Below, one piece after another: positions 1 through 64,000 of a stretch of 64,000 nucleotides of DNA. Within the stretch, counting starts at the first letter, position 1. Each line of letters opens with the position of its first letter. Source of the stretch: Sphingobium indicum B90A (GTDB taxonomy: Bacteria; Pseudomonadota; Alphaproteobacteria; Sphingomonadales; Sphingomonadaceae); contig NZ_CP013070.1 of assembly GCF_000264945.2 (NCBI RefSeq), positions 2,294,001-2,358,000 on the forward strand, in the 5' to 3' direction. The notes under the pieces are model-generated. The model saw only the letters and a list, made by a program, of their open reading frames with translations. It was not told the origin of the DNA and ran no database searches. The position numbers and the translations under genes are program-made.

Positions 1-513
1 GCCGGGAATGCGGGCAATATCCTCCCCCATGTCGTCGGCGAATTTCTCCAGCCGCCGCATCGGCAGCCGGTCGCTGACCAGGGCGGCCTGGAAAATCGCC
101 GTCTCGCTGGTCCGGTTGCGGACGACGTCCAGCCGCGTGACGCCGTCGGGCAGCGTCGGCCGCAGGGCCGTGACCTCGCGGACGACCTCCTCATATTTGC
201 GCTCGGCGCTGCTGGACCAGTCGAATTCGGCCTGGATCGTCGCCGCGCCGTCGGTCGCGCTGGCCTGCACGTCCTTCAGGTCGTCAATGCCGTAGAGGGC
301 ATTTTCGACCGGCTTGATCACCAGCTGCTCCAGATCGGCGGGCGTGGCCCCCGGCATCGCGATGCGGATGCTCATGCCCGGAACCGGGAATTGCGGGTCT
401 TCGGACCGCGCGACGCTGATCCAGGAGGCAATCCCGACCGCCAGCGCCAAGCCTGTCAGGACCAGGGTCAGGCGGCTGCGCCGGATGAGGAAGGCGGCGG
501 GGTTGAAGCCCAT
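1..513 (-). CDS. RND efflux pump inner-membrane subunit, N-terminal part (runs off left edge)
   Basis: The reverse strand encodes 171 codons beginning MGFNPAAFLIRRSRLTLVL and stays open to the window edge. A first transmembrane helix near residues 10-30 is followed by the periplasmic stretch with the PGMSIRIAMPGATPADLEQL and VIKPVENALYGIDDLKDV patterns typical of AcrB/HAE-type resistance-nodulation-division pumps. The start codon lies 3 bases after the stop of the membrane-fusion protein gene, so the two are translationally coupled. The family exports drugs or hydrophobic compounds using the proton gradient. Roughly 850 residues are missing beyond the edge; the substrate cannot be told. Confidence 0.85.
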   Translation of the reverse strand, partial: MGFNPAAFLIRRSRLTLVLTGLALAVGIASWISVARSEDPQFPVPGMSIRIAMPGATPADLEQLVIKPVENALYGIDDLKDVQASATDGAATIQAEFDWSSSAERKYEEVVREVTALRPTLPDGVTRLDVVRNRTSETAIFQAALVSDRLPMRRLEKFADDMGEDIARIPG

Positions 514-516
514 CTC

Positions 517-1599
517 TCAGTTCCCGCCCGCCACAAGGACAGGATCGCCGTCTTTCAGATAGCCCGCTCCCGCCGTGACGACGCGCGTGCCGGGGGACAG
601 GCCGGCCACGACCGCATCGTCGGCCTCGAACCGGACCAGCCGCAGGCGGACGAACCTGGCCCGGCCGTTCGCGCCGACGGTGAAGACGCCCCCCTCCCGG
701 CCCGATCGGGGGACGAAGGCTTCGGCGGGGACGGCCGCCAGCGAAGGTTGCGCGGGGGCGGCGGAGGACGGGAAACGGACGGAGGCGATGGCGCCGCTTT
801 GCCCATGGCCGCCCGACGGCAACCGGACCTCGACCATGCGCGTGCCCGTCGCGCCGTCGACCAGCGGCTGGCTTTTCGCGACCCGTCCGGGCAGCGCCTG
901 CCGCCCTTCGAAACGGACTTCGGCAGGCGTGCCGATGGCGATGCCCTCGGCATCCCGTTCCGCCAGCGGCACCCTGATGACGAGCGGGCTGTCATAGTCC
1001 GCGACCCGCAGGATCGCCTGTCCCGCGCCGACCGTTTCGCCAAGCTGCGACAGGCGTTCCAGCACCACGCCGGAAAAGGGCGAGACGAGCGTTGCCGATT
1101 GCTGGTCGTAACGCGCCGCCGCCGCCGCCGCCCTCGCCTGTTCCACCGTGTCGCGCTGGTCCTGAACCGCCGCCGACGCGACCGACCCGCTCTGCGCGAG
1201 CGCCTCCAGCCGCGCCAGGGTGCGCGTGGCGCGGGCCAGCTCCGCATCCCGCGAAGCGAGCTGTTGCTGGATGTCGGTGCCGGCGATCCGGGCCAGCGGC
1301 TGACCCACGCGGATGCGGCTCCCCATGTCGACCGTCAGGCGGGAAATCACGCCGCCGACGCGAAAGGACAGGGTGGATTGCCGCTCATAGGCCGCCGTGC
1401 CGGAGGCGCTGACCCCCTGTCGCGCGGAAGCCGGCGCGGCGAGAGCGACGCGGACGGCCGTGGGGGCCGGTTCCGCCTCGTCGCGCCGCGCCGCGCCGCA
1501 GCCGGGCAGCAGCAAGGCGGCGAGGGCCGCCGCGACGGCCATGAGACGGCCCGCCCGCACATCCATGGCGGGCAGGCCTGCGGGGGAATGATCGGTCAT
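517..1599 (-). CDS. RND efflux membrane-fusion (periplasmic adaptor) lipoprotein
   Basis: This 360-residue adaptor links an RND pump to an outer-membrane channel. An N-terminal hydrophobic segment ends in the lipobox LLLPGC, which predicts a lipid-anchored periplasmic protein. Then come the barrel-sandwich half (SFRVGGVISRLTVDMGSRIRVGQPLARI), a coiled-coil hairpin rich in Ala/Arg/Gln, and the second half (SATLVSPFSGVVLERLSQLGE), the usual HlyD/AcrA order. The reading frame is open further upstream; I chose the ATG at 1599 because the lipoprotein signal follows it, but the ATG at 1566 also fits and neither has a strong ribosome site. It lies between the mipA-like gene (46 bases upstream) and the pump. 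Confidence 0.88.
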   Translation of the reverse strand: MTDHSPAGLPAMDVRAGRLMAVAAALAALLLPGCGAARRDEAEPAPTAVRVALAAPASARQGVSASGTAAYERQSTLSFRVGGVISRLTVDMGSRIRVGQPLARIAGTDIQQQLASRDAELARATRTLARLEALAQSGSVASAAVQDQRDTVEQARAAAAAARYDQQSATLVSPFSGVVLERLSQLGETVGAGQAILRVADYDSPLVIRVPLAERDAEGIAIGTPAEVRFEGRQALPGRVAKSQPLVDGATGTRMVEVRLPSGGHGQSGAIASVRFPSSAAPAQPSLAAVPAEAFVPRSGREGGVFTVGANGRARFVRLRLVRFEADDAVVAGLSPGTRVVTAGAGYLKDGDPVLVAGGN

Positions 1600-1645
1600 C
1601 GGGCCACTTCGGCAGGAATGAAGGCGGCGCTTGCGATCCCAGGGA

Positions 1646-2491
1646 TCAGAAGCTGAAGGAGAGGGCGAGGCCGGCAATGGCCTGCACCTTCGATCCCTCC
1701 TCGACGATCGGGCTGTCGCCGGCGTCTCCAAGATAACGGTTGGCGCCGGCCCGCGCGATCAGCCCCCACCGCCGACTGAGCCGATAACCCAGGGTCGCGC
1801 CCGCGCCGACGTCGCGAAGGCCGCCGCCGGGCCGATAGGCGGCAAGGCCGGACCGTAGCGACTCCTCCGCCGTGACGCCGAAATAGCTGCGCATATATTT
1901 GCCGTCGCCATAATTGGCCTGCGCGTCGACATTCACGAAAACCCGACCGCCGCGATAGGCCGCGTAGGAAAGCTGCGCGGTCGCCACCAGGCCGTCATGG
2001 CCGTCATTGACGTCCTTGAGCACGGTCAGGTCGACGGCGACCTCCCCCTGCCCCTTTTCATCGCCGCCGAAGCGATAGCCGACGAACCCGCCCAGCTCGA
2101 CAGCCTGTCCTACATCGTCCAGCAGCTTCACTCGTCCGTCGCCGTCGCTCGAACTGTTGCGCTTGAACCGCAGGTTGATCGCCGGGCCGAACTGCACCGG
2201 GCTGTCGCCCAGCAGGTCGAGGCGGGCGCGCAGCCCGCGCAGTTCGAACTCCATCCCCTTCCAGCGCAGGTCGGCTATGCCGAAGGGAATGAGCTGATAG
2301 CTTTTGGCGCCGTCATAGGCGGGCGTGGCGCCGGGGCCGAGCGCGATGAAGCCCGTAGGCCCCTTCCCTTCACGCCCGTCCTCCATCTTGCGGCCGCTCT
2401 CCGCCGTATCGCCGAGCGCCTCCTGCGCGGCCGCGGGGGCGGAGGCGATGGTGAACAGGGCCAGGAGGGGCCCGATGACAAGTCGTTTCAT
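1646..2491 (-). CDS. MipA/OmpV-family outer-membrane protein
   Basis: The protein has 281 residues. The start at 2491 gives a clean Sec signal peptide (MKRLVIGPLLALFTIASAPAAAQ); the open frame upstream of it is not signal-like. The mature part has alternating beta-strand patterns with many Gly/Tyr/Arg (GFVGYRFGGDEKGQGEVAVDL, YRLSRRWGLIARAGANRYLGD) and ends in the aromatic F typical of outer-membrane barrels. MipA/OmpV proteins are scaffold or porin-like proteins often induced together with efflux pumps. It is first in the leftward operon with the adaptor and RND pump, so it may be the outer-membrane partner, although no TolC-type channel gene is visible here. Confidence 0.85.
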   Translation of the reverse strand: MKRLVIGPLLALFTIASAPAAAQEALGDTAESGRKMEDGREGKGPTGFIALGPGATPAYDGAKSYQLIPFGIADLRWKGMEFELRGLRARLDLLGDSPVQFGPAINLRFKRNSSSDGDGRVKLLDDVGQAVELGGFVGYRFGGDEKGQGEVAVDLTVLKDVNDGHDGLVATAQLSYAAYRGGRVFVNVDAQANYGDGKYMRSYFGVTAEESLRSGLAAYRPGGGLRDVGAGATLGYRLSRRWGLIARAGANRYLGDAGDSPIVEEGSKVQAIAGLALSFSF

Positions 2492-2585
2492 GCGCAATCT
2501 CCAGGGCGACGGCACGATGCCGCCGGTGCCCCACCCGGCTAATGGGGGAAGGGATTTGCGGGCAAAGCGATATTCGCACTTGCAC

Positions 2586-2605
2586 AATTTACTTCGTAAA
2601 TTTAC
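2586..2605. promoter_or_regulatory. Overlapping palindromes, candidate operator between mipA and lytTR
   Basis: In the 143-base divergent intergenic region, ATTTAC-TTC-GTAAAT (2587-2601) is a perfect inverted repeat. It shares its right arm with a second perfect palindrome, GTAAATTTAC (2596-2605), and AATTTAC recurs directly at 2586 and 2599. The region is AT-rich amid GC-rich DNA. A site here could serve both the efflux operon and the regulator pair. That the LytTR or TetR protein binds it is inference. Confidence 0.5.
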
Positions 2606-2634
2606 ACTGTACGCACGGCAAATGGACATTCACG

Positions 2635-3474
2635 ATGCATGATTTCGCGAAATTGCATGTCGAGGATTGGGCGAAGCGGCACGGCCTGCTGGCGGGAATC
2701 GCGCTGTTGTTCGCGGCCACGCTCGCCTGGCTCGGCGCCTTCGGTTCCCATGATTTCGAACCGTTCGCGCGGGTCGGCTATTGGACCGTCATCTTCCTCG
2801 TCCAATATGGGCTGGCCGCCGTGACGATGCCTCTTCTGCGGGCCTGGCCCCCGCTCGCCGCCGGTTCCATGGTCCATCGCGTGGCGCTGGGAACGGCGAT
2901 CACCTCCGTGCCGATGTTCTTCGTCACCGCCGCCGCCTCTATGTCGGAGGGGACGTGGACCCCGGTTCCCAGCGAAGTGTTCGAACTGATCCTGGCGATA
3001 TGGATCATCGGCGGGGCCTATCTGTTCCTCTGGGAAAAACTGTCTTCCGCGCCCTTCCCGGCGGGACGGTCCGTCGAAGCGGCGACGCCGCCGATCCCGA
3101 ACCCGCCGGCAGAGGCCGCGTCCCGGCACGCCCCCGCGACGGACGGCCTGCTGTTCGAACGGTTGCCGCCCGAACTGGGGCGGGACGTCATATGCCTGGG
3201 CAATGAGGATCATTATGTCCGCGTGCACACGACCCTGGGCAACGCCCTCATCCTCATGCGCTTCGCCGACGCGCTCGACAGCCTCTCGGCCATGGAGGGC
3301 CAGCGGGTCCATCGGTCCTGGTGGGTGTCGCGCAGCGCGGTCGTCCGGATCGACCGTTTCGGCCGCACGGCGCGGCTGCAATTGCGCAACGGCCTGACCG
3401 TGCCGGTGTCGCAACCCTATCTCGCGCTTGCGAAAAGGCTCTGGGGTCCGACCCACGGCACGGTCGCGGCATGA
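2635..3474 (+). CDS. Membrane-anchored LytTR-domain transcriptional regulator
   Basis: This 279-residue protein has about four transmembrane helices in its first 140 residues (GLLAGIALLFAATLAWL, VGYWTVIFLVQYGLA, TAITSVPMFFVTAAA and ELILAIWIIGGAYLFLW). A proline-rich linker leads to a C-terminal LytTR DNA-binding domain (about 180-275; NEDHYVRVHTTLG, then RVHRSWWVSRSAV). Family members bind DNA with a beta-rich LytTR fold; membrane-anchored forms may respond to envelope signals. The ATG at 2635 was chosen because the in-frame codons before it are not protein-like. The gene is divergent from the efflux operon and its stop overlaps the next start (ATGA). Confidence 0.85.
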   Translation: MHDFAKLHVEDWAKRHGLLAGIALLFAATLAWLGAFGSHDFEPFARVGYWTVIFLVQYGLAAVTMPLLRAWPPLAAGSMVHRVALGTAITSVPMFFVTAAASMSEGTWTPVPSEVFELILAIWIIGGAYLFLWEKLSSAPFPAGRSVEAATPPIPNPPAEAASRHAPATDGLLFERLPPELGRDVICLGNEDHYVRVHTTLGNALILMRFADALDSLSAMEGQRVHRSWWVSRSAVVRIDRFGRTARLQLRNGLTVPVSQPYLALAKRLWGPTHGTVAA

Positions 3475-4121
3475 CCGCCGGGGACGGGCGCCACCCGCGC
3501 TGGCAGGGGGGGGAGGCGTTCGCCTCCTCCCAGGCGATCTTTCGAAACGCCGCCCATGCCATGATCCGGGCCGGCAGCCTGTCGACCCTGTCCATGCGCG
3601 GCCTTGCGGCGGCGGTCGGGGCCAGCGCCATGACCGCCTATCGCTACTATCCCGACAAGCATGCCCTGATCGCCGATGTGCGCGAGGAGGTGTGGCGGCA
3701 ATTCGCGGCCTGTCTCGACCGTGCGACGGCCGGCATTTCCGGCGCGGAGGATCGGTTCCGGCGCGCCTGCGACGCCTATGTGCGCTTCGCGCTCGACCGG
3801 GAACATGAATTCCGCCTGCTGTTCGAAACCGACAAGCAGGAAACGGCCGCCAGGCCGGAGGGGTCGAGCGACGCCGCGTCCTGGACCCTGCTGACCGGTC
3901 TGGTCAGGCAACTGATGCCCGACGCGGATCGGGACGAGGTTCTGGAGCAGGCGCACTGGATCTGGGCGAGCCTGCACGGAATGACGATGCTGCATCTTTC
4001 CGGCCGGCTGATGCTGGGCCGGTCGCTCGACCAACTGGCCGCGAAGGTGATCGAGGCCCACCTCCAGGCCTTGCGGCAAAGCGCCGGCGGGCGCGCGTCC
4101 CCGGTCGCGCCGCTTCTATAG
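3471..4121 (+). CDS. TetR-family transcriptional regulator
   Basis: The 216-residue protein has an N-terminal TetR helix-turn-helix at about residues 20-65 (SMRGLAAAVGASAMTAYRYYPDK) and a helical C-terminal ligand domain containing FALDREHEFRLLFETDK and WIWASLHGMTMLHL. Its ATG overlaps the stop of the LytTR gene (ATGA), so both regulators come from one transcript and are probably made in fixed ratio. The likely target is the divergent mipA-RND operon or its own promoter; TetR proteins commonly repress efflux genes. The effector is unknown. Confidence 0.88.
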   Translation: MTAGDGRHPRWQGGEAFASSQAIFRNAAHAMIRAGSLSTLSMRGLAAAVGASAMTAYRYYPDKHALIADVREEVWRQFAACLDRATAGISGAEDRFRRACDAYVRFALDREHEFRLLFETDKQETAARPEGSSDAASWTLLTGLVRQLMPDADRDEVLEQAHWIWASLHGMTMLHLSGRLMLGRSLDQLAAKVIEAHLQALRQSAGGRASPVAPLL

Positions 4122-4246
4122 CCGGGACGTCCGCTCCGTCATGGCCGCCGCGTCGGAAGTAGCCCCAGGCGAGAGATTTCATGTCGGAGGCGGAATCCTT
4201 GGCACTTGCGCGCTCCCCCGCAGTTCCCTGCCGCAAGGAGGATGCC

Positions 4247-4420
4247 GTGTCGGACAAGATCGTTTCCATTGGCCTGCTGACCGCGAGGGATCTTGAGCTT
4301 CTGGGCCAGGGATTCCGCCGGCACTTTCCCATCAGGGATGACGACCTGTTCAAGGATCTGCTGGCTAAGCTGGACGAGCTGCCGGCACGGCCGGACCCGC
4401 GCGCCGATGGCAAGCGGTGA
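4247..4420 (+). CDS. Small conserved protein of unknown function (57 aa)
   Basis: The start is the GTG at 4247, which is preceded at good spacing by AAGGAGG. An ATG at 4181 in the same frame has only a weak site and adds a low-quality leader. The peptide begins MSDKIVSIGLLTARDLELLGQ and looks like short soluble proteins I recall from sphingomonad genomes, with no known function. Its stop overlaps the GTG start of the following small membrane protein (GTGA), suggesting they are co-translated. Confidence 0.6.
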   Translation: MSDKIVSIGLLTARDLELLGQGFRRHFPIRDDDLFKDLLAKLDELPARPDPRADGKR

Positions 4421-4593
4421 AGGGGCGGCCAAGAAGGCTCGGCCTTTGCCTGCTGCTGGCGGCGATGCTGTTGATCCTTGCCGCCATCGTCGGCCTGATG
4501 GTCCATTCCAGCATCGAGGCGCCCGACCCCGCATCGCGCACGCCCAAGGGCGCCATGCCGCCGGAGGGGGAACCGATGCGCCCCGCGGATTAG
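4417..4593 (+). CDS. Small single-pass membrane protein (58 aa)
   Basis: A GTG at 4417 overlaps the stop of the preceding small gene and opens a 58-codon frame ending at TAG 4591-4593. A basic start (MKGRPRRLG) is followed by one hydrophobic helix (LCLLLAAMLLILAAIVGLMV) and a polar, Pro-rich tail (SSIEAPDPASRTPKGAMPPE). The layout predicts a type II inner-membrane anchor with a short periplasmic tail. No family is recognised. Support comes from the coupled start and the coherent topology rather than similarity. Confidence 0.5.
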   Translation: MKGRPRRLGLCLLLAAMLLILAAIVGLMVHSSIEAPDPASRTPKGAMPPEGEPMRPAD

Positions 4594-4667
4594 GCGGCAT
4601 TGCGGCTCGCCATCTCGCGAAGGCCGGTCGTGCGATAAGGTAGTGCATGCTTGTGGAGGAGGAAAAG

Positions 4668-4868
4668 ATGATCCGCATGTTCCTGGTGGCGGGCAGCCTG
4701 CTCGCCGCGGCCTGTTCGGGCGAGCCGGCTTCCGACCGGAACGCCCTCGGCGGCGCAGCCATCAACCGGGCGGACGACGCGCCGGGCAATGGCGCGGCCG
4801 TTCCGCCGCCGACCAGCGGATCGGGCGCCGTGCCGCCCAATGCGCCCGCCGCGAACAATTCCCCATGA
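4668..4868 (+). CDS. Small putative lipoprotein (66 aa)
   Basis: GGAGGAGGAAAAG directly before the ATG at 4668 is a strong ribosome site. The peptide starts MIRMFLVAGSLLAAACSGEP, a short signal peptide ending in the lipobox LAAAC. The mature part is low-complexity Ala/Pro/Gly/Asn and probably disordered. It should be a surface or periplasmic lipoprotein; its function is unknown. Confidence 0.6.
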   Translation: MIRMFLVAGSLLAAACSGEPASDRNALGGAAINRADDAPGNGAAVPPPTSGSGAVPPNAPAANNSP

Positions 4869-4935
4869 ACCACCGACGGGGCGGGATGGCCGAAGCCGAA
4901 CGTCCGTTGGAGCCGCAATCCGGACGCCGCGCCCG

Positions 4936-5616
4936 CTATCGGGACGCCCTTTTCGCGGCGAACCAGATGACGTGCCTTGGCCCCTTGCCGTTGCTGCGGG
5001 CGCGCACGGCGACCTCCTCCACGGCCAGGCCGGCGCGGGACAGGCGGCGGGCGAAGCTCGCGTCGGGCGCGGCGGACCAGATCGCCAATATGCCGCCGGG
5101 CCTGAGCGCGGCGATGGCCGCCGCGATCCCCTGCGCCGAATAGAGGCGGTCGTTCGCCTGGCGCACCAGCCCGTCCGGCCCGTTGTCGACGTCCAGCAAT
5201 ATGGCGTCGTACAGCCCCCGCGCCGCGCCGATCACATCGGCCACGTCCGCCTGGACCAGGCGCACGCGCGGATCGTCCAGGCACTCCGCGGCCAGTTCCG
5301 CCATCGGTCCCCGCGCCCATTGGATGATCTCCGGCACCAGTTCCGCCACGGTGACGGTTGCCGTGCCGTCGAGCGCGGCCAGAGCCGCCCGCAGCGTGAA
5401 ACCCATGCCGTAACCGCCGATCAGCAGATGCGGGCGCGCCCGGCCGCGCAGCCTTTCGCAACTGAGATTGGCGAGCGCCTCCTCCGATCCGCTCATCCGG
5501 CTGCTCATCAACTCGTTGCGGTCGAGCACGATCATGAAATCCCCGCCCCGCCGATAGAGGGTCAGTTCCTCTCCGCCGGGAACCTGCGCCGATCCGATGA
5601 ATTCGCGTGCCTGCAT
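4936..5616 (-). CDS. Spermidine-synthase-like SAM-fold protein
   Basis: This 226-residue protein has the aminopropyltransferase/methyltransferase Rossmann fold: the glycine-rich loop LLIGGYGMGFTLRAAL (GGYGMG at 67-72), the acidic end of strand 2 (VTVAELVPEIIQWARGP), VRLVQADVADVI, and YDAILLDVDNGPDG. It resembles SpeE-type proteins that lack the N-terminal tetramerisation domain. Many such short homologues have no proven polyamine role, so the call stays at fold level. It is transcribed opposite to the exonuclease gene, whose start is 71 bases away. Confidence 0.75.
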   Translation of the reverse strand: MQAREFIGSAQVPGGEELTLYRRGGDFMIVLDRNELMSSRMSGSEEALANLSCERLRGRARPHLLIGGYGMGFTLRAALAALDGTATVTVAELVPEIIQWARGPMAELAAECLDDPRVRLVQADVADVIGAARGLYDAILLDVDNGPDGLVRQANDRLYSAQGIAAAIAALRPGGILAIWSAAPDASFARRLSRAGLAVEEVAVRARSNGKGPRHVIWFAAKRASR

Positions 5617-5687
5617 GCCACTTTCTCCCGGCGGGGTCCGCCGCCGGGGGGCTTTACGGCAATGCAGCGCGGCGTCAAAGGAGCGAG

Positions 5688-6140
5688 ATGCGATATTTCC
5701 TCGATACAGAATTCAACGGCTTCGGCGGCGACCTCATCAGCCTGGCGCTCGTCCCCGAAATCGGGGACCAGGATTTCTACGTCTCCCTCCCCCTGCCGGC
5801 CGAAATCCACCCCTGGGTGGAGAAGAATGTGATCCCCTATCTGCGCTTCGTGCCGCCGGGCGTCGACCATCAGTTGAACCGGGTGGAGGCCGCCCAGCAT
5901 CTGGAGGCCTATCTGGCGCATGACCGCGATCCGCTGATCATCGCCGACTGGCCCGACGACCTGGCCCATTTCTGCGCCCTGCTCGTGACCGGCCCGGCCG
6001 AGATGATCAGGCTGGACGGGCTGCGCCTGGAACTCATCAACGGCGCGGGGTTCAGCGCCGCGTCCAACAGCCGGATGCCGCACAACGCCCTGCATGACGC
6101 CCATGCGCTCAAGGACTTCTATCTCAACTGGGCCGTCTGA
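5688..6140 (+). CDS. 3'-5' exoribonuclease-like protein (DEDD fold, Rv2179c-like)
   Basis: The 150-residue protein starts at an ATG preceded by AAAGGAG. It opens with MRYFLDTEFNGFG, in which D6 and E8 would be the first metal-binding pair of a DEDD exonuclease. Later acidic/His residues (IADWPDD and HNALHDAHALKDFY) match the other motifs of the family. Mycobacterial Rv2179c-type enzymes trim 3' ends of RNA. Substrate specificity here is unknown. Confidence 0.75.
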   Translation: MRYFLDTEFNGFGGDLISLALVPEIGDQDFYVSLPLPAEIHPWVEKNVIPYLRFVPPGVDHQLNRVEAAQHLEAYLAHDRDPLIIADWPDDLAHFCALLVTGPAEMIRLDGLRLELINGAGFSAASNSRMPHNALHDAHALKDFYLNWAV

Positions 6141-6205
6141 CCGGGCGGGCCGAAGGGTTCGACCGATCTTTTGACAGCGGGCGCGGGACGGCGCATGGGC
6201 GGGGC

Positions 6206-7351
6206 ATGCACCTCGCCCGTTTCGACATCGACCTGTTCCTGCGCGACCATTGGCAGAAGCGCCCGCTGCTGATCCGCAACCCGTGGAGCGCATGGCGCAA
6301 TCCGCTGGCGCCCGACGAGCTGGCCGGCCTCGCCTGCGAGGAGGGCGTCGAATCGCGCCTCATTACCCGGCAGGCGGATCGGCTCGCCATGGAAAGCGGC
6401 CCGCTGCCGGAGGATCGCTTCACCGAACTTCGCGACGCCTGGACGCTGCTGGTGCAGGCGGTCGACCATCATGCGCCCGATGTCGCGGCGCTGATCCAAC
6501 CCTTCCGCTTCATACCCGACTGGCGCATCGACGACGTGATGGTCAGCTATGCGACCGACGGAGGCGGCGTCGGGCCGCATTTCGACCAATATGACGTGTT
6601 CCTGGTGCAGGGCCTGGGCAGAAGGCGCTGGCGCGTCGGCCCGCGATGCGATTCCGCGACGCCGCTGCTGCCGCATGACGACCTGCGCCTGATCCCGGAT
6701 TTCGAGGCGACGGAGGATCATATCCTCGAACCCGGCGACATTCTCTATGTCCCGCCCTGCTTCGCCCATGACGGCGTGGCGGTGGGCGGCGACTGCATGA
6801 CCTATTCCATCGGCTTCCGCGCGCCGTCCCGCGCCGAACTGGTCGAAAACTGGTGCCGCCATCAGGCCGACGCCATGGCGGACGAGGATCGCTATGCCGA
6901 TCCCGACCTCATCCGCCAGTCCAATGCCGGCGAGATCTCGGCGTCGGCCATCGACCGGATGCATGCCATGGCGATGGAGGCCCTGTCCGACCGCAACGCC
7001 TTCGCCCGCTGGTTCGGCCTGCACAACAGCCTGCCCAAATATGCGGACATGGACTGGCGGCCGGATGAACCGGCGGACCGGCGGACGGTGCGCGCCATGC
7101 TGGCCCAGGGCGTTCCGCTCGGCCGCAATCCGGCCAGCCGCTTTGCCTTCATCCGGCCGGGCGAACCGGAACTGCTGCTGTTCGTGGACGGCCATGGCTT
7201 CGATTGCGACGGCGACGCCGCCCTGCTGGCCGAAGCGCTGTGCAGGGAACCGATGACGGTCGTGGACGCGAAACTCGCCGCTTCCCCGGCCGTGGTCGCG
7301 CTGGTGGCGGCGTTGATCGACCAGGGCAGCCTGGCGTTCGACGCGGACTGA
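6206..7351 (+). CDS. roxA: Ribosomal protein uL16 arginine hydroxylase (JmjC/cupin oxygenase)
   Basis: The 381-residue 2-oxoglutarate/Fe(II) oxygenase starts MHLARFDIDLFLRDHWQKRP, the usual YcfD/RoxA opening. Its iron triad is visible as H125-x-D127 (GPHFDQYD) and H188 (PPCFAHDG), almost the same positions as in Escherichia coli YcfD. The enzyme hydroxylates an arginine of ribosomal protein uL16. The C-terminal part carries the winged-helix-like region of the family. The pseudouridine synthase gene follows after only 6 bases, giving a two-gene ribosome-modification unit. Confidence 0.88.
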   Translation: MHLARFDIDLFLRDHWQKRPLLIRNPWSAWRNPLAPDELAGLACEEGVESRLITRQADRLAMESGPLPEDRFTELRDAWTLLVQAVDHHAPDVAALIQPFRFIPDWRIDDVMVSYATDGGGVGPHFDQYDVFLVQGLGRRRWRVGPRCDSATPLLPHDDLRLIPDFEATEDHILEPGDILYVPPCFAHDGVAVGGDCMTYSIGFRAPSRAELVENWCRHQADAMADEDRYADPDLIRQSNAGEISASAIDRMHAMAMEALSDRNAFARWFGLHNSLPKYADMDWRPDEPADRRTVRAMLAQGVPLGRNPASRFAFIRPGEPELLLFVDGHGFDCDGDAALLAEALCREPMTVVDAKLAASPAVVALVAALIDQGSLAFDAD

Positions 7352-7357
7352 TCCGTC

Positions 7358-7897
7358 ATGGCGCTCATCCTGTTCAACAAGCCTTATGGCGTGCTCTGCC
7401 AGTTCAGCGATGAACGGACGGGGCGGCCCCGGCCGACGCTGGCCGCCTATATCGACCGTCCCGGCTTCTATCCGGCGGGCCGGCTCGACCTCGACAGCGA
7501 GGGATTGCTGCTGCTGACCGACGATGGCCGCCTGCAGGCGCGGATAGCCGACCCCCGCTTCAAGATGCCCAAGACCTATCTTGTCCAGGTGGAGGGCGAT
7601 CCGGACGAGGCCGCGCTGGCGGCGCTGCGGCATGGCGTGCGGCTGAAGGACGGTCCGACCCTGCCCGCGCAGGTCGAACGCATCGAGGCGCCCGCGCTCT
7701 GGCCCCGCGACCCGCCGGTCCGGTTCCGCAAGAGCGTGCCGGACCGCTGGCTGCGGCTGACGATCCGCGAAGGACGCAACCGGCAGGTCAGGCGCATGAC
7801 GGCCGCCATCGGCCATCCGACCCTGCGGCTGGTGCGCTGGCGGATCGGCGACTGGACGCTGGACGGCATCCCCCAGGGGCAATGGCGCGACGCATGA
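7358..7897 (+). CDS. rluE: 23S rRNA pseudouridine synthase, RluE type
   Basis: This 179-residue protein of the RsuA/RluB/E/F family lacks an S4 domain. It begins [18 protein letters not shown] and carries the catalytic motif [14 protein letters not shown] with the nucleophile D44. The closing motif [24 protein letters not shown] is also present. Length and motif order fit RluE, which modifies 23S rRNA. It is cotranscribed with roxA. Confidence 0.88.
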
Positions 7898-8003
7898 AGA
7901 TATGGCGCGCAGGACCGCCGCACAGGATTGGCCGGGGCGCGGCTTGATCTGGGTGATTCCTTTTGCCGTTGCCCGGAACGGGCGCGGTCCGCATAGCGAT
8001 GGC

Positions 8004-8177
8004 ATGGACGCGAACACGACGACTCTGATCATGACCATTCTCAGCCGGGCGCCGCAATGGATCAGGCACGACCTGCTGTCGAAGGATGCGAGCGTCAAGC
8101 AACGGGCGGAGGAAACGCTGGCCGCCATGATCGCCAATGCCCTCGCCACGGGAACCGACGAGTCCACGGCGAGTTAG
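8004..8177 (+). CDS. Small conserved protein (57 aa), possibly DUF6771-like
   Basis: The frame opens at ATG 8004 (MDANTTTLIMTILSRAPQWI) and reads through a Leu/Ala-rich helical middle to LATGTDESTAS. Length and the pattern of an N-terminal acidic-Thr stretch followed by ILxxAPxW resemble short proteins annotated DUF6771 in sphingomonads, by memory only. In-frame codons upstream of 8004 look non-coding. No function is assigned. Confidence 0.45.
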   Translation: MDANTTTLIMTILSRAPQWIRHDLLSKDASVKQRAEETLAAMIANALATGTDESTAS

Positions 8178-8208
8178 GGACCGAGTTCCTTCAGGCAAGG
8201 CTCCAGCA

Positions 8209-8556
8209 ATGACATGCCGCTCCTTTTTCGGCGCCCTCATGCCGGCGGCGGCCCTATGGGCGGCCGCCGCGACCCCGGCGCCAGCCGGCGCGCAGGGACC
8301 GGCCACCGACATGGAGGTGCGGTGCGCCGCCGGACGGCGCTTTTTTCTCCGCGCCGATGCAGACCGCGCCACGATCGTCTGGAAGGACGGACAACTCACG
8401 CTGGAACGCGGGGCATTGCCGCTGGGCCTATATTATCGCAGCCCCAGGGCGGCGCTCATCATCGACGGCGACTATGTTTCTTTCGTGCCCAGGGGCGACC
8501 GGAACTGGCGCGACTGCCGCCTCCTGCCCCGGACCGATGCCGTGGAGCGCGACTGA
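8209..8556 (+). CDS. Secreted MliC-like protein (lysozyme-inhibitor fold)
   Basis: The 115-residue protein has a signal peptide (FFGALMPAAALWAAAATPAPAGAQG) and a mature part of about 85 residues. The latter contains VRCAAGRRFFLRADADRATIVW, GALPLGLYYRSPRAALIIDGD and the closing WRDC. Two cysteines bracketing a beta-rich domain match the MliC/PliC lysozyme-inhibitor pattern, but key inhibitory residues cannot be checked by eye. It would act in the periplasm. Confidence 0.55.
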   Translation: MTCRSFFGALMPAAALWAAAATPAPAGAQGPATDMEVRCAAGRRFFLRADADRATIVWKDGQLTLERGALPLGLYYRSPRAALIIDGDYVSFVPRGDRNWRDCRLLPRTDAVERD

Positions 8557-8642
8557 TCATCCCGGCGGGGCAATCCGCCGTTTACAATCCGCATTCCTTT
8601 GCGCAAATAGCGCTAACATCCTCCTGAAACGGGTTCGCTGAC

Positions 8643-9308
8643 ATGGCCGACGAAGACAAGAACGACATCACCGCCCTCACCGTCCAGTTGCTCAGCGCCT
8701 ATGTTTCCAGGAACAGCGTGCCGAGCGACAGCCTGGCCGACCTGATCAGGACGACCCGCGCGGCGCTGACGGAAAATGCCGCCGCGGCTGTTGCGGAACC
8801 CGCCGCCGAAACCTTCACGCCGGCGGTTTCGGTGCGCAGGAGCCTCGCCTCGCCCGATCGCATCCTCAGCCTGATCGACGGCAGGCCCTACAAGACCCTG
8901 AAGCGCCATCTGGCCGCTCACGGCCTGACGCCGGAACAATATCGGGAACGCTACAAGCTGCCCAGCAGCTATCCGCTGGTGGCGCAAAGCTATTCGGAGG
9001 CGCGCCGCGCCGTGGCGGAAAAGGCGGGACTGGGCAAGAAGCCGGTCGCCGCCGCAAGCCCGACCGCCGCGCCGCAGGCCAAGGCGGCGGCGCCCAAGGC
9101 ACCCGAAAAGGCCGCTCCCGCCTCCCGTTCCGATGCCCCGGCAAAGGCCGACGCGCCCGCAAAGGCCGCGGCTCCTAAGAAGGACAAGGCAAAGGACGCG
9201 CCCACCCCCATCATATCGAACCGCGGCAATCGCGCCGCGACGTCGGCCTCCGCCAAAAAGGCGCCCGCGCAGGAAAAGGCCCCCGAAGCCGCGACCGCCA
9301 AATCCTGA
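8643..9308 (+). CDS. mucR: MucR/Ros-family nucleoid-associated regulator with long Lys/Ala/Pro tail
   Basis: Residues 1-130 match MucR: the N-terminal oligomerisation segment (ITALTVQLLSAYVSRNSVPS) and the DNA-binding core (RILSLIDGRPYKTLKRHLAA, then LTPEQYRERYKLPSSYPLVA). Classical members bind zinc with two Cys and two His. Here the Cys positions are Ser/Asp-type residues and the whole protein has no cysteine. An extra tail of about 90 residues is Ala/Lys/Pro-rich with repeated AKADAP/AKAAAP units, like H1-type chromatin proteins. MucR acts like H-NS on AT-rich promoters, often for exopolysaccharide. The cellulose operon starts 1.6 kb downstream. Confidence 0.88.
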   Translation: MADEDKNDITALTVQLLSAYVSRNSVPSDSLADLIRTTRAALTENAAAAVAEPAAETFTPAVSVRRSLASPDRILSLIDGRPYKTLKRHLAAHGLTPEQYRERYKLPSSYPLVAQSYSEARRAVAEKAGLGKKPVAAASPTAAPQAKAAAPKAPEKAAPASRSDAPAKADAPAKAAAPKKDKAKDAPTPIISNRGNRAATSASAKKAPAQEKAPEAATAKS

Positions 9309-9374
9309 TCATGGGCGGGAAGCGAGCGACCGCGGCCCCGCTTCCCATCCCGGCGGTCCCGGCGCCGGATTCGA

Positions 9375-10127
9375 TCAGGCGCGGGTGAAGCGCCAGCGGT
9401 CCGGCTCGCTCTCCCCGGCGTCGAAGCGATAACCGTCGCTGTCGAAACCGCGCATCGCCTCGACATCGGTTATGTGATGTTCGCACATCCATCGGGCCAT
9501 CATGCCGCGCGCCCGCTTGGCGTTGAAGCTGACGAAACGCGGTCCGTCGGGGCCGGGTTCGCGAAAATCGACGTCGATGACGCGGATGCCCGCCAGCTTG
9601 CCTTCCACCGCCGCGAAATATTCCTGGCTGGCAAGGTTGAGGATCACGCCCGACCCTTCCTGCGCGACCTGCCCGCGCAACAGGGCGGCGATGCGATCGC
9701 CCCACCAGTCGGTCAGCTTGCTGTGGCGCGGCGCCCAGCGCGTTCCCATCTCCAGCCGATAGGGCCGGATCGCATCCAGCGGCCGCAACAGGCCATAAAG
9801 GCCCGACAGCATCCGGACATGGTCCTGGGCGAAGGCGATGCCCGCTTCGTCCAGCGTCTGCGCTTCGAAACCGGCATAGACGTCGCCGGCGAAGGCGAAC
9901 AGGGCCTGCCGCTCCGGCAGGTGGGGAAAATCGCGAAAGCGGTCCGCATTGAGCTTCGCCAGGCGCGGCGAGATATGCATCAGCTCCGACAGCCGCTTCT
10001 GCGACAGGTTCGCCGCCGATCTCGCCAGGCTATGCGCCTCTTCAAGGAAATGCGGCGCCGTGACCGGTAGGGGCGGCGGCGCGCTTTCGAAATCCAGCGT
10101 CTTGGCGGGGGATAGCAGCACGATCAT
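9375..10127 (-). CDS. yaaA: Peroxide stress protein YaaA
   Basis: The 250-residue protein begins MIVLLSPAKTLDFESAPPPL, the signature opening of YaaA (UPF0246). Further family motifs are FAFAGDVYAGFEAQTLD, ILSGLYG-like MLSGLYGLLRPLD, MGTRWAP and VSFNAKRARGMMARW. The start at 10127 has GGAGG at the right distance; a longer in-frame start is less likely. YaaA limits free iron and protects DNA during peroxide stress. Confidence 0.92.
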   Translation of the reverse strand: MIVLLSPAKTLDFESAPPPLPVTAPHFLEEAHSLARSAANLSQKRLSELMHISPRLAKLNADRFRDFPHLPERQALFAFAGDVYAGFEAQTLDEAGIAFAQDHVRMLSGLYGLLRPLDAIRPYRLEMGTRWAPRHSKLTDWWGDRIAALLRGQVAQEGSGVILNLASQEYFAAVEGKLAGIRVIDVDFREPGPDGPRFVSFNAKRARGMMARWMCEHHITDVEAMRGFDSDGYRFDAGESEPDRWRFTRA

Positions 10128-10210
10128 CGCAGCCTCCGTAGCGGCCGCCCGCCCCTGCGTCAAAAGCCTGCGCCATCATGTTCCGTACGCCGCCGCAGCC
10201 GGGAAGTGGC

Positions 10211-10381
10211 CTAGGGTGTGTGGGGATTCAGCCCATGGCGGGCTGCAAATAGCGGCTTTCTCCGCTTCCGGTGCTCACGTACTGAAGTACGCTGCGTCGA
10301 AACGAGTCACCTGCCTCGTTTCGAGGTTCTCGAAATCCACTATTTTCGCCGCGCCCTGAACTGAATCCCCACACACCCTAG
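10211..10381. repeat. 171-bp element with 21-bp perfect terminal inverted repeats
   Basis: The arms 10211-10231 and 10361-10381 are perfect reverse complements over 21 bases (outer CTAGGGTGTGTGG, inner GGATTCAG). The interior holds a short palindrome GTACT-GA-AGTAC and a GTTTCGAGGTTCTCGAAA dyad. No transposase is encoded. It resembles a MITE or REP-like dispersed element; CTAG ends could be a duplicated or targeted tetranucleotide. Confidence 0.7.
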
Positions 10382-10873
10382 ACAGCCTCGTCAGGGCTGA
10401 AGTCGATACCGCCCAATAAAATCCATCTTCTTCTGCGGAACCGAAACGACTTCGCCGCGCGATTCCGGCTGGGCGCGCCGCCCAGGCGACGATTCTCGCC
10501 GGATCGGATCGAATAGTGGCCGCTATTATCCATTCATTATTGGCCAATGCATTGAAATCCTTGCCTGGAATTTACCTGGATCAAGATTTCGAAGGCCTTT
10601 CCACCGCTTTCCATCCGCATCCCTGCATCGACCGACCTATCCTCTGGTCGCCCGCATATTGTTCCGTATTGGGAATGACGAAAAGGGTTCGCATGCACAT
10701 ATCACAGGACACAATCTTTTCGAATCAATCGCCTAGCGAAACAAATTCCGTCTTATCCTGATCTACATCAACATTCAGATTTTTGTCGCATTGACCTGTC
10801 TTTCTATTAAGAAAGATATAGTAAATTAGCTGTAATCAACAATATACCATTCGTTCACGCATATGGGGGGCCA
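10382..10873 (+). promoter_or_regulatory. AT-rich leader upstream of the cellulose operon
   Basis: This 492-base stretch has no convincing gene. Its last 150 bases are far richer in A/T than the surroundings, with many TA steps, and contain the dyad TCTTTC-TATTAA-GAAAGA (10799-10816). A TTGACC at 10791 and TATAGT at 10817 are 20 bases apart, too far for a good sigma-70 promoter. The region must hold the bcs promoter. AT-rich DNA of this kind is what MucR/H-NS-like proteins prefer; binding is inference. Confidence 0.5.
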
Positions 10874-11200
10874 ATGCGCCGCGACGCTCGCAAATTGCTG
10901 GAGAAGCTGAACCGCAGGGATTTCGCCTATCGCGAATTCGAGGACAGGTTTTCGGAAACGGAATTATGGCCCATTTTCGCGGCTGTTCTGGGCGACCAGA
11001 AGGTGGTGGGCGACGACGCGGCGCGGCTTCCCGTCCCGCAGGTGCGGCAACAGGACGAACGGCCCGCCCCCAGGGCGCCGCAACCCCCGGCCGCGCCCGG
11101 CCAGATCTTCGCCCGATATGACGCGCAACCGCGCCGGGCCGCGCCGAAGGCCAATGTCGACCTCAAGGAATTCTTCAACCGCTTCTCGGAGCTGGATTGA
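10874..11200 (+). CDS. Cellulose biosynthesis accessory protein, BcsP/BcsR-like
   Basis: This 108-residue protein is first in the operon. Its N-terminal segment (FAYREFEDRFSETELWPIFA) resembles the BcsR-type helix ending in a Trp-Pro motif. A Pro/Ala/Gln-rich linker and the C-terminal helix DLKEFFNRFSELD follow, as in BcsP proteins encoded just before bcsQ in other proteobacteria. In enterobacteria BcsR binds BcsQ and stabilises the synthase at the membrane. Its stop overlaps the bcsQ start (TGATG). Family assignment rests on short motifs and position. Confidence 0.6.
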   Translation: MRRDARKLLEKLNRRDFAYREFEDRFSETELWPIFAAVLGDQKVVGDDAARLPVPQVRQQDERPAPRAPQPPAAPGQIFARYDAQPRRAAPKANVDLKEFFNRFSELD

Positions 11201-11937
11201 TGGCGGTCGTCCTGGTTCAATCGCCCAAGGGGGGCACCGGCGCGACGTTTCTGGCGGCCCAGCTTGCCCTGCACCTGGCGGGCAAGGGCTATGAGGTCAA
11301 CGCGCTCGACTGCACCTTCCAGGATTCGCTGAAGATGCATTTCGGCTTCATGCCGGCGCAGGCCGTGCCGGAATGGGGCGCGGCCGGCGGGGAGCCGCTG
11401 GTGGCCTTCGGCGTCAGCGTCATGCAGGGCCATGGCCAGAGCCGCTCCGCCGCCTTCGCGGCGCGGGCCGACCGGGAATATGAGCGGATGTTCGACCCCG
11501 GCCATATCTGGGTCGTCGACGTCGCGTCGGAGGACCGGCGCCTGCTGGAGCTGCTGATGCCGCGCTGCGCGCTGCACATCTGCCCGCTGCTGCCCACCGC
11601 CGCCTCGCTCGCCACGCTCAACCGCCTCAGCGAGACGGCCCCGGCGATGAAGCTCGACCGCACCGTCTTCGTCCTCAACCAGCTTGACGACCGGCAGAAG
11701 CTGTCCCGCCACAGCCACAGCTTCGTCCGCGACCTGTTCGGGGACCAGTTGCTGGCCACCATCCGCCGCGACGAGGCGGTCAATGAAGCGCTCGCCCGGT
11801 TCGAACTCATCGGCAAATATGCGCCGACCAGCGCCGCGTTGCAGGATCTGCGCCTGTTCGCCGACGCCGTGGAGGAGCGCATCGGGCTGCGACCCGCCCC
11901 GGAAGACGCGAGCATACAGGTCACGGGGGACGCCTGA
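11200..11937 (+). CDS. bcsQ: Cellulose synthase-associated ParA/MinD-like ATPase BcsQ
   Basis: The 245-residue SIMIBI-class protein opens MAVVLVQSPKGGTGATFLAA. The deviant Walker A keeps the signature lysine (K10) but the usual P-loop lysine before Thr is Ala15. Escherichia coli BcsQ also departs from GKT there, so this may be family-typical. IWVVDVASEDRR provides the Walker B-like strand. BcsQ is needed for polar cellulose production and docks on the synthase with BcsR. The ATG at 11200 overlaps the upstream stop and its own stop overlaps the bcsAB start (TGATG). Confidence 0.88.
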   Translation: MAVVLVQSPKGGTGATFLAAQLALHLAGKGYEVNALDCTFQDSLKMHFGFMPAQAVPEWGAAGGEPLVAFGVSVMQGHGQSRSAAFAARADREYERMFDPGHIWVVDVASEDRRLLELLMPRCALHICPLLPTAASLATLNRLSETAPAMKLDRTVFVLNQLDDRQKLSRHSHSFVRDLFGDQLLATIRRDEAVNEALARFELIGKYAPTSAALQDLRLFADAVEERIGLRPAPEDASIQVTGDA

Positions 11938-14900
11938 TGTCCCTTCCTTCCCGTTTCGCGCCGCAGGCCCTGCTCAGGCTTGCGGCAGGGCTCCTGGTGG
12001 CGGCCGTGGTCATCGTCGTCGTCACGGTGCCGCTCGACCTGGAATCGCAATGGATCTTCGCGCTGACCACCATGGCGGGCGTGATCCTGTTCAACCGTTC
12101 GCCCGGCAAGCGGTCGACCATCGCCATCGGCCTGCTGTCGCTGCTGGTGTCCACCCGCTACCTGTTCTGGCGCACGACCCACACGCTGGACTTCGACAGC
12201 CTGCCCGCGGCGCTGCTGGGCACGGGCCTCTATCTGGCGGAACTCTACGCCTGGGTCATCCTGGTCCTGGGCCTGTTGCAGACCAGCTGGCCGCTGGACC
12301 GCCCGGTGGTGGAGATCGAGGGCGAACCGGACCAGTGGCCGGTCATCGACGTCTATATCCCGACCTATAATGAGAGCCTGGCGATCGTCCAGAACACGGT
12401 CTTCGCGGCGATGGACATGGATTATCCGCGCGACCGCTTCCACGTCTATATCCTGGACGACGGCCGCCGCCCCGAATTCCGGGCCTTCGCGCGGCAGGCG
12501 GGCTGCGGCTACCTGACGCGGGCCGACAATCTGCACGCCAAGGCGGGCAACCTGAACGCCGCGATGAAGAAGACCGACGGCGAACTGATCGCGATCTTCG
12601 ACTGCGACCATGTCCCCACCCGCGCCTTCCTGCAGATGACGGTCGGCTGGTTCCAGAAGGACGCGCGGCTGGCGCTGATGCAGACGCCGCACCATTTCTA
12701 TTCGCCCGACCCGGTGCAGCGCAACCTGGGCAATGTGAAGGAACTGCCGGGCGAAGGCGACCTGTTCTACGGCGCGGTGCAGAAGGGCAACGACCTGTGG
12801 AACGCGACCTTCTTCTGCGGGTCGTGCGCGGTCATCCGCCGATCCGCGCTGGAGCAGACCAATGGCTTTGCCGGCGAGACGGTGACGGAGGACGCGCATA
12901 CCGCGCTGAAACTGCAGCGCATGGGCTGGAACACCGCCTATATCGGCATCCGCCTGTCGGCGGGCCTCGCGACCGAGCGGCTGGTGCTGCATGTCGGCCA
13001 GCGCATCCGCTGGGCGCGCGGCATGACGCAGATCATGCGGATCGACAATCCGCTGTTCGGGCCGGGCCTGAACTGGCACCAGCGGCTTTGCTACCTGAAC
13101 GCGATGCTGCATTTCCAGTTTCCGCTGCCGCGCATCGTGTTCCTGACATCGCCGCTCGCCTATCTGATCGGCGGACAGAACATCATCCATGCGTCGGCCG
13201 CGCTGATCTTCGCCTATGCGCTGCCGCACCTGTTCATCTCCACCATGTCGAGCGAGCGCATCCAGGGCGGCGACCGGCGGCCCTTCTGGGGCGAGATCTA
13301 CGAAACGCTGCTCGCCTTCCATCTGGTGAAGCCGACGCTGTTCACGCTGCTGAACCCGCGCAAGGGCAAGTTCAACGTGACCGACAAGGGCGGCCTGCTG
13401 GACCAGACCTATTTCGACGGCACCACGGTGCGGCCGCATGTCATCACCGCGCTGCTGCTGGTGTTCGGCGTCGTCTTCGGCTTCATAAAGCTGAACTTCC
13501 CCCTGCTGTTCGACGCGCAGTGGGACACGGTGCTGCTGAACACCGCATGGGCGAGCTTCAGCCTGCTGATCCTGATCGCGGCGATTTCGGTCGCACGGGA
13601 ACAGCGCCAGGTGCGCGAGAATATCCGCATCACCGCGCAAATGCCGGTCACGCTCTATTTCGACGACGGCTATGTCGTCGACGGGACGACCGTGGACATT
13701 TCATTGGGCGGGCTGGCGGCGGAGCTGCCGGACGGTTTCGCGCTGCAGGGGCGCAAGGTCACGGACATCTCGCTGCCGATGGGCGACGAGACGCTGACCA
13801 TTCCGGTCGACACGGTCCGGCTGGACAATGGCCGGGCGAAGCTGCGCTTCCAGCCGCTCGACATGGTGCGCGCCCGTCATCTGGTGCGCGCCGTCATGGG
13901 CCGCGCCGACGCGTGGCAATCGGACAAGCCGCTGGCGCCGGTCGCCGGCCTCAAATCCATCAGGGATATTTTCAGCGTGGGCATCGACACGATCATCGAC
14001 ATATGGCGCCTGCCGCGCCGCCGGAAGAAGGCGATGCGCGCCATGGCCGCCGCCGCGGCCGCCGGGGCGCTCGCCACCACCTCCGCCAACGCGGTTCCGG
14101 CCGTGCCGGCGATCAGCCCCGTGGCGGCCGCGCCGGTCCCGGCTTCGACGGGCAGGCCGCAGCGGCTGCCGCTCAGGGACCTGCAGGTCAGGAATCCCAT
14201 CCGCCTCGCCGGAACGCGGGGCGAATATGGCATTCCCTTCGGCCTGCGCAGCAACCAGGTCGTGACCGCCGCCTCGCTGACCCTGGCCTTCAACTTCTCG
14301 CCCTCGCTGCTGGGCGACCTCAGCCAGATTGTCGTCCTGCTGAACGGAGAAGTGGTCAACGCCCTGCCGCTTCGGCCTTCGGACGGCACGACGCAGACGG
14401 TCAACGTGCCGATCAACCCGGCGCTGTTCCTGCCGGGCGACAATTCGCTCAACCTGCGCTTCATCGGCCATTACACCCGCGACTGCGAAGACCCCTTCCA
14501 CAGCTCGCTATGGGCCAATGTCAGCAACACGCGGTCGGTGCTGAACATCACCACCCAGTCGCTGCCGCTGAAGCCTGACCTCGCGCGCCTGCCCGCGCCC
14601 TTTTTCGACCGCAACGACAATGTGGCGCTGAAACTGCCCTTCGTCTTCGCGGGCAAGCCCACCAATGGCGAGCTGGAGGCGGCCGCCAGCACCGCATCCT
14701 GGTTCGGCGGCATGGCCAGCTATCGCGGCTATTCCTTCAAGCCCAGCTTCGGCCAGATCCCCGCCGGCAACGCCGTGCTGTTCGTGACGCCGGGCCGCCG
14801 CATCCCCGGCATCGATCTGCCCGCCGGCCCCGCCGCCACGGTCATCGCCAATCCCGTGGACAGCGATGGCCAGTTGCTGGTCGTCAGCGGCAGCGACGAG

Positions 14901-16262
14901 AAGCAGTTGAAGCAGGCCGCCGCGGCGCTCGCCATCGGACGGGGCATGCTGGGCGGGGCGAGCGCGTCGCTGGACGGCGTGCGCCTGCCCTCCTTCCCCC
15001 GCTATTCCGCGCCGCGCTGGCTGCGGACCGACCGGCCGGTGCGCCTGGGCGAGATCGTGCCGCGCTACGCCCTTCAGGGCATCGGCCTGCCGCCCGGCCC
15101 GCTCAGCGCCGGTTTCCATGTCGCGCCCGACCTGTTCTTCTGGCCGCGCCAGGGCGCCAAGCTCGACCTGCGCTACCGCTATCCCTCCGCCCCCTGGCTC
15201 GACAAGTCCCGCTCGCGCCTCGACCTGTCGATGAACGGCCAATATCTGACCACCCTGCCGCTGACCGGCGAGCATTGGTGGGACAAATGGTTCGGCGGCG
15301 GACGGCCCGCGGCCTATACGTCCCGCGCCGACGTCGTGCTGCCGCGCTACGACCTGTTCGGCCAGAACTCCCTGGTGTTCGACTATAATCTGCTGGTCCA
15401 GTCCAAGCAGCGCTGCGAGGGGATGCTGCCCGACAATGTGCGGGTGAGCATCCTGCCGGAAAGCTCGATCGACCTCAGCCACGCCTATCACGCGCTGCAC
15501 ATGCCCGACCTGGCGAGCTTCGCGGGCGGCGGCTATCCCTTCACCGTGCGCCCCGACATGGCGGAGACGGTCGTCCTGCTGCCCGGCGACCCGACGCCCG
15601 CCGTGGTCGAGGCGTTCCTGAACGTCATGGGCCGCTTCGGGGACGCCACCGGCGCGCCCGCGATCCGGGCCAGCGTCACCCGGTCGGTCGACGCCGCGCG
15701 GATGGCGGGCAAGGACATATTGGTCATTGGCCCCATACAGATCGCCCAGTCGGAATCGCTCTTTTCCGGCGCGCCCGTCTTCTACCAGGACGGCCGGCTG
15801 CGCGTCACCGAACGCACGCCGGTGGAGCGCGCCTTCGACCTCTTCTCCCCCTATGAGCGCAGCGACAGCGCCACCGTCGACGGCTTCTTTTCCGGGTCCG
15901 ACAGTTTCAGCGGCATCGTCGGCTTCCAGTCGCCCTTCGACGCGGAGCGCAGCGTCGTCGCGCTGCTGGCCAGCGATCCCGAAGCGCTGCCCACGCTGGT
16001 CAACGGCCTCAACGACACCCGGATCAACGCGCAGGTCCAGGGCGACCTTTCGGTGGTGGACGGCGAAGGCATGGCGAGCTTTGCGGTGGGCGACGGCTAT
16101 TGGGTCGGATCGCTGCCGATCTGGATGAAGATCGCCTATTGGATGAGCCAGCGGCCGTTCCTGATCGCGCTCGGCGGCCTGCTGGTCGCCTTCCTCATCT
16201 CCGCCCCGGTCTATCTGCTGTTCAAGCGGCAGGAAACCCAGCGCCTCGAAGCGGTGAAATGA
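11937..16262 (+). CDS. bcsAB: Fused cellulose synthase catalytic and periplasmic subunits (BcsA-BcsB)
   Basis: One uninterrupted 1441-residue frame covers two usual genes. Residues 1-690 are BcsA: N-terminal helices, the GT-A domain with LDDG near 173, DCD at 222-224, TED at 317-319 and QRIRW at 355-359, then more helices. A PilZ domain follows with RxxxR at 560-564 and DxSxxG at 587-592, so c-di-GMP activation should be intact. Residues about 699-720 look like a retained BcsB signal peptide (MRAMAAAAAAGALATTSANA). The rest is BcsB with its C-terminal membrane anchor (PFLIALGGLLVAFLISAPVYLL). It makes beta-1,4-glucan from UDP-glucose. Komagataeibacter acsAB-type fusions are the known precedent. 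Confidence 0.93.
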   Translation: MSLPSRFAPQALLRLAAGLLVAAVVIVVVTVPLDLESQWIFALTTMAGVILFNRSPGKRSTIAIGLLSLLVSTRYLFWRTTHTLDFDSLPAALLGTGLYLAELYAWVILVLGLLQTSWPLDRPVVEIEGEPDQWPVIDVYIPTYNESLAIVQNTVFAAMDMDYPRDRFHVYILDDGRRPEFRAFARQAGCGYLTRADNLHAKAGNLNAAMKKTDGELIAIFDCDHVPTRAFLQMTVGWFQKDARLALMQTPHHFYSPDPVQRNLGNVKELPGEGDLFYGAVQKGNDLWNATFFCGSCAVIRRSALEQTNGFAGETVTEDAHTALKLQRMGWNTAYIGIRLSAGLATERLVLHVGQRIRWARGMTQIMRIDNPLFGPGLNWHQRLCYLNAMLHFQFPLPRIVFLTSPLAYLIGGQNIIHASAALIFAYALPHLFISTMSSERIQGGDRRPFWGEIYETLLAFHLVKPTLFTLLNPRKGKFNVTDKGGLLDQTYFDGTTVRPHVITALLLVFGVVFGFIKLNFPLLFDAQWDTVLLNTAWASFSLLILIAAISVAREQRQVRENIRITAQMPVTLYFDDGYVVDGTTVDISLGGLAAELPDGFALQGRKVTDISLPMGDETLTIPVDTVRLDNGRAKLRFQPLDMVRARHLVRAVMGRADAWQSDKPLAPVAGLKSIRDIFSVGIDTIIDIWRLPRRRKKAMRAMAAAAAAGALATTSANAVPAVPAISPVAAAPVPASTGRPQRLPLRDLQVRNPIRLAGTRGEYGIPFGLRSNQVVTAASLTLAFNFSPSLLGDLSQIVVLLNGEVVNALPLRPSDGTTQTVNVPINPALFLPGDNSLNLRFIGHYTRDCEDPFHSSLWANVSNTRSVLNITTQSLPLKPDLARLPAPFFDRNDNVALKLPFVFAGKPTNGELEAAASTASWFGGMASYRGYSFKPSFGQIPAGNAVLFVTPGRRIPGIDLPAGPAATVIANPVDSDGQLLVVSGSDEKQLKQAAAALAIGRGMLGGASASLDGVRLPSFPRYSAPRWLRTDRPVRLGEIVPRYALQGIGLPPGPLSAGFHVAPDLFFWPRQGAKLDLRYRYPSAPWLDKSRSRLDLSMNGQYLTTLPLTGEHWWDKWFGGGRPAAYTSRADVVLPRYDLFGQNSLVFDYNLLVQSKQRCEGMLPDNVRVSILPESSIDLSHAYHALHMPDLASFAGGGYPFTVRPDMAETVVLLPGDPTPAVVEAFLNVMGRFGDATGAPAIRASVTRSVDAARMAGKDILVIGPIQIAQSESLFSGAPVFYQDGRLRVTERTPVERAFDLFSPYERSDSATVDGFFSGSDSFSGIVGFQSPFDAERSVVALLASDPEALPTLVNGLNDTRINAQVQGDLSVVDGEGMASFAVGDGYWVGSLPIWMKIAYWMSQRPFLIALGGLLVAFLISAPVYLLFKRQETQRLEAVK

Positions 16263-19200
16263 ACATGAAGAAGACGATCTCCCTCCTCGGCCTGCCCCTG
16301 CTGGCCATCGCGACGATGCCCCTGGCGCAGGCGGAGGTGCAGGGCGTCGCCCCGCTGCTCAAGCAGGCGCGCTACTGGCAGTCCAAGGGACGCGGCGACC
16401 TGGCGCGGCAGGCCTATAACCGGGTGCTGGCCATCGACCCTTCCAATGCGGAGGCGCGGCGCAGCCTTGCCGGCAATGCGCCCCAGGCCAGGCCCGCCCC
16501 CCAGGCCAGGCCCGCGCCTCAGCCGAAAGCCGCGCCCAAGGCGCCACCCGCGCCCGCCCAGGCGGCATCCGCCCCGGCACGCACCGCGTCCGCGCGCCCG
16601 GCCCGCGCCGACCGGGGCGGCGATGCCCGCGCCGCCGGCTTCCGCGCGCTGGAGGCCGGACAACTCGACAGCGCGGCCGCCCGATTCCGCGCAGCGCTTT
16701 CCGCCAATCCCAACGACGCGGACGCGTTGGGCGGCATGGGGATCGTGCGGCTGCGCAAGTCCGAATTCGCGCAGGCCCGCGACCTGCTGACCCGCGCCTC
16801 GCGCATCGGCGGCGCGGGCAAATGGGCGGAGGCGTTGCAGTCGGCCCGCTTCTATGCCGATCTCGACTCTGCCCGGACGGCACTCGACAAGGGCGATCTG
16901 GCGCAGGCGGAGCGGATCGCCACGGCGCTCACCCAGTCGGACTTCCGCGACAAGGGGCCTGCCGTGTCGGTGCTGGCCAGCGTCTATGAACGGCAGGGCC
17001 GCTATAATGAGGCGGCCGAACTCTATCGCCAATTGGGCAAGGCCGGCGCTGGAGCCGCCACCGCCCAGGCCAGCGCCACCCGCAACGAGGCGCGCGCCGC
17101 CCTGGACGCGGGCGACGCCGCCCGCGCCGAACAGTTGCTGCGCGCCGCCATGGGCAATGCGCCCGACGACCCCTGGGTCGCCTACGACCTTGCCGGGCTG
17201 CTCCAGCAGCAGGGCCGCGTGGCGGAGCAGGACGCGCTCGTCCGCCAGCTTTCCTATTCGGAAAAGGCCGAACCGCTCTACGCCGCCTCGCTGATCCTCG
17301 ACCGGGCGGGCCGCACCGGCGATGCGCAAGCCGTCGCAGCGCGCATCCCGGAAGGGCAGCGCACGGCGGAGATGCGCAATTTCATTGCCGGCCTCGGCAT
17401 ATCCGCCACCATCGCGCAGGCGAAGGCCGCAGGGGCGCGGGGCGCGCAGGGCCAGGGGCTCGCCATGTTGCGCCAGGCGTCGGAGATGCGCGGCCTGTCC
17501 GCCGACCGCATGGGCGCGCTGGCGCAGGGCATGCTGGAACTGGGCGATGCGCGCGGCGCGGGTCAGCTGGCGGCGCAGGCGCTGGACGCCCCCGCCAATG
17601 ACGCGGGCGCCTATGACGCGGCGGTGCGCGTGCTGGCGCAGACCGGGCAGGATGGCCTGGCCATGAGCGCCGTGCAGAAGGCCTCGGCGCTGGCCGGCCC
17701 CTCGCTCCAGGGCCAACGCAGCCTCGGCAATCTGAAGGCGACGCTGGCCGCCGCGCAGGCGGACCGGATGCGGCAGGCGGGCCAGTTCGCCCCCGCCTTC
17801 GACCTTCTGCAGGCGGCATGGAACGATGCGCCGGGCAATGAGGAAATCCTTTCGGCCCTGGCGCGGCTGTACCAGTCGGGCGGCCTCAACGCGCAGGCGG
17901 CGCAGACCTTCCGCATGCTGCTGGCGCAGAAGCCGGCGGATCGCGACGCCATGGTGGGCCTGATCGACACGGCCAGCGCGTCGGGCGACATGGACACGGC
18001 GCGCGCCGTCGCCCAGCAGGCGATCCAGACGCACCCGGCCGATTACCGCGTCTATATGGCGGCGGCCCGCATGGCCCAGACCCGCGGCAGCGACGGCGAC
18101 GCGGCGCGTTACCTCAAGACCGCCAGGGCGCTCTACATGCGCGAAACCGGCATGGCGCCCGGAGCGGTCATGGCGAACGGCAACCCGTTCGCGGCGGCGC
18201 CCCAATCGGCCAATCCCTTCCGCGCCATGGCCGCGCCGCAGCCGGTCAATCCCTTCGCGCTCGGCAGCAATCCCACGGCCCTGCCGGCGCCCTACGCGCC
18301 GCCCATGGGCTTCGCCCCGCAGCAGCCGGCGGGATCAGCCTATGCCCCGCCCGCCCCGGCTGCCATGCCCGCCTACCCGCCCGCGCCGGGCTATGCCGCC
18401 GCCGGTCTTCCCGGCATGGCGGCCCCTGCGCCCTATTATGGCGATCCGGCCATCGGCATGGCGAACCTCCCCGCCGATCCGGTGCTGGCGGAGATCGACC
18501 GGCAATTGCAGCAATCCGCCGAGGAAAGCGGCCCCCGCGTGGACGTCGACACCGGATACCGCTCCCGCTCCGGTGAAACGGGCCTCAGCAAATTGCGCGA
18601 AATGACCGGCGGCGCCTCCCTCTCCGCTCCTGTCGCGGGCGGCCGGGCGGGCATCAAGGCGACGGCGGTCGTGCTGGATTCCGGCCGCCCGACCGGATCG
18701 GGGCTCGCCCGCTTCGGCACCAACGCCACGCCCGAAGCGCAGGGGATCGTGGACGAGCAGCCGTCCCAGCTCGCCAATGCCGAAACCCAGCACCAGTCCG
18801 GCGTCGCCGTCACCGCCAGCTATGTCAGCAAGCTGCTGAAGCTGGAGGCGGGCGTCACGCCGCTGGGCTTCCCCAAGGAGCATGTCACCGGCAGGATCGA
18901 ACTGACGCCCCGCCTGTCGACCAACGCGACCGCCCGCATCTGGGCCGACCGGAAGCCGGTGACCGACAGCATCATCGCCTATGCGGGCACCGACGATCCG
19001 CGCAGCGGCGCCTTCTGGGGCGCGGTGATGAAAAGCGGCGGCGGCCTGTCCCTGTCCTATGACCGCAACGGCAACGGCGTCTATGCCGACGGTTCCTTCT
19101 ATCATTATGACGGCACGGCGGTGCGCGACAATGACAGCGTGGAAATCAATGCCGGCGGCTATTTGCGGGCGTGGCAGAATGCGCGTTCCGGCGTTTCGGT

Positions 19201-19636
19201 CGGCTTCAACGTCAATTACCAGAATTACGACAACAACCAGAACTATTTTACCTATGGCCATGGCGGCTATTTCAGCCCGCAGAGCTTCCTCAGCGTCAAT
19301 TTCCCGATCCGCTACTGGACGAATGACGGCCCGATGAGCATCCAGGCCAGCGTCGCGCCCGGCTATCAAAGCTATGATCAGCAGGGCGAGCCGGTCTATC
19401 CGACGGAGCCGGGCGCGCAGGGCGTGCTGGATTTCCTCAAGAGCCAGAACAGCGACGTGCGTTCCAGCTATGACAGCATCAGCAAGACCGGCTTCGGCCT
19501 GTCGGCGAGCGGCGCGATTTCCTATCGGGTCAGCCCGAATACGCGGCTGGGCGGGGAACTGAATATCAACACTTTCGGTGAATATAAGGAGTTCAAGACG
19601 CTGATCGGACTCAAGCAGAATATCGGAGGCAATTGA
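16259..19636 (+). CDS. bcsC: Cellulose synthase outer-membrane secretin-like subunit BcsC
   Basis: The 1125-residue protein begins in an ATGA overlap with bcsAB and has a signal peptide (KKTISLLGLPLLAIATMPLAQA). Many TPR units follow (for example ARQAYNRVLAIDPSNAEARR). An Ala/Pro-rich linker lies near residues 75-115 and a second Pro/Ala/Met-rich linker near 640-740. The C-terminal 340 residues form a beta-barrel domain of the BCSC_C type (GGYLRAWQNARSGVSVGFNV) ending at LKQNIGGN. It spans the periplasm and exports the glucan chain. A second in-frame ATG at 16265 could also serve as start. Confidence 0.92.
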   Translation: MNMKKTISLLGLPLLAIATMPLAQAEVQGVAPLLKQARYWQSKGRGDLARQAYNRVLAIDPSNAEARRSLAGNAPQARPAPQARPAPQPKAAPKAPPAPAQAASAPARTASARPARADRGGDARAAGFRALEAGQLDSAAARFRAALSANPNDADALGGMGIVRLRKSEFAQARDLLTRASRIGGAGKWAEALQSARFYADLDSARTALDKGDLAQAERIATALTQSDFRDKGPAVSVLASVYERQGRYNEAAELYRQLGKAGAGAATAQASATRNEARAALDAGDAARAEQLLRAAMGNAPDDPWVAYDLAGLLQQQGRVAEQDALVRQLSYSEKAEPLYAASLILDRAGRTGDAQAVAARIPEGQRTAEMRNFIAGLGISATIAQAKAAGARGAQGQGLAMLRQASEMRGLSADRMGALAQGMLELGDARGAGQLAAQALDAPANDAGAYDAAVRVLAQTGQDGLAMSAVQKASALAGPSLQGQRSLGNLKATLAAAQADRMRQAGQFAPAFDLLQAAWNDAPGNEEILSALARLYQSGGLNAQAAQTFRMLLAQKPADRDAMVGLIDTASASGDMDTARAVAQQAIQTHPADYRVYMAAARMAQTRGSDGDAARYLKTARALYMRETGMAPGAVMANGNPFAAAPQSANPFRAMAAPQPVNPFALGSNPTALPAPYAPPMGFAPQQPAGSAYAPPAPAAMPAYPPAPGYAAAGLPGMAAPAPYYGDPAIGMANLPADPVLAEIDRQLQQSAEESGPRVDVDTGYRSRSGETGLSKLREMTGGASLSAPVAGGRAGIKATAVVLDSGRPTGSGLARFGTNATPEAQGIVDEQPSQLANAETQHQSGVAVTASYVSKLLKLEAGVTPLGFPKEHVTGRIELTPRLSTNATARIWADRKPVTDSIIAYAGTDDPRSGAFWGAVMKSGGGLSLSYDRNGNGVYADGSFYHYDGTAVRDNDSVEINAGGYLRAWQNARSGVSVGFNVNYQNYDNNQNYFTYGHGGYFSPQSFLSVNFPIRYWTNDGPMSIQASVAPGYQSYDQQGEPVYPTEPGAQGVLDFLKSQNSDVRSSYDSISKTGFGLSASGAISYRVSPNTRLGGELNINTFGEYKEFKTLIGLKQNIGGN

Positions 19637-20112
19637 TGTTGTTCGTAAAGGATTTCCCGGTGGCGGGCGATCAGGACATCGCCATGCTCGCATCCGGCGC
19701 GGAGGCCGCGCAGCGCTTCGTCAGCCTGATCCTGGCCGAAATCGCCTCCGCCGCCACGGCGGAACAGATGCAGGGCTTTTTCCGGGCGGTCGGCGCGCGG
19801 CTTGCCAAAAGCCATCCGATCGTCAATGCCAAGGATATGGACAGGCTGACCCAGCACGGCAATCTGGTCTGGGACAGGCTGCATTGGGGCAGCGTCCGAT
19901 TCGAACTGGACGATGAAGGCATCGACATCTTCCATGACGGCCTGCCCGAAAGGCTGGAGGGCGATGCCGACGGCATATGGGCCGGGGTCGCGCCCTTCAT
20001 CCTTGAGGGCGCCTATGACGCCTGGTTCCGGCAGATGGGCAGCGGCGAACGGCTCAGCACCCGGATTTCGCGCAGCCAGGGCGGGCATGTCGAACTGCGT
20101 CATGGGATTTGA
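19636..20112 (+). CDS. bcsD: Cellulose synthase subunit D (BcsD)
   Basis: The 158-residue protein has the size of Komagataeibacter BcsD (about 156). It shares that family's character: an all-helical N-terminal half (AEAAQRFVSLILAEIASAAT, FFRAVGARLAKSHPI) and a short beta-rich middle (WGSVRFELDDEGIDIFH). BcsD rings in the periplasm help assemble parallel glucan chains into crystalline ribbons. The ATG at 19636 overlaps the bcsC stop and follows GGAGGC. Presence of bcsD with a bcsAB fusion points to ordered cellulose rather than amorphous matrix. Confidence 0.8.
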   Translation: MLFVKDFPVAGDQDIAMLASGAEAAQRFVSLILAEIASAATAEQMQGFFRAVGARLAKSHPIVNAKDMDRLTQHGNLVWDRLHWGSVRFELDDEGIDIFHDGLPERLEGDADGIWAGVAPFILEGAYDAWFRQMGSGERLSTRISRSQGGHVELRHGI

Positions 20113-21112
20113 ACGGCGGGCGATCCTGACCGCCCTCGCCTTTGCTCTCACGACCGGCTGCGCCCGCGCCAGACCCTCGGACGGCCTGATGCTCGATCCC
20201 ACGCTCTGGCAGGGCTACAAGACCCGCTTCCTGACGCCGGAGGGCAGGATCGTCGACAATGGCAATGGCGGCGTCAGCCATAGCGAGGGCCAGGGATATG
20301 GCATGGCGCTGGCGCAGGCGGCGGGCGACGGCGCGGCCTTCGAGGGCATGGCGCGCTGGACCGCCCAGACCCTGTTGCGCAAGGACGTGGCGCTGCATAG
20401 CTGGCGCTACACGCCCGGCCGCGCCGATCCGGTGGCCGATCCCAATAATGCGACCGACGGCGACCTGCTGATCGCCTGGGCGCTGCTGATGGCGGGCCGC
20501 CGCTGGGGCAAGCCGGACTATCTCCAGCAATCGGCGGCGATCCGGGGCGCTGTCGCGCAGAAGCTGATCGTGCAGCGCCACGGCTTCACCCTGCTGCTGC
20601 CGGGCCTCGTCGGCTTCGCCAAGGCGGACCGGGTGATCGTCAACCCATCCTATTATGTCTGGCCGGCGATAGACGCCTTCGCCCGGCTGGAACCGCGCAT
20701 CTGGGGTCCGCTGGCAACCGACGGGATGAAGATCCTGAAGGCGGCGCGCTTCGGCCCATCGGGCCTGCCCGCCGACTGGCTCGACATCAAGGGCAAGGGC
20801 GTGGTCGAACCGGCGGAGGGACGCGATCCCGTCTTCGGCTTCGAGGGCATCCGCGTCCCGCTCTACTGCCTGATGAGCGGACGGCGCGGCGCATGCGACG
20901 CGATCGCGCGCTATTGGCTCGCCCTCGTCCGCGCCGGCAAGCCGCTGCCCGCCTGGGTGAATGTGGTCACGGGCGAAACCGCGCCCTATGCGCTTTCCGC
21001 CGGCGCCACCGCCATCGCCGGACGCCTGCTGAACCGCAACCTGCCGGCCGGCGGCGTCGATCAGGACTATTATGCCGCAACGCTGGGACTGATGAACCAG
21101 ATGCGGATTTGA
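20102..21112 (+). CDS. bcsZ: Periplasmic endo-beta-1,4-glucanase, GH8 family (BcsZ)
   Basis: The 336-residue protein starts MGFERRAILTALAFALTTGC with a signal peptide, and overlaps bcsD by 11 bases. The GH8 signature is SHSEGQGYGMALAQA with the general acid E62, followed by the conserved ATDGDLLIAWALL with D119/D121. Further motifs are VNPSYYVWPAIDAFARL and GFEGIRVPLY. BcsZ trims or releases glucan chains in the periplasm and is needed for full cellulose output in several bacteria. It is the last gene of the operon; a hairpin follows 40 bases later. Confidence 0.92.
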   Translation: MGFERRAILTALAFALTTGCARARPSDGLMLDPTLWQGYKTRFLTPEGRIVDNGNGGVSHSEGQGYGMALAQAAGDGAAFEGMARWTAQTLLRKDVALHSWRYTPGRADPVADPNNATDGDLLIAWALLMAGRRWGKPDYLQQSAAIRGAVAQKLIVQRHGFTLLLPGLVGFAKADRVIVNPSYYVWPAIDAFARLEPRIWGPLATDGMKILKAARFGPSGLPADWLDIKGKGVVEPAEGRDPVFGFEGIRVPLYCLMSGRRGACDAIARYWLALVRAGKPLPAWVNVVTGETAPYALSAGATAIAGRLLNRNLPAGGVDQDYYAATLGLMNQMRI

Positions 21113-21152
21113 CCGGCTTTCCAGGTGGTTTCCCGTCATTCTCCGTTCGTCA

Positions 21153-21182
21153 CCCCGGGCTTGACCCGGGGTCCCGCTTTTC
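21153..21182 (+). terminator. Hairpin after bcsZ, probable terminator
   Basis: CCCCGGG (21153-21159), loop CTTGA and CCCGGGG (21165-21171) form a strong stem followed by TCCCGCTTTTCTT. The same core is a frequent intergenic repeat in alphaproteobacteria, so it may be a dispersed element doing terminator duty. The rest of 21113-21374 shows no gene. Confidence 0.55.
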
Positions 21183-21374
21183 TTGTAAACCAGCGCCCAG
21201 CCCAAGGCATCGGGAAGCTACAGCGCCAAATGGCGGCAGGTCGGCGCGGATTGGGTCATCGAAGCGGAAATATACCTGACGCTCGCCTGACCGGAAACGC
21301 TTGAACCGCCGCCAGCCAGCGCCCAATTAAAGGCTGTTCCTCATCCCGCAGAGGCCAGCCAGCCGCGAGTAGCC

Positions 21375-23411
21375 ATGACCGCCGACAATCCCCTCCTTGC
21401 CGATAGCGACCTGCCCGATTTCGCCGCCATCCGGCCCGCCCATGTCGTCCCCGCCATGGAGACGGCGATCGCGGCCCACCGCGCCGCCGTCGAAGGGATC
21501 GCCGCCGGCGGGAAGGACGATTTCGACGCGGTCATCCTCGCCGCCGAGCGCGCCGATTTCCTGCTGTCGCGGGTCTGGTCGCCGGTCGGGCATCTCGCCT
21601 CCGTCGCCGACACGCCCGAATTGCGGGAGGCGCATGCCGCCGCCCAGGCGCTGATGACCGCCTATCTGATGGAGGCGGGGCAGAACCGCGCCCATCACGA
21701 CGCCGTCGCCCGGCTGGCCGCCCGCCCCGATTTCGCCAGCCTGCCGCCCGCCGCCCGGCGCGCCGTCGATCTCGCCCTGCGCGGCTTCCGCCTGGCGGGC
21801 GTCGCGCTGGAGGGGGAGGCGCGGCAACGCTTCCTCGACATCGGGGTGGAGTTGAGCGACCTCAGCACCAAATTCGGCAATGCGGTGCTCGACGCGACCG
21901 AAGCCTGGAGCGAGCATGTCACCGACGAAGCGGCGCTGGAAGGAGTGCCGGACAGCGACAGGGCGATCCTGGCCGCCTATGCGCGGGAAAAGGGGCTGCC
22001 GGGCTGGCTGATCACCCTGCGCCAGCCCAGCGTGCTGGCGATCCTCTATCACGCCAGGGATCGGGCGCTGCGGGAGCGGGTCTATCGCGCCTACAACACC
22101 CGCGCCTCCGACCAGGCGGACGACAAGAGCCACGACAACAGCGAGAGGATCGACGCGATCATGGCGCTGCGCCATGAGGCCGCGCAGATTTTGGGCTTTG
22201 CCGATTCCGCCGCCCATTCGCTGGAAACCAAGATGGCGGCCGACGCTGACGAGGCGCTGGCATTCCTCGCCGACCTCGCCCGGCGGGCGCGGCCGGTGGG
22301 GGAGCGCGAACTGGCCGAAGCCCGCGCCTTCGCCGCCGAGCATCTGGGGCTGGACGATGTGCGGCCCTGGGATCTTTCCTATGTCGCCGAAGCGATGCGC
22401 CGCACGCTGCACGGCGTCGATCAGGAGGCGCTGAAGGCCTATTTCCCCCTGCCCCGCGTGCTTGCCGGGACGCAGGCGTTGATAGAGCGCCTGTTCAACC
22501 TTCGCCTCGTCGCCCGGCAGGGCGTGTCGACCTGGCATCCCGACGTGCTGTTCTACGACCTGCTGGACGCGGACGGCGCCGTGGTGGCGGGCGTCTATCT
22601 GGACCTGTTCGCGCGGGCGGGCAAGCGGGGCGGGGCGTGGATGGACGTCTGCCGCTCGCGCTTCCGCGATGCCGACCGGCTGCATCTGCCCATCGCCTAT
22701 CTCACCACCAATTTCGCGCCGCCCGCCGGCGACCGGCCCTCGCTGGTGACGCATAATGACGTGGTGACGCTGTTCCACGAATTCGGCCATGTGCTGCATC
22801 ACCTGCTGACCGAGGTGGACCTGCCCTCCATCGGCGGCATCAGCGGCGTGGAGTGGGACGCGGTGGAACTGCCCAGCCAGTTCATGGAGAATTTCGCCTG
22901 GGACCGGGACACGCTGATCGGCCTGTCAGGCCATGTCGACAGCGGCGAGCCGCTGCCGCGGGCGATGTTCGACCGGCTGCTGGCGGCGCGGCAGTTCCAG
23001 GCGGGCCTGGCCATTTTGCGCCAGATCGAGTTCGCGACCTTCGACCTGCTGCTCCACCGCGACTACGACCCGGCGCGGGGCGCGCGGGTGAACGCCATGC
23101 TGGACCAGGTGCGCAAGGCGGTGGCCGTGGTCCATCCGCCGGAATGGAACCGCTTTGCCCATGCGTTCAGCCATATCTTCGCGGGCGGCTATGCGGCGGG
23201 CTATTATTCCTATCTCTGGGCCGAACTGCTGTCGGCCGACGCCTTCGAGATCTTCGCGCATGCCGACATTCCGGGCGGGGGCGCGACCGCCTTCCGGCGC
23301 GAGATCCTCGCGGCGGGGGCCAGCCGCCCCGCCGCAGAGAATTTCCGCGCCTTCGCCGGGCGCGCGCCGGAGGTCGACGCGCTGTTGCGGATGCGGGGAT
23401 TGGCGGCCTGA
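21375..23411 (+). CDS. prlC: Oligopeptidase A, M3 zinc metallopeptidase
   Basis: The 678-residue protein matches Escherichia coli OpdA/PrlC in length (680) and throughout: opening NPLLADSDLPDFAAIRPAHV, LYRAYNTRASDQ-type YRAYNTRASDQADD, YLDLFARAGKRGGAWMD, the zinc motif H468-E-F-G-H472 in TLFHEFGHVLHHLL, then SGVEWDAVELPSQFMENF and FSHIFAGGYAAGYYSYLW. It is a cytoplasmic peptidase that degrades short peptides, including cleaved signal peptides. It stands alone between the bcs operon and an SDR/MFS pair. Confidence 0.95.
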   Translation: MTADNPLLADSDLPDFAAIRPAHVVPAMETAIAAHRAAVEGIAAGGKDDFDAVILAAERADFLLSRVWSPVGHLASVADTPELREAHAAAQALMTAYLMEAGQNRAHHDAVARLAARPDFASLPPAARRAVDLALRGFRLAGVALEGEARQRFLDIGVELSDLSTKFGNAVLDATEAWSEHVTDEAALEGVPDSDRAILAAYAREKGLPGWLITLRQPSVLAILYHARDRALRERVYRAYNTRASDQADDKSHDNSERIDAIMALRHEAAQILGFADSAAHSLETKMAADADEALAFLADLARRARPVGERELAEARAFAAEHLGLDDVRPWDLSYVAEAMRRTLHGVDQEALKAYFPLPRVLAGTQALIERLFNLRLVARQGVSTWHPDVLFYDLLDADGAVVAGVYLDLFARAGKRGGAWMDVCRSRFRDADRLHLPIAYLTTNFAPPAGDRPSLVTHNDVVTLFHEFGHVLHHLLTEVDLPSIGGISGVEWDAVELPSQFMENFAWDRDTLIGLSGHVDSGEPLPRAMFDRLLAARQFQAGLAILRQIEFATFDLLLHRDYDPARGARVNAMLDQVRKAVAVVHPPEWNRFAHAFSHIFAGGYAAGYYSYLWAELLSADAFEIFAHADIPGGGATAFRREILAAGASRPAAENFRAFAGRAPEVDALLRMRGLAA

Positions 23412-23423
23412 GTGGCGGGTGGG

Positions 23424-23600
23424 TCGAGAGCGGACCTATCCTGTTCTCCCCATCGGGAGATGGAGGGGGACCGCGCGAAGCGTGGTGGAGGGGAAGATGC
23501 GCAGGTCACGCCATTTCCCCTCCACCGCCGCCTTCGGCGGCGTCGAAGAGAGTCGCGTGCCTCTCTTCGACCCTCCCCGCGCTGCGCGTAGGGAGGAATT
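23424..23600. repeat. Dispersed intergenic repeat with nested hairpins
   Basis: The stretch contains GAGAGCGGACC, TCTCCCCATCGGGAGATGGAGG and TGGAGGGGAA, pairing with TTCCCCTCCA about 35 bases later, then CCGCCTTCGGCGG. Its opening is shared with the repeat at 27079-27130 (GAGCGGAC, then CTCCCCATC). It lies between convergent prlC and an SDR gene and may stop transcription from both sides. Confidence 0.5.
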
Positions 23601-23631
23601 TTGGTTCTTGCTTTCGCGGGAACGGCTTGGA

Positions 23632-24363
23632 TTAAAAGTGGGCGGTGTAGCCGCCGTCCACCGCCAGCACCTGCCCCGTCACATAGGACGCCGCGTCCGA
23701 AGCCAGGAACAGGACCGGCCCGACAATCTCCTCCGGCCGTCCCCATCGCCCCAGCGAGGTGCGCCGGGCCAGATGATCGGCGACGGCGGGGTCCGCGGTC
23801 ATCTCCTCATTGGCCTCGGTCGCGAAATAGCCGGGCGCGACGGCATTGACGGTGATCCCCCGGCCGCCCAGTTCCGCCGCCAGCGCCCGCGTCAGCGCGT
23901 CCAGCCCCCCCTTCGCCATGGTGTAGGCCGCATCGCCCGACCGGGCGATCTGCCCGGCGATGGAGGTGATGTTGACGATCCGCCCGCCCGCCCCCATGCC
24001 GGCCGCGACCGTCCGGGCCAGGTCGAAGGGCGCGACCAGATTGATCTCCAACATCCGCCGCGCCGCCGGCCGGTCCAGCTCTCCGATCGGCCTGCGGTCG
24101 CGATGGCCGGCATTGTTGACCAATATGTCGACCGGCCCGCATGCGCCGAGCGCCGCCCGAAGCGCCTCGCCATCCTCCAGGTCGAAGATCAACGGCGCGC
24201 TCGTCCCGCCCAGCGCGGCGATGGCGGCGGCCGTCGCCTGGAGCGGCTCCGCCCTTCGCCCATGGAGCAGCACATGCGCCCCCGCCCCGGCAAGGCCCAG
24301 CGCGATTTCGCGTCCCAGGCCGCGCCCGGCTCCGGTGACGAGGGCGATCTTCCCTTGCAGCAT
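23632..24363 (-). CDS. Short-chain dehydrogenase/reductase
   Basis: The 243-residue classical SDR has the cofactor motif TGAGRGLG near residue 10, NNAG (DILVNNAGHRDRR), and the catalytic Ser/Tyr/Lys set (NITSIAGQ, then YTMAK). The C-terminal signature SYVTGQVLAVDGGYTAH resembles FabG/gluconate-5-dehydrogenase types. Start MLQGKIALVTGAG at 24363. It lies 23 bases after the MFS transporter gene on the same strand, so the pair may import and oxidise or reduce one compound, not identified. Confidence 0.82.
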   Translation of the reverse strand: MLQGKIALVTGAGRGLGREIALGLAGAGAHVLLHGRRAEPLQATAAAIAALGGTSAPLIFDLEDGEALRAALGACGPVDILVNNAGHRDRRPIGELDRPAARRMLEINLVAPFDLARTVAAGMGAGGRIVNITSIAGQIARSGDAAYTMAKGGLDALTRALAAELGGRGITVNAVAPGYFATEANEEMTADPAVADHLARRTSLGRWGRPEEIVGPVLFLASDAASYVTGQVLAVDGGYTAHF

Positions 24364-24386
24364 CCATGCCTCCTCCACCCGGCCGC

Positions 24387-25676
24387 TCAGGCGAGGGCGA
24401 AGGTTTTGCTCCGCCCGCGATTGATCAGCAGCACCATTCCCGCCCCGATCAGGCACAATATCCCCGCCGCGACGAAGGCGGGCATATAGCTTTGCCAGAC
24501 GGTGCGGGAAAGGCCGCCCGCCAGCGCCGCGCTCGCCGCGCCGAGCTGATGCCCGGCGAAGATCCAGCCGAACACCACATTGGCCCGCTCCGGCCCGAAG
24601 CGCTGCGCCGTCAGCTTGACCGTCGGCGGCACGGTCGCGACCCAGTCCAGGCCATAGAACATCGCGAAGACCGTCAGGCTGTAGAGAGAGAAGTCGCTGA
24701 ACGGCAGGTAGAGCAGCGACAGCCCGCGCAGGCCATAATAGCAGAACAGCAGCCAGCGATTGTCGAACCGATCCGACAGCCAGCCCGACCCCAGCGTGCC
24801 CGCGAAATCGAACAGCCCCATCATCGCCAGCATCGACGCCGCGCCCACCGCCGCCAGCCCGTAATCGCCGCACAGGGCGATGAAATGCGTCTGGACCAGC
24901 CCGTTGGTGCTGGCCCCGCAGATGTAGAAGGAGAAGAACAATATCCAGAAGCTGGGCACCCGCGCCGCATCGGCCAATATGCGCAGCGGGCTCATCAGCA
25001 GGGCGCCCAAGCCGGCCGGCTGCGGCGGGGCGGGATGCACCGCGCTCTCGCCATAGGGCGGCAGGCCGAGGTCGGCGGGACGGTCGCGCATCAGCAGCAG
25101 CACGACCAGCGCCGCCAGCAGGACCGCGCCGCACACCAGCAGGACGGATGCGCGCCAGCCGAACCGCTCGGTCAAGGCGGCGAGCAGCGGCAGGAAGGCC
25201 AGTTGGCCCGTGGCGGTGCTGGCCGACAGCAACCCCATGACCAGGCCCCGCCTGTGCGTGAACCAGCGCGTGGCGACGGTGGCGCCCAGCACCATGGCGG
25301 TCAGGCCCGTGCCGATGCCGATGACGACGCCCCACAGCAGGACGAGCTGCCACAACCGGGTCATGCCCATGGACAGCAGCAACCCGACGACGATGATCGC
25401 CAGCGAGACCAGCATCATCCGCCGCACGCCAAAACGGTTCATGAAGGCGGCGGCGAACGGCCCCATCCCGCCGAAGAGGAGGAAGCGTATGGCCAGCGCC
25501 CCGGAAATGTCGGCCGCGCTCCAGCCGAACTCCCTTTGCAGGGGGATGATGAACACGCCGGGCGCGCCCACGGCCCCCGCGACGACCAGCATGGTGAGGA
25601 AGGTCGCGGCCAGCACGGCCCAGCCATAATGGATGTGGCACGCGCCCATTTGGCGGGCGAGAGTCGCTGACAGCAT
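24387..25676 (-). CDS. MFS transporter, monocarboxylate/oxalate-like
   Basis: The 429-residue protein has twelve hydrophobic segments and the cytoplasmic loop motif between helices 2 and 3 (NRFGVRRMMLVSL). The first helix (HIHYGWAVLAATFLTMLVVAG) and SDRFDNRWLLFCYYGLRG are typical of the oxalate/formate and monocarboxylate branch of the major facilitator superfamily. It is upstream of and cotranscribed with an SDR gene. The substrate is unknown, probably an organic acid. Confidence 0.82.
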   Translation of the reverse strand: MLSATLARQMGACHIHYGWAVLAATFLTMLVVAGAVGAPGVFIIPLQREFGWSAADISGALAIRFLLFGGMGPFAAAFMNRFGVRRMMLVSLAIIVVGLLLSMGMTRLWQLVLLWGVVIGIGTGLTAMVLGATVATRWFTHRRGLVMGLLSASTATGQLAFLPLLAALTERFGWRASVLLVCGAVLLAALVVLLLMRDRPADLGLPPYGESAVHPAPPQPAGLGALLMSPLRILADAARVPSFWILFFSFYICGASTNGLVQTHFIALCGDYGLAAVGAASMLAMMGLFDFAGTLGSGWLSDRFDNRWLLFCYYGLRGLSLLYLPFSDFSLYSLTVFAMFYGLDWVATVPPTVKLTAQRFGPERANVVFGWIFAGHQLGAASAALAGGLSRTVWQSYMPAFVAAGILCLIGAGMVLLINRGRSKTFALA

Positions 25677-26188
25677 GAAGGCCCCGTTCCCGATGGATCG
25701 ACCGGCGTTAAATGACGATCGTCATCGCAGGGTCAAGGGGCCAGTTGGCGCAATATGGACATGGATGGGCGGGCGCCCGGCTGTCCCGACATTCGGCTCG
25801 CGCTGGACTGATGTCGATACAGCCCAGGCAGCGGGACAAATTCAAGACCCGCCGGACTGAGTTGATTAGGATGGGAAGCGTCATTCCCCCTCCCGCAAGC
25901 GGGAGGGGGTTAGGGGGTGAGCTGGCGCAACATCCGCGTTGTTTTGCAACGGCCAAGTCAGAAGCTCCCCCGGATCAAGTCCGGGGTCGCGCCCACCCCT
26001 GGCCCCTCCCGCCTGCGGGAGGGGAATGTCTTGGACCGGCCACTTCCCGACATGTTCGAACTTGTCCACGCGACCCAGCGCAGTGAGGCCCATCGCATGT
26101 CTCCACCCGCCCCATTCGCGCGCCGAACCGGGCCTTGGCCAATGAACTCCCCGGCAGGCGGCGAGTTCTTCGGGAAAGGAGATGTGCG
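25677..26188. other. 512-bp intergenic region with hairpin repeats
   Basis: No gene is seen. Two hairpin units, CCCTCCCGC-AA-GCGGGAGGG (25882-25909) and CCCTCCCGC-CT-GCGGGAGGG (26003-26028), are also inverted copies of one another. Between them lies the dyad CCCCCGGATCAAGTCCGGGG. A segment at about 25828-25880 (GGACAAATTCAAG, then GGACTGAGT) recurs in modified form at 27046-27092. This is a nest of dispersed sphingomonad-type repeats. Confidence 0.6.
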
Positions 26189-27040
26189 ATGCCCGACACC
26201 GAAGAGATGATCCATGAGGATGGCCTGCCCGGCCATGAAAGCCGGCTGGAGCCCAAGCCCGAATGGGAACCGCACTATCCCGGCTCAGGCAGGCTGGCGG
26301 GAAAGATGGCCATCGTCACCGGCGCCGACAGCGGGATCGGGCGGGCGGTGGCGGCGCTCTATGCCCGCGAAGGGGCCGACATCGCGATATTCTACCTGTG
26401 CGAACATGACGATGCGGAAAAGACCGCGGACATCGTCCGGGCGGAAGGGCGGCGGGCGCTGACCATCGCGGGCGACCTGGGCGACCGGGACTTCTGCCAT
26501 CGCGCCGTGGCGCGGGTGGTGGAGGAATTCGGGCGGATCGACATACTCGTCAACAATGCGGGGGAGCAGCATCCCGACAGCGACATCACCGACATCAGCG
26601 AGGAACAGCTGCGCCGCACCTTCCAGACCAACATCTTCGCCATGTTCTTCCTGACCCAGGCGGTGCGCCCGCATCTGAAGCGCGGGGCGGCCATCGTCAA
26701 CTGCACTTCCGTCACCATGTACCAGGGGTCGAAGGAACTGCTCGACTATTCCAGCACGAAGGGCGCGATCACCGCCTTCACCCGGTCGCTGTCGGAAAAT
26801 CTGGTGGGGGACGGCATCCGGGTGAACGCCGTCGCGCCGGGGCCGATCTGGACGCCGCTCAACCCCAGCGGCGGGGCAAGCCCGGAGAAGCTGGAACATT
26901 TCGGGGAGAGCACGCCCATGGGCAGGCCCGGCCAGCCCAATGAGGTCGCCCCCTCCTTCCTCTTCCTGGCCTGCGACGACGCCAGCTACATGTCGGGCCA
27001 GGTGCTGCATCCCAATGGCGGCACCATCGTCAACGGCTAG
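26189..27040 (+). CDS. SDR oxidoreductase, YghA/general-stress type
   Basis: The 283-residue protein has an N-terminal extension rich in Pro/Glu (PKPEWEPHYPGSGRLAGKMA) before the Rossmann motif TGADSGIGRAVA. NNAGEQHP and the catalytic S-YSSTK (ELLDYSSTKGAITAFTRSL) follow. The extension and the motif VTMYQGSKELLDY are those of the YghA/GSP39 group, NADP-dependent aldehyde or ketone reductases. GGAAAGGAGATGTGCG precedes the ATG. Confidence 0.85.
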   Translation: MPDTEEMIHEDGLPGHESRLEPKPEWEPHYPGSGRLAGKMAIVTGADSGIGRAVAALYAREGADIAIFYLCEHDDAEKTADIVRAEGRRALTIAGDLGDRDFCHRAVARVVEEFGRIDILVNNAGEQHPDSDITDISEEQLRRTFQTNIFAMFFLTQAVRPHLKRGAAIVNCTSVTMYQGSKELLDYSSTKGAITAFTRSLSENLVGDGIRVNAVAPGPIWTPLNPSGGASPEKLEHFGESTPMGRPGQPNEVAPSFLFLACDDASYMSGQVLHPNGGTIVNG

Positions 27041-27045
27041 GCAGC

Positions 27046-27128
27046 GCGGACAAATCAAGCCTCGCCAGACTGAGTGATTTGGGTGGGGAGCGGACGTTTC
27101 TGATCCTCCCCATCGATAGATGGGGAGG
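27046..27128. repeat. Intergenic repeat with perfect hairpin, likely bidirectional terminator
   Basis: CCTCCCCATC (27105-27114), loop GATA and GATGGGGAGG (27119-27128) form a perfect 10-bp stem between two convergent genes. The upstream half (GGACAAATCAAGCCTCGCC, then AGACTGAGT) is related to the stretch at 25828-25880, and GAGCGGAC to 23428. One dispersed repeat family thus occurs three times within 4 kb. Confidence 0.55.
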
Positions 27129-27159
27129 TGGCAGCGCGAAGCGGCGTCGAAGAGCCTCT

Positions 27160-29334
27160 TCAGGCGCTCCGCGACCCCGTCCGGCTTTCGCCGCGAATGC
27201 CGGGCGGGGGCCAGGCCGCGGCCCGCCGGTTCAGGGTGACGATGGCGCTGTTCTCGCCCCAGGACTGGATCAGCGCGGGGATATTCTCCGACGGGGCGGG
27301 CCGGCCGAAATAGAAGCCCTGGGCATAGTCGCAGCCCATCTCCCGCAGCCTGATCGACTGGTCGGCTTCCTCCACCCCTTCGGCCACGACCTTCATGTTG
27401 AGCGCCCGGCCCAGCGTGACCAGCGCGGAAACGATGGCGCCGTCGCTTTCGCGCGCCGTCACCCCGCTGACGAAGGATCGGTCGATCTTCAGCGTGCTGA
27501 CCGGCAGCGACCGCAAATGGGAAAGAGAGGCGAAGCCCGTCCCGAAATCGTCCAGGGCCAGCGGGATGTTGCACATGTGCAGTTCGTCGATGGAACGGCG
27601 CACCGTATCCGACGCCGCGCCCAGGAACACGCCCTCTGTGATCTCGATCTCGATCGAATCGGGCGCGATCGAATAGCGGTCCATCGTCTCGATCAGCCGG
27701 CCGGCGAAGCGCTCCCGCCGCAATTCGGCCGACGACACGTTGATGGCGACATGCCCCACCGGCAAGCCGCGCGCGCGCCAGGCGGCCATGTCGGCGAACA
27801 CCTGGCTGGTCATGGTCTGCCCGATCATGTCGGCCACGTCATGATCGTCGAACGCGGCATAGATCTCCGCCGGCGATCGGATGGTGCCGCAACTGTCGCG
27901 CCACCGCAGCAGCGCCTCGAACCCGACCAGCTCGCCGGTCTGCAACGACACCTTGGGCTGGTAATAGCTGATGATCGTGCCGTCGCGCACGGCGGTCCGC
28001 GCCCGGTTGATCATGGCCACGCGTTCCTGCATGTCCTCCAGCAGCGACTGCTCGAACATCTGCATCCGCCCGCGCCCCAGCGACTTGGCGCGATAGAGCG
28101 CCAGGTCGGCATGGCGCAGCAGTTCCGTCGCCACGCGCCCGTCTTCGGGGAAGGCCGCCACGCCGATGCTGACCCCGCATTCGAGCGATCGCCCGGCGGC
28201 GAACAGCGTCTCCCTGATGGTGAGGACGCGATTGGCCAGGTCGGCAAGCTGCTGCCGGCTTTCGACATTCTCGATCAATATGGCGAATTCGTCGCCGCCC
28301 AGCCGCGCCACCACGCCGTCTCCGGCGAAGATGTCCTTCAGGCGAGAGGCAAAGCTTTTCAGCAGATCGTCGCCGGCATGATGGCCCATCAGGTCGTTGA
28401 CGTCCTTGAAATTGTCGATGTCCAGCAGGAACACGCCGACCTTCCTGAATTCGGTCAGCGCCTTGGCCAGCGCCTTGTCCAGGCAGGCGTTGAACATCGC
28501 CCGGTTGGGCAGCTCGGTCAGCGAGTCATGCTCGGCGTTCCAGCGCATCTGCTCCTCGATCAGCACGCTTTCATGGATGTCCTCGGTATAGCCGTACCAG
28601 CGGATGATCCGGCCTTCCTCGTCCCGCCGGGGATAGGCCTGCGCCCGCATCCAGCGATACTGGTCGTTGACCATCAGCCGCACCCGCACGTCGAAGGGTT
28701 CGCCGGTGGCATGGGACTGGGCGACGCGCCGGGTCACCGGCTCGATGTCGTCGGGATGGGTGGCCGAAAGCCAGCCCGACCCTTCCGCCTCGTCGCGTTC
28801 AAGGCCGGAACTTTCCAGCCACCGATCGGTGAAGTCGATGATCCGGCCTTCCGCATCGGCAATCCAGGGAAGTTGCGGATTATATTCGACGATCAGCCGC
28901 AGATTTTCCATGCTGCGCCGGAGCAGCTCGATTTCCGCATGCTCGCTGGTGACGTCGATCGCCACCAGTTCGAAAACCGTCCGGTCCAGCGGCGCGGACC
29001 GTGCCCGCGCAAGAATGCGAACATTCCTCAGCTCGCCGAAATCGCCTTTCAGCGTCAGCGTCGTTTCGGCTTCCCGCTCCTTGCGAACGGCGCGGACGAA
29101 CTGAAAGATCGGCTTGCGGAATATGCCGCACACCCCGCGCAGCCAGCGGAAAAATTGCTGCGATTCCCGAAGGCCAAAGCGATGCGCGGCGGCAGGATCG
29201 GGGTGGAGCCGGCCATCGCCGTCCACCGCGCACCGCAAAACGCCAGCCGACGCCAGTATCTGCTGGTCGCCATCCATCGGGTCCTGCCTGTCTTCCCACT
29301 CATCAGGTGACCGCGATGAAATCTGGTCCGCCAT
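27160..29334 (-). CDS. PAS-PAS-GGDEF-EAL c-di-GMP signalling protein
   Basis: This 724-residue soluble protein has two PAS-like sensor regions (about 20-130 and 140-270; the second includes WYGYTEDIHESVLIEEQMRW). A GGDEF domain follows with intact GGDEF at 346-350, then an EAL domain with E473-A-L, the DDFGTG loop and KVVAEGVEE. Both catalytic signatures look intact, so it could make and break c-di-GMP. It is a candidate regulator of the PilZ-bearing BcsA in the same window. Its C-terminal tail (about 30 residues) is unstructured. No neighbour shares its operon. Confidence 0.92.
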   Translation of the reverse strand: MADQISSRSPDEWEDRQDPMDGDQQILASAGVLRCAVDGDGRLHPDPAAAHRFGLRESQQFFRWLRGVCGIFRKPIFQFVRAVRKEREAETTLTLKGDFGELRNVRILARARSAPLDRTVFELVAIDVTSEHAEIELLRRSMENLRLIVEYNPQLPWIADAEGRIIDFTDRWLESSGLERDEAEGSGWLSATHPDDIEPVTRRVAQSHATGEPFDVRVRLMVNDQYRWMRAQAYPRRDEEGRIIRWYGYTEDIHESVLIEEQMRWNAEHDSLTELPNRAMFNACLDKALAKALTEFRKVGVFLLDIDNFKDVNDLMGHHAGDDLLKSFASRLKDIFAGDGVVARLGGDEFAILIENVESRQQLADLANRVLTIRETLFAAGRSLECGVSIGVAAFPEDGRVATELLRHADLALYRAKSLGRGRMQMFEQSLLEDMQERVAMINRARTAVRDGTIISYYQPKVSLQTGELVGFEALLRWRDSCGTIRSPAEIYAAFDDHDVADMIGQTMTSQVFADMAAWRARGLPVGHVAINVSSAELRRERFAGRLIETMDRYSIAPDSIEIEITEGVFLGAASDTVRRSIDELHMCNIPLALDDFGTGFASLSHLRSLPVSTLKIDRSFVSGVTARESDGAIVSALVTLGRALNMKVVAEGVEEADQSIRLREMGCDYAQGFYFGRPAPSENIPALIQSWGENSAIVTLNRRAAAWPPPGIRGESRTGSRSA

Positions 29335-29437
29335 TCTACTCCCGCAATTCCGACGCCGATCGCGCTACGAATGATTCACCATCCGCTGGCTAAGATTTGA
29401 TTAATGGCCCGCCCTGGGGGACCACCGCCCAGCATGC

Positions 29438-29839
29438 TCAAAATGTCGACGAAAGGCTGACGCCATAGGTGCGCGGGGCGCCGTAGGCCGCCGTGCGGAA
29501 TACGCCCAATCCGGATCGATCGTCGGCATAGGTCCTGTAAATCTCGTCGGTCAGGTTCCTGACCCAGGCGGCGATGTCCCATTTGCCGCGGCGCAGGCCG
29601 AGACGCAGGTTGACCAGGGTCCGCGGACCGGATTTGAAACCGTCGGAATTGGTCGGTTCGAAATAGACGGTGGAGCGGTGATCCATGTCGGCCCGGGCGA
29701 AAATCGTTCCGAAAGCCACGGGAACCTCGTAACTGACCGCGCCATAGCCTGAAAAATGCGGCGCCAGCACCAGGTCGTTACCCGCGCAGTCCATGCTGCC
29801 GCCGCCCACCGACGCGGGCACGCCGCAATTGTCGAACCG
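29438..29839 (-). pseudogene. TonB-dependent receptor, C-terminal fragment cut by IS6100
   Basis: About 133 codons survive, from the IS6100 edge to the stop. They contain beta-barrel strands of a TonB-dependent receptor (HFSGYGAVSYEVPVAFG, LVNLRLGLRRGKWDIAAWVR, NLTDEIYRTY) and end in the terminal Phe (YGVSLSSTF) needed for barrel assembly. The plug and most of the barrel are missing. The frame reads directly into the IS, so the insertion or a later IS-mediated deletion removed the 5' part. Confidence 0.85.
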
Positions 29840-30719
29840 GGCTCTGTTGCAAAGATTGGCGGCAGTCAGAGGTAGGCTGTCGCTCTGCGCCGATCAGGCG
29901 GCTGCTGCGAAATGGTGGTTGAGCATGCCCATGGCCTCCGTCAGCGCCGAGGGCCCAATGCCAAAAGCTCTCTCCACAAGGCGCACCTCGCCCCTGATGC
30001 CGGGCTGCAGGCACCAGGGGCGAGCCTGTCCTTTGCGCAGGGCTCGCATGACTTCGAATCCCTTGATCGTGGCATAGGCCGTGGGGATCGATTTGAAACC
30101 GCGCACCGGCTTGATCAGTATCTTGAGCTTTCCGTGATCGGCCTCGATCACGTTATTGAGATACTTCACCTGCCGGTGGGCCGTCTCCCGGTCCAGCTTT
30201 CCTTCGCGCTTCAATTCGGTGATCGCTGCACCATAGCTCGGCGCTTTGTCGGTATTGAGCGTGGCAGGCTTTTCCCAGTGCTTCAGGCCTCGCAGGGCCT
30301 TGCCCAGGAACCGCTTCGCTGCCTTGGCGCTGCGGGTCGGCGACAGGTAGAAATCGATCGTGTCGCCCCGCTTGTCGACTGCCCGGTACAGGTAGGTCCA
30401 CTTGCCCCGCACCTTGACGTAGGTTTCATCCAGGCGCCAGCTCGGATCAAAGCCACGCCGCCAGAACCAGCGCAGCCGCTTCTCCATCTCCGGGGCGTAG
30501 CACTGGACCCAGCGATAGATCGTCGTATGGTCGACCGAAATGCCGCGTTCCGCCAGCATTTCCTCAAGGTCGCGATAGCTGATCGGATAGCGACAATACC
30601 AGCGCACCGCCCACAGGATCACATCACCCTGGAAATGGCGCCACTTGAAATCCGTCATCGTTCCGTCCGTCCAATCTCCGCCAAGCATGCTCAAGCTTCA
30701 CGATTTTTGCAACAGAGCC
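29840..30719 (-). mobile_element. IS6100 copy 1 (IS6 family, 880 bp)
   Basis: The element runs from GGCTCTGTTGCAAA at 29840 to its inverted copy TTTGCAACAGAGCC ending at 30719, exactly 880 bases as known for IS6100. The flanks TCGAACCG (left) and CGCTACTC (right) are not an 8-bp target duplication, so this copy results from rearrangement or replicative transposition rather than a simple insertion. It is inverted relative to copies 2 and 3. Confidence 0.97.
29894..30688 (-). CDS. tnpA: IS6100 transposase
   Basis: The 264-residue DDE transposase starts MLGGDWTDGTMTDFKWRHFQ. An N-terminal helix-turn-helix (ISVDHTTIYRWVQCYAPEM) precedes the catalytic triad, seen as D in RLDETYVKVRG, D in LNTDKAPSYGA and E in NNVIEADHGKLK. 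Translation is identical to the other two copies in the window. It drives replicative (cointegrate) transposition and fusion at existing IS copies. Confidence 0.97.
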   Translation of the reverse strand: MLGGDWTDGTMTDFKWRHFQGDVILWAVRWYCRYPISYRDLEEMLAERGISVDHTTIYRWVQCYAPEMEKRLRWFWRRGFDPSWRLDETYVKVRGKWTYLYRAVDKRGDTIDFYLSPTRSAKAAKRFLGKALRGLKHWEKPATLNTDKAPSYGAAITELKREGKLDRETAHRQVKYLNNVIEADHGKLKILIKPVRGFKSIPTAYATIKGFEVMRALRKGQARPWCLQPGIRGEVRLVERAFGIGPSALTEAMGMLNHHFAAAA

Positions 30720-31742
30720 CGCTACTCGATCGGCGTTGGCGTCACAGGATTCGAGCTCGATTTCTGGGGCCGGGTGCGCAACCTTTCTGACGCAGCGCGC
30801 TCGCAATATCTAGCAACCGTGCAGGCTGAACGGGCGTTCCGCCTCGCGTTGATCCGGGATGTGGCCTCGACCTATTTTGCTTCCCGGGAAGCCGACGAGC
30901 GGATCGCCCTTGCCGAAGCTACGGTACGCAGCCGGCAGGAAGGCCTCCGCATAGCCGAGCGTCGCCTTGAAGCCGGGGTGACTTCAGCTCTTGATTTTCG
31001 ACAGGCGGAGTCGCTACTGACTCAAGCCGAAACGGAGTTGGCCAGCCTGCGCTTGGCCGAGGCGCAGAGTGAGAACTTCCTGGCCGTACTCTTGGGCGGA
31101 CCCGTTCCTGTCGGGCTCACGGTGCCGCTGACGCTGGCTGACCAGAAAAACGGAACGGTGATTGCCGCCGGATTACCCTCCGAGCTGATGGTGACTCGAC
31201 CGGACATATTGGCGGCAGAAGAGAAACTGCGGGCAGCGCGTGCCAATATCGGTGCTGCTCGGGCAGCCTTCTTTCCATCCATCTCACTAACCGGTAGTAT
31301 CGGTTTCGCTTCAACTGATCTTGGGAATTTGATCGGAAACGAAGGACTGAGCTGGAGCTTTGGACCTTCGATCAGCCTACCCATCTTCGATTGGGGTGCG
31401 AGGAAGGGCAATCTGAGCGTGGCTGAGGCACGTGAGGATATTGCCATCGCCGAATACGAACGCACCATTCAGGGAGCTTTCCGCGAAGTTGCGGACGCCC
31501 TTGCCGGGCGCCGCTGGCTTGCTGAACAGGTCGCCGCGCAGGTTCGTGCCACTGCGGCACAGCGAGCGATCGCCGATCTTGCCCGCACTCGCTACCGCGA
31601 GGGCGTCGCAAATTACCTTGAAGTGCTCGATGCCGAACGGAATCTGTTCATCGCGGAACAGACACTGATACAGCTGCGTCGCGCCGAGCTGGATGCTCTC
31701 GTCTCTCTGTATGTCGCTCTGGGCGGCGGCCAGCAAGGGTAA
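30720..31742 (+). pseudogene. NodT/OprM-type outer-membrane efflux channel, 5' end lost to IS6100
   Basis: The frame enters from the IS border (RYSIGVGVTGFELDFWGRVR) and continues 340 codons to a TAA. It carries the two-fold repeated outer-membrane efflux protein pattern: the coiled helices (SRQEGLRIAERRLEAGVTSA, then LDFRQAESLLTQAE), RPDILAAEEKLRAARANIGAARAAFFPSISL and YREGVANYLEVLDAERNL. Roughly 130-150 N-terminal residues, including the lipoprotein signal, are missing, so it cannot be exported. Codon use is less GC-biased than in the left-hand chromosome genes, which suggests foreign origin. Confidence 0.88.
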
Positions 31743-31823
31743 TGGTGGTAATGTTCCACCGACGGGCCTTGGCTATTGATCATGACAACCTACAGATCGG
31801 TCCGCCGATAAATTCCCTGACCT

Positions 31824-31851
31824 ATATATGATAATGTCCTTTATCACATAC
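31824..31851. other. dif-like 11-6-11 recombination-site candidate
   Basis: Perfect inner arms TGATAA and TTATCA surround the 6-base spacer TGTCCT at 31835-31840. The arms extend to 11 bases with one mismatch (ATATATGATAA against TTATCACATAC). The ATAA-TGTNNN-TTAT core matches the layout of XerCD dif/pdif sites. It lies 16 bases upstream of a small gene coupled to a tyrosine recombinase gene. A simple operator is the alternative. Confidence 0.45.
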
Positions 31852-31866
31852 TAATGCGGGGCGGAC

Positions 31867-32172
31867 ATGAAGGCGGTTCACGACAAGATAGAAGGCCCAT
31901 TCGCGATCGAGGAGGATCTAGCTCTGTACGGCATGGTGATCGGCAGTGCGACGCTGCGCAGCGGCATCAAGCTGATCCTGCATGGCACAATCGCCGGCGA
32001 CCTGATCCTTGAGCCAGGAGCGCGCGCCATCATCCACGGCACAGTCGCCGGGCGTATTTGCAACGAGGGCGGGCGAGCCGAGATATTCGGCTTTGTTGAT
32101 GGCGTCGAAGACCTTTCCCCGGACGCCGTAACGGTCATCGACACCGCCGCCCATGTTCGCGGTCGGCGATGA
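31867..32172 (+). CDS. Small beta-helix (bactofilin-like) protein of unknown function
   Basis: The 101 residues contain repeating units of about 18 with G and hydrophobic spacing (LILHGTIAGDLILEPGARAI, then IHGTVAGRICNEGGRAEIFG). This pattern suggests a short right-handed beta-helix like bactofilins, but no clear family is recognised. Its stop overlaps the ATG of the recombinase gene (ATGA), so they are co-translated. In this mobile setting it may be a recombination or stability accessory; that is speculation. Confidence 0.6.
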   Translation: MKAVHDKIEGPFAIEEDLALYGMVIGSATLRSGIKLILHGTIAGDLILEPGARAIIHGTVAGRICNEGGRAEIFGFVDGVEDLSPDAVTVIDTAAHVRGRR

Positions 32173-33131
32173 ACCAGCTCGCCCCTCTCCCGTCACCCAG
32201 CTTAGCGCTGCCCGCGCTCATCGCGTCGGCCGATGAGCGGGCGCGGCTGCGCTTCCTCGAGTTCTTCGCCGTCACCATCCGCAATCCCCATACGCGCCGT
32301 GCCTATGCGCGCGCAGCGGGCGAGTTTTTGGCTTGGGTAGCGGCGCGCGGCATCACATCGCTCGCCGGCTTGCAGCCGCTTCATGTCGCGGCCTGGATCG
32401 AGGCGCTGGGACGCGAGGTGAGCGCGCCCACCGTCAAGCAGCAGCTCGCGGCCGTGCGCCACCTGTTCGACTGGCTGGTGACAGGCCAGGTCATGCCGAC
32501 GAACCCGGCCGCGTCGGTGCGCGGGCCGGCGCACAGCGTCCGGCGCGGCAAGACGCCGGTGCTGGCCGCCGACGAAGCGCGGCGACTGCTGGATGTGATC
32601 GATGCGACGACGCCGGCAGGTTTGCGCGATCGGGCGCTGATCGGGTTGATGGTCTATTCGTTTGCCCGGATCGGCGCGGCGCTGGCGATGCGCGTGGAGG
32701 ATGTGTTCGTGCAGAATCGGCGACTATGGGTGCGGCTGCACGAAAAGGGCGGCAAGCGCCACGAAATGCCCTGTCATCACAACCTTGAGCATTATTTGGC
32801 CGAATATCTCGATGGCTGCGACTTGCGCGAGGACCGCAAAGGGCCGCTGTTCCGTACGATCGCGCGCGGGACCAAGCGCTTAAGCGACACCCCCCTGCCC
32901 CAGGCCAATGCCTTCGCGATGGTGCGCCGTCGCGCCGTCGCGGCCGAGATCGAGACGGCGATCGGCAACCATTCGTTCCGCGCTACGGGGATCACCACCT
33001 ATTTGAAGAACGGCGGCACGCTGGAGACAGCCGCGACGATGGCGAACCACAGTTCGACCCGCACTACCCAGCTCTACGATCGCCGGCCCGATGACGTGAC
33101 ACTCGACGAGGTAGAGCGGGTGTTGATCTAG
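32169..33131 (+). CDS. Tyrosine recombinase/integrase
   Basis: The 320-residue protein has an N-terminal SAM-like core-binding domain (NPHTRRAYARAAGEFLAWVA) and a catalytic domain with R167 (YSFARIGAAL), a Lys in HEKGGKRHE, H268-x-x-R271 (NHSFRATGIT), H294 (MANHSS) and the nucleophile Y303 (QLYDRR). All catalytic positions are present, so it should be active. Similar integrases are frequent on sphingomonad plasmids and islands. It is carried between two inverted IS6100 copies together with a dif-like site. Confidence 0.9.
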   Translation: MNQLAPLPSPSLALPALIASADERARLRFLEFFAVTIRNPHTRRAYARAAGEFLAWVAARGITSLAGLQPLHVAAWIEALGREVSAPTVKQQLAAVRHLFDWLVTGQVMPTNPAASVRGPAHSVRRGKTPVLAADEARRLLDVIDATTPAGLRDRALIGLMVYSFARIGAALAMRVEDVFVQNRRLWVRLHEKGGKRHEMPCHHNLEHYLAEYLDGCDLREDRKGPLFRTIARGTKRLSDTPLPQANAFAMVRRRAVAAEIETAIGNHSFRATGITTYLKNGGTLETAATMANHSSTRTTQLYDRRPDDVTLDEVERVLI

Positions 33132-33325
33132 GCGGCGACCGGCGGCGCACATTCCCAGCGGCCCCCCCCGCCATTGAAACCCGACCCGTTGCGCGTTGCC
33201 GATCGCGGGCGGCTCGCCTTTGCGCCAGAACCCAAGCATCTTGCCTCGATCGTCCAGATGGGCGTCGGCGACGATCGCGTGCGCGGCCTGGATGAACTGC
33301 CCATGCCCGAACACATAGACCAGCG
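33132..33325 (-). pseudogene. Unidentified gene fragment abutting IS6100 copy 2
   Basis: On the reverse strand one frame from the IS edge reads LVYVFGHGQFIQAAHAIVAD, then AHLDDRGKMLGFWRKGEPP and AIGNAQRVGFQWRGG, a protein-like composition. It then runs into an 8-base C tract (33165-33172) and another frame closes with a stop at 33128-33130. This looks like the 3' end of a gene cut by the IS, possibly frameshifted at the homopolymer. I do not recognise the family. Confidence 0.35.
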
Positions 33326-34205
33326 GGCTCTGTTGCAAAAATCGTGAAGCTTGAGCATGCTTGGCGGAGATTGGACGGACGGAACGATGACGGATTTCAA
33401 GTGGCGCCATTTCCAGGGTGATGTGATCCTGTGGGCGGTGCGCTGGTATTGTCGCTATCCGATCAGCTATCGCGACCTTGAGGAAATGCTGGCGGAACGC
33501 GGCATTTCGGTCGACCATACGACGATCTATCGCTGGGTCCAGTGCTACGCCCCGGAGATGGAGAAGCGGCTGCGCTGGTTCTGGCGGCGTGGCTTTGATC
33601 CGAGCTGGCGCCTGGATGAAACCTACGTCAAGGTGCGGGGCAAGTGGACCTACCTGTACCGGGCAGTCGACAAGCGGGGCGACACGATCGATTTCTACCT
33701 GTCGCCGACCCGCAGCGCCAAGGCAGCGAAGCGGTTCCTGGGCAAGGCCCTGCGAGGCCTGAAGCACTGGGAAAAGCCTGCCACGCTCAATACCGACAAA
33801 GCGCCGAGCTATGGTGCAGCGATCACCGAATTGAAGCGCGAAGGAAAGCTGGACCGGGAGACGGCCCACCGGCAGGTGAAGTATCTCAATAACGTGATCG
33901 AGGCCGATCACGGAAAGCTCAAGATACTGATCAAGCCGGTGCGCGGTTTCAAATCGATCCCCACGGCCTATGCCACGATCAAGGGATTCGAAGTCATGCG
34001 AGCCCTGCGCAAAGGACAGGCTCGCCCCTGGTGCCTGCAGCCCGGCATCAGGGGCGAGGTGCGCCTTGTGGAGAGAGCTTTTGGCATTGGGCCCTCGGCG
34101 CTGACGGAGGCCATGGGCATGCTCAACCACCATTTCGCAGCAGCCGCCTGATCGGCGCAGAGCGACAGCCTACCTCTGACTGCCGCCAATCTTTGCAACA
34201 GAGCC
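33326..34205 (+). mobile_element. IS6100 copy 2 (880 bp)
   Basis: It is bounded by GGCTCTGTTGCAAA at 33326 and TTTGCAACAGAGCC ending at 34205. The left flank GACCAGCG and right flank GCAGCGCT are not a target duplication. It is inverted relative to copy 1 and in direct orientation with copy 3, 25 kb away, so the DNA between copies 2 and 3 could excise as a translocatable unit. Confidence 0.97.
33357..34151 (+). CDS. tnpA: IS6100 transposase
   Basis: This is identical in sequence to the transposases at 29894-30688 and 59230-60024 (264 residues, DDE triad intact). The in-frame ATG at 33393 (MTDFKWRH) is an alternative start. Identity of all three copies points to recent spread or gene conversion. 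Confidence 0.97.
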   Translation: MLGGDWTDGTMTDFKWRHFQGDVILWAVRWYCRYPISYRDLEEMLAERGISVDHTTIYRWVQCYAPEMEKRLRWFWRRGFDPSWRLDETYVKVRGKWTYLYRAVDKRGDTIDFYLSPTRSAKAAKRFLGKALRGLKHWEKPATLNTDKAPSYGAAITELKREGKLDRETAHRQVKYLNNVIEADHGKLKILIKPVRGFKSIPTAYATIKGFEVMRALRKGQARPWCLQPGIRGEVRLVERAFGIGPSALTEAMGMLNHHFAAAA

Positions 34206-34242
34206 GCAGCGCTTTTGATGGATCGAAACCGTCATTGCCTCC

Positions 34243-35412
34243 CTAGGGCGCCTGGTTGGACAGGATCAGGGAGGCCGCCGACCAGAAAAGCCCGCCGACC
34301 CCCTGGACGAAGCTGAGTTTCATGTCGGGCACCTGCACCACGGCTTCGCCGCGCAACTGGCGCACGGCTTCCTGGATGGCGTACATCCCGTACATGCCGG
34401 AATGGGTGTAGGACATACCGCCGCCATTTGTGTTGATCGGCAGGCGGCCGCCCGGCCGCGTGTGCCCTTCGGCATGGAAGGCGCCGGATTCGCCGAAACC
34501 GACGAAGCCCGTATCCTCCAGCATGTAGAGCGGCAGGTGCGCGAACGCGTCGTAGAACATGGCATGGTCGATGTCGGCATGGGTGACGCCGGCCGTTTCG
34601 AACGCCTCCGCGCTGGCCCTGCGGAAGGAGCCGAAGGAGGTGAGGTCGTCCATCTGCGACACCAGCACGCTCTCGCAGGATTCCCCGGACCCCATCAGAT
34701 AGACGGCGCGCTTCGCGCTCGGCAGGTCGCGCGCCCGCTCCGCGCTGACGAGGACGAGCGCACCGCCGCCGTCGGTCACGACGCAGCACATGTCGCGGGT
34801 GAAGGGATAGGCCACGCGCGGTCCTGCCAGAACATCCTCGACCGTCACCGGCGTCCGGCGCTGGGCGCGTTCGTTGGGGATCGCCCATTCGCGCTGCGCC
34901 ACCACCACTTCGGCCAGGTCGCGCTGCCCCATGCCCCGCGCCTCCAGGAAGGCCAGCGCGGGCAGGGTGAACAGGGAATAGGGGGCGATGGCGCCATAGG
35001 GCTGCTCGAACTGCCCGTCCGGCCCCCTGGGGTTCATCGAATAGTTGGGCATGCCCACCCACGACCGGCCGGATTCGCCATGGGTGATCAGCACGACGCT
35101 CGCCTGACCCGTGGCGATCGCGGCGGCGGCGTGGCGGACATGGGCCATGAAGCTGCATCCGCCGATGGTCGTGCCGTCCATCCAGCGCGGGCGGATGCCC
35201 AGCATGGCGGCGACTTCGATGACCTGCGTCTCCGCCGTGGCGATGCCGTCCACGTCGGCGGGCGTCAGCCCGGCATCCTTCAGCGCCCGCCGGGCGGCGT
35301 CGGCATGCAACTGGATCATCGACATATCGGGAACGACGCCGACGCGTTCCGTCTCCGACGCGCCGACGATGGCGATATTGCCGCCATTGGGGGAAGATAG
35401 GGGCATGCTCAT
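34243..35412 (-). CDS. Thiolase-fold lipid-transfer-type enzyme (thiolase or retro-aldolase)
   Basis: The 389-residue protein has the SCP-x/Ltp thiolase layout: NIAIVGASETERVG, RRALKDAGLTPADVDGIATA, the active-site region TTIGGCSFMAHVRHAAAAIA, HAMFYDAFAHLPLYMLE and the closing INTNGGGMSYTHSGMYGMYA. Ltp2-type members paired with a DUF35 protein perform retro-aldol cleavage of 3-hydroxy-acyl-CoAs instead of thiolysis. Here the partner DUF35 gene is directly upstream and its stop overlaps this start (ATGA). It would release the shortened product of the P450/CoA pathway. IS6100 lies only 37 bases after the stop. Confidence 0.85.
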   Translation of the reverse strand: MSMPLSSPNGGNIAIVGASETERVGVVPDMSMIQLHADAARRALKDAGLTPADVDGIATAETQVIEVAAMLGIRPRWMDGTTIGGCSFMAHVRHAAAAIATGQASVVLITHGESGRSWVGMPNYSMNPRGPDGQFEQPYGAIAPYSLFTLPALAFLEARGMGQRDLAEVVVAQREWAIPNERAQRRTPVTVEDVLAGPRVAYPFTRDMCCVVTDGGGALVLVSAERARDLPSAKRAVYLMGSGESCESVLVSQMDDLTSFGSFRRASAEAFETAGVTHADIDHAMFYDAFAHLPLYMLEDTGFVGFGESGAFHAEGHTRPGGRLPINTNGGGMSYTHSGMYGMYAIQEAVRQLRGEAVVQVPDMKLSFVQGVGGLFWSAASLILSNQAP

Positions 35413-35819
35413 ATCCTGACGGGCTTGAAGACGGGCAGGAACTGGTCGCCGCGCGGTTCGAACGCGACCTGCAATTCCATCCCCAGCGGCAGATTGTCCG
35501 GTTCCGGTTCGACCCCGACGATATTGGTGCAGAGGCGCGGGCCTTCCTCCAGCGTCACCAGCGCGATGATCTGCGGGTCCTTGCTCTCGAATTCCGGCGA
35601 AGGGCGATAGTTGATGATGTAGGAGGCCAGCCGCGCCCGCCCCGACACCGGCTTCCATTCGACCTCGTCCGAATTGCATTTCGGGCAGAAGGGACGCGGA
35701 TAGAAATAGAAGCTTTCGCAACGGACGCAGCGCTGGATGCGCAACTCTCCTTCGGCCGCGCCCTGCCAGAAGGGCGCGGTTTCCGGGGTAGGTTCGGGAA
35801 TGGGCCCGATCGACATCAT
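35409..35819 (-). CDS. DUF35 OB-fold zinc-ribbon protein, thiolase/aldolase partner
   Basis: The 136-residue protein has a rubredoxin-like zinc ribbon with C31-x2-C34 and C45-x2-C48 (CVRCESFYFYPRPFCPKC) followed by an OB-fold (GRARLASYIINYRPSPEF, IIALVTLEEGPRLCTNIVGV). DUF35 proteins bind acyl-CoA and form complexes with thiolase-like or MaoC-like enzymes, as ChsH2 and Ltp2 partners do in steroid side-chain degradation. Coupled translation with the thiolase gene supports a complex. GGAG lies just before the start. Confidence 0.88.
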   Translation of the reverse strand: MMSIGPIPEPTPETAPFWQGAAEGELRIQRCVRCESFYFYPRPFCPKCNSDEVEWKPVSGRARLASYIINYRPSPEFESKDPQIIALVTLEEGPRLCTNIVGVEPEPDNLPLGMELQVAFEPRGDQFLPVFKPVRI

Positions 35820-35844
35820 GAATCTCCGTCAGTCATGGCCCGGT

Positions 35845-36759
35845 TCACATCTGCGAATCGAAATAGATGCTGGGCGCCAGCCCGTCCGCGAGCGGGCGGA
35901 ACTCCCTTTCCACCGTGGCGGCGAAGGTCGCTGCATCCAGATCGGCCATGCCGTTCAGGGTCTTGATCATCTCCGGCACATTGTAGAGCATCAGCTCGCC
36001 CCCCGCCGCGCCGATGGTCCGCCCGGACATCCAGCCCGATTGCTTCGAACCCAGGAACACCGCGATGGGCGCGACGCGGTCGGGCGTATAGGGGTCGTCC
36101 GCCCGCGCCGGGCCGTCCACATTCTTGTCTTCGGGCGCGGTTTCGGTGAGCCGCGTCGTCGCGCCCGGCGCGATGGCGTTGACCGTGACGCCGTAACGGG
36201 CAAGGCCGTTCGCCAGCGACATGGTCAGGCCGACGACGCCCATCTTGGCGGCGGCGTAATTGGGCTGGCCGGGCGACCCGTGCAGGCCCGAAGCGGAGGT
36301 GAAGTTGACGATCCGGAAATCGCCCTGCGGATTGCGCAGCGAACGCCAATAGGCGGCGGCGGGCTTGATGGTCGAATAATGCCCCTTCAGGTGGACGCGG
36401 ATGACCGCATCCCAATCCTTCTCGTCCAGGTTGAAGATCATCCGGTCGCGCAATATGCCCGCCACATTGACGACGATGTCCAGCCCGCCGAACTTCTCTA
36501 TGGCCAGGCCGACCAGCCGTTCGCCGGTCGCGACGTCGGCGATGTCGCCGCCGTCGGCAATGGCCTGCCCCCCGGCGGCGATGATGTCGCTGGCGACGGC
36601 GGCGGCCGGTCCCAGGTCGCTGCCTTCGCCCGTCGTGTCGCCGCCCAGGTCGTTGATGACGACCTTCGCGCCCTCCGCCGCGTAGCGCCGCGCTATCGCC
36701 GCCCCGATGCCGCGCCCGGCCCCGGTGATGATGGCGACCCGTCCTTCCAATGCACCCAT
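35845..36759 (-). CDS. SDR 3-hydroxyacyl-CoA dehydrogenase, MFE-2-like
   Basis: The 304-residue protein has the Rossmann motif TGAGRGIGAAIARRYAAEGA and the long insert NDLGGDTTGEGSDLGPAAAV typical of peroxisomal multifunctional enzyme type 2 dehydrogenase domains. NVAGILRDRMIFNLDEKDWD and the catalytic SGLHGSPGQPNYAAAK follow. Such domains oxidise 3-hydroxyacyl-CoAs. Its place between the CoA-transferase/MaoC genes and the thiolase supports a beta-oxidation-like step. Confidence 0.85.
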   Translation of the reverse strand: MGALEGRVAIITGAGRGIGAAIARRYAAEGAKVVINDLGGDTTGEGSDLGPAAAVASDIIAAGGQAIADGGDIADVATGERLVGLAIEKFGGLDIVVNVAGILRDRMIFNLDEKDWDAVIRVHLKGHYSTIKPAAAYWRSLRNPQGDFRIVNFTSASGLHGSPGQPNYAAAKMGVVGLTMSLANGLARYGVTVNAIAPGATTRLTETAPEDKNVDGPARADDPYTPDRVAPIAVFLGSKQSGWMSGRTIGAAGGELMLYNVPEMIKTLNGMADLDAATFAATVEREFRPLADGLAPSIYFDSQM

Positions 36760-36805
36760 GACATATCCTCGACTTGTTGCTTGTGGTTTCGTTGTTCCGC
36801 TTTCC

Positions 36806-38227
36806 TCAGGCCGCCGCCCGCCTGGGGGGCGCGTAGAGAAGCTGGATGTCGGTGAAGCCGTGCAGGCCCCATGGTCCGTTTTCGACGCCGATGCCGCTCG
36901 ACTTCAGCCCGCCGAAGGGCAGATGGGGTTGCAGGCCCATGGCATGGCCGTTGACCTGCACCTGCCCCGCCTCGATCCCCAGCCCGACATTGGCGGCGCG
37001 GATCGGGTCGGACGACCAGACCGACGCGGTCAGGCCGAACGGACCCGCATTGGCGCGGGCGACCGCATCGTCGACATCGCTGTAGGACAGGATCGGCAGC
37101 GCCGGGCCGAACTGCTCCTCGCTCACGATCCGCGCCCTTTCGTCCAGATCGGCGAGGATGGTCGGCTGGAAGAAGAAGCCGGGCCGGTCCATCGGCGCGC
37201 CGCCCGCCGCCACCCGCGCTCCCATGCCGATGGCTTCCGCGACCAGTTCCTTCACGCGCTCGAACTGCGGCCGGTTGCAGAGCGGCCCCAGCAGCGCGCC
37301 TTCCTCGTTCCAGGCGCCGACCGCCACGGAACGGGCGCGCTCCGCCAGCGCCTCGACCAGTTCGTCATGGCGGCTTTCATGGACATAGATGCGCTTGATC
37401 GCGACGCAGACCTGCCCATTATTGGCGAAGGCGCCCCAGAACAGCTCGTCCGCGATGGCGGATATGTCGGCATCGTCCAATATCACCGCCGGATCGTTGC
37501 CGCCCAGTTCCAGCGTCACCCGCTTCAGGTCGTTGGCCCCCGACGCCATCACCTTCCTGCCGGTCGCGGTCGACCCGGTGAAGGTCAGCTTGCGCGGTAT
37601 GGCATGGGCGGTCATCGCCGCGCCCAGCGGGTCCGGGCCGGAAATGACGTTCAGCACGCCGGGCGGCAGGACCGATTGCAGCGCCTGCCCGACCGCCAGC
37701 GTCGAAAGCGGCGTATAGGGCGATGGCTTCAGCACCAGCGTGTTCCCGGCGCGCAGGGCGGGCGCGATCTTCCAGAAGGCGAGGGCGATGGGATAATTCC
37801 ACGGCGTAATGCCCGCCACCACGCCCAGCGGCCTGCGGACGATTTCCGCATAGGCCGCCGCATCGTCCTGCACCACCTCCCGCGGCAGTTCGAGATCGGC
37901 ATAATAGCGGAGCCATTCCGCCGACGCCTCAAACTCTATGCCGGTGTCCGCCAGCGGCTTGCCCTGTTCCTGGGCCAGTGTCGGTCCCAGATCGGCGGCC
38001 ATCTCCATCACCAGCCCGGCGGCCTCCTTCAGCGCCCTGCGGCGCAACCCCTCGTCGCGGCTCCACGAAGCGAAGGCGTCCTGCGCGGTCGCCATCGCCT
38101 CCTCCAACTGTTCGGGGCTGGCGGCAGGGGCCTCGGCAAAGGCTTCGCCCGTCGATGGATCGATCACCGGGAAGGTGGCCCCTGTCCCGACGGATCGACC
38201 GTTGATGGTCATTGCGATGGCGTTCAC
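36806..38227 (-). CDS. NAD(P)-dependent aldehyde dehydrogenase
   Basis: The 473-residue ALDH has the cofactor motif FTGSTATGRKVMA, general base region VTLELGGNDPAVIL with the catalytic Glu, and nucleophile Cys in FANNGQVCVAIKRIYV. The closing QPHLPFGGLKSSGIGVENG is also present. It starts at a GTG with AAGGA upstream. In this operon it should oxidise the aldehyde produced by the alcohol dehydrogenase to a carboxylic acid before CoA activation. The substrate is unknown. Confidence 0.9.
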   Translation of the reverse strand: MNAIAMTINGRSVGTGATFPVIDPSTGEAFAEAPAASPEQLEEAMATAQDAFASWSRDEGLRRRALKEAAGLVMEMAADLGPTLAQEQGKPLADTGIEFEASAEWLRYYADLELPREVVQDDAAAYAEIVRRPLGVVAGITPWNYPIALAFWKIAPALRAGNTLVLKPSPYTPLSTLAVGQALQSVLPPGVLNVISGPDPLGAAMTAHAIPRKLTFTGSTATGRKVMASGANDLKRVTLELGGNDPAVILDDADISAIADELFWGAFANNGQVCVAIKRIYVHESRHDELVEALAERARSVAVGAWNEEGALLGPLCNRPQFERVKELVAEAIGMGARVAAGGAPMDRPGFFFQPTILADLDERARIVSEEQFGPALPILSYSDVDDAVARANAGPFGLTASVWSSDPIRAANVGLGIEAGQVQVNGHAMGLQPHLPFGGLKSSGIGVENGPWGLHGFTDIQLLYAPPRRAAA

Positions 38228-38261
38228 GGCTGTTTTTTTCCTTATGCTTGCGATCCGGGGC

Positions 38262-40568
38262 TCAACGATAGGCGTGCGGCAATATCTGCGGCATGGGTCC
38301 GCCGACCGCGACGGCGCGGCGTTCGATCAACTGGTCGATGGTCGCAGGATCGATCCCCGCATCCTCCAATATCCGGACGCTGTGCTCGCCGATCCCCGGC
38401 GGCTTCAGCACGCCGCGCCATTCGGTCCTGCTGAAGGATGCGATGCGGCCCGGCGTGGCGATGAAGCCGCCATTGTCGGAAGGATAGACATGGGCGAAGC
38501 CAGCCTCGCACAGCCGGGGATCGCGCAGCACCTCCGTCACCTTCCTGACGGATGCCGACGGCACGCCCGCCCGGTTGAGGCGGCGCGTCGCCTCCTCGCG
38601 GCTGAGATCGATGATGGCGGCCCCGATGGCGGCAATGGCCCCATCCTTGTCCGCCAGCTTTTCCTCAGGAATTTCCAGGGCGCTGGCGATCTTCGCCGGG
38701 GCGTCGGGCGCGGCGATCCGGACCCAGCCGTCCGCCGCCCGATACATGCGGTCGAACGCGCCGTCCCCCTGGAAGTCGACGCCGCCGACGATGGCGGGCG
38801 GGCGGCCTTCGAACCGGATGATCTCCGCCGACTGGAGGTAGGTTGCGGTGCCCAGCAGCGTGTCCCATGTCCGCTGGCCTTCCCCGGTGCGCAGCCGGTG
38901 GAACAGGGCAAGCGCGATGGTGAGCGAGGACATGGAGGCCGTGCTGATGTCGCAGACGGATATGGTGTTGACGATGGGTTCGCCGTCGCCGCCCTCCGCC
39001 GCCATCATCCCGGCCATGCCCTGCAACACCATGTCCACGCCGCCGCGCCCGCCCAGCGGGCCGGTCTGGCCGAAGGCGGAAAGCGACATGGTGACGATGC
39101 CGGGGTTGATCGCCTTAAGGGAATCATAGTCGATGCCCAGGCTTTTCGTCACGCCGGGCCTCAGGCCGTCGATGAAGACGTCCGCGCCCTCGATGATCTT
39201 GTGGAAGGCCCGGATGCTGTCGGGATGTTTCAGGTCGATGGCGATGCTGCGCATGCCCCGGTTCGCGCCATAGGCGGGCTTGCGGAAGGGGTCGCCCTCT
39301 CGCGGTTCCACCTTGATCACGTCCGCGCCCAGCGCCGAAAGCAGGCATCCGGCATAGGGGCTGGCGAGGAACGGCCCGCTGTTGACGACCCTGATGCCCG
39401 ACAGCGGGCCGGATCGCACGAGCGGGCGCGCATCGGCGGCCGGACGGGGCTGCGCGGGCCATGGCGCGACCTTGCCGCTATGCTCGCCAAGGGCAGGGGC
39501 GGGGCCGCGAACGGCGCCCGGCGTCGCGGTCAGGTTGATCGGGACGCCCGGCATGACGACAGGACCACGGTCGGGATCGTCAACCTCCACCCGCATGCCC
39601 ATGGCGGCGACCTGGGGATGGTCCAGCCACCCCTCGCGCCCGTCGATCGGTCCGGAGGGGATGCCGACGGCGTCGAGGCGGTCCAGCCAATATTGGCGGG
39701 GCTGCTTCAGCACCGCTTCCTCGACCGCCTTCTGCACCCAGCCGATATTCTCCGGCGCGACCATGTTCGCCAGGCTGCCGCCCAGCCGCTCATCCTCGAC
39801 AATCGAACCTAGCCCGATCACCTCCATGAACATCGCCTCGAACCGGGGACCGAGCGCGCCGCTGGTGAACCATTTGCCGTCGCCCGCGATCATCCGGGAA
39901 TAGGTCGGATGGCGGCCCGCGCCCCCCACGGCGGTGCTGGGGTCCGGCGCGTTGGGATCGACCACCAGCGATATCATGGTAAGCTGCTGAAGCGCGTTGA
40001 TGCCGGACACGGTGACGCGCTGCCCGAAACCCGAACCCTCGCGCTCGATCAAGGCCGCCACCGCGCAGACCGACGCCCACAGGCCATGCGCATAGAGCAA
40101 AGTCTGATAGACGGACTCGACCGGCTCCCCCGATACGGAGGACTGGCGGGCGAACTGGCCGCCATAGGCCCCCAGCAGCGCGGCGGATTCGACCCCGCCC
40201 GCCCAGGGGACATGGCCGGGCAGATAGACGGGCATCTCCAGCAGGATCAGCCGGGGATGGCTGGCCAGCAGTTCGTCGCCGTCCAGCCCGAAGGCCGCCA
40301 GTTCCTCGCCGTCCCTGGTGATCAGCATGTCGGCCCCGCCGATCCGGTTCCGCAGCCATGCGCGCCCCTCGGCCGATCCGGGATCGATCACCACGCTGCG
40401 CTTGCCGCGATTCCACATCGGAAAGCCGGGACGGCCGCGTTCCGGGTCGCCGTCCGGCGTCTCGACCTTCACCACGTCGGCGCCGAAGTCGGCGCAGAAC
40501 ATGCCGACTATGGGGCCGGCGACGCCGGTCGCGAGTTCGATCACCCGAATATCGCCAAGAGCATCCAT
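38262..40568 (-). CDS. Double-domain CaiB/BaiF family III CoA-transferase
   Basis: At 768 residues this is twice the usual size. The first CaiB domain (about 1-370) starts LGDIRVIELATGVAGPIVGM and the second (about 400-768) starts LSGIRVVNSGPFLASPYAGC, a tandem duplication and fusion. Family III enzymes use an Asp in the motif GQxVD. The first domain has Thr there (GQRVTVS, T186) and the second Trp followed by Asp (GQRTWDT, W568-D569). Either catalysis uses D569 or the chemistry is unusual. It should place CoA on the acid made by the aldehyde dehydrogenase. Confidence 0.88.
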   Translation of the reverse strand: MDALGDIRVIELATGVAGPIVGMFCADFGADVVKVETPDGDPERGRPGFPMWNRGKRSVVIDPGSAEGRAWLRNRIGGADMLITRDGEELAAFGLDGDELLASHPRLILLEMPVYLPGHVPWAGGVESAALLGAYGGQFARQSSVSGEPVESVYQTLLYAHGLWASVCAVAALIEREGSGFGQRVTVSGINALQQLTMISLVVDPNAPDPSTAVGGAGRHPTYSRMIAGDGKWFTSGALGPRFEAMFMEVIGLGSIVEDERLGGSLANMVAPENIGWVQKAVEEAVLKQPRQYWLDRLDAVGIPSGPIDGREGWLDHPQVAAMGMRVEVDDPDRGPVVMPGVPINLTATPGAVRGPAPALGEHSGKVAPWPAQPRPAADARPLVRSGPLSGIRVVNSGPFLASPYAGCLLSALGADVIKVEPREGDPFRKPAYGANRGMRSIAIDLKHPDSIRAFHKIIEGADVFIDGLRPGVTKSLGIDYDSLKAINPGIVTMSLSAFGQTGPLGGRGGVDMVLQGMAGMMAAEGGDGEPIVNTISVCDISTASMSSLTIALALFHRLRTGEGQRTWDTLLGTATYLQSAEIIRFEGRPPAIVGGVDFQGDGAFDRMYRAADGWVRIAAPDAPAKIASALEIPEEKLADKDGAIAAIGAAIIDLSREEATRRLNRAGVPSASVRKVTEVLRDPRLCEAGFAHVYPSDNGGFIATPGRIASFSRTEWRGVLKPPGIGEHSVRILEDAGIDPATIDQLIERRAVAVGGPMPQILPHAYR

Positions 40569-40612
40569 TGGTCGTCAAAGCTCCCGAAAAATTATCGTTC
40601 TTGCGGCCATGG

Positions 40613-41041
40613 TCAGGCGCGGGACGGAACCGCCACGATGGCGCGCCCCGGCGAAGTGCCCTTGCCGTCCTGATTTTCCACGTCGATCTGAAGGTGGATG
40701 AGGGCCGCGCCGTCATCCGCGACGGACTTTTCCACGACCACCGCCCTGGTCGACAATATGTCGTTCTTCTGGTTGATGGCGCGGAACTGCATGGCCAGTT
40801 CCCTGATCTCGCTCTCGTCGCCCGCCCAGTCGCGCAGGGCGTTCAGCATATAGGCCCAGCGCAGATTGCCCATGCCGAACGCGCCCGGCTGTCCCGCCGC
40901 CTGTCCCGCCTCATCGTCCATATGGACATAGACGAACTCCTCGTTCACCGCGGCGAAGCGGCTCCATTCCATCATGGTCGTCTTGCGGGTGAAGGCCGGA
41001 ATCTGGTCGCCCACGGCGATGTCTTCGAAGAAAATGGACAA
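40613..41041 (-). CDS. MaoC-like hot-dog protein (enoyl-CoA hydratase subunit)
   Basis: The 142-residue hot-dog-fold protein has the MaoC pattern (FEDIAVGDQIPAFTRKTTMM, EWSRFAAVNEEFVYVHMDDE, AFGMGNLRWAYMLNALRDW). Length and pairing with the adjacent 168-residue MaoC protein suggest a heteromeric hydratase like ChsH1/ChsH2 or HTD2-type pairs. The catalytic Asp/His pair of R-hydratases is not obvious in this subunit; HMDDE may provide it. It lies 10 bases downstream of its partner. Confidence 0.75.
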   Translation of the reverse strand: MSIFFEDIAVGDQIPAFTRKTTMMEWSRFAAVNEEFVYVHMDDEAGQAAGQPGAFGMGNLRWAYMLNALRDWAGDESEIRELAMQFRAINQKNDILSTRAVVVEKSVADDGAALIHLQIDVENQDGKGTSPGRAIVAVPSRA

Positions 41042-41051
41042 GGCGAAGCTC

Positions 41052-41558
41052 CTAATAATGAATGAGGGTCATGACGCGGGACTTCACCCATTCGCCGCGC
41101 TGGTTCGTCCATTCGGTCTCGTTATAGGTGTAGAGCGTCAGGCCGTTGCGGCCCTCCCGCTCCTCCCAATGGGTCAGGCGGGAACGGCTGGAGATGACGT
41201 CGCCCGGCCGCATGCGCGCCCCGAACCTGTCGACCTGGCCGCCGTTCAGGATATTGTCGCCCTTCTTCGTTTCCTGGCCGGGGATCGCGCCCTGAAGCCG
41301 CAATTCCTCCTCGGTCAGTTCGCGGGGCAACTGCCAGGCGAAGGGGTTGAAATCCTCCGGCGCGACGATCCCGCCCCAGCGGGTCGTCCGGGCATATTCC
41401 TCGTCCCAGAAGAGACGCGGCGGCATCTGCCCCCAATAGGTCGCTATCGCCCAGCGGCGTATGTCGGTGGCCGTGATCGGAAAGCTGGTCTCGAACGAAT
41501 GCCAGACGCCTTTCGACGCCTCCATCTGCGGCGTGACGAGGGTGGTCGCCTCTTCCAT
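41052..41558 (-). CDS. MaoC N-terminal-type dehydratase subunit
   Basis: The 168-residue protein starts MEEATTLVTPQMEAS with GGGAGG at good spacing, so the ATG at 41558 is preferred over one at 41573. The hot-dog pattern of the FAS1_DH/MaoC_N family is visible in FPITATDIRRWAIATYWGQM, GIVAPEDFNPFAWQL and MRPGDVISSRSRLTHWEERE. With the next gene it likely forms an enoyl-CoA hydratase acting before the SDR dehydrogenase. Confidence 0.78.
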   Translation of the reverse strand: MEEATTLVTPQMEASKGVWHSFETSFPITATDIRRWAIATYWGQMPPRLFWDEEYARTTRWGGIVAPEDFNPFAWQLPRELTEEELRLQGAIPGQETKKGDNILNGGQVDRFGARMRPGDVISSRSRLTHWEEREGRNGLTLYTYNETEWTNQRGEWVKSRVMTLIHY

Positions 41559-41578
41559 GGTCGGTCCTCCCATCGGTC

Positions 41579-42811
41579 CTAGAGCGCCACCGGCAGCCGG
41601 GCGATGCCGTTGATGCTCGCATGGCTCTTGAACTGGATGTCGGCCGGATCGGTCGCCAGCCGCACGTTCGGAATGCGCCGCAGCAGCGTTTCGAACACGA
41701 TCTGCAATTCGATGCGGGCCAGCGCCTGACCGATGCACTGGTGCACGCCATAGCCGAAGGCGACATGGTCGCGCGGGCGGCGGCGTATGTCGAACTTCGC
41801 CGCATCCGGGAAATGCCCGTCGTCGCGGTTCGCCGCGAAGTTGAGCGGGATGATCCCTTCGCCCGCAGGGATCGTCACCCCGCCAATCTCTATATCCTCC
41901 GTCGCGATGCGCAGGATGATGAGGTGCACGACCGTCAGATAGCGCAGCAGTTCCTCTATGGCGTCCGGGATCAGGGCCGGTTCCGCCTGAAGCTGCGCCA
42001 GTTGATCCGGATGCTCCAGCAGCGTCAGCATGCCCAGGCCGATCATGTTCGCGGTCGTGTCATGACCCGCGACCAGCAGCAGCCATGCGGTGTTCAGCAC
42101 GTCCCGCCGCTCGATCTGGCCCTCCCGGCTGGCGCGCACCAGGTCGCCCAATATGTCGTCGCCCGGATCGTCCAGCTTCTCCCGCTCGGCGATCAGCCGG
42201 TCGACATAGTCGTTGATGTTCGCATAGGCCTCCGTGGCGCGCTCTATGGCTTCCTCCGTCCCCAGGCTGGCGGCCAGCAGCGCCTCCGTCTCCCGGTTGA
42301 AGAAGGGATGGTCCGACGGCGGCACGCCCAGCAGCCAGGCGATCACCGTGGAGGGGACGGGCAGGGCGATCTCCTCCACGAAATCGAACGGCTCCGAACG
42401 ATCGATGATATGGTCGATATGCTCGTCGACCAGCGCCTGGATGCGCGGCCGCATGACCTCCAGCTTCTTCACGATGAAATGCTTGGAGATGAGCCGCCGG
42501 AACAGCGTGTGGCGCGGCGCGTCCATGTTGAGGAAGGTGCTTTCCTCCTCGCTGGGGCGCGGCAACAGTTCGATCTGGGGGAAGCCGGGCAGATTCTGGT
42601 TCGAACTGACCCTGGGATCGGCCAGGATGCTCCGGACGTCGTTATAGCGGGTGACGAGCCAGGCCGGCGTGCCGTCGTGCAGGACGACGCGCCGGACCGG
42701 CTCGTGCTCGCGCAGCCAGGCATAGGCCGGCGGCGGATCATAAGTGCCGCGCTCCCAGGGGAAGGTGGTTTCGGGAACGGGCTTTTCCTGGATTTGGGTC
42801 TCTGTCGTCAC
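41579..42811 (-). CDS. Bacterial cytochrome P450 (class I)
   Basis: The 410-residue soluble P450 has the oxygen-activating I-helix LLLVAGHDTTANMIG, the ExxR motif in EELLRYLTVVH, and the heme loop HVAFGYGVHQCIGQALARIE with the proximal Cys at about 359. The family is close to the actinobacterial/sphingomonad CYP107/CYP105-like clan; no exact CYP family is assigned. A [3Fe-4S] ferredoxin gene lies two genes upstream as electron donor. The alcohol dehydrogenase between them suggests the P450 makes a primary or allylic alcohol. Confidence 0.92.
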   Translation of the reverse strand: MTTETQIQEKPVPETTFPWERGTYDPPPAYAWLREHEPVRRVVLHDGTPAWLVTRYNDVRSILADPRVSSNQNLPGFPQIELLPRPSEEESTFLNMDAPRHTLFRRLISKHFIVKKLEVMRPRIQALVDEHIDHIIDRSEPFDFVEEIALPVPSTVIAWLLGVPPSDHPFFNRETEALLAASLGTEEAIERATEAYANINDYVDRLIAEREKLDDPGDDILGDLVRASREGQIERRDVLNTAWLLLVAGHDTTANMIGLGMLTLLEHPDQLAQLQAEPALIPDAIEELLRYLTVVHLIILRIATEDIEIGGVTIPAGEGIIPLNFAANRDDGHFPDAAKFDIRRRPRDHVAFGYGVHQCIGQALARIELQIVFETLLRRIPNVRLATDPADIQFKSHASINGIARLPVAL

Positions 42812-42854
42812 TGGCTCGTGCCTTCTTCGTAGTGGGTGTCAGCGGTTCGTCGCG

Positions 42855-43955
42855 TCATCGGCCCGGCAGCAGGACCGGCTTGATGACCGAACCGGATGCA
42901 AGGTCGCGCTCGGCATCGTTGATCTTCTCCAGCGGATATCGGGCGATCAGCCGGTCGAAGGGAAAAAGCCCCTCCGACCAGAGTTCGATCAGTTGCGGGA
43001 TCAGCAATTGGGGCACCGAATTGCCCTCGATGATGAAGGAAATTTGCTGCCCCTTCATCAGCGCCTCCTGCGGCAGGTCCAGCGGCGCGCCGCCGCCGCC
43101 CACCAGCCCCAGCTTCCCCCGCGCGCGCAGGGCCGCCAGGGCGCCGGCGATGACGGCGGGCGCGGCGGTCGTGTCCAGCGCATGGGTCGCGCCGCCCCCG
43201 GTGATGGACATGATCTGCTCGACCAGTTCGGGATCGCGGCCGGAGATGCGATGCGTCGCCCCCAGTTCCTGCGCGAGTTGCAGGCGGTTTTCGTGCAGGT
43301 CGACCGCGATCACCTTCCGCGCCCCGGCGATGCGCGCCGCCATGATCGCCGCCATGCCGACCGCGCCTGTCCCGAATATGACGACGCTGCTGTCGAAACG
43401 GACCTGCAGGGCGTTGAGGACAGCGCCCGCCCCGGTCTGGATGCCGCAGCCCAGCGGCCCCAGCAATTCTATGGGCAGGTCCGGCGACACCTTGACCGCA
43501 TTGCGCTCGGTCGCCAGCGAATGGGTGGCGAAGGACGACTGGCCGAACCAGCGCGTCTGCAATTCGACCCCGTCCGAATCCCGGCCCGACCGATGCGATC
43601 CGGGCCGCAGCCCCAGTTCGTTCCGCTCGCTGAATTCGGAGCAGAAGGATGGCGTGCCGCCATGGCAATTGTCGCACCAGCCGCATGAATCATAGGTCAG
43701 GACCACATGGTCCCCGACGGCGAAGCGCGTGACGGAGGGGCCGACCGCCTCGACGATGCCGGATCCTTCATGGCCCAGCACGGCGGGCAGGGGCGCCCAT
43801 TCGGCGGGGATATGCCTGACCACCAGGTCGGTGTGGCACATGCCGACACCGGCGACGCGGACGAGGATCTCGTTCCCGCCGGGTTCGGGCAGGTCCAATG
43901 GCTCGATGGCGAAAGGGGCTTGCGCATGGCGCAGGATCGCGGCGCTGGCGTGCAT
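42855..43955 (-). CDS. Zinc-dependent NAD alcohol dehydrogenase (class III/aryl-alcohol type)
   Basis: The 366-residue medium-chain dehydrogenase has the catalytic zinc site (GVGMCHTDLVVRH, LGHEGSGIVEAVG) and four structural-zinc cysteines (SCGWCDNCHGGTPSFC). The NAD loop is IFGTGAVGMAAIMAARIAGA. Similar enzymes oxidise benzyl, perillyl or geranyl alcohols. It would convert the P450 product to an aldehyde. It follows the ferredoxin gene by 42 bases and precedes the P450 gene by 43. Confidence 0.9.
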   Translation of the reverse strand: MHASAAILRHAQAPFAIEPLDLPEPGGNEILVRVAGVGMCHTDLVVRHIPAEWAPLPAVLGHEGSGIVEAVGPSVTRFAVGDHVVLTYDSCGWCDNCHGGTPSFCSEFSERNELGLRPGSHRSGRDSDGVELQTRWFGQSSFATHSLATERNAVKVSPDLPIELLGPLGCGIQTGAGAVLNALQVRFDSSVVIFGTGAVGMAAIMAARIAGARKVIAVDLHENRLQLAQELGATHRISGRDPELVEQIMSITGGGATHALDTTAAPAVIAGALAALRARGKLGLVGGGGAPLDLPQEALMKGQQISFIIEGNSVPQLLIPQLIELWSEGLFPFDRLIARYPLEKINDAERDLASGSVIKPVLLPGR

Positions 43956-43997
43956 GTCTTCGACACTCCTCCTGGAAGCGGAAAGCGGACCTGGAGG

Positions 43998-44213
43998 TCA
44001 GGCCTTCGGGGTCGCCGAAAGTCGGATCGCCGCCGCCGGGCAGACATTGGCGGAGGATCGGACCGCGGCTACGCTGGCTTCGTCGCCATCGTCCACCGTG
44101 TCGCGCAGCAGGAGGACGACGCCATCATCGTCCTGATCGAAAACCCCGGGCGCCAGCATCACGCATTGGCCCGACGAAACGCACCTCTCCGGCAAGGTTT
44201 TTACTTGCATCAT
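43998..44213 (-). CDS. P450-type [3Fe-4S] ferredoxin
   Basis: The 71-residue protein has C11-x5-C17 (RCVSSGQCVM) and C58-Pro (SSANVCPAAAI), the three-cysteine pattern of [3Fe-4S] ferredoxins that donate electrons to bacterial P450s. It is the first gene of the leftward operon. No ferredoxin reductase is encoded in the operon, so a reductase from elsewhere must serve. Two adjacent ATG codons (44213, 44210) are possible starts. Confidence 0.88.
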   Translation of the reverse strand: MMQVKTLPERCVSSGQCVMLAPGVFDQDDDGVVLLLRDTVDDGDEASVAAVRSSANVCPAAAIRLSATPKA

Positions 44214-44619
44214 CCACGCCTTGTTTTTTGTTATTTATGGCCGAATAGAATCGACAATGAACAAGCTAAATCTTCAAATTTTAAAATAAAGAATAATAAT
44301 TATCACCTATTGTCTCTTCAGTTCCGGAGGATTTGCAAAGTTGGCGCATATGCCCGGCGTGATACGCCCTGTCTTTGGTTATGACCTGTAACTTTCGCCA
44401 TGGATGTTCGCTGGACGCCGAAGCCAATTTGCCGGTCGGCGCGCCGCGACATCGACAGGGCCATGGCGATCTGATATGCGGTTGAATCCACGCTTGGCCG
44501 ATGGTCGGCAACAGATCGAACGCGCTTGGAGGACAGCAAACGCCCCAGCGCCGCCGAATGCCGGAACAGGGCCCAAGCGCCATAAGGCCGAGCGCCAAAA
44601 GAAAATGTCGGGAGAGGAG
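44214..44619. promoter_or_regulatory. Divergent promoter region of the P450 operon and tetR
   Basis: This 406-base region contains no convincing gene. The part next to the ferredoxin gene (about 44215-44330) is strongly AT-rich, with CAAATTTTAAAATAAAG and AATAATAATTAT tracts, in contrast to the GC-rich remainder. It should hold the operon promoter and the operator for the divergent TetR regulator; no single clear operator was found. Confidence 0.5.
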
Positions 44620-45294
44620 ATGACCCAGATAAGAGCCTTCCCCATGAGCGAGTCCCCTGTCATCCCGTTGCGGGAGCGTCGCCGGCAGGAAACGATGAAC
44701 GAGATTCTCGATCTGTCGATCGAGGTCATAAGGCAGCAAGGCGTCGCCGGACTGAATCTCACGACGGTGGCGCGGCTTCTGGGCGTGCAGCCGACCGCGC
44801 TGTACAAATATTTCCCGTCCTTGATGGCGGTCTATGACGCGCTCTACCGCCGCGCCGAAAACGATGTCCTGCATGAAGTCGAAAATGCCGTCGCGAGCGC
44901 CGAACCAGGCATGGCGGCGATAAGGGACGCGATGCTGGCCGTGGACCGATGGGCGACGGTGAACCCGGAAATGGCCCAGCTGCTCATCGGCCGGCCGATC
45001 CCCGGCTATATTCCCGCTCCCGACGCGCTGGACCCCAGCATCCGGATATTGGGCATTTTCCGCCAGTCGCTGGACCAGGCCGTGGCGCGGCGGCAACTGG
45101 ACGCCGGCGCGGCCGGATCGCGGCATGTGCTGATGCTGGCCGCGCTGCTGACCGGGGCCTCCACCCTTCGGATGCTGCACGCCGAAGAACCGCCCTGCCA
45201 GGCGGATATGGAGGGGTTGATTCCCGATCTGGTCAGCATGTTCTTCAGGGCGTTCCCGCCCCAGGACGCGCCCGTCCCCGCCACCGACCTCTGA
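44620..45294 (+). CDS. TetR-family regulator of the P450 operon
   Basis: Taking the ATG at 44620 (GGGAGAGGAG just upstream) gives 224 residues. The helix-turn-helix lies at about 35-60 (LTTVARLLGVQPTALYKYFPS), followed by a ligand domain with AIRDAMLAVDRWATVNPEMA. The reading frame is open further upstream but those codons are not protein-like; MSESPVIPLRERR at 44644 is another possible start. Divergent placement makes it the probable repressor of the ferredoxin-P450-CoA operon, responding to a pathway substrate or acyl-CoA. Confidence 0.85.
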   Translation: MTQIRAFPMSESPVIPLRERRRQETMNEILDLSIEVIRQQGVAGLNLTTVARLLGVQPTALYKYFPSLMAVYDALYRRAENDVLHEVENAVASAEPGMAAIRDAMLAVDRWATVNPEMAQLLIGRPIPGYIPAPDALDPSIRILGIFRQSLDQAVARRQLDAGAAGSRHVLMLAALLTGASTLRMLHAEEPPCQADMEGLIPDLVSMFFRAFPPQDAPVPATDL

Positions 45295-45733
45295 TCCGTC
45301 GCATTCCCTTTCCGCCGGGTCCGTCGAGGACCGATAGCCGCCCGCGCAGCGCTGCGGTTCGGCCTGGACAGGACGAGCTATAAGGCGGGGGCGCCGGCCT
45401 GCCCGCGCCATTCCCATGCCGTCGGGAGCCGGCGGCGGCAGTCGTCATCCTTGAAAATATTATGGTTGCAATTTTAAACCATAGGCGGCACTATCCGCAT
45501 GGTTGCAAAATTAAACCGTAACGAGGCGCCGGGCGCGCCTGGTCGAAAGAAGCGGCCATGCCGTCCTGGAGTAGGGTGTCGGATGATCGATTTGCGCGGA
45601 CAAGCACGTCAGCCATGGCCCGGCCCCTTCGGATCGTCCGCGCCCGGCTCCCTTGCGGAGAGAGCCGAACGACAGGGATGAAGTCCCGCGACCCTCGCCC
45701 CCTTTCCTCAGCCAGCATTGCCAGGAGTTGCCA
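45295..45733. other. 439-bp intergenic region upstream of the Old Yellow Enzyme gene
   Basis: No convincing gene is seen. It contains the paired operator-like dyads at 45462-45519 and GCCAGCATTGCCAGGAGTTG just before the nemA-like start. A 60-codon frame starting inside the second dyad (45499) has no ribosome site and low-complexity composition. Confidence 0.5.
45462..45519. promoter_or_regulatory. Tandem dyad operators upstream of the ene-reductase gene
   Basis: ATGGTT-GCAATTTTA-AACCAT (45462-45482) and ATGGTT-GCAAAATTA-AACCGT (45499-45519) are two near-identical 21-base dyads, 37 bases apart centre to centre. They lie in an AT-rich patch 215-270 bases before the ATG of the ene-reductase gene. 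Two copies on nearly the same helix face are typical of cooperative regulator binding. The regulator is unknown; the nearby MarR protein is a candidate. Confidence 0.6.
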
Positions 45734-46849
45734 ATGACCCAATCCGCCTTGTTCCAGCCGCTCAGGATCGGTCGGCTCGAACTGTCCCACCGCGTGGTGA
45801 TGGCTCCGCTGACGCGGATGCGCGCCGGTCCGGGCATGGTGCCGCGCGACATCGCCGTCGAATATTATCGCCAGCGGGCGACGCCGGGCGGCCTCATCGT
45901 CGCGGAAGCATCCCAGGTGATGCCGACCGGCCAGGGCTATCCGCAAACCCCCGGCATCCATACGGCGGAACAGATCGCCGGCTGGAAAAGGGTCACCGAC
46001 GCGGTGCATGAAGCGGGTGGCCACATCTTCCTCCAGCTCTGGCATGTGGGGCGCATTTCCCATTCATCCTACCATGGCGAAACGCCGGTCGCGCCGTCCG
46101 CCGTCGCCGCCGCGGGCGATCATTTCACCGCGAGCTGGAAGCTGGAGCCGTTCCAGACGCCCCGCGCCCTTGAGCTTGAGGACATCGCCGCGATCGTCGA
46201 GGCCTATCGCACCGGCGCCCGCAACGCGCTCGCCGCAGGATTCGACGGGGTCGAGATCCATGGCGCGAACGGCTATCTGATCGAGCAGTTCCTCCAGTCC
46301 CGCTCCAACAGGCGGCAGGATATTTACGGCGGATCGATCGCGAACCGCACCCGCTTCCTGCTCGACGTCACGCGCGCCGTGGTGGAGGAGGCGGGGGCCG
46401 ACCGCGTCGCCGTGCGCCTGTCGCCCTTCGGCACCACCAACGATTCCGGCGAGGACGATCCGCTGCCGCTGTACCGGCATGCGATCGCCGCGCTTTCCGG
46501 CTTCCAACTGGCCTATCTGCACCTGATCGAACCGCGGATAGCCGGGACCGGCAAGGCGGACGTCCTCAATGATAGCGCGCCCTCCGCCGCTGAACTCTTC
46601 CGCGACTCCTGGCCCGGCGTCCTGATCGCCGCCGGCGGTTATGAGGGGGCTTCCGCCCAGGAGGAAGTGGGCAAGGGGCTGGCGGACGCGATCGCCTTTG
46701 GGCGTCCGTTCATCGCCAATCCCGACCTGGTCGAACGAATCCGCCTGGGCGCTCCGCTCAACCCCTGGGACCGTCCGACCTTCTACGGCGGCGATGCCAA
46801 GGGCTATACCGATTATCCGACGCTGGAAACGCTGAACGCAGCGGCCTGA
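45734..46849 (+). CDS. nemA: Old Yellow Enzyme-family flavin ene-reductase, NemA-like
   Basis: The 371-residue FMN TIM-barrel starts MTQSALFQPLRIGRLELSHR with CAGGAG upstream. Family motifs are VVMAPLTRMRAGPGMVP, FLQLWHVGRISHSSY, GFDGVEIHGANGYLIEQF, LQSRSNRRQDIYGGS and a phosphate site near LIAAGGYEG and AIAFGRPFIANPDLV. Such enzymes reduce quinones, maleimides, nitro-compounds and enones with NADPH. It stands at the head of the quinone-related gene group. Tandem dyads upstream suggest tight control. Confidence 0.88.
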   Translation: MTQSALFQPLRIGRLELSHRVVMAPLTRMRAGPGMVPRDIAVEYYRQRATPGGLIVAEASQVMPTGQGYPQTPGIHTAEQIAGWKRVTDAVHEAGGHIFLQLWHVGRISHSSYHGETPVAPSAVAAAGDHFTASWKLEPFQTPRALELEDIAAIVEAYRTGARNALAAGFDGVEIHGANGYLIEQFLQSRSNRRQDIYGGSIANRTRFLLDVTRAVVEEAGADRVAVRLSPFGTTNDSGEDDPLPLYRHAIAALSGFQLAYLHLIEPRIAGTGKADVLNDSAPSAAELFRDSWPGVLIAAGGYEGASAQEEVGKGLADAIAFGRPFIANPDLVERIRLGAPLNPWDRPTFYGGDAKGYTDYPTLETLNAAA

Positions 46850-46863
46850 ACGAAGGTCGGACC

Positions 46864-46892
46864 GGGCCGCCTTCGCCCGCGGAAGGCGGCCC
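46864..46892 (+). terminator. Hairpin after the ene-reductase gene
   Basis: GGGCCGCCTTC (46864-46874), loop GCCCGCG and GAAGGCGGCCC (46882-46892) form a perfect 11-bp stem in the 82 bases between the nemA-like and DUF1330 genes. Only CCTTG follows, so it may be an attenuating stem or an mRNA 3' end stabiliser rather than a strong intrinsic terminator. Confidence 0.55.
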
Positions 46893-46931
46893 CCTTGAAG
46901 AGACGTCAGAGAATTCGGGAAGGATGCAGGA

Positions 46932-47219
46932 ATGGCGGTCTACACAGTGGCTCAGGTCAAGATCAACGACGGCGAGAGATATGAGAAATATCGGGAGCGC
47001 TTCGGCGCGGTGCTCCAGCAATATGATGGCCGGCTCGTCGCCGCCGACGACAATCCGGTCGTCCAGGAAGGCCAATGGTCTTATGAGAAGATCGTGATCC
47101 TGGAATTCGCCGATCTGGACGCCTTCAACGCGTTCGCCGACAGCGAAAGCTATCGCGAGATCGCGGCCCATCGCCATGCCGGGGCGGACAGCCTTATCCT
47201 CGTCGCGAAAGGACGCTGA
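46932..47219 (+). CDS. DUF1330 family protein
   Basis: The 95-residue protein begins MAVYTVAQVKINDGERYEKY and shows the ferredoxin-like dimeric alpha-beta barrel pattern of DUF1330 (GRLVAADDNPVVQEGQWSYE, then KIVILEFADLDAFNAFADSE). These small proteins often accompany oxidoreductases, and some related folds are monooxygenases or decyclases. No catalytic role is established. GGAAGGATGCAGGA precedes the start. Confidence 0.82.
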   Translation: MAVYTVAQVKINDGERYEKYRERFGAVLQQYDGRLVAADDNPVVQEGQWSYEKIVILEFADLDAFNAFADSESYREIAAHRHAGADSLILVAKGR

Positions 47220-47277
47220 ACCGGCGCGCAGGCGCTCCATCCGGGGGAAAACGCCGGCGGAATCCCTATTGCGACCC

Positions 47278-47299
47278 CCGGCCGGCACCGTACGGCCGG
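47278..47299. terminator. Hairpin after the DUF1330 gene
   Basis: CCGGCCG (47278-47284), GCACCGTA loop and CGGCCGG (47293-47299) form a short GC-rich stem between the DUF1330 and MarR genes. There is no clear T tract. Confidence 0.4.
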
Positions 47300-47364
47300 C
47301 TTCCCCGGCGCGGCAATGCGCCTGGGGGGTCGACAGGCGTGCGCCATAAGTGTATGCTCACACA

Positions 47365-47853
47365 ATGAGCGCGCTACGACCCATCGCCTTCCTGGAGGAA
47401 GTCAGGAACACGCCCCACATCTGCCTCGCGGAAGGTCTGCGGGCGGCCAATCGCGCCGTCATGAAGCATTATGTCGACAGCATGGCGGGATCGCCGGTCA
47501 ATCCGGTGCAGATGTCGCTGCTCATGCGCGTCTATTATCTGCGCAACGCGACCATGCAGACGCTTGCCCAGCATATGGAGACCGATCGCACCACGACGAC
47601 GCGCAACGTCGATGTGCTGGTGCGGGACGGATTCCTGGAGATCGGGGAGGGCAAGGACAGGCGCCAGCGGCTGGTGCGCTTGACGGAGCGCGGGCATGAG
47701 GCGCTGGAGGTGTCGATCCCCAAATGGCGCAAGGCCCAGGATGAGCTGAAAAATGCGCTGGGCGACGAATTGTGGAACAATATCCTGCGCGAAGCCCGGA
47801 CGTTGATCGAGCTTGGCGGCATCGCCTGCGATCGCACTGCCCAAGCGGCCTGA
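47365..47853 (+). CDS. MarR-family transcriptional regulator
   Basis: The 162-residue winged-helix protein contains the recognition region TMQTLAQHMETDRTTTTRNV, the wing VRDGFLEIGEGKDRRQRLVR and LTERGHEALEVSIPKWRKAQ, all standard MarR features. A GTG at 47350 is an alternative start; neither start has a good ribosome site, and the mRNA might be nearly leaderless. MarR proteins with this neighbourhood (quinone reductases, glutathionyl-hydroquinone reductase) often sense quinones or phenolics, so it may control this block. Confidence 0.85.
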   Translation: MSALRPIAFLEEVRNTPHICLAEGLRAANRAVMKHYVDSMAGSPVNPVQMSLLMRVYYLRNATMQTLAQHMETDRTTTTRNVDVLVRDGFLEIGEGKDRRQRLVRLTERGHEALEVSIPKWRKAQDELKNALGDELWNNILREARTLIELGGIACDRTAQAA

Positions 47854-48224
47854 GGCATTCCCGACCGATCGGGCCGACATGGCCACCGCGCATGCGTTCG
47901 GGCGGCGCCGCAATGCCGCGGCCTGTCTACATCCAGAAAATGGATAAGGGGTTTTCATAATCCGCGCTTGAAAGCGGGGGCGCCACATCCTTTGTGGTTC
48001 CGCATAATATGCGCGTGGAGAGAGAGAGAATGGCCTCATCGTCCGTCCTGCCGGAATCCTGTGGCCCTGTCGTCCTTCCTCGTTCTGACGGATTTCGATC
48101 CCATGACGCGCCGGCGCAGCATCCCGGATGCGCGGGATGAGCGCCGTCTCTCGCCGATCATGCGCGAACCTGCCCGGCATCATGCGAAGCGGATCGGCCG
48201 GGCCGAAGATGGAGATACCGATAT
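47854..48224. other. 371-bp intergenic region, nothing clear
   Basis: No convincing gene is present: an overlapping frame at 47968-48438 is rich in rare turns of codon use and overlaps the glutathionyl-hydroquinone reductase start. GTGGAGAGAGAGAGAATGG near 48020 looks like a ribosome site but opens only a short arginine-rich frame. The promoter for the next gene should lie here. Confidence 0.4.
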
Positions 48225-49187
48225 ATGGGCCTGTTGGTTGACGGCGTCTGGCGCGACGCCTGGTATGACACGAAATCGAGCGGCGGCAGATTCGTGCGCA
48301 AGGAATCGCAATATCGCGACGGGCTGGACGGCCGTTTCCAGGCCGAGCCGGGCCGCTATCATATCTATGCCGGCTTCGCCTGTCCCTGGGCGCACCGCGT
48401 CCTCATCATGCGCGCGCTCAAGGGGCTGGAGGGGTTGATCTCCGTCTCCATGGTCAATGCGTTCATGGGCGAGAAGGGCTGGACGTTCCTGCCGGGCGAG
48501 GGCGTCGTGCCGGACAGCGTCAACGGCGCGCAATATCTCTATCAGGTCTATCTGGCGGGCGATCCGACCTATACCGGCCGCGTGACCATCCCGATCCTGT
48601 GGGACAAGTTCGAGAAGAGGATCGTCAACAATGAATCGTCGGAGATCATCCGGATCCTGAACTCGGCGTTCGATCATGTGGGGGCGCTTCCCGGCGATTA
48701 TTATCCGCAGGAATTGCGCGCCGAAATCGACGCGATCAACGCGCGCGTCTACGAAACGCTCAACAACGGCGTGTACCGTTCGGGTTTCGCGACGACGCAG
48801 GAAGCCTATGAGGAGGCGGTCCATCCGCTGTTCGAAACGCTCGACTGGCTGGAGGAGCATCTGACGGGCAGGGAATGGCTTGTCGGAGACAGGCTGACGG
48901 AAGCGGACATCCGCCTGTTCACCACGCTGGTCCGCTTCGATGCGATCTACCACGGGCATTTCAAATGCAATCTGCGCCGCATCGCCGACTATCCCAATCT
49001 TTCGCGGCTGACCTGGAAGCTGGCGTCCCATGAGCGCGTGGCGCCGACCATCGATCTGCGCCATGCCAAGGCGCATTATTACCGCAGCCACACCAGCGTT
49101 AATCCCACGGGCATCGTGCCCGTCGGCCCGGCCGAACCATTGGGGCCGGGCCATTCGCTGACCGGAATCCAGCCTCTTCCGGCTTGA
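48225..49187 (+). CDS. S-glutathionyl-hydroquinone reductase (xi-class GST; PcpF/YqjG-like)
   Basis: The 320-residue protein starts MGLLVDGVWRDAWYDTKSSG. It has the xi-class active site AGFACPWAHRVLIMRALKGL with catalytic C53, then IPILWDKFEKRIVNNESSEI, and in the C-terminal helical domain LTEADIRLFTTLVRFDAIYH and HFKCNLRRIADYPNL. Such enzymes use glutathione to reduce glutathionyl-hydroquinones back to hydroquinones; PcpF does this in pentachlorophenol degradation. That role fits the pcpA/pcpE genes 5 kb to the right. Confidence 0.92.
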   Translation: MGLLVDGVWRDAWYDTKSSGGRFVRKESQYRDGLDGRFQAEPGRYHIYAGFACPWAHRVLIMRALKGLEGLISVSMVNAFMGEKGWTFLPGEGVVPDSVNGAQYLYQVYLAGDPTYTGRVTIPILWDKFEKRIVNNESSEIIRILNSAFDHVGALPGDYYPQELRAEIDAINARVYETLNNGVYRSGFATTQEAYEEAVHPLFETLDWLEEHLTGREWLVGDRLTEADIRLFTTLVRFDAIYHGHFKCNLRRIADYPNLSRLTWKLASHERVAPTIDLRHAKAHYYRSHTSVNPTGIVPVGPAEPLGPGHSLTGIQPLPA

Positions 49188-49255
49188 TCCTGCCGGTCCG
49201 CCCAAGGCAGCGGCCCGGCCGCAAAAGCGCCAATAGTCGAACAGGGGTCGTCCCG

Positions 49256-50236
49256 ATGAAGCATCTGCTCCCAATATTGATATTCGCACTAGCCGGAACC
49301 GTGGCTGCGCGGGCGGAAACGCCGCCTGCGCAGCCGCCGCGCCTCATCCTGCTGGGCACGGCCGGCGGGCCGATAGCGCGGCTGGAACGCTCCCAGCCCG
49401 CCAATGCGATCGTCGTCGGCGGGCAAACCTATCTCATCGATGCGGGCGACGGCCTTTTGAGGCAGATGGCGGCCAGCAAGCTGGGGCTGGGGTCGGTCAA
49501 GGCCCTGTTCCTAACCCACCATCATATCGATCACGTCGCCGATGTTCCCGTGCTGATGATCGACCGCTGGCTTCTCGCCAACGCGCCTCCGCTGGAGATA
49601 TACGGACCGCCGGGATCGGCGCAGCTCGTCGCCGGGACGCTCGCCGCCTTTCGGCCGGTGGAGCTGGCCCCGGTGACGGTCGGCGGCCCGGTCAAGCCGC
49701 CCCTCGCCGGATCGGCGGTCGGCCATGACCTGCCGCTTGACCTCAATGAACCGCGGCTGGTCTACAAGGACGATCGGGTGCGGGTGTTCGCCATCGGCGT
49801 CGATCACTATCATTATCCGGCCGGATCGATCGAGGCGCGGTCGTCCCGTTCCTATGCCTATCGCGTGGAGGCGGGAGGCAAGGTCTATGTCTTCAGCGGC
49901 GACACCGGACCGTCCGAACGCCTGAAGATCCTGGCGAAGGATGCCGATTATCTTGTCTGCGAGGTGATCGACATTGCCCGCATGGAAAAATTGCTGCGAA
50001 GCTATCCGGGCTTCTCCGCCGATCAGATTCCGCCGCTGATGGAACATATGCGCGAAGACCACCTGACCGGGGAGCAGATCGGCGAAATCGCCGCCGCCGC
50101 GGGCGTCAAGAAGGTCATCCTCACGCATTTCGCGCCTGGCAATGACGGGGAAACCGATGTCGAATCCTATGCCGCGGGAATATCCCGGCATTTCCACGGC
50201 GAAGTCGCCCATGGCCGCGACCTGGACCAATATTGA
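49256..50236 (+). CDS. Secreted metallo-beta-lactamase-fold hydrolase
   Basis: The 326-residue protein has a signal peptide (MKHLLPILIFALAGTVAARA). The metal motif H88-x-H90-x-D92-H93 (FLTHHHIDHVADVPVL) and later ligands (GVDHYHYP, FSGDTGPSERL, LTHFAPG) match the arylsulfatase/RNase-Z-like branch of MBL hydrolases. It would act in the periplasm on an ester, sulfate or lactone. It sits between the hydroquinone reductase and antiporter genes; a link to quinone metabolism is inference. Confidence 0.85.
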   Translation: MKHLLPILIFALAGTVAARAETPPAQPPRLILLGTAGGPIARLERSQPANAIVVGGQTYLIDAGDGLLRQMAASKLGLGSVKALFLTHHHIDHVADVPVLMIDRWLLANAPPLEIYGPPGSAQLVAGTLAAFRPVELAPVTVGGPVKPPLAGSAVGHDLPLDLNEPRLVYKDDRVRVFAIGVDHYHYPAGSIEARSSRSYAYRVEAGGKVYVFSGDTGPSERLKILAKDADYLVCEVIDIARMEKLLRSYPGFSADQIPPLMEHMREDHLTGEQIGEIAAAAGVKKVILTHFAPGNDGETDVESYAAGISRHFHGEVAHGRDLDQY

Positions 50237-50279
50237 GGAGCGGACAGTAACGGCCGGATTCGCCGACCCGACATAATCC

Positions 50280-50294
50280 GAATAATGATTATTC
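50280..50294. promoter_or_regulatory. 15-bp perfect palindrome upstream of the antiporter gene
   Basis: GAATAAT-G-ATTATTC is a perfect odd-centred palindrome in the 158-base gap between the MBL hydrolase and the antiporter gene, about 100 bases before the GTG start. It is AT-rich against a GC-rich background and looks like a repressor operator; the binding protein is unknown. Confidence 0.45.
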
Positions 50295-50394
50295 ATCCTG
50301 AGAGATACTCGACGGGATTGGGAGCCAGTAGGGGAATTTCCCCATATTCACTGTTGAGCGGTGTCGACATCGCGATCTGAAAGCAGGCGGGCGA

Positions 50395-51591
50395 GTGATC
50401 ATTTCCGTAATAGCCTTGGCATGTGCCGGCAGCGCGATAGCTGCCATCCTCGCCCGATGGATGCCCAGGGCATTGTTGCCGGCCCTGGTGCTGGAAATCG
50501 CCTTCGGCATCCTGATCGGTCCCAACGGCATGGCGCTGCTGGCGCCGGGACCGGCCATGGAAATGCTCGCCAAGCTGGGATTCGGCGTGCTGATGCTGAT
50601 CGCCGGACTGGAAATCGATCTCGGCATGCTGCTCGCGCGCGGGCAGAAGGCGAAGCAGGCGAGTCCGCTCATGCTCGCGGTGATGATGTCGCTGATGACC
50701 GTGGTCATGGCCGCGTTCGGCGCCTGGCTGTTGCTCGACTCCTCGACGCCGCTGCTGCATCTGGCGATCTATGCCGTGATCCTGTCGACGACGTCGGTCG
50801 GGATCGTCGTGCCGACCATACAGGAACGACGCCTGGCCGACGGCGCCTATGGCCAGACCATCCTCTCCACCGCGTTGCTCGCGGATTTTTTCACGATGAT
50901 CGCCATCTCGTCCCTGGCCGGCATCGTCGTCAGCGGCCGCGCCGAGGGCGCATTGGGCAGCCTGGCGCTCGTCGGCATCGCCGGGCTGGCGATCTGGCTG
51001 CTGCCCAAGCTGCTGGCGCGGGTGCCGGCCGCGCAGTTGGACAGCCGGACCAGCCTGCCGTTGGTCAGGCTCAGCCTGGCGCTGCTGTTCATGGTCGCCT
51101 GGCTCGCGGAGCGGCTGGAATCCGAACTGGTGCTGGCGGCCTTCCTCGCCGGATTGCTGCTGGGGCAGATCATCCCCCGCAACAGCCATCGGCGCGAGAC
51201 GCTGGAAGCGATCGGCTACGGCTTCATCGTTCCCTTCTTCTTCATCAATGTCGGCCTGAAATTCGACATTCCCGCCCTCTTCGCCTCGCCCAAGGCCTTG
51301 CTGCTGGTGCCGGGCTTCGTGGCGGTCGCCTTCGCCAACAAGATCATTCCCGCATTGCTGCTGGTTCCGGCGCATGGTCGGAAGATGGCCGTCGCGGCCG
51401 GCCTGCTGCTGAGCGCCCGCCTCAGCCTGATCGTCGCCGCGTCCGACATTGCGACGCGGATCGGCGTGCTCGATACGGCGACCAATGCGGCCATGGTGCT
51501 GGTTGCCATCATCAGCGCAGCCCTGGCGCCCCTTCTGTTCAACATATTGGTCGATCGGAAAGCGCCCATATTGGCGAATGCCGAAGCGTAA
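50395..51591 (+). CDS. CPA2-family cation/proton antiporter (KefB/RosB-like membrane part)
   Basis: The 398-residue protein has about twelve membrane helices, with the CPA2 pattern LVLEIAFGILIGPNGMALLA, LGFGVLMLIAGLEIDLG, LSTTSVGIVVPTIQERRL and FIVPFFFINVGLKFDIPALF. It begins at a GTG with AGGCGGGCGA upstream. The cytosolic RCK/TrkA domain of KefB/KefC is absent. Kef-type transporters are gated by glutathione adducts of electrophiles such as quinones; without the RCK domain such gating would need another mechanism. Confidence 0.85.
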   Translation: MIISVIALACAGSAIAAILARWMPRALLPALVLEIAFGILIGPNGMALLAPGPAMEMLAKLGFGVLMLIAGLEIDLGMLLARGQKAKQASPLMLAVMMSLMTVVMAAFGAWLLLDSSTPLLHLAIYAVILSTTSVGIVVPTIQERRLADGAYGQTILSTALLADFFTMIAISSLAGIVVSGRAEGALGSLALVGIAGLAIWLLPKLLARVPAAQLDSRTSLPLVRLSLALLFMVAWLAERLESELVLAAFLAGLLLGQIIPRNSHRRETLEAIGYGFIVPFFFINVGLKFDIPALFASPKALLLVPGFVAVAFANKIIPALLLVPAHGRKMAVAAGLLLSARLSLIVAASDIATRIGVLDTATNAAMVLVAIISAALAPLLFNILVDRKAPILANAEA

Positions 51592-51903
51592 GGGGCAGGG
51601 GCAAGTGCCCCCCCTATCCCCCCTGCCGGACAGGCGGGCGCCCTGAGACCGGCCCGGCGCGGGTTCGTTCCAGGGGGGCCATCCCATCCATCACCGGAGG
51701 GCCGGAGAGCAGTCGCCAAATTTTCGCCGGAGTTGCTGTCCCGTGCGGGCAGATGTTGCCCGGATCAGGCGGCTTATCGGCATCGAAGCCCCTGCGCTTG
51801 GGCAACGTCATCCTCCTCTTGGAGCGGTTTCGATTGCTTGGAAATCGCTCCAAAGAACCCCTGCGTTAAATCACCGGAGTAGCCGTCGAGTCATTCGACA
51901 TGC
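51592..51903. other. 312-bp intergenic region with a hairpin
   Basis: No gene is seen. TTGGAGCGGTTTC (51819-51831) pairs with GAAATCGCTCCAA (51841-51853) with one mismatch, giving a 13-bp stem with a 9-base loop. It may terminate the antiporter transcript. The IS5-family element begins just downstream at 51907. Confidence 0.5.
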
Positions 51904-51922
51904 TTAGAGTCCGTTTCGAAAG

Positions 51923-52735
51923 TCATGATGCGCGGGCCATGCGGCGGACCAAGACCATTGCCGCAGCCGCGTAGAGGAAGGCGGTGGCGGAACTGAGGGT
52001 GGCTTCAAAGTCCTTCGCCAACCGCCTGTTTCGTCCGAGCCAAGCGAAGGTGCGCTCGACCACCCATCGACGAGGATGAACGGTAAAGCCGACCTGACCG
52101 GCTATTTTTCTAACGATCTCAATGCTGATGGATGTGGCGTTGATGACACGAGCGGCGCTGTATGCACTGTCCGCGAACGCTTTGGAGACAAAGGGGTGTC
52201 GGTGTCGAGATTGCTGCAACAAAGGGATGGCTCCGTCGCGATCCTGAACATCTCCAGCATGGATCAACAGTTCTAGGGCGCGGCCATCGGTATCGACCAT
52301 GGCATGCCGTTTTCGCCCCATGACTTTCTTCCCGGCATCGTAACCGCGTGGTCCGCCTGCCTCCGTGGTTTTCACAGACTGGCTGTCGATCACGGCAGCA
52401 GACGGTGCCTCCTCTCGTCCTTGACTGCTACGGTCAGCGATGACGAGGGCATGATTAAGCGCCTGAAAAAAGCCTCGGTCACGTAGAGACGCAAACCATC
52501 TGTAGACGGTTTGCCATGGCGGAAAACCGGGAGGCAAGCAGCGCCACGGAGCGCCCGTGCGTAGGATAAACAATATGCCATCGAGCAACGCGCGCCACGA
52601 CCAGCGCCGTGGCCGTCCGTTTGTCGGGGTATCCTGCGGATGACAGGCGATAATCTGCCATTCGGCGTCCGTTAGGCTGGTTGGATATCGAAGATGATCG
52701 CGGCTATGCTGCCGCCGAGTGTCGCGGGTCCACAT
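51923..52735 (-). CDS. IS5-family DDE transposase
   Basis: The 270-residue transposase has the IS5 N-terminal domain (LTDAEWQIIACHPQDTPTNG, FILRTGAPWRCLPPGFPPWQ) and a DDE core. The first Asp is in AAVIDSQSVKTTEAGG, the second in SKAFADSAYSA, and the Glu in RRWVVERTFAWLGRNRRLAK. It reads as one frame with no frameshift. The stop lies directly at the inner edge of the left terminal repeat. Confidence 0.93.
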   Translation of the reverse strand: MWTRDTRRQHSRDHLRYPTSLTDAEWQIIACHPQDTPTNGRPRRWSWRALLDGILFILRTGAPWRCLPPGFPPWQTVYRWFASLRDRGFFQALNHALVIADRSSQGREEAPSAAVIDSQSVKTTEAGGPRGYDAGKKVMGRKRHAMVDTDGRALELLIHAGDVQDRDGAIPLLQQSRHRHPFVSKAFADSAYSAARVINATSISIEIVRKIAGQVGFTVHPRRWVVERTFAWLGRNRRLAKDFEATLSSATAFLYAAAAMVLVRRMARAS

Positions 52736-52820
52736 GATCTGTCCAAGGATGGTGTAAGCAACCCCCTTGAATCAGACCATGCCGCGATGCTCAACCTCTG
52801 TCCCACCGCGAGACGTGAAG

Positions 52821-53036
52821 ATGAGCGAAGAGCGCGATGAATATGGCTTGCCCGTCGATCCGGCGGAGCGAATGCAGCAAGTGATGCTGGGTCTCTACGA
52901 TCTCATGGACGAAGCCGGTATGGCCGACTTTCCCGCTGAACTGATCGGCGAACTGAACATTGTCCGGCTCAAATTTATGGACGAATTCGAGGCCCGCTTT
53001 CCCGGATATGGAAAGGGTCGTGCCGTTTGGCGCTGA
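52821..53036 (+). CDS. Small accessory protein encoded inside the IS5-family element (71 aa)
   Basis: An ATG preceded by GACGTGAAG opens a 71-residue frame (MSEERDEYGLPVDPAERMQQ, then MLGLYDLMDEAGMADFPAEL) ending 28 bases from the right terminal repeat. It is acidic and helical and divergent from the transposase gene. It may be an IS passenger or a mere by-product; no family is recognised. Confidence 0.45.
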   Translation: MSEERDEYGLPVDPAERMQQVMLGLYDLMDEAGMADFPAELIGELNIVRLKFMDEFEARFPGYGKGRAVWR

Positions 53037-53220
53037 CTACCCTTCGACCTTTCGAAACGGGCTCTTAGGGCCTGTCGAAGAGGCGTATCGAAGGACTGAT
53101 GCTTCGATATGGGCCTTCGACTTCGCTCGGTTCCTGCTCGGCGAGTTATTGCTCGATGCTGCAAGGACATTCCGGCAATAGCCGTCCTCTCCTTTCCCAG
53201 GACTTCAAGGTTCCAGGACG

Positions 53221-53252
53221 CAAAAAAAGAGGCCCGACATTTGCCGGGCCTC
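53221..53252 (-). terminator. Intrinsic terminator of pcpA
   Basis: On the minus strand the stem GAGGCCCG/CGGGCCTC (53229-53236 with 53245-53252) is followed by CTTTTTTTG (complement of 53221-53229). This is a classical rho-independent terminator 22 bases after the pcpA stop. Confidence 0.88.
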
Positions 53253-53274
53253 CCTTTCTTTCCTGCGTCAGCGA

Positions 53275-54237
53275 TCAGACGACGATCGGATCGTCTTCCA
53301 TCGCCTGCTGGATGAGGTGCTTCTTGTCGTCGAACTGCGGCGAAACCTTCAGGTCCATGCCGAGGGTGTTTTCGTCCTCGTCATGGGTGAAGCCCAGGCT
53401 GTGGGTCGCTTCGAACATCACGCCGCCCGGGGTACGGACATAGGTGGATTCGAAATAGCCGCGGTTCTTGCGGTCCGAGAAGTCGGTGAAGCCGACGCCC
53501 TCGGTGTCGAACTTGATCCGGGCCTGGACGTCCATGTCGGGCACGGCGAAGGCGCCGTGGTGGATGATGCCTTCCGCGATCGTCCAGCTACCCTGGCGCA
53601 CGTCGGGTTCATGAAGCAGGTCGATGATCGTGCCTGCTTCCGTCGAACCCTTCACGCGGTAGCGGTGACGATTGCCTTCCTCGCCGATCTTCTCGAAATT
53701 CCAGCAATTCTCCATGAAGAAGTCCATGTCCTCCAGCTCGCGCACGGAGGCCGTCCAGCTATGGAAACCGCGCTGGGCATATTCGAGCGGCACATAGGGC
53801 GAATCATAGGGCGCCCGCGTGTCGGTCTCGTCCTCCAGCACCTCGAATTCGATGCCGCAGTCGGGATGCTGGAAGCTCACGAAGCGCTGACCGAAGCGGG
53901 TGCCCGGCGCGCTGGTCTCGATGCCATGCTTGTTGAGGTGGCCGATCCACCATTCCAGCGACCCCTTGGGGATCGAATAGGTGCAGACGGTGAACTGGTT
54001 GGAACCCTTGCGGCCCTTCAGGCCCGTGCGACGGGTGGGGAAGGTCGTCATGACGGTGCCGGGCGTGCCCAGTTCGTCCGCGAAGTAAAGGTGATAGATG
54101 GGAATGCTGCCATCATAGAACAGGGTCCGCTTCACGAAGCGCTGGCCCAAGACCTTCACGAAAAAGTCGATGTCGCCCTGGGCTGTGCCGGTGCAGATGG
54201 TGATATGATGCAGGCTGGTGATATGGTTCGTATCCAC
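53275..54237 (-). CDS. pcpA: Hydroquinone 1,2-dioxygenase, PcpA type
   Basis: Starting at the second GTG (54237), which has GGAG at proper spacing, the protein is 320 residues and begins MDTNHITSLHHITICTGTAQ. This aligns with Sphingobium chlorophenolicum PcpA so that the iron ligands fall at H11, H227 (EGIIHHGAF) and E276 (GGVMFEATHS), the known PcpA positions. The upstream GTG (54243) is too close to the ribosome site. PcpA cleaves (chloro)hydroquinones to maleylacetate-type products; whether this copy prefers 2,6-dichlorohydroquinone or plain hydroquinone is not certain. It is divergent from a LysR gene and ends at a strong terminator. Confidence 0.92.
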   Translation of the reverse strand: MDTNHITSLHHITICTGTAQGDIDFFVKVLGQRFVKRTLFYDGSIPIYHLYFADELGTPGTVMTTFPTRRTGLKGRKGSNQFTVCTYSIPKGSLEWWIGHLNKHGIETSAPGTRFGQRFVSFQHPDCGIEFEVLEDETDTRAPYDSPYVPLEYAQRGFHSWTASVRELEDMDFFMENCWNFEKIGEEGNRHRYRVKGSTEAGTIIDLLHEPDVRQGSWTIAEGIIHHGAFAVPDMDVQARIKFDTEGVGFTDFSDRKNRGYFESTYVRTPGGVMFEATHSLGFTHDEDENTLGMDLKVSPQFDDKKHLIQQAMEDDPIVV

Positions 54238-54367
54238 GATCACTCTCCAAGATCAAAATATAGTCCGAAAATCGCGCCTCTGCTTTTCGCCTGGCGGCGA
54301 GGAGCGGGACCTCCATTGAAATAGCACTCCAAAGCCGTTTACTCCACGCGGGTTCACGAATATCCGG

Positions 54368-54384
54368 CATTCGAAAAGCGAATG
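54368..54384. promoter_or_regulatory. PcpR-type LysR box, ATTC-N7-GAAT
   Basis: CATTCG-AAAAG-CGAATG is a perfect inverted repeat in the divergent pcpA/lysR region. It contains ATTC-N7-GAAT (54369-54383), the box described for PcpR-controlled pcp promoters, and TTC-N7-GAA, a form of the general T-N11-A LysR motif. It lies 131 bases before the pcpA start and 75 bases before the LysR start, well placed for activation of pcpA and autoregulation. Confidence 0.78.
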
Positions 54385-54458
54385 TTCCTGGCCATGCAGC
54401 GCTTTACGCAATAGCAGGGTTTCCGGTGCTTTCTCATTCGGAAACCGGAAATGGCGCA

Positions 54459-55448
54459 ATGATTTCCTTCATGCATTTGACTGTGTTTCAGGCCCTGATG
54501 CGGGCGAAAAGCGTGGGGGTGGCGGCGGAGATGCTGGATATGCCGCAGCCCACGCTCAGCCGTCATCTCAAACAGCTCAGGGAGCATTTCGGGAACCAGC
54601 TTTTCGTGCGGACCAGCCGGGGCCTGGAGCCCACGTCCCTGGCCATCACCGCCGCGCCCGCCGTGTCGCAGACATTGGAACTCTATCATTCCCGCCTGAG
54701 CGGCGAGCCGACATTCGATCCCGCGACTTCGAACCGCGATTTCCACATCGCGGCTTCGGACGTCGGGCATCTGCTCGTCCTTCCCCGCGTCCTGCAATGG
54801 GTGCGCGATCTGGCGCCGGGCGTGCGGTTCAAGGCCATTCCCCTGGGAGGGGAAAAGCTGATCGCCCGGCTCGAGACCGGCGAGGTCGACATCGCGATCG
54901 GCAGTTTCCCGGCGCTCTATGCCGGCGTCGTCGAACAGACGCTTTTCCCGGAGGAATATGTCTGCGTCGTGCCGCGAAGCTATCTGCCCGCCGGGCGCCT
55001 GACCATGAACAGGTTTAAGGCCGCCCGGCACGTCCTGGTCGACGGCCGCCACCTTGGCCACATCCATGAGGATGTGGAAAAGCTGCTTCGCAAGATCGTG
55101 GGTCCATCGAACATCACCGTCATGGCGGAGAGCTTCCTCCTGAGCGCCCATATAGCCGAGCAGTCGGAACTGATCCTGACCACGCCCTCCCGCCTTACCG
55201 GCTTGCTGAACACCAAGAGCGTCCGCATTCTCAAGCCGCCCGTCGCCCTTCCAGGCTTCACCGTGAAGCAATATTGGCATGAGAGATTCCATGACGATCC
55301 CGGCAATCGCTGGCTGCGCGGAATTCTGTCCCGCATGCGCGGCCTTTCGGAGGAGGGCGAAGGCCCGTCCTTGCCCGAATTCGCCGGCGGCGCGGCAGAG
55401 GGCGATGGCGCTTCGAATCCGGATATTCGCAATTCGCTCTATGAATAA
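54459..55448 (+). CDS. LysR-type regulator of hydroquinone catabolism (PcpR/PcpM-like)
   Basis: The 329-residue protein has the LysR helix-turn-helix at about 5-65 (MHLTVFQALMRAKSVGVAAE, MLDMPQPTLSRHLKQLREHF) and an effector domain with FHIAASDVGHLLVLPRVLQW, LETGEVDIAIGSFPALYAG and EEYVCVVPRSYLP. The start could also be the ATG at 54471. It is between pcpA (divergent) and the maleylacetate reductase gene (same direction), the position that PcpM has in the pcp cluster of Sphingobium chlorophenolicum as I recall. The inducer is probably a chlorophenol, hydroquinone or ring-cleavage product. Confidence 0.85.
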   Translation: MISFMHLTVFQALMRAKSVGVAAEMLDMPQPTLSRHLKQLREHFGNQLFVRTSRGLEPTSLAITAAPAVSQTLELYHSRLSGEPTFDPATSNRDFHIAASDVGHLLVLPRVLQWVRDLAPGVRFKAIPLGGEKLIARLETGEVDIAIGSFPALYAGVVEQTLFPEEYVCVVPRSYLPAGRLTMNRFKAARHVLVDGRHLGHIHEDVEKLLRKIVGPSNITVMAESFLLSAHIAEQSELILTTPSRLTGLLNTKSVRILKPPVALPGFTVKQYWHERFHDDPGNRWLRGILSRMRGLSEEGEGPSLPEFAGGAAEGDGASNPDIRNSLYE

Positions 55449-55774
55449 GTGCCGCGCCGCGCCCCGCCGGAAGGCGAGCCATGCGGCCGGCGAGCCAAGG
55501 ATGGGGCGGGTCGGGAAAAGGAAAAACACTATAAAATACATATGCTTGCGGGAATTTTCTTCATGTCCGGACCGGCCCGTTCCGGTCGTTGCGACAGCCC
55601 TGCCGAACAGGGGGCGGGCGGTTCCCGCACCGGCATGGGCGGGCCTGGCCCCTTGTGCGTCTGCCCGATTTCCCCTTTTATCGGTCGACTTGGCTCATGG
55701 CGAAGCGCTGGCAGCAGGCAAAGATCCTCTGCCCTGGATATTCGCCAATTCTAATGAGATAGAGAGGAAGCGTG
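55449..55774 (+). promoter_or_regulatory. 326-bp region upstream of pcpE
   Basis: No gene is present. AAAACACTATAAAATACATATG (split: AAAACACTAT then AAAATACATATG) near 55520-55545 is an AT-rich promoter-like patch. ATTC at 55740 is not followed by a full GAAT at the required distance, so no exact PcpR-type box is seen here. Confidence 0.35.
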
Positions 55775-56833
55775 ATGCAATTCGTTTATGATCCCCTACC
55801 CTATAGGGTCATTTTCGGCGCGGGTTCGGTGCGGCGGGTGGCTGACGAGCTTTCGCATGTCGGCAGCCGCGCGCTGGTGCTTTCGACGCCGGAGCAGGCC
55901 GGCAGCGCGCAGGAGCTTGCCGCCACCCTGGGCGACAAGGCCGTGGGCCTGTTCAGCAAGGCGGTCATGCACGTCCCGGTCGCGACGGTCGACGCGGCGG
56001 CTGCCGTCGCCAGGGAACTTGACGCCGATTGCACGGTCGCCATCGGCGGCGGGTCCACCGTCGGGCTGGCCAAGGCGCTCTCGCTTCGGCTCGACCTGCC
56101 TTCGCTCGTCGTTCCGACCACCTATGCGGGTTCGGAAGTCACCCCGATCTGGGGCCTGACCGAAGATGGGATCAAGACCACGGGTCGCGACAAGAAGGTG
56201 CTGCCCAAGGTGGTCGTTTACGACCCCGATCTCACCCTGTCGCTGCCCGCCGAAATGTCGATCGCAAGCGGCCTCAACGCCATCGCCCATGCGATGGAGG
56301 GGCTTTATGCCTTCGACGGCAATCCCATCGTCTCCTTGATGGCGGAGGAAAGCATCAGGGCGCTCGCCAGGAGCCTGCCGCTGATCAAGGCCGATCCCAC
56401 CGATGCGAAGGCGCGGGGCGACGCGCTCTATGGCTGCTGGCTCGCCGGCAGCGTCCTGGGCGCGGCGAGCGTCGCGCTGCACCACAAGCTCTGCCACACG
56501 CTGGGCGGCACCTTCGACATGCCGCATGCGCAGACCCACACCGCCGTGCTGCCCCACGCGATCGCTTATAATGCGCCGTCGGTGCCGGAGGCGATGGAAC
56601 GGGCCAGCCGCGCACTGGGCGGCGGCGACCCCGCGACCAAGCTGTACGAACTGGCGGTGGGCCTGGGCGCGGAAATGTCGCTGGCGAAGCTCGGCATGCC
56701 CAAGGACGGCATCGCGAAGGCCGCCGCGCTGGCGGTCGCCAACCCCTATCCCAACCCCCGTCCGATCACGGAGGAGGGCATCGTGCAGCTTCTGAGCCGC
56801 GCGGTGGAGGGGCTTCCGCCGATCACCGCATAA
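55775..56833 (+). CDS. pcpE: Maleylacetate reductase
   Basis: The 352-residue protein starts MQFVYDPLPYRVIFGAGSVR after GAGGAAGCGTG; the GTG directly before is less likely. It belongs to the iron-alcohol-dehydrogenase fold, with the NAD loop TVAIGGGSTVGLAKALSLR, VPTTYAGSEVTPIWG, SIASGLNAIAHAMEGLYAFD and the metal-site region HHKLCHTLGGTFDMPHAQTH. It reduces maleylacetate to 3-oxoadipate, the step after PcpA. It lies downstream of the LysR gene with its own leader. Confidence 0.93.
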   Translation: MQFVYDPLPYRVIFGAGSVRRVADELSHVGSRALVLSTPEQAGSAQELAATLGDKAVGLFSKAVMHVPVATVDAAAAVARELDADCTVAIGGGSTVGLAKALSLRLDLPSLVVPTTYAGSEVTPIWGLTEDGIKTTGRDKKVLPKVVVYDPDLTLSLPAEMSIASGLNAIAHAMEGLYAFDGNPIVSLMAEESIRALARSLPLIKADPTDAKARGDALYGCWLAGSVLGAASVALHHKLCHTLGGTFDMPHAQTHTAVLPHAIAYNAPSVPEAMERASRALGGGDPATKLYELAVGLGAEMSLAKLGMPKDGIAKAAALAVANPYPNPRPITEEGIVQLLSRAVEGLPPITA

Positions 56834-56858
56834 GCCAAGGCCTGATCCTGGAACAGTG

Positions 56859-56892
56859 CCGGCCGCATCCGATCATTTCCGGATGCGGCCGG
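56859..56892. terminator. Bidirectional terminator between pcpE and the hydrolase gene
   Basis: CCGGCCGCATCCG (56859-56871), loop ATCATTTC and CGGATGCGGCCGG (56880-56892) form a perfect 13-bp stem in the 111 bases between convergent genes. There is no long T tract on either side, but position and strength fit a shared terminator. Confidence 0.65.
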
Positions 56893-56944
56893 TTCTCGAT
56901 CATCCGGCGCTCCCGTTCGGCCAAGGCCAAGGACGGGGCGAAAT

Positions 56945-57562
56945 TCAGCGGCTTTCCGCGCCGAGCCAGCCCTGCACCGCCGCCTTGATCGGCAACGGCA
57001 GTTCATGCCCGCCTTCATAAGGGATGAAAGTCGCCCGCGCGCCGCTGGGGCCGGAGAGATAGGCTTCCGCCTGCTCGAACTTGTGGCGCGGGATCACATC
57101 GTCGAATTGGCCCCGGCAGAAGAGGACCGGCTTGTCGAGCAGGCCGTTGTCCGGCAGGTCGCCGTCCTCCACCGCGAAGCAGCCGCCGATCATGATGAGG
57201 CCGCTATAGGCCCCCGGATTGCTGAGCAGAAGACTGGCGGCCATCGCGGCGCCGTTGCTGAAACCGCATAGCCAGGGCCGTTGGCGGCCGGTATCTGCGG
57301 CGATCCAGTCGCCGACCTTCGACGTTTCGCCCGACAGGCTGGAGGGCAGGGCGACGCCGATCCCGGCATTTTCGAACCAGGCGAACCCCGGCCCCTGGGG
57401 AAGCGGCCCGCGATAGGAGCGAACATTCGCGCGGCCGAAAAGGGGCAGCGCGAACCCCGCTTCCCTTTCGGTGCTGCCGCGGCCGTGAAGATATACGATG
57501 TCGCGGCCGGACGGAATGTCGGGATTGTCGTATCGCATGACGATGGCATTGTCTCGAGACAT
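56945..57562 (-). CDS. Phospholipase/carboxylesterase-family hydrolase, MhqD-like
   Basis: The 205-residue alpha/beta hydrolase starts MSRDNAIVMRYDNPDIPSGR after GGAAG; longer in-frame starts are poor. The triad is S102 in CGFSNGAAMA, D154 or D155 in RGQFDDVIPRHKF and H186 in YEGGHELPL. Bacillus MhqD, of this family, belongs with the PcpA-like dioxygenase MhqO to a hydroquinone-stress regulon. Here the same pairing occurs in a sphingomonad pcp locus, convergent with pcpE. The substrate is not known. Confidence 0.85.
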   Translation of the reverse strand: MSRDNAIVMRYDNPDIPSGRDIVYLHGRGSTEREAGFALPLFGRANVRSYRGPLPQGPGFAWFENAGIGVALPSSLSGETSKVGDWIAADTGRQRPWLCGFSNGAAMAASLLLSNPGAYSGLIMIGGCFAVEDGDLPDNGLLDKPVLFCRGQFDDVIPRHKFEQAEAYLSGPSGARATFIPYEGGHELPLPIKAAVQGWLGAESR

Positions 57563-58157
57563 GTTCGCTTCCAATTCCTGGCGATGCGAAGCCGAAGCGG
57601 CGTCCGGTCCGACGGCGTCGGCCCGGCTGCTCCGGCTTCCTGTTTTAGCGGGCTTTCCGGTCGGCGGATATTCCGCCTGCCGGGAAATGCTCAAGGCGAC
57701 CATAGCATGCGATGGCTGCTTTCAAAGCGCGGTCGCTCAATCCCCATGACGATTTGTGGGCAGTTGGCCCCGTTTCGATCAAATCCGTATCGCGAATATT
57801 CCTAATTCATTTGCAGCAATTTCCTCCGCAGGCGAAAGCTGCGATCCTTTCCGGACGGCCCGATAAGCATAATAATCACCGACGTGCCGGATAAGACAGG
57901 CGCTGATCCATAACAGCGCATGGAGAGGATATTCCTATGCTTCGATCTCCGGGCAATGCGCGGCGCGTCCGTCGCAATCCGCTCCCGGCCTCGACGTCCG
58001 CTGGCCCGCTCGCTGCGTGTCCGGCCCATGCGCAACATGGTCCAGGGGGAAACCCCGCCGCCTGTTTTCCGGAACGGCGGGAATGGCCCGATGAACTGCG
58101 CGGGCAGGCAAGTTGCGACCGTGCACCGGCTGGAATTCGTCAGTAGGGGAAGATCGA
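57563..58157. other. 595-bp intergenic region
   Basis: No convincing gene: frames at 57920-58165 and 57937-58146 overlap each other and are arginine/proline-rich. ATCC-GTATCGC-GAAT at 57783-57797 matches the ATTC-N7-GAAT box with one mismatch and lies 221 bases upstream of the MhqD-like start. The piece at 57840-57915 is AT-richer and may hold a promoter for the small gene at 58158. Confidence 0.4.
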
Positions 58158-58382
58158 ATGCCTAATGGAATGCGCTGTTTGGATCCCTCGATCGCCGATC
58201 GGATCACATCATTGTCGACGATGAGAAATAATGAGGAGATATTCGAAACATTCGGCTTCAGCTATAACACGCTGAGAAAAGTCTCGAACGGCATGCCGCT
58301 TCGCAGGTCACTTGCGGATCGGATTGAGGAACGTGCCAGAAAGGTTTTCGAAGCCGATGGATTTTTGAACATTTCGGCCTGA
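58158..58382 (+). CDS. Small helix-turn-helix-like protein (74 aa)
   Basis: AGGGGAAGATCG precedes the ATG at 58158. The peptide contains MRNNEEIFETFGFSYNTLRK and VSNGMPLRRSLADRIEERAR, a helix-turn-helix-like pattern (F-x-x-FGFSYNTLRKV). Similar short proteins of unknown role occur in sphingomonads to my recollection. Composition is unlike random high-GC frames, supporting a real gene. Confidence 0.55.
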   Translation: MPNGMRCLDPSIADRITSLSTMRNNEEIFETFGFSYNTLRKVSNGMPLRRSLADRIEERARKVFEADGFLNISA

Positions 58383-58526
58383 TCGCATCGGATGGAATGC
58401 TCCGGCCTGTCGTTTCGGAGCGTTTTCCGACCGGGCGGATGATTGCTTCCGTTCGGGGCGACGCTCCGGTGCCGAACATATGCATTAAGCCATTTTTTGC
58501 CCAGTCCGCAGGAGAATTGCAGGGAC

Positions 58527-59153
58527 ATGTTGAAGCTCTACTACAATCCAGGTTCATGCTCATTGGCGTCCCATGCCGCATTGGAGGAAGCCGGCCTTCC
58601 TTATGAGGCGGAGCTGATCGACCTGACGCAAAACGCCCAGTTTTCAGACGCCTATCGTCAGAAAAACCCGTGGGCGCGGGTGCCCGCGCTCCAGATCGGC
58701 GATGATGTCCTGACCGAAAATATCGCCATCCTCAACCATATCGCGGAACTCGTGCCCGAAAAGGCCTTGCTGCCCACGGAAGGCCTTGCCCGCGCCCGGG
58801 CCCTGGAATGGCTCGCGCTGCTGTCCAGCACCGTCCATGTCGCCTTCCGCCCGATCTTCCGGCCCGGTCGCCTCGCAGAAACCGCGGAGGGCCAGAAGGA
58901 TGTCGCCGCCACGGGGCTGAACAGCCTGAAAAGCGTGCTTGCCCTGCTGGACGAACGCCTCGGCAAGGGGCCTTATGTGCTGGGCGACAAGTTCAGCCTG
59001 TGCGACCCCTATCTTTTCGTCTTCGTCTTTTGGGCGCGTCGCCCGATCCTCGAAGGCAAGCTCGACCCGCTTCCGAATCTGGATGCCTTCGCGGAACGGA
59101 TGAGGGCCCGTCCGTCGATCAGTGCCGCCCTGGCGCAAGAGGGTCTTGCCTGA
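58527..59153 (+). CDS. Glutathione S-transferase, beta-like
   Basis: The 208-residue GST begins MLKLYYNPGSCSLASHAALE, with Ser/Cys at positions 10-11 where beta-class enzymes carry the active-site Cys. The thioredoxin-like half ends at DVLTENIAILNHIAEL (the cis-Pro/ENxAI glutathione site). The helical half includes YVLGDKFSLCDPYLFVFVFW. AGGGAC precedes the start. It is complete and ends 45 bases before IS6100 copy 3. It may conjugate quinones or chlorinated intermediates; it is not PcpC. Confidence 0.9.
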   Translation: MLKLYYNPGSCSLASHAALEEAGLPYEAELIDLTQNAQFSDAYRQKNPWARVPALQIGDDVLTENIAILNHIAELVPEKALLPTEGLARARALEWLALLSSTVHVAFRPIFRPGRLAETAEGQKDVAATGLNSLKSVLALLDERLGKGPYVLGDKFSLCDPYLFVFVFWARRPILEGKLDPLPNLDAFAERMRARPSISAALAQEGLA

Positions 59154-59198
59154 CCGATGGAAATCCAGTGCGGTTTGAGGGCCGGCGGAATGTCCGCC

Positions 59199-60078
59199 GG
59201 CTCTGTTGCAAAAATCGTGAAGCTTGAGCATGCTTGGCGGAGATTGGACGGACGGAACGATGACGGATTTCAAGTGGCGCCATTTCCAGGGTGATGTGAT
59301 CCTGTGGGCGGTGCGCTGGTATTGTCGCTATCCGATCAGCTATCGCGACCTTGAGGAAATGCTGGCGGAACGCGGCATTTCGGTCGACCATACGACGATC
59401 TATCGCTGGGTCCAGTGCTACGCCCCGGAGATGGAGAAGCGGCTGCGCTGGTTCTGGCGGCGTGGCTTTGATCCGAGCTGGCGCCTGGATGAAACCTACG
59501 TCAAGGTGCGGGGCAAGTGGACCTACCTGTACCGGGCAGTCGACAAGCGGGGCGACACGATCGATTTCTACCTGTCGCCGACCCGCAGCGCCAAGGCAGC
59601 GAAGCGGTTCCTGGGCAAGGCCCTGCGAGGCCTGAAGCACTGGGAAAAGCCTGCCACGCTCAATACCGACAAAGCGCCGAGCTATGGTGCAGCGATCACC
59701 GAATTGAAGCGCGAAGGAAAGCTGGACCGGGAGACGGCCCACCGGCAGGTGAAGTATCTCAATAACGTGATCGAGGCCGATCACGGAAAGCTCAAGATAC
59801 TGATCAAGCCGGTGCGCGGTTTCAAATCGATCCCCACGGCCTATGCCACGATCAAGGGATTCGAAGTCATGCGAGCCCTGCGCAAAGGACAGGCTCGCCC
59901 CTGGTGCCTGCAGCCCGGCATCAGGGGCGAGGTGCGCCTTGTGGAGAGAGCTTTTGGCATTGGGCCCTCGGCGCTGACGGAGGCCATGGGCATGCTCAAC
60001 CACCATTTCGCAGCAGCCGCCTGATCGGCGCAGAGCGACAGCCTACCTCTGACTGCCGCCAATCTTTGCAACAGAGCC
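59199..60078 (+). mobile_element. IS6100 copy 3 (880 bp)
   Basis: It is bounded by GGCTCTGTTGCAAA at 59199 and TTTGCAACAGAGCC ending at 60078. The flanks TGTCCGCC and ATTGAGCT are not a duplication. It has the same orientation as copy 2. Its right edge cuts an SDR gene, while the GST gene on its left is intact. Confidence 0.97.
59230..60024 (+). CDS. tnpA: IS6100 transposase
   Basis: Third identical 264-residue copy with intact DDE triad. Reading frames of the flanking SDR fragment run into the IS end, giving a chimeric open frame that has no biological meaning. Confidence 0.97.
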   Translation: MLGGDWTDGTMTDFKWRHFQGDVILWAVRWYCRYPISYRDLEEMLAERGISVDHTTIYRWVQCYAPEMEKRLRWFWRRGFDPSWRLDETYVKVRGKWTYLYRAVDKRGDTIDFYLSPTRSAKAAKRFLGKALRGLKHWEKPATLNTDKAPSYGAAITELKREGKLDRETAHRQVKYLNNVIEADHGKLKILIKPVRGFKSIPTAYATIKGFEVMRALRKGQARPWCLQPGIRGEVRLVERAFGIGPSALTEAMGMLNHHFAAAA

Positions 60079-60515
60079 ATTGAGCTTATGTTGATAATGC
60101 TGCCTCGCCCAAGAGGGGCCATGCGGCGGGCAACGGCCTGGCCGACGCGCCAGACGCCGGTCAGGTTGGTATCGAGAACCTGTGCCCAATCTTGTTCCGT
60201 CATATCGAGAAAAGGCGCGGTCGCCGCGACGCCGGCATTGTTGACAAGGATCTGGATCGGGCCGAGCTCGTCCTCGATCCGTGCGACGGCCGCATCAACG
60301 CTGGCCCGATCGGTAACATCGAGCGCTACGGCAAGTGCTTTGCCGCCTTGGTCGGTAATCGCCTTTGCCGTGTCCGCGACCCGGTCGATGCTGCGCGCCG
60401 CGAGGGCGACATGTGCGCCGTTCGCCGCGAGCAGCAGTCCGAAATGGCGCCCAAGACCGCTCGATGCGCCGGTCACCAATGCGATACGGTCCTGGAGAGG
60501 ATATACTTCGGACAT
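60079..60515 (-). pseudogene. SDR oxidoreductase, C-terminal third removed by IS6100
   Basis: The gene starts MSEVYPLQDRIALVTGASSG (ATG at 60515) with TGASSGLGRHFG, ILVNNAGVAATAPFLDMTEQ and the catalytic-serine region GSIINISSMA, after which the IS begins. The Tyr-x3-Lys and C-terminal part are lost, so the product cannot be active. The surviving part resembles glucose/3-oxoacyl reductase-type SDRs. It follows the alpha/beta hydrolase gene (72 bases apart, same strand), with which it was probably cotranscribed. Confidence 0.9.
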
Positions 60516-60587
60516 GATCACCGGTCCTGTTTTCCGCAGAGGATATCTCTTTGGCTACCCCGCAGGCGGCCGTGAAAAGCGTTCGCC

Positions 60588-61502
60588 TTAGCGGAGCGTC
60601 TCGTTGAGCCACCTCAGTCCCGCCTCGGCGGCCATCATGCCTCTCGCCTTGTCGGAATAGAGCGTTATGTGGGTCGTGTGCGGCAACACCACAAGTTCCT
60701 TGCGGGGGCAAGGAATGGCATTGAACGTATCGATTTCAAGATCCCATAGGGTAATATCGTCCCCTTCGGCAACCACCATCATGACAGGTGTGTTGATGAC
60801 GCGACCAACAAAGCTGTTCACATTGTAATTTAGGAGCAATTCGACCGATTCGACAGTGCTCTTGTTCTGATAGAGCGGCGCGTCATTTTTCTTGATCTCG
60901 TTAAAGACAATTTCCGCTTCCGGCACCGGCCAGCAAGGAATGTCATTGACGTAATCAATGGTGGCGTGCGGCAAATAGAGTTGCTCACCGGGCTTTTCAT
61001 AACGTAGCGCGCGATCATCGGCGATCAGCTTCAGAAGTTGGCGCCAGCCGTTTACGCCATGGATACGACGCATATTCTCATATCCGTCGATAACGGGAAC
61101 ATGGCTGATGACCGTTTTCACCCGCTCGTCGATCGCTGCAAGGATGATGACATGGCCGCCGGAATAGGAAATGCCCCAGGCCCCGATCTTGTCGGGGTCG
61201 ACCGCAGGGTGGCGCTCGAGGAAGCTGATGGCGTTCTGATAATCCCGGATCTGCGCCCAGGGATCCAGATGCTGGCGATTGTCGCCGCCACTGACCCCGA
61301 GGTTGCGATAGTCGATGATGAGCGCGTTAAAGCCATTTTCAGCGAACTTCTGCGCATAGGTCGGCATCGTGACCTCACGCACATAGCACCAGCCGCCAGC
61401 GAGCACGACAGTGGGCCGACGCCCGCCTTCGTCGGGTGTGTAGAGCCAACCCCGAACAGTATCACCTTCGGACTGGAACTCTACGTCGAGCCTCTGCACC
61501 AT
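60588..61502 (-). CDS. Alpha/beta hydrolase (DLH/acetyl-xylan-esterase-like)
   Basis: The 304-residue protein starts MVQRLDVEFQSEGDTVRGWL. The nucleophile elbow is IGAWGISYSGGHVIILAAID (G-x-S-x-G-G). RPTVVLAGGWCYVREVTMPT gives the oxyanion region, and VMMVVAEGDDITLWDLEID and PHTTHITLYSD carry candidate Asp and His. It resembles fermentation/dienelactone-type serine hydrolases acting on small esters or on C-C bonds of ring-cleavage products. An operator-like dyad lies 90 bases upstream. Codon use is less GC-biased than in the bcs region. Confidence 0.85.
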   Translation of the reverse strand: MVQRLDVEFQSEGDTVRGWLYTPDEGGRRPTVVLAGGWCYVREVTMPTYAQKFAENGFNALIIDYRNLGVSGGDNRQHLDPWAQIRDYQNAISFLERHPAVDPDKIGAWGISYSGGHVIILAAIDERVKTVISHVPVIDGYENMRRIHGVNGWRQLLKLIADDRALRYEKPGEQLYLPHATIDYVNDIPCWPVPEAEIVFNEIKKNDAPLYQNKSTVESVELLLNYNVNSFVGRVINTPVMMVVAEGDDITLWDLEIDTFNAIPCPRKELVVLPHTTHITLYSDKARGMMAAEAGLRWLNETLR

Positions 61503-61591
61503 TACCCTTGCCCTCCCTCGCTTAATTAGAGCCGCGGCCGGACGGTCGCGCCGTGGCGCCCATCCTCATCGCTATCATTGCCCTAACTAAG

Positions 61592-61605
61592 TGACCAACT
61601 GGTAA
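61592..61605. promoter_or_regulatory. Operator candidate 1 of the right-edge TetR regulon
   Basis: TGACC-AACT-GGTAA lies 90 bases upstream of the hydrolase start. It shares arms TGMCC and GGTMA with two other sites upstream of tetR and the acyl-CoA synthetase gene. Confidence 0.6.
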
Positions 61606-61657
61606 CGTGTCAAGATAGCTTCTCTGCGCCTCCAGAGCTTGGCACCCGATATGCATG

Positions 61658-61683
61658 GGCCTCGGCCCAATGGGGCCGAGGCC
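61658..61683 (-). terminator. Hairpin after the tetR gene
   Basis: GGCCTCGGCCC (61658-61668), loop AATG and GGGCCGAGGCC (61673-61683) form a perfect 11-bp stem about 40 bases after the tetR stop on the minus strand. No T tract is seen; it probably ends the tetR message before the hydrolase promoter. Confidence 0.55.
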
Positions 61684-61723
61684 GTGCCGTTAACTTATTT
61701 GAAAGCAGGAAGTTTTGCCGGGT

Positions 61724-62482
61724 TCAGCCTATCGACGCTACATCAAGGGGAGAAGGCCTTTTTTTGGTGGCCCTGGCCAGTCGTGGCTTGCGGACGCGGC
61801 GCTGGGGAGGAGCCACCAGCCCGGGATAAATGTTGACGACCCCATCCAGAAACAGAATAATTTCCATCTCTACCCAGGCATCGACGTTTTCAGGCGTGTC
61901 GACCCCATATATGAATTTCCGGACGCCGAGATAAAAGATGCGCGAATTGACGCCAAGCACGAGTTCGGATTCGTTCTGTGTGAGAGGCATCTCTTCAATC
62001 GTAGGCAGGCCAAGATCGTGACGAAATTCGGCGCAAACCGGCCTGACGAGATGTTCTTGCATGAAAGAATACCAGCGACCGTTTATGTCGGATCCCTTAA
62101 GACCTGCGAACATGAATAGGCGGACCCAGTCATAATTAAGCACTGTCTGGGCGAGCGCCTGGTATACATTTACCAGCCGCTCTCGCAACGGAACATTGCG
62201 GTTGCTGATTACAATTTCCCAGTATGGATTCCACCGGCCGATGAATACTTCCTGATACACGCGTTCAATCAGTGCGTTCTTGCTGGCAAAATAGCGAAAT
62301 AACAAAGGGTGCGTGATGTTCAGCCGCTTCGCTAGCTCGCGTGTGTCACCACCAAACCCTACTTCCGCGAAGAATTGCACGGCGCCTTCCACGATAAGCC
62401 GCTCGCGTTCGGCGCGCGGCAACCGCGGAGTGTCGGTCTGCGTTTTCTTACGCGGGGTCGTCACCTCATTCCCTTCTTTCAT
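61724..62482 (-). CDS. TetR-family transcriptional regulator
   Basis: From ATG 62482 the protein has 252 residues; a GTG at 62464 with AAGGGA upstream is an equally good start. The helix-turn-helix is FGGDTRELAKRLNITHPLLF followed by RYFASKNALIERVY. The ligand domain contains LAQTVLNYDWVRLFMFAGLK, and the tail is basic (RRVRKPRLARATKKRP), possibly adding DNA contact. It is surrounded by three similar dyads, one 48 bases upstream of its own start, suggesting autoregulation and control of the hydrolase and acyl-CoA synthetase genes. Confidence 0.88.
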   Translation of the reverse strand: MKEGNEVTTPRKKTQTDTPRLPRAERERLIVEGAVQFFAEVGFGGDTRELAKRLNITHPLLFRYFASKNALIERVYQEVFIGRWNPYWEIVISNRNVPLRERLVNVYQALAQTVLNYDWVRLFMFAGLKGSDINGRWYSFMQEHLVRPVCAEFRHDLGLPTIEEMPLTQNESELVLGVNSRIFYLGVRKFIYGVDTPENVDAWVEMEIILFLDGVVNIYPGLVAPPQRRVRKPRLARATKKRPSPLDVASIG

Positions 62483-62529
62483 AACCAAGCGCCTTGGCGC
62501 CGATGCCAATGGTCGTGAATGCTAAAAAA

Positions 62530-62543
62530 TGACCGGCTGGTCA
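62530..62543. promoter_or_regulatory. Operator candidate 2 (tetR promoter)
   Basis: TGACC-GGCT-GGTCA is a dyad with perfect 5-bp arms, 48 bases upstream of the tetR start. It is the most symmetrical of the three related sites. Confidence 0.62.
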
Positions 62544-62736
62544 AGTGCATAGGCGGATGCTTCGCTCCAGCTGACGGCGGTGCGCGCTGAATACGCGCCG
62601 CCGCTGGAAGAGGTCCTTACTCTGTGAGTTGTTGCATGTGCGCTTGCAGCATTGTGGCCGGCGGGCAGGAGTTGGGAATTGGTCGTTACGTAGCTTCTTT
62701 TTGGCGATGTTTGTGGCGCATAGGGCTATTGACAAA

Positions 62737-62750
62737 TGCCCAAACGGTAA
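62737..62750. promoter_or_regulatory. Operator candidate 3 (acyl-CoA synthetase promoter)
   Basis: TGCCC-AAAC-GGTAA matches the first site at 11 of 14 positions, with differences mainly in the spacer. It lies 205 bases upstream of the synthetase start. Confidence 0.5.
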
Positions 62751-62941
62751 CCTAAAGTTTCAAACAGACGCAGAGACGATAAGCGCCGTGCAAGTTGGGG
62801 CCATCCGGCCGGAAATGCTGAACGGATGGATCGGATGCTGCCAGGGGCCTGCGTGAGCGGGTTGGCAGGCTAGTTTCCCATGTACGGAAGACGAATCGGG
62901 AAAGCTCGTGGTCGGTGTGTTTCGCGAGTGAGGGGATAGAC

Positions 62942-64000
62942 GTGCGAAAGGACGTGAGCGGTTGGATCACCCGTCTGAACGACGCGATGATCGACAACTA
63001 CACAGCTTCAGGCGCATGGCGGAATGAGTCGATCGCCGATATCGCTGCGCGTCTGGTGATCGAAAAGCCTGACATGCTCGCATTTATTGAGGGCGATCGC
63101 TCGCTTTATCTGGGTAATCTTGTTACCAAGGCAAGAAAGATTGCTGCGGTACTTGCCACGCGTGGCCTAGTTCCGGGCGATGTGGTAAGCTTCCAGCTTC
63201 CCAACTGGCTCGAAACCGCGGTAATCAACCTGGCTTGTTGTATCGGCGGCTTTGTCTGCAATCCCATCATCCCAATCTATCGCGAGGCGGAGGTCGGCTA
63301 CATCCTGCGCGACGGCCGTGCTAAGATTCTGTTCGTGCCGACGAGCTTCCGTGGCTTCGATTATGTCAATATGGCGCGCGCGCTTCAGGCGGGCCTTCCC
63401 GATCTTGCCACCATCGTTACCGTCCGGGGTGAGGCGGAGGGCTGTCTTGGTTATGAGGAGCTTCTCGCTTCAAACGCGCCTGACGTGGCAAGCGGCCATC
63501 CCGATCCCAATGCCGTCAAGCTGCTGCTCTATACATCGGGCACGACAAGCCATCCCAAGGGCGTTCTGCACAGCCACAATAGCTTAATGGCCGAGCTCCT
63601 TGCCGCTCGGGACTATTGGGGCCTTGGTGCGAGCGATGTGGTGCTGATGCCCTCGCCGGTTACGCATATAACCGGCTATCTTTACGCGCTCGAAATGGGT
63701 TTCGTCACCGGCTGTGCCGCGGTGTTGATGGAGCGATGGGACGCCTCTGAGGCGGTCGAGCTGATCAAGCGGCACGGCGTAACGATGAGCGTTGGCGCAA
63801 CTCCCTTCCTCAGGGAACTTACGGATACGGTCGTGTCGGCCGGGGCTCTGCTCCCCACGATGCGTTTGTTTATCTGCGGCGGGGCGCCGGTTGCGCCGGA
63901 ACTTGTGCGCCGGGCGGCGCAGGCGATCCCGGGGTGCGCCATATCGCGCGCCTTCGGAAGCAGCGAGGCGCCAACGGTCACGCTGGGTGTCCGGGGCGTC
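62942..64000 (+). CDS. Acyl-CoA synthetase/AMP-dependent ligase, N-terminal 353 aa (runs off right edge)
   Basis: A GTG with AGGGG 7 bases upstream opens a frame (MRKDVSGWITRLNDAMIDNY) that stays open to the window end. The AMP-binding motif A3 is LLLYTSGTTSHPKGVLHSHN. SFQLPNWLETAVINLACCIG, MPSPVTHITGYLYALEMGF, RLFICGGAPVAPELVRRAA and AISRAFGSSEAPTVTLGV match medium-chain/cyclohexanecarboxylate-type acyl-CoA ligases. It activates a carboxylic acid to its CoA ester. The operator candidate upstream links it to the TetR gene. The C-terminal third lies outside the window. Confidence 0.92.
   Translation, partial: MRKDVSGWITRLNDAMIDNYTASGAWRNESIADIAARLVIEKPDMLAFIEGDRSLYLGNLVTKARKIAAVLATRGLVPGDVVSFQLPNWLETAVINLACCIGGFVCNPIIPIYREAEVGYILRDGRAKILFVPTSFRGFDYVNMARALQAGLPDLATIVTVRGEAEGCLGYEELLASNAPDVASGHPDPNAVKLLLYTSGTTSHPKGVLHSHNSLMAELLAARDYWGLGASDVVLMPSPVTHITGYLYALEMGFVTGCAAVLMERWDASEAVELIKRHGVTMSVGATPFLRELTDTVVSAGALLPTMRLFICGGAPVAPELVRRAAQAIPGCAISRAFGSSEAPTVTLGVRGV

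What the first reader, a model, noticed from the sequence alone, without database searches (positions are those of the whole stretch)
34243..44213. Possible new P450-initiated, CoA-dependent degradation pathway
Ten leftward genes form a logical route: P450 plus ferredoxin hydroxylate, alcohol and aldehyde dehydrogenases oxidise to an acid, a double CaiB enzyme adds CoA, MaoC pair hydrates, SDR oxidises, and thiolase/DUF35 cleaves. No acyl-CoA dehydrogenase is present, which fits a substrate that already has the needed double bond (such as an acyclic or monocyclic terpenoid) or a retro-aldol cleavage as in sterol side-chain loss. I know no described pathway with this exact set.
Basis: partly seen in the sequence, partly recalled or inferred. 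Interest (0 to 1): 0.72.

Follow-up and report, generated by a model that had tools for sequence, protein, structure and literature searches.

The report
Travelling P450 and aldolase degradation operon
A ten-gene set in a Sphingobium soil bacterium, found letter for letter on pesticide-degradation plasmids of other bacteria, looks built to oxidise one end of an oily branched molecule and cut off a small piece, probably with an aldolase that databases call a thiolase; its real substrate is not known.

Summary
The ten leftward genes are real, intact and operon-like (34243-44213). The block 34206-54592 is over 99.8% identical to conjugative lin (lindane) plasmids pISP0 and pMI1; S. chlorophenolicum keeps the ten-gene order at 88-96% nucleotide identity with dN/dS 0.10. 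Those three copies also have a TonB receptor gene next, lost in the window at an IS6100 end.

Named relatives are mostly actinobacterial. [quoted passage not shown]

New point: the 'thiolase' lacks the thiolase nucleophile (Gly85, as in the bile-acid aldolase Sal) and has YDAF instead of HDCF. I therefore favour terminal-methyl oxidation, CoA transfer, hydration, then retro-aldol cleavage, on an isoprenoid-like substrate.

Not shown: substrate, expression, any activity. The SDR, best matched by MFE-2 (3R)-hydroxyacyl-CoA dehydrogenase, argues for ordinary thiolysis, and four of five opened Microbacteriaceae relatives of the 'thiolase' sit in other gene sets, so rivals stay open. No paper in my search listings describes the cluster. 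New variant of a known kind.

The parts
43998..44213 (-). 71-aa ferredoxin, first gene; C-x5-C spacing with Ser in the middle and a later CP suggests a [3Fe-4S] type (motif rule recalled)
   Evidence: ORF, Pfam Fer4_15/Fer4_19/Fer4_13
42855..43955 (-). zinc-type MDR alcohol dehydrogenase
   Evidence: Pfam ADH_N + ADH_zinc_N; 22 NCBIfam matches, none at its cut-off
41579..42811 (-). cytochrome P450, CYP105-like, GTG start; AGHDTTAN and FGYGVHQCIG motifs present (read by eye)
   Evidence: Pfam p450; 44.4% to 2z36 and 40.4% to P450-SU1 3cv8
41052..41558 (-). MaoC-type protein 1 (FAS1_DH_region); likely partner subunit of the hydratase
   Evidence: Pfam PF13452; no PDB sequence match at 0.001
40613..41041 (-). 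MaoC-type protein 2, HadB-like; keeps the active-site His, Asp replaced by Glu
   Evidence: Pfam PF01575, barely over cut-off; alignment to HadB
38262..40568 (-). double-domain class III CoA-transferase (CaiB/BaiF); C-domain keeps Asp540, N-domain has Leu158 at that place
   Evidence: two PF02515 stretches; alignments
36806..38227 (-). aldehyde dehydrogenase, GTG start
   Evidence: Pfam Aldedh 3.5e-140
35845..36759 (-). SDR, best PDB match 2et6, a (3R)-hydroxyacyl-CoA dehydrogenase (yeast MFE-2, recalled)
35409..35819 (-). DUF35 protein (ChsH2-type zinc ribbon + OB fold), presumed partner of the next gene
   Evidence: Pfam zf-ChsH2 and OB_ChsH2_C
34243..35412 (-). thiolase-superfamily protein annotated thiolase, predicted aldolase: Gly85 for the nucleophilic Cys, Y287-D-A-F, His337 (start 35412 or 35406)
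44644..45294 (+). divergent TetR-family regulator (start uncertain, between 44404 and 44644)
   Evidence: annotated TetR/AcrR in L041 and L042; 88% in L005
45734..46849 (+). alkene reductase (old yellow enzyme type), in the same mobile block; not found in L005
33351..34151 (+). IS6100 transposase; element end at 34205 borders the operon
   Evidence: 100% to annotated IS6100; junction
29894..30694 (-). second IS6100 transposase, same 266-aa product, opposite orientation
34206..54592 (.). block near-identical to lin plasmids pISP0 (99.87%) and pMI1 (99.995%, to 54568)

Best explanation
A mobile catabolic operon, probably actinobacterial in origin, that shortens a hydrophobic methyl-branched (isoprenoid-like) substrate. 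Steps, all inferred from families: ferredoxin + P450 hydroxylate a terminal methyl; ADH and ALDH oxidise it to the acid; the double CaiB transfers CoA; the MaoC pair adds water to an alpha,beta-unsaturated (2-methyl-2-enoyl) CoA ester; the DUF35/thiolase-like complex cleaves the resulting beta-hydroxyacyl-CoA by a retro-aldol reaction to propionyl-CoA (or acetyl-CoA) and an aldehyde that ALDH oxidises again. Tyr287 would be the base, as in Ltp2 and Sal, and His337, at the place of the Ltp2 acid Tyr344, the acid. The SDR is the step I place least well: it may oxidise a hydroxyl elsewhere in the route. Shown here: gene content, order, conservation, mobility, active-site residues by alignment. 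Not shown: substrate, expression, complex formation, catalysis.
For: Intact operon under purifying selection. Exact copies on two conjugative lin plasmids and a diverged copy on an S. chlorophenolicum contig, each with TonB receptor DNA next. Aldolase: thiolase Cys aligns to Gly85, HDCF His to Tyr287; G85, Y287, A289 and H337 are invariant in all 19 sequences aligned, the window's and 18 of the 120 listed homologues, 70-98% identical to it; after 4u4e (itself named thiolase), 6ok1 (Ltp2) and 9myr (which I take to be Sal) outrank every other thiolase in PDB; a 17-row tree splits it, with Ltp2, Sal and others, from two thiolases, 96/93. Sal paper PMC12329534, passages: Gly at the Cys place means no thiolysis, and DUF35 partner. 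Isoprenoid: Salinibacterium (L125) and Embleya (L043) carry Thl 69-71%, DUF35 60-61%, SDR 64-65%, ADH 47-50%, ALDH 58-59% with P450s 63% alike, the L125 one best matched by CYP268A2, CYP125MRCA and CYP124; CYP124 acts on methyl-branched isoprenoid tails (PMC7589583 passages). P450 and CaiB2 hits of Sphingopyxis chilensis and Mycolicibacterium sp. are on contigs of equal length.
Against: The MFE-2-like SDR is conserved with the core (64-65%) and would be the expected partner of a true thiolase. Cys86, one residue from the nucleophile place, is invariant in the same 19 sequences, though 4u4e has Ser and a Rhodococcus relative Ala there. The window P450 is CYP105-like, not CYP124/268-like. No MaoC homologue is found in L125 or L043 by tblastn at 1e-4, so hydration may not belong to the core route. 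Of five Microbacteriaceae loci opened for their Thl (65-76%), only L125 has P450, ADH and ALDH homologues of this kind; L122-L124 have DUF35-Thl beside genes that look like ACAD and ETF (by eye), L126 has neither. Amycolatopsis-type L119 has CaiB2 54%, Thl 68% with luciferase-like monooxygenases and two ACADs. The tree has long branches and a midpoint root. No structure could be predicted.
Confidence: 0.45

Rival explanations
1. Same front end, but a classical finish: MaoC hydrates, the MFE-2-like SDR oxidises to a 3-oxo-2-methylacyl-CoA, and the DUF35/Thl complex thiolyses it to propionyl-CoA plus a shortened acyl-CoA, with Cys86 or another residue taking the nucleophile's part.
For: SDR best matches a (3R)-hydroxyacyl-CoA dehydrogenase at 2.3e-80, the stereochemical partner of a MaoC hydratase (recalled); SDR conserved with Thl in L043 and L125; Cys86 invariant in the 19 close sequences; His337 kept as in thiolases.
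Against: Gly at the nucleophile place, Tyr for the HDCF His, no HDCF Cys; nearest characterised relatives in PDB are aldolases.
Confidence: 0.3
2. The substrate is a saturated branched or alicyclic compound (solvent, fuel or pesticide component at HCH dump sites) and an ACAD from elsewhere in the genome supplies the double bond.
For: 13 ACAD-domain matches elsewhere in the genome; two ACADs right after the Thl homologue in L119 and one some 5 kb from it in L043; ACAD-like genes by eye in L122-L124; spread on lin plasmids.
Against: The four ten-gene copies and L125 have no ACAD in the stretches searched.
Confidence: 0.25
3. An igr-like sterol or bile-acid side-chain module (P450, MaoC pair, DUF35, aldolase).
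For: Same family set as P450 + ChsH1/ChsH2 + Ltp2 (operon content recalled).
Against: P450 is CYP105-like, no ChsE1/E2-type ACAD, MaoC and DUF35 not fused, added ADH/ALDH/CaiB front end; MaoC1 has no PDB sequence match and MaoC2 only HadB-type and other MaoC entries.
Confidence: 0.08
4. A modifying or detoxifying set (CYP105s are known from secondary metabolism, recalled) carried as a passenger on the lin plasmids, without growth value.
For: Best PDB matches are compactin, pentalenic acid and vitamin D3 hydroxylases.
Against: Complete CoA-dependent set with a C-C cleaving protein and TonB receptor, under purifying selection.
Confidence: 0.07

Closest known systems
Shy/Sal and ChsH1-ChsH2/Ltp2 steroid side-chain hydratase-aldolase systems
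   Same: MaoC hydratase, DUF35 partner, thiolase-fold aldolase with a YDxF/Y base; Sal has Gly for the nucleophilic Cys (PMC12329534 passages and outline)
   Different: Here DUF35 is a separate gene, the acid place has His337 (Sal Gln352, Ltp2 Tyr344), the motif is YDAF (Sal YDCY, Ltp2 YDHF), no ACAD in the operon, other P450 family
Actinobacterial clusters in Embleya sp. NBC_00888 (L043) and Salinibacterium (L125)
   Same: Homologous ADH, ALDH, SDR, DUF35, Thl (47-71%) with P450 and ferredoxin
   Different: P450s 29-31% alike, of CYP268/124/125 type where tested (L125); a ferredoxin reductase gene; no MaoC homologue found; CaiB2 found in Embleya only
CYP105 P450 + small ferredoxin pairs of Streptomyces (pairing recalled; e.g. 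P450-SU1)
   Same: P450 40-44% identical, ferredoxin in the same operon
   Different: In a catabolic CoA operon of an alphaproteobacterium
Terpenoid routes starting with a P450 (linalool CYP111, terpineol CYP108; recalled, reviews seen in a listing only)
   Same: P450, ADH, ALDH logic of allylic methyl oxidation
   Different: Other P450 family; here CoA transfer and cleavage genes are in the same operon
Peroxisomal branched-chain beta-oxidation (MFE-2 + SCPx; recalled)
   Same: MaoC hydratase + MFE-2-type dehydrogenase + SCPx-type fold for 2-methyl-acyl-CoA
   Different: The cleaving protein here lacks the thiolase Cys

Membership tests
SCP-2 / canonical thiolase | nucleophilic Cys at the N-terminal CxS place | tested here: not met
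   Gly85 in the MAFFT alignment with 6esq and a LinJ-like thiolase (L106); Cys86 one place on
SCP-2 / canonical thiolase | HDCF motif | tested here: not met
   YDAF
SCP-2 / canonical thiolase | catalytic His of the GH motif | tested here: met
   His337
Ltp2/Sal aldolases | Gly in place of the nucleophilic Cys | tested here: met
   stated for CtSal in PMC12329534
Ltp2/Sal aldolases | Tyr base in a YDxF/Y motif | tested here: met
   Y287-D-A-F in 19 of 19 aligned sequences, window included
Ltp2/Sal aldolases | known catalytic acid (Ltp2 Tyr344 or Sal Cys304) | tested here: not met
   His337 and Ala289 at these places
Ltp2/Sal aldolases | DUF35 partner | tested here: met
   adjacent gene with ChsH2-type Pfam domains; the complex itself not tested
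Ltp2/Sal aldolases | phylogenetic grouping | tested here: inconclusive
   15 rows split from two thiolases at 96/93, but long branches, midpoint root and 17 rows only
Ltp2/Sal aldolases | retro-aldol activity on a steroid | not testable with these tools
   needs enzyme assay
igr-type sterol operon | CYP125-type P450 and ChsE1/E2 ACAD | tested here: not met
   CYP105-like; no ACAD in cluster
CYP105 | at least 40% identity to members (rule recalled) | tested here: met
   44.4% to 2z36, 40.4% to 3cv8; membership of these in CYP105 recalled; no official name given
class III CoA-transferase | CaiB family with catalytic Asp | tested here: met
   PF02515 in two stretches, Asp540 in the C-domain, Leu158 at that place in the N-domain
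MaoC / hydratase 2 | Asp/His pair | tested here: inconclusive
   His kept, Asp replaced by Glu in MaoC2

The most novel reading that the evidence does not exclude
The operon encodes an undescribed way to eat isoprenoid-like chains: P450 oxidation of the terminal methyl, CoA transfer, hydration, and retro-aldol release of propionyl-CoA by a third active-site type (Tyr/His, YDAF) of DUF35-dependent acyl-CoA aldolase that databases file as thiolase, with exchangeable P450s, and it now travels on lindane-degradation plasmids.
Probability: 0.3. Interest if true: 0.68.

Novelty: new variant of a known kind. Interest (0 to 1): 0.5.

Why it matters
If right, a large set of proteins filed as thiolases would deserve a check for aldolase residues (7886 of 8000 scored candidates match this one at 1e-40; their residues and neighbours were not examined beyond the 18 aligned), and steroid-type retro-aldol cleavage would extend to non-steroid catabolism. 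It also shows a second, apparently unrelated catabolic cargo moving with the lin genes, whose substrate can be tested in culturable strains (MM-1, MI1205).

Tried and rejected
Tried: NCBIfam for a named pathway: no listed match reaches its cut-off (for ALDH, SDR and Thl only the best 25 are listed). Family-wide search for the CaiB2: 1 of 298 genomes at 1e-80, its own; genus: 21 of 94 at 1e-60, but only 3 of 94 (own, G1355, G1327) at 97% or more, the next at 38%. Class of the Nonomuraea genome: 2 of 394 at 1e-130; both opened with one Sphingobium locus: L108 has CaiB2 38% and Thl 59%, L109 and L107 share only distant homologues. Family of the Saccharopolyspora genome: 1 of 259 at 1e-140. P450: 5 of 401 in the family of the Nocardia genome and 12 of 297 in that of the Streptomyces genome at 1e-110; I opened loci of 7 of these 17 genomes: no CaiB2, MaoC, DUF35 or Thl homologue at 1e-6, but an ALDH homologue of 40-42% in five and the ADH and ferredoxin in one. 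Thl: 5 of 239 genomes in the family of the Microbacterium genome at 1e-150, five of the six matches opened. TetR operator: no perfect inverted repeat with arms of 7 or more and loop up to 8. Promoter/terminator scan: 4 promoter-like sites against 1.7 expected, 5 terminator-like against 5.8. Papers: 0 occurrences of P450 in the main text of PMC7350273, PMC4289293, PMC10653915, PMC5351058, PMC4478539, PMC3656210; one unrelated mention in PMC6771000.

Considered and rejected: sterol module (see rivals); function in HCH breakdown (no dehalogenase family among the ten); chance assembly by IS6100 (order conserved in S. chlorophenolicum; I did not look for IS6100 there).
Full report
WHAT IS THERE. 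Pfam gives the expected family for every one; no listed NCBIfam match reaches its cut-off, so no named pathway fits. Eight junctions measure 10-46 bp and one overlaps by 4 bp, or leaves 2 bp if the thiolase-like gene starts at 35406 as annotated on pISP0. A TetR-type gene is divergent upstream. MaoC1 begins at 41558, not at the ORF start inside the P450 gene.

WHERE IT LIVES. The window is part of contig C1 (at least 3.56 Mb of a 3,945,731-bp genome, so taken as the chromosome). Its genus also holds G1355, whose match has the same place as pMI1 of Sphingobium sp. MI1205, and G1327, whose match has the same place as S. chlorophenolicum contig 57; so it is a Sphingobium. The size equals the sum that I recall for S. 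indicum B90A; this was not tested. The block 34206-54592 matches pISP0 of Sphingomonas sp. MM-1 at 99.87% over 20,387 columns and pMI1 at 99.995% over 20,363; the operon plus 87 bp is 100.0% over 10,058 on both (2 of 9 matching plasmid records cover 80% or more). Both plasmids are typed conjugative. pISP0 carries linF and linGHIJ (PMC4289293 passages; linF also in PMC3656210 passages) and pMI1 carries linB, linC, linF, linEb, linRED, linGHIJ (PMC4824263, whole text). So the operon moved very recently between genera, on or with lin plasmids.

A FOLLOWING GENE. On pISP0 and pMI1 the thiolase-like gene is followed after 82 bp by a TonB-dependent receptor gene in the same direction; in S. chlorophenolicum DNA homology runs to the end of that gene. 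In the window the shared DNA stops at 34206, where an IS6100 copy ends, about 45 bp before that gene would start. A TonB-receptor-like C-terminal piece at 29438-29821 is only 28% identical to it, so I take it for another gene's remnant. Whether the genome has the receptor elsewhere was not searched.

CONSERVATION. Against S. chlorophenolicum the ten genes are 88-96% identical in DNA, with dN/dS 0.06-0.30 per gene (highest MaoC2) and 0.10 over all. I read this as function kept.

RELATIVES. Of the P450 hits with an organism name among the 120 listed (5808 passed), those I read are actinobacterial except Sphingopyxis chilensis; a 46% relative also stands on a Paraburkholderia plasmid, and weak ones in a Myxococcales and a Verrucomicrobiales bin. 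Of 11 named CaiB2 hits among the 120 listed (771 passed), 8 are actinobacterial. P450 and CaiB2 hits share a longest contig of equal length in four cases (3,952,559; 516,894; 22,074; 14,110), which suggests but does not prove linkage. The 35 other P450 loci from the genome scan (34-50% in most) show no CaiB2, MaoC, DUF35 or Thl homologue in their flanks at 1e-8, S. chlorophenolicum apart. Embleya L043 and Salinibacterium L125 (its Thl is identical to P0285, named Salinibacterium) hold ADH, ALDH, SDR, DUF35, Thl homologues with a P450, a ferredoxin and a ferredoxin reductase. These two P450s are 63% alike and 29% like the window's; Embleya has a second P450 (31%) some 13 kb off. The L125 one best matches CYP268A2, then CYP125MRCA, CYP124A1 and CYP125. 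[quoted passage not shown] for CYP268A2 I saw only a reference-list entry and a table row, its isoprenoid activity is recalled. Thus the front-end P450 seems exchangeable and the core is ADH, ALDH, SDR, DUF35, Thl. Against a tight link, four of five opened Microbacteriaceae loci have the Thl without that set, and L119 has it with luciferase-like monooxygenases and ACADs.

THE CLEAVING ENZYME. In an alignment of 17 sequences the nucleophilic Cys of two thiolases falls on Gly85; the HDCF His is Tyr287 and its Cys is Ala289; the GH-motif His is kept as His337, which falls on Ltp2 Tyr344 and on the Gln that I take for Sal Gln352. Gly85, Cys86, Tyr287, Ala289, His337 are invariant in 19 of 19 sequences, the window's and 18 that I chose from the 120 listed. 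In PDB the order is 4u4e (named thiolase; I saw no activity for it), 6ok1, 9myr, then other thiolases. By my count 6ok1 numbering gives Tyr294 and Tyr344 of TcLtp2, and 9myr has the CtSal motif YDCY, as described in PMC12329534 (passages and outline). That paper says that CtSal, with Gly at the Cys place, cannot thiolyse. I therefore predict a retro-aldolase with a Tyr/His pair. Against this: Cys86, the conserved MFE-2-like SDR, and no experiment or model.

MECHANISM. Inferred order: P450 oxidation of a terminal methyl, ADH, ALDH, CaiB2 CoA transfer (Asp only in the C-domain), MaoC hydration (MaoC2 keeps His, has Glu for Asp), C-C cleavage by DUF35/Thl. A substrate ending in an isopropylidene group gives a 2-methyl-2-enoyl-CoA directly and needs no ACAD; this is chemistry from general knowledge. 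But ACADs exist elsewhere in the genome (13 matches), so absence from the operon is weak evidence.

LITERATURE. The listings of searches (open-licence PMC only) showed no paper that describes this cluster; of the papers on strains with the plasmids I saw passages or, for PMC4824263, the whole text. The B90A genome paper is not held.

VERDICT. The substrate remains unknown.

Noticed in passing
L041 22934-30304 (pISP0) and L042, not in the window's shared block: Convergent cluster next to the operon's TonB gene: SSADH-like ALDH, HSL-type esterase, SDR, 659-aa Baeyer-Villiger-type monooxygenase (best PDB OTEMO), MDR-ADH, SDR, TonB receptor; looks like a cyclic ketone/lactone route.
   Followed up: partly
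window 29438-34206: Two IS6100 copies in opposite orientation enclose a piece of an outer-membrane efflux gene, a bactofilin-like and a tyrosine-recombinase-like ORF (names by eye); a TonB-receptor-like C-terminal remnant lies outside.
   Followed up: partly
L119 3808-15826 (contig length as for Amycolatopsis sp. GM8): CaiB2 54%, DUF35 54%, Thl 68% with two luciferase-like monooxygenases, a PF13452 protein and two ACADs: another oxygenase front end for the same cleaving module.
   Followed up: partly
L049/L076 (Streptantibioticus cattleyicolor megaplasmid): ADH 51% - P450 59% - ferredoxin 41% as a three-gene module without CoA-gene homologues in the stretch fetched.
   Followed up: no
L050 9408-16346 (Paraburkholderia sp. 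PREW-6R plasmid): P450 46% and ferredoxin 37% behind two single CaiB-like ORFs (27-30%) and before an ALDH (35%): a looser proteobacterial parallel.
   Followed up: no
window 44214-44547: AT-rich stretch between TetR and ferredoxin genes; a motif AAATAAAGAATAATA has a reverse-complement counterpart before the S. chlorophenolicum operon (seen by eye).
   Followed up: no
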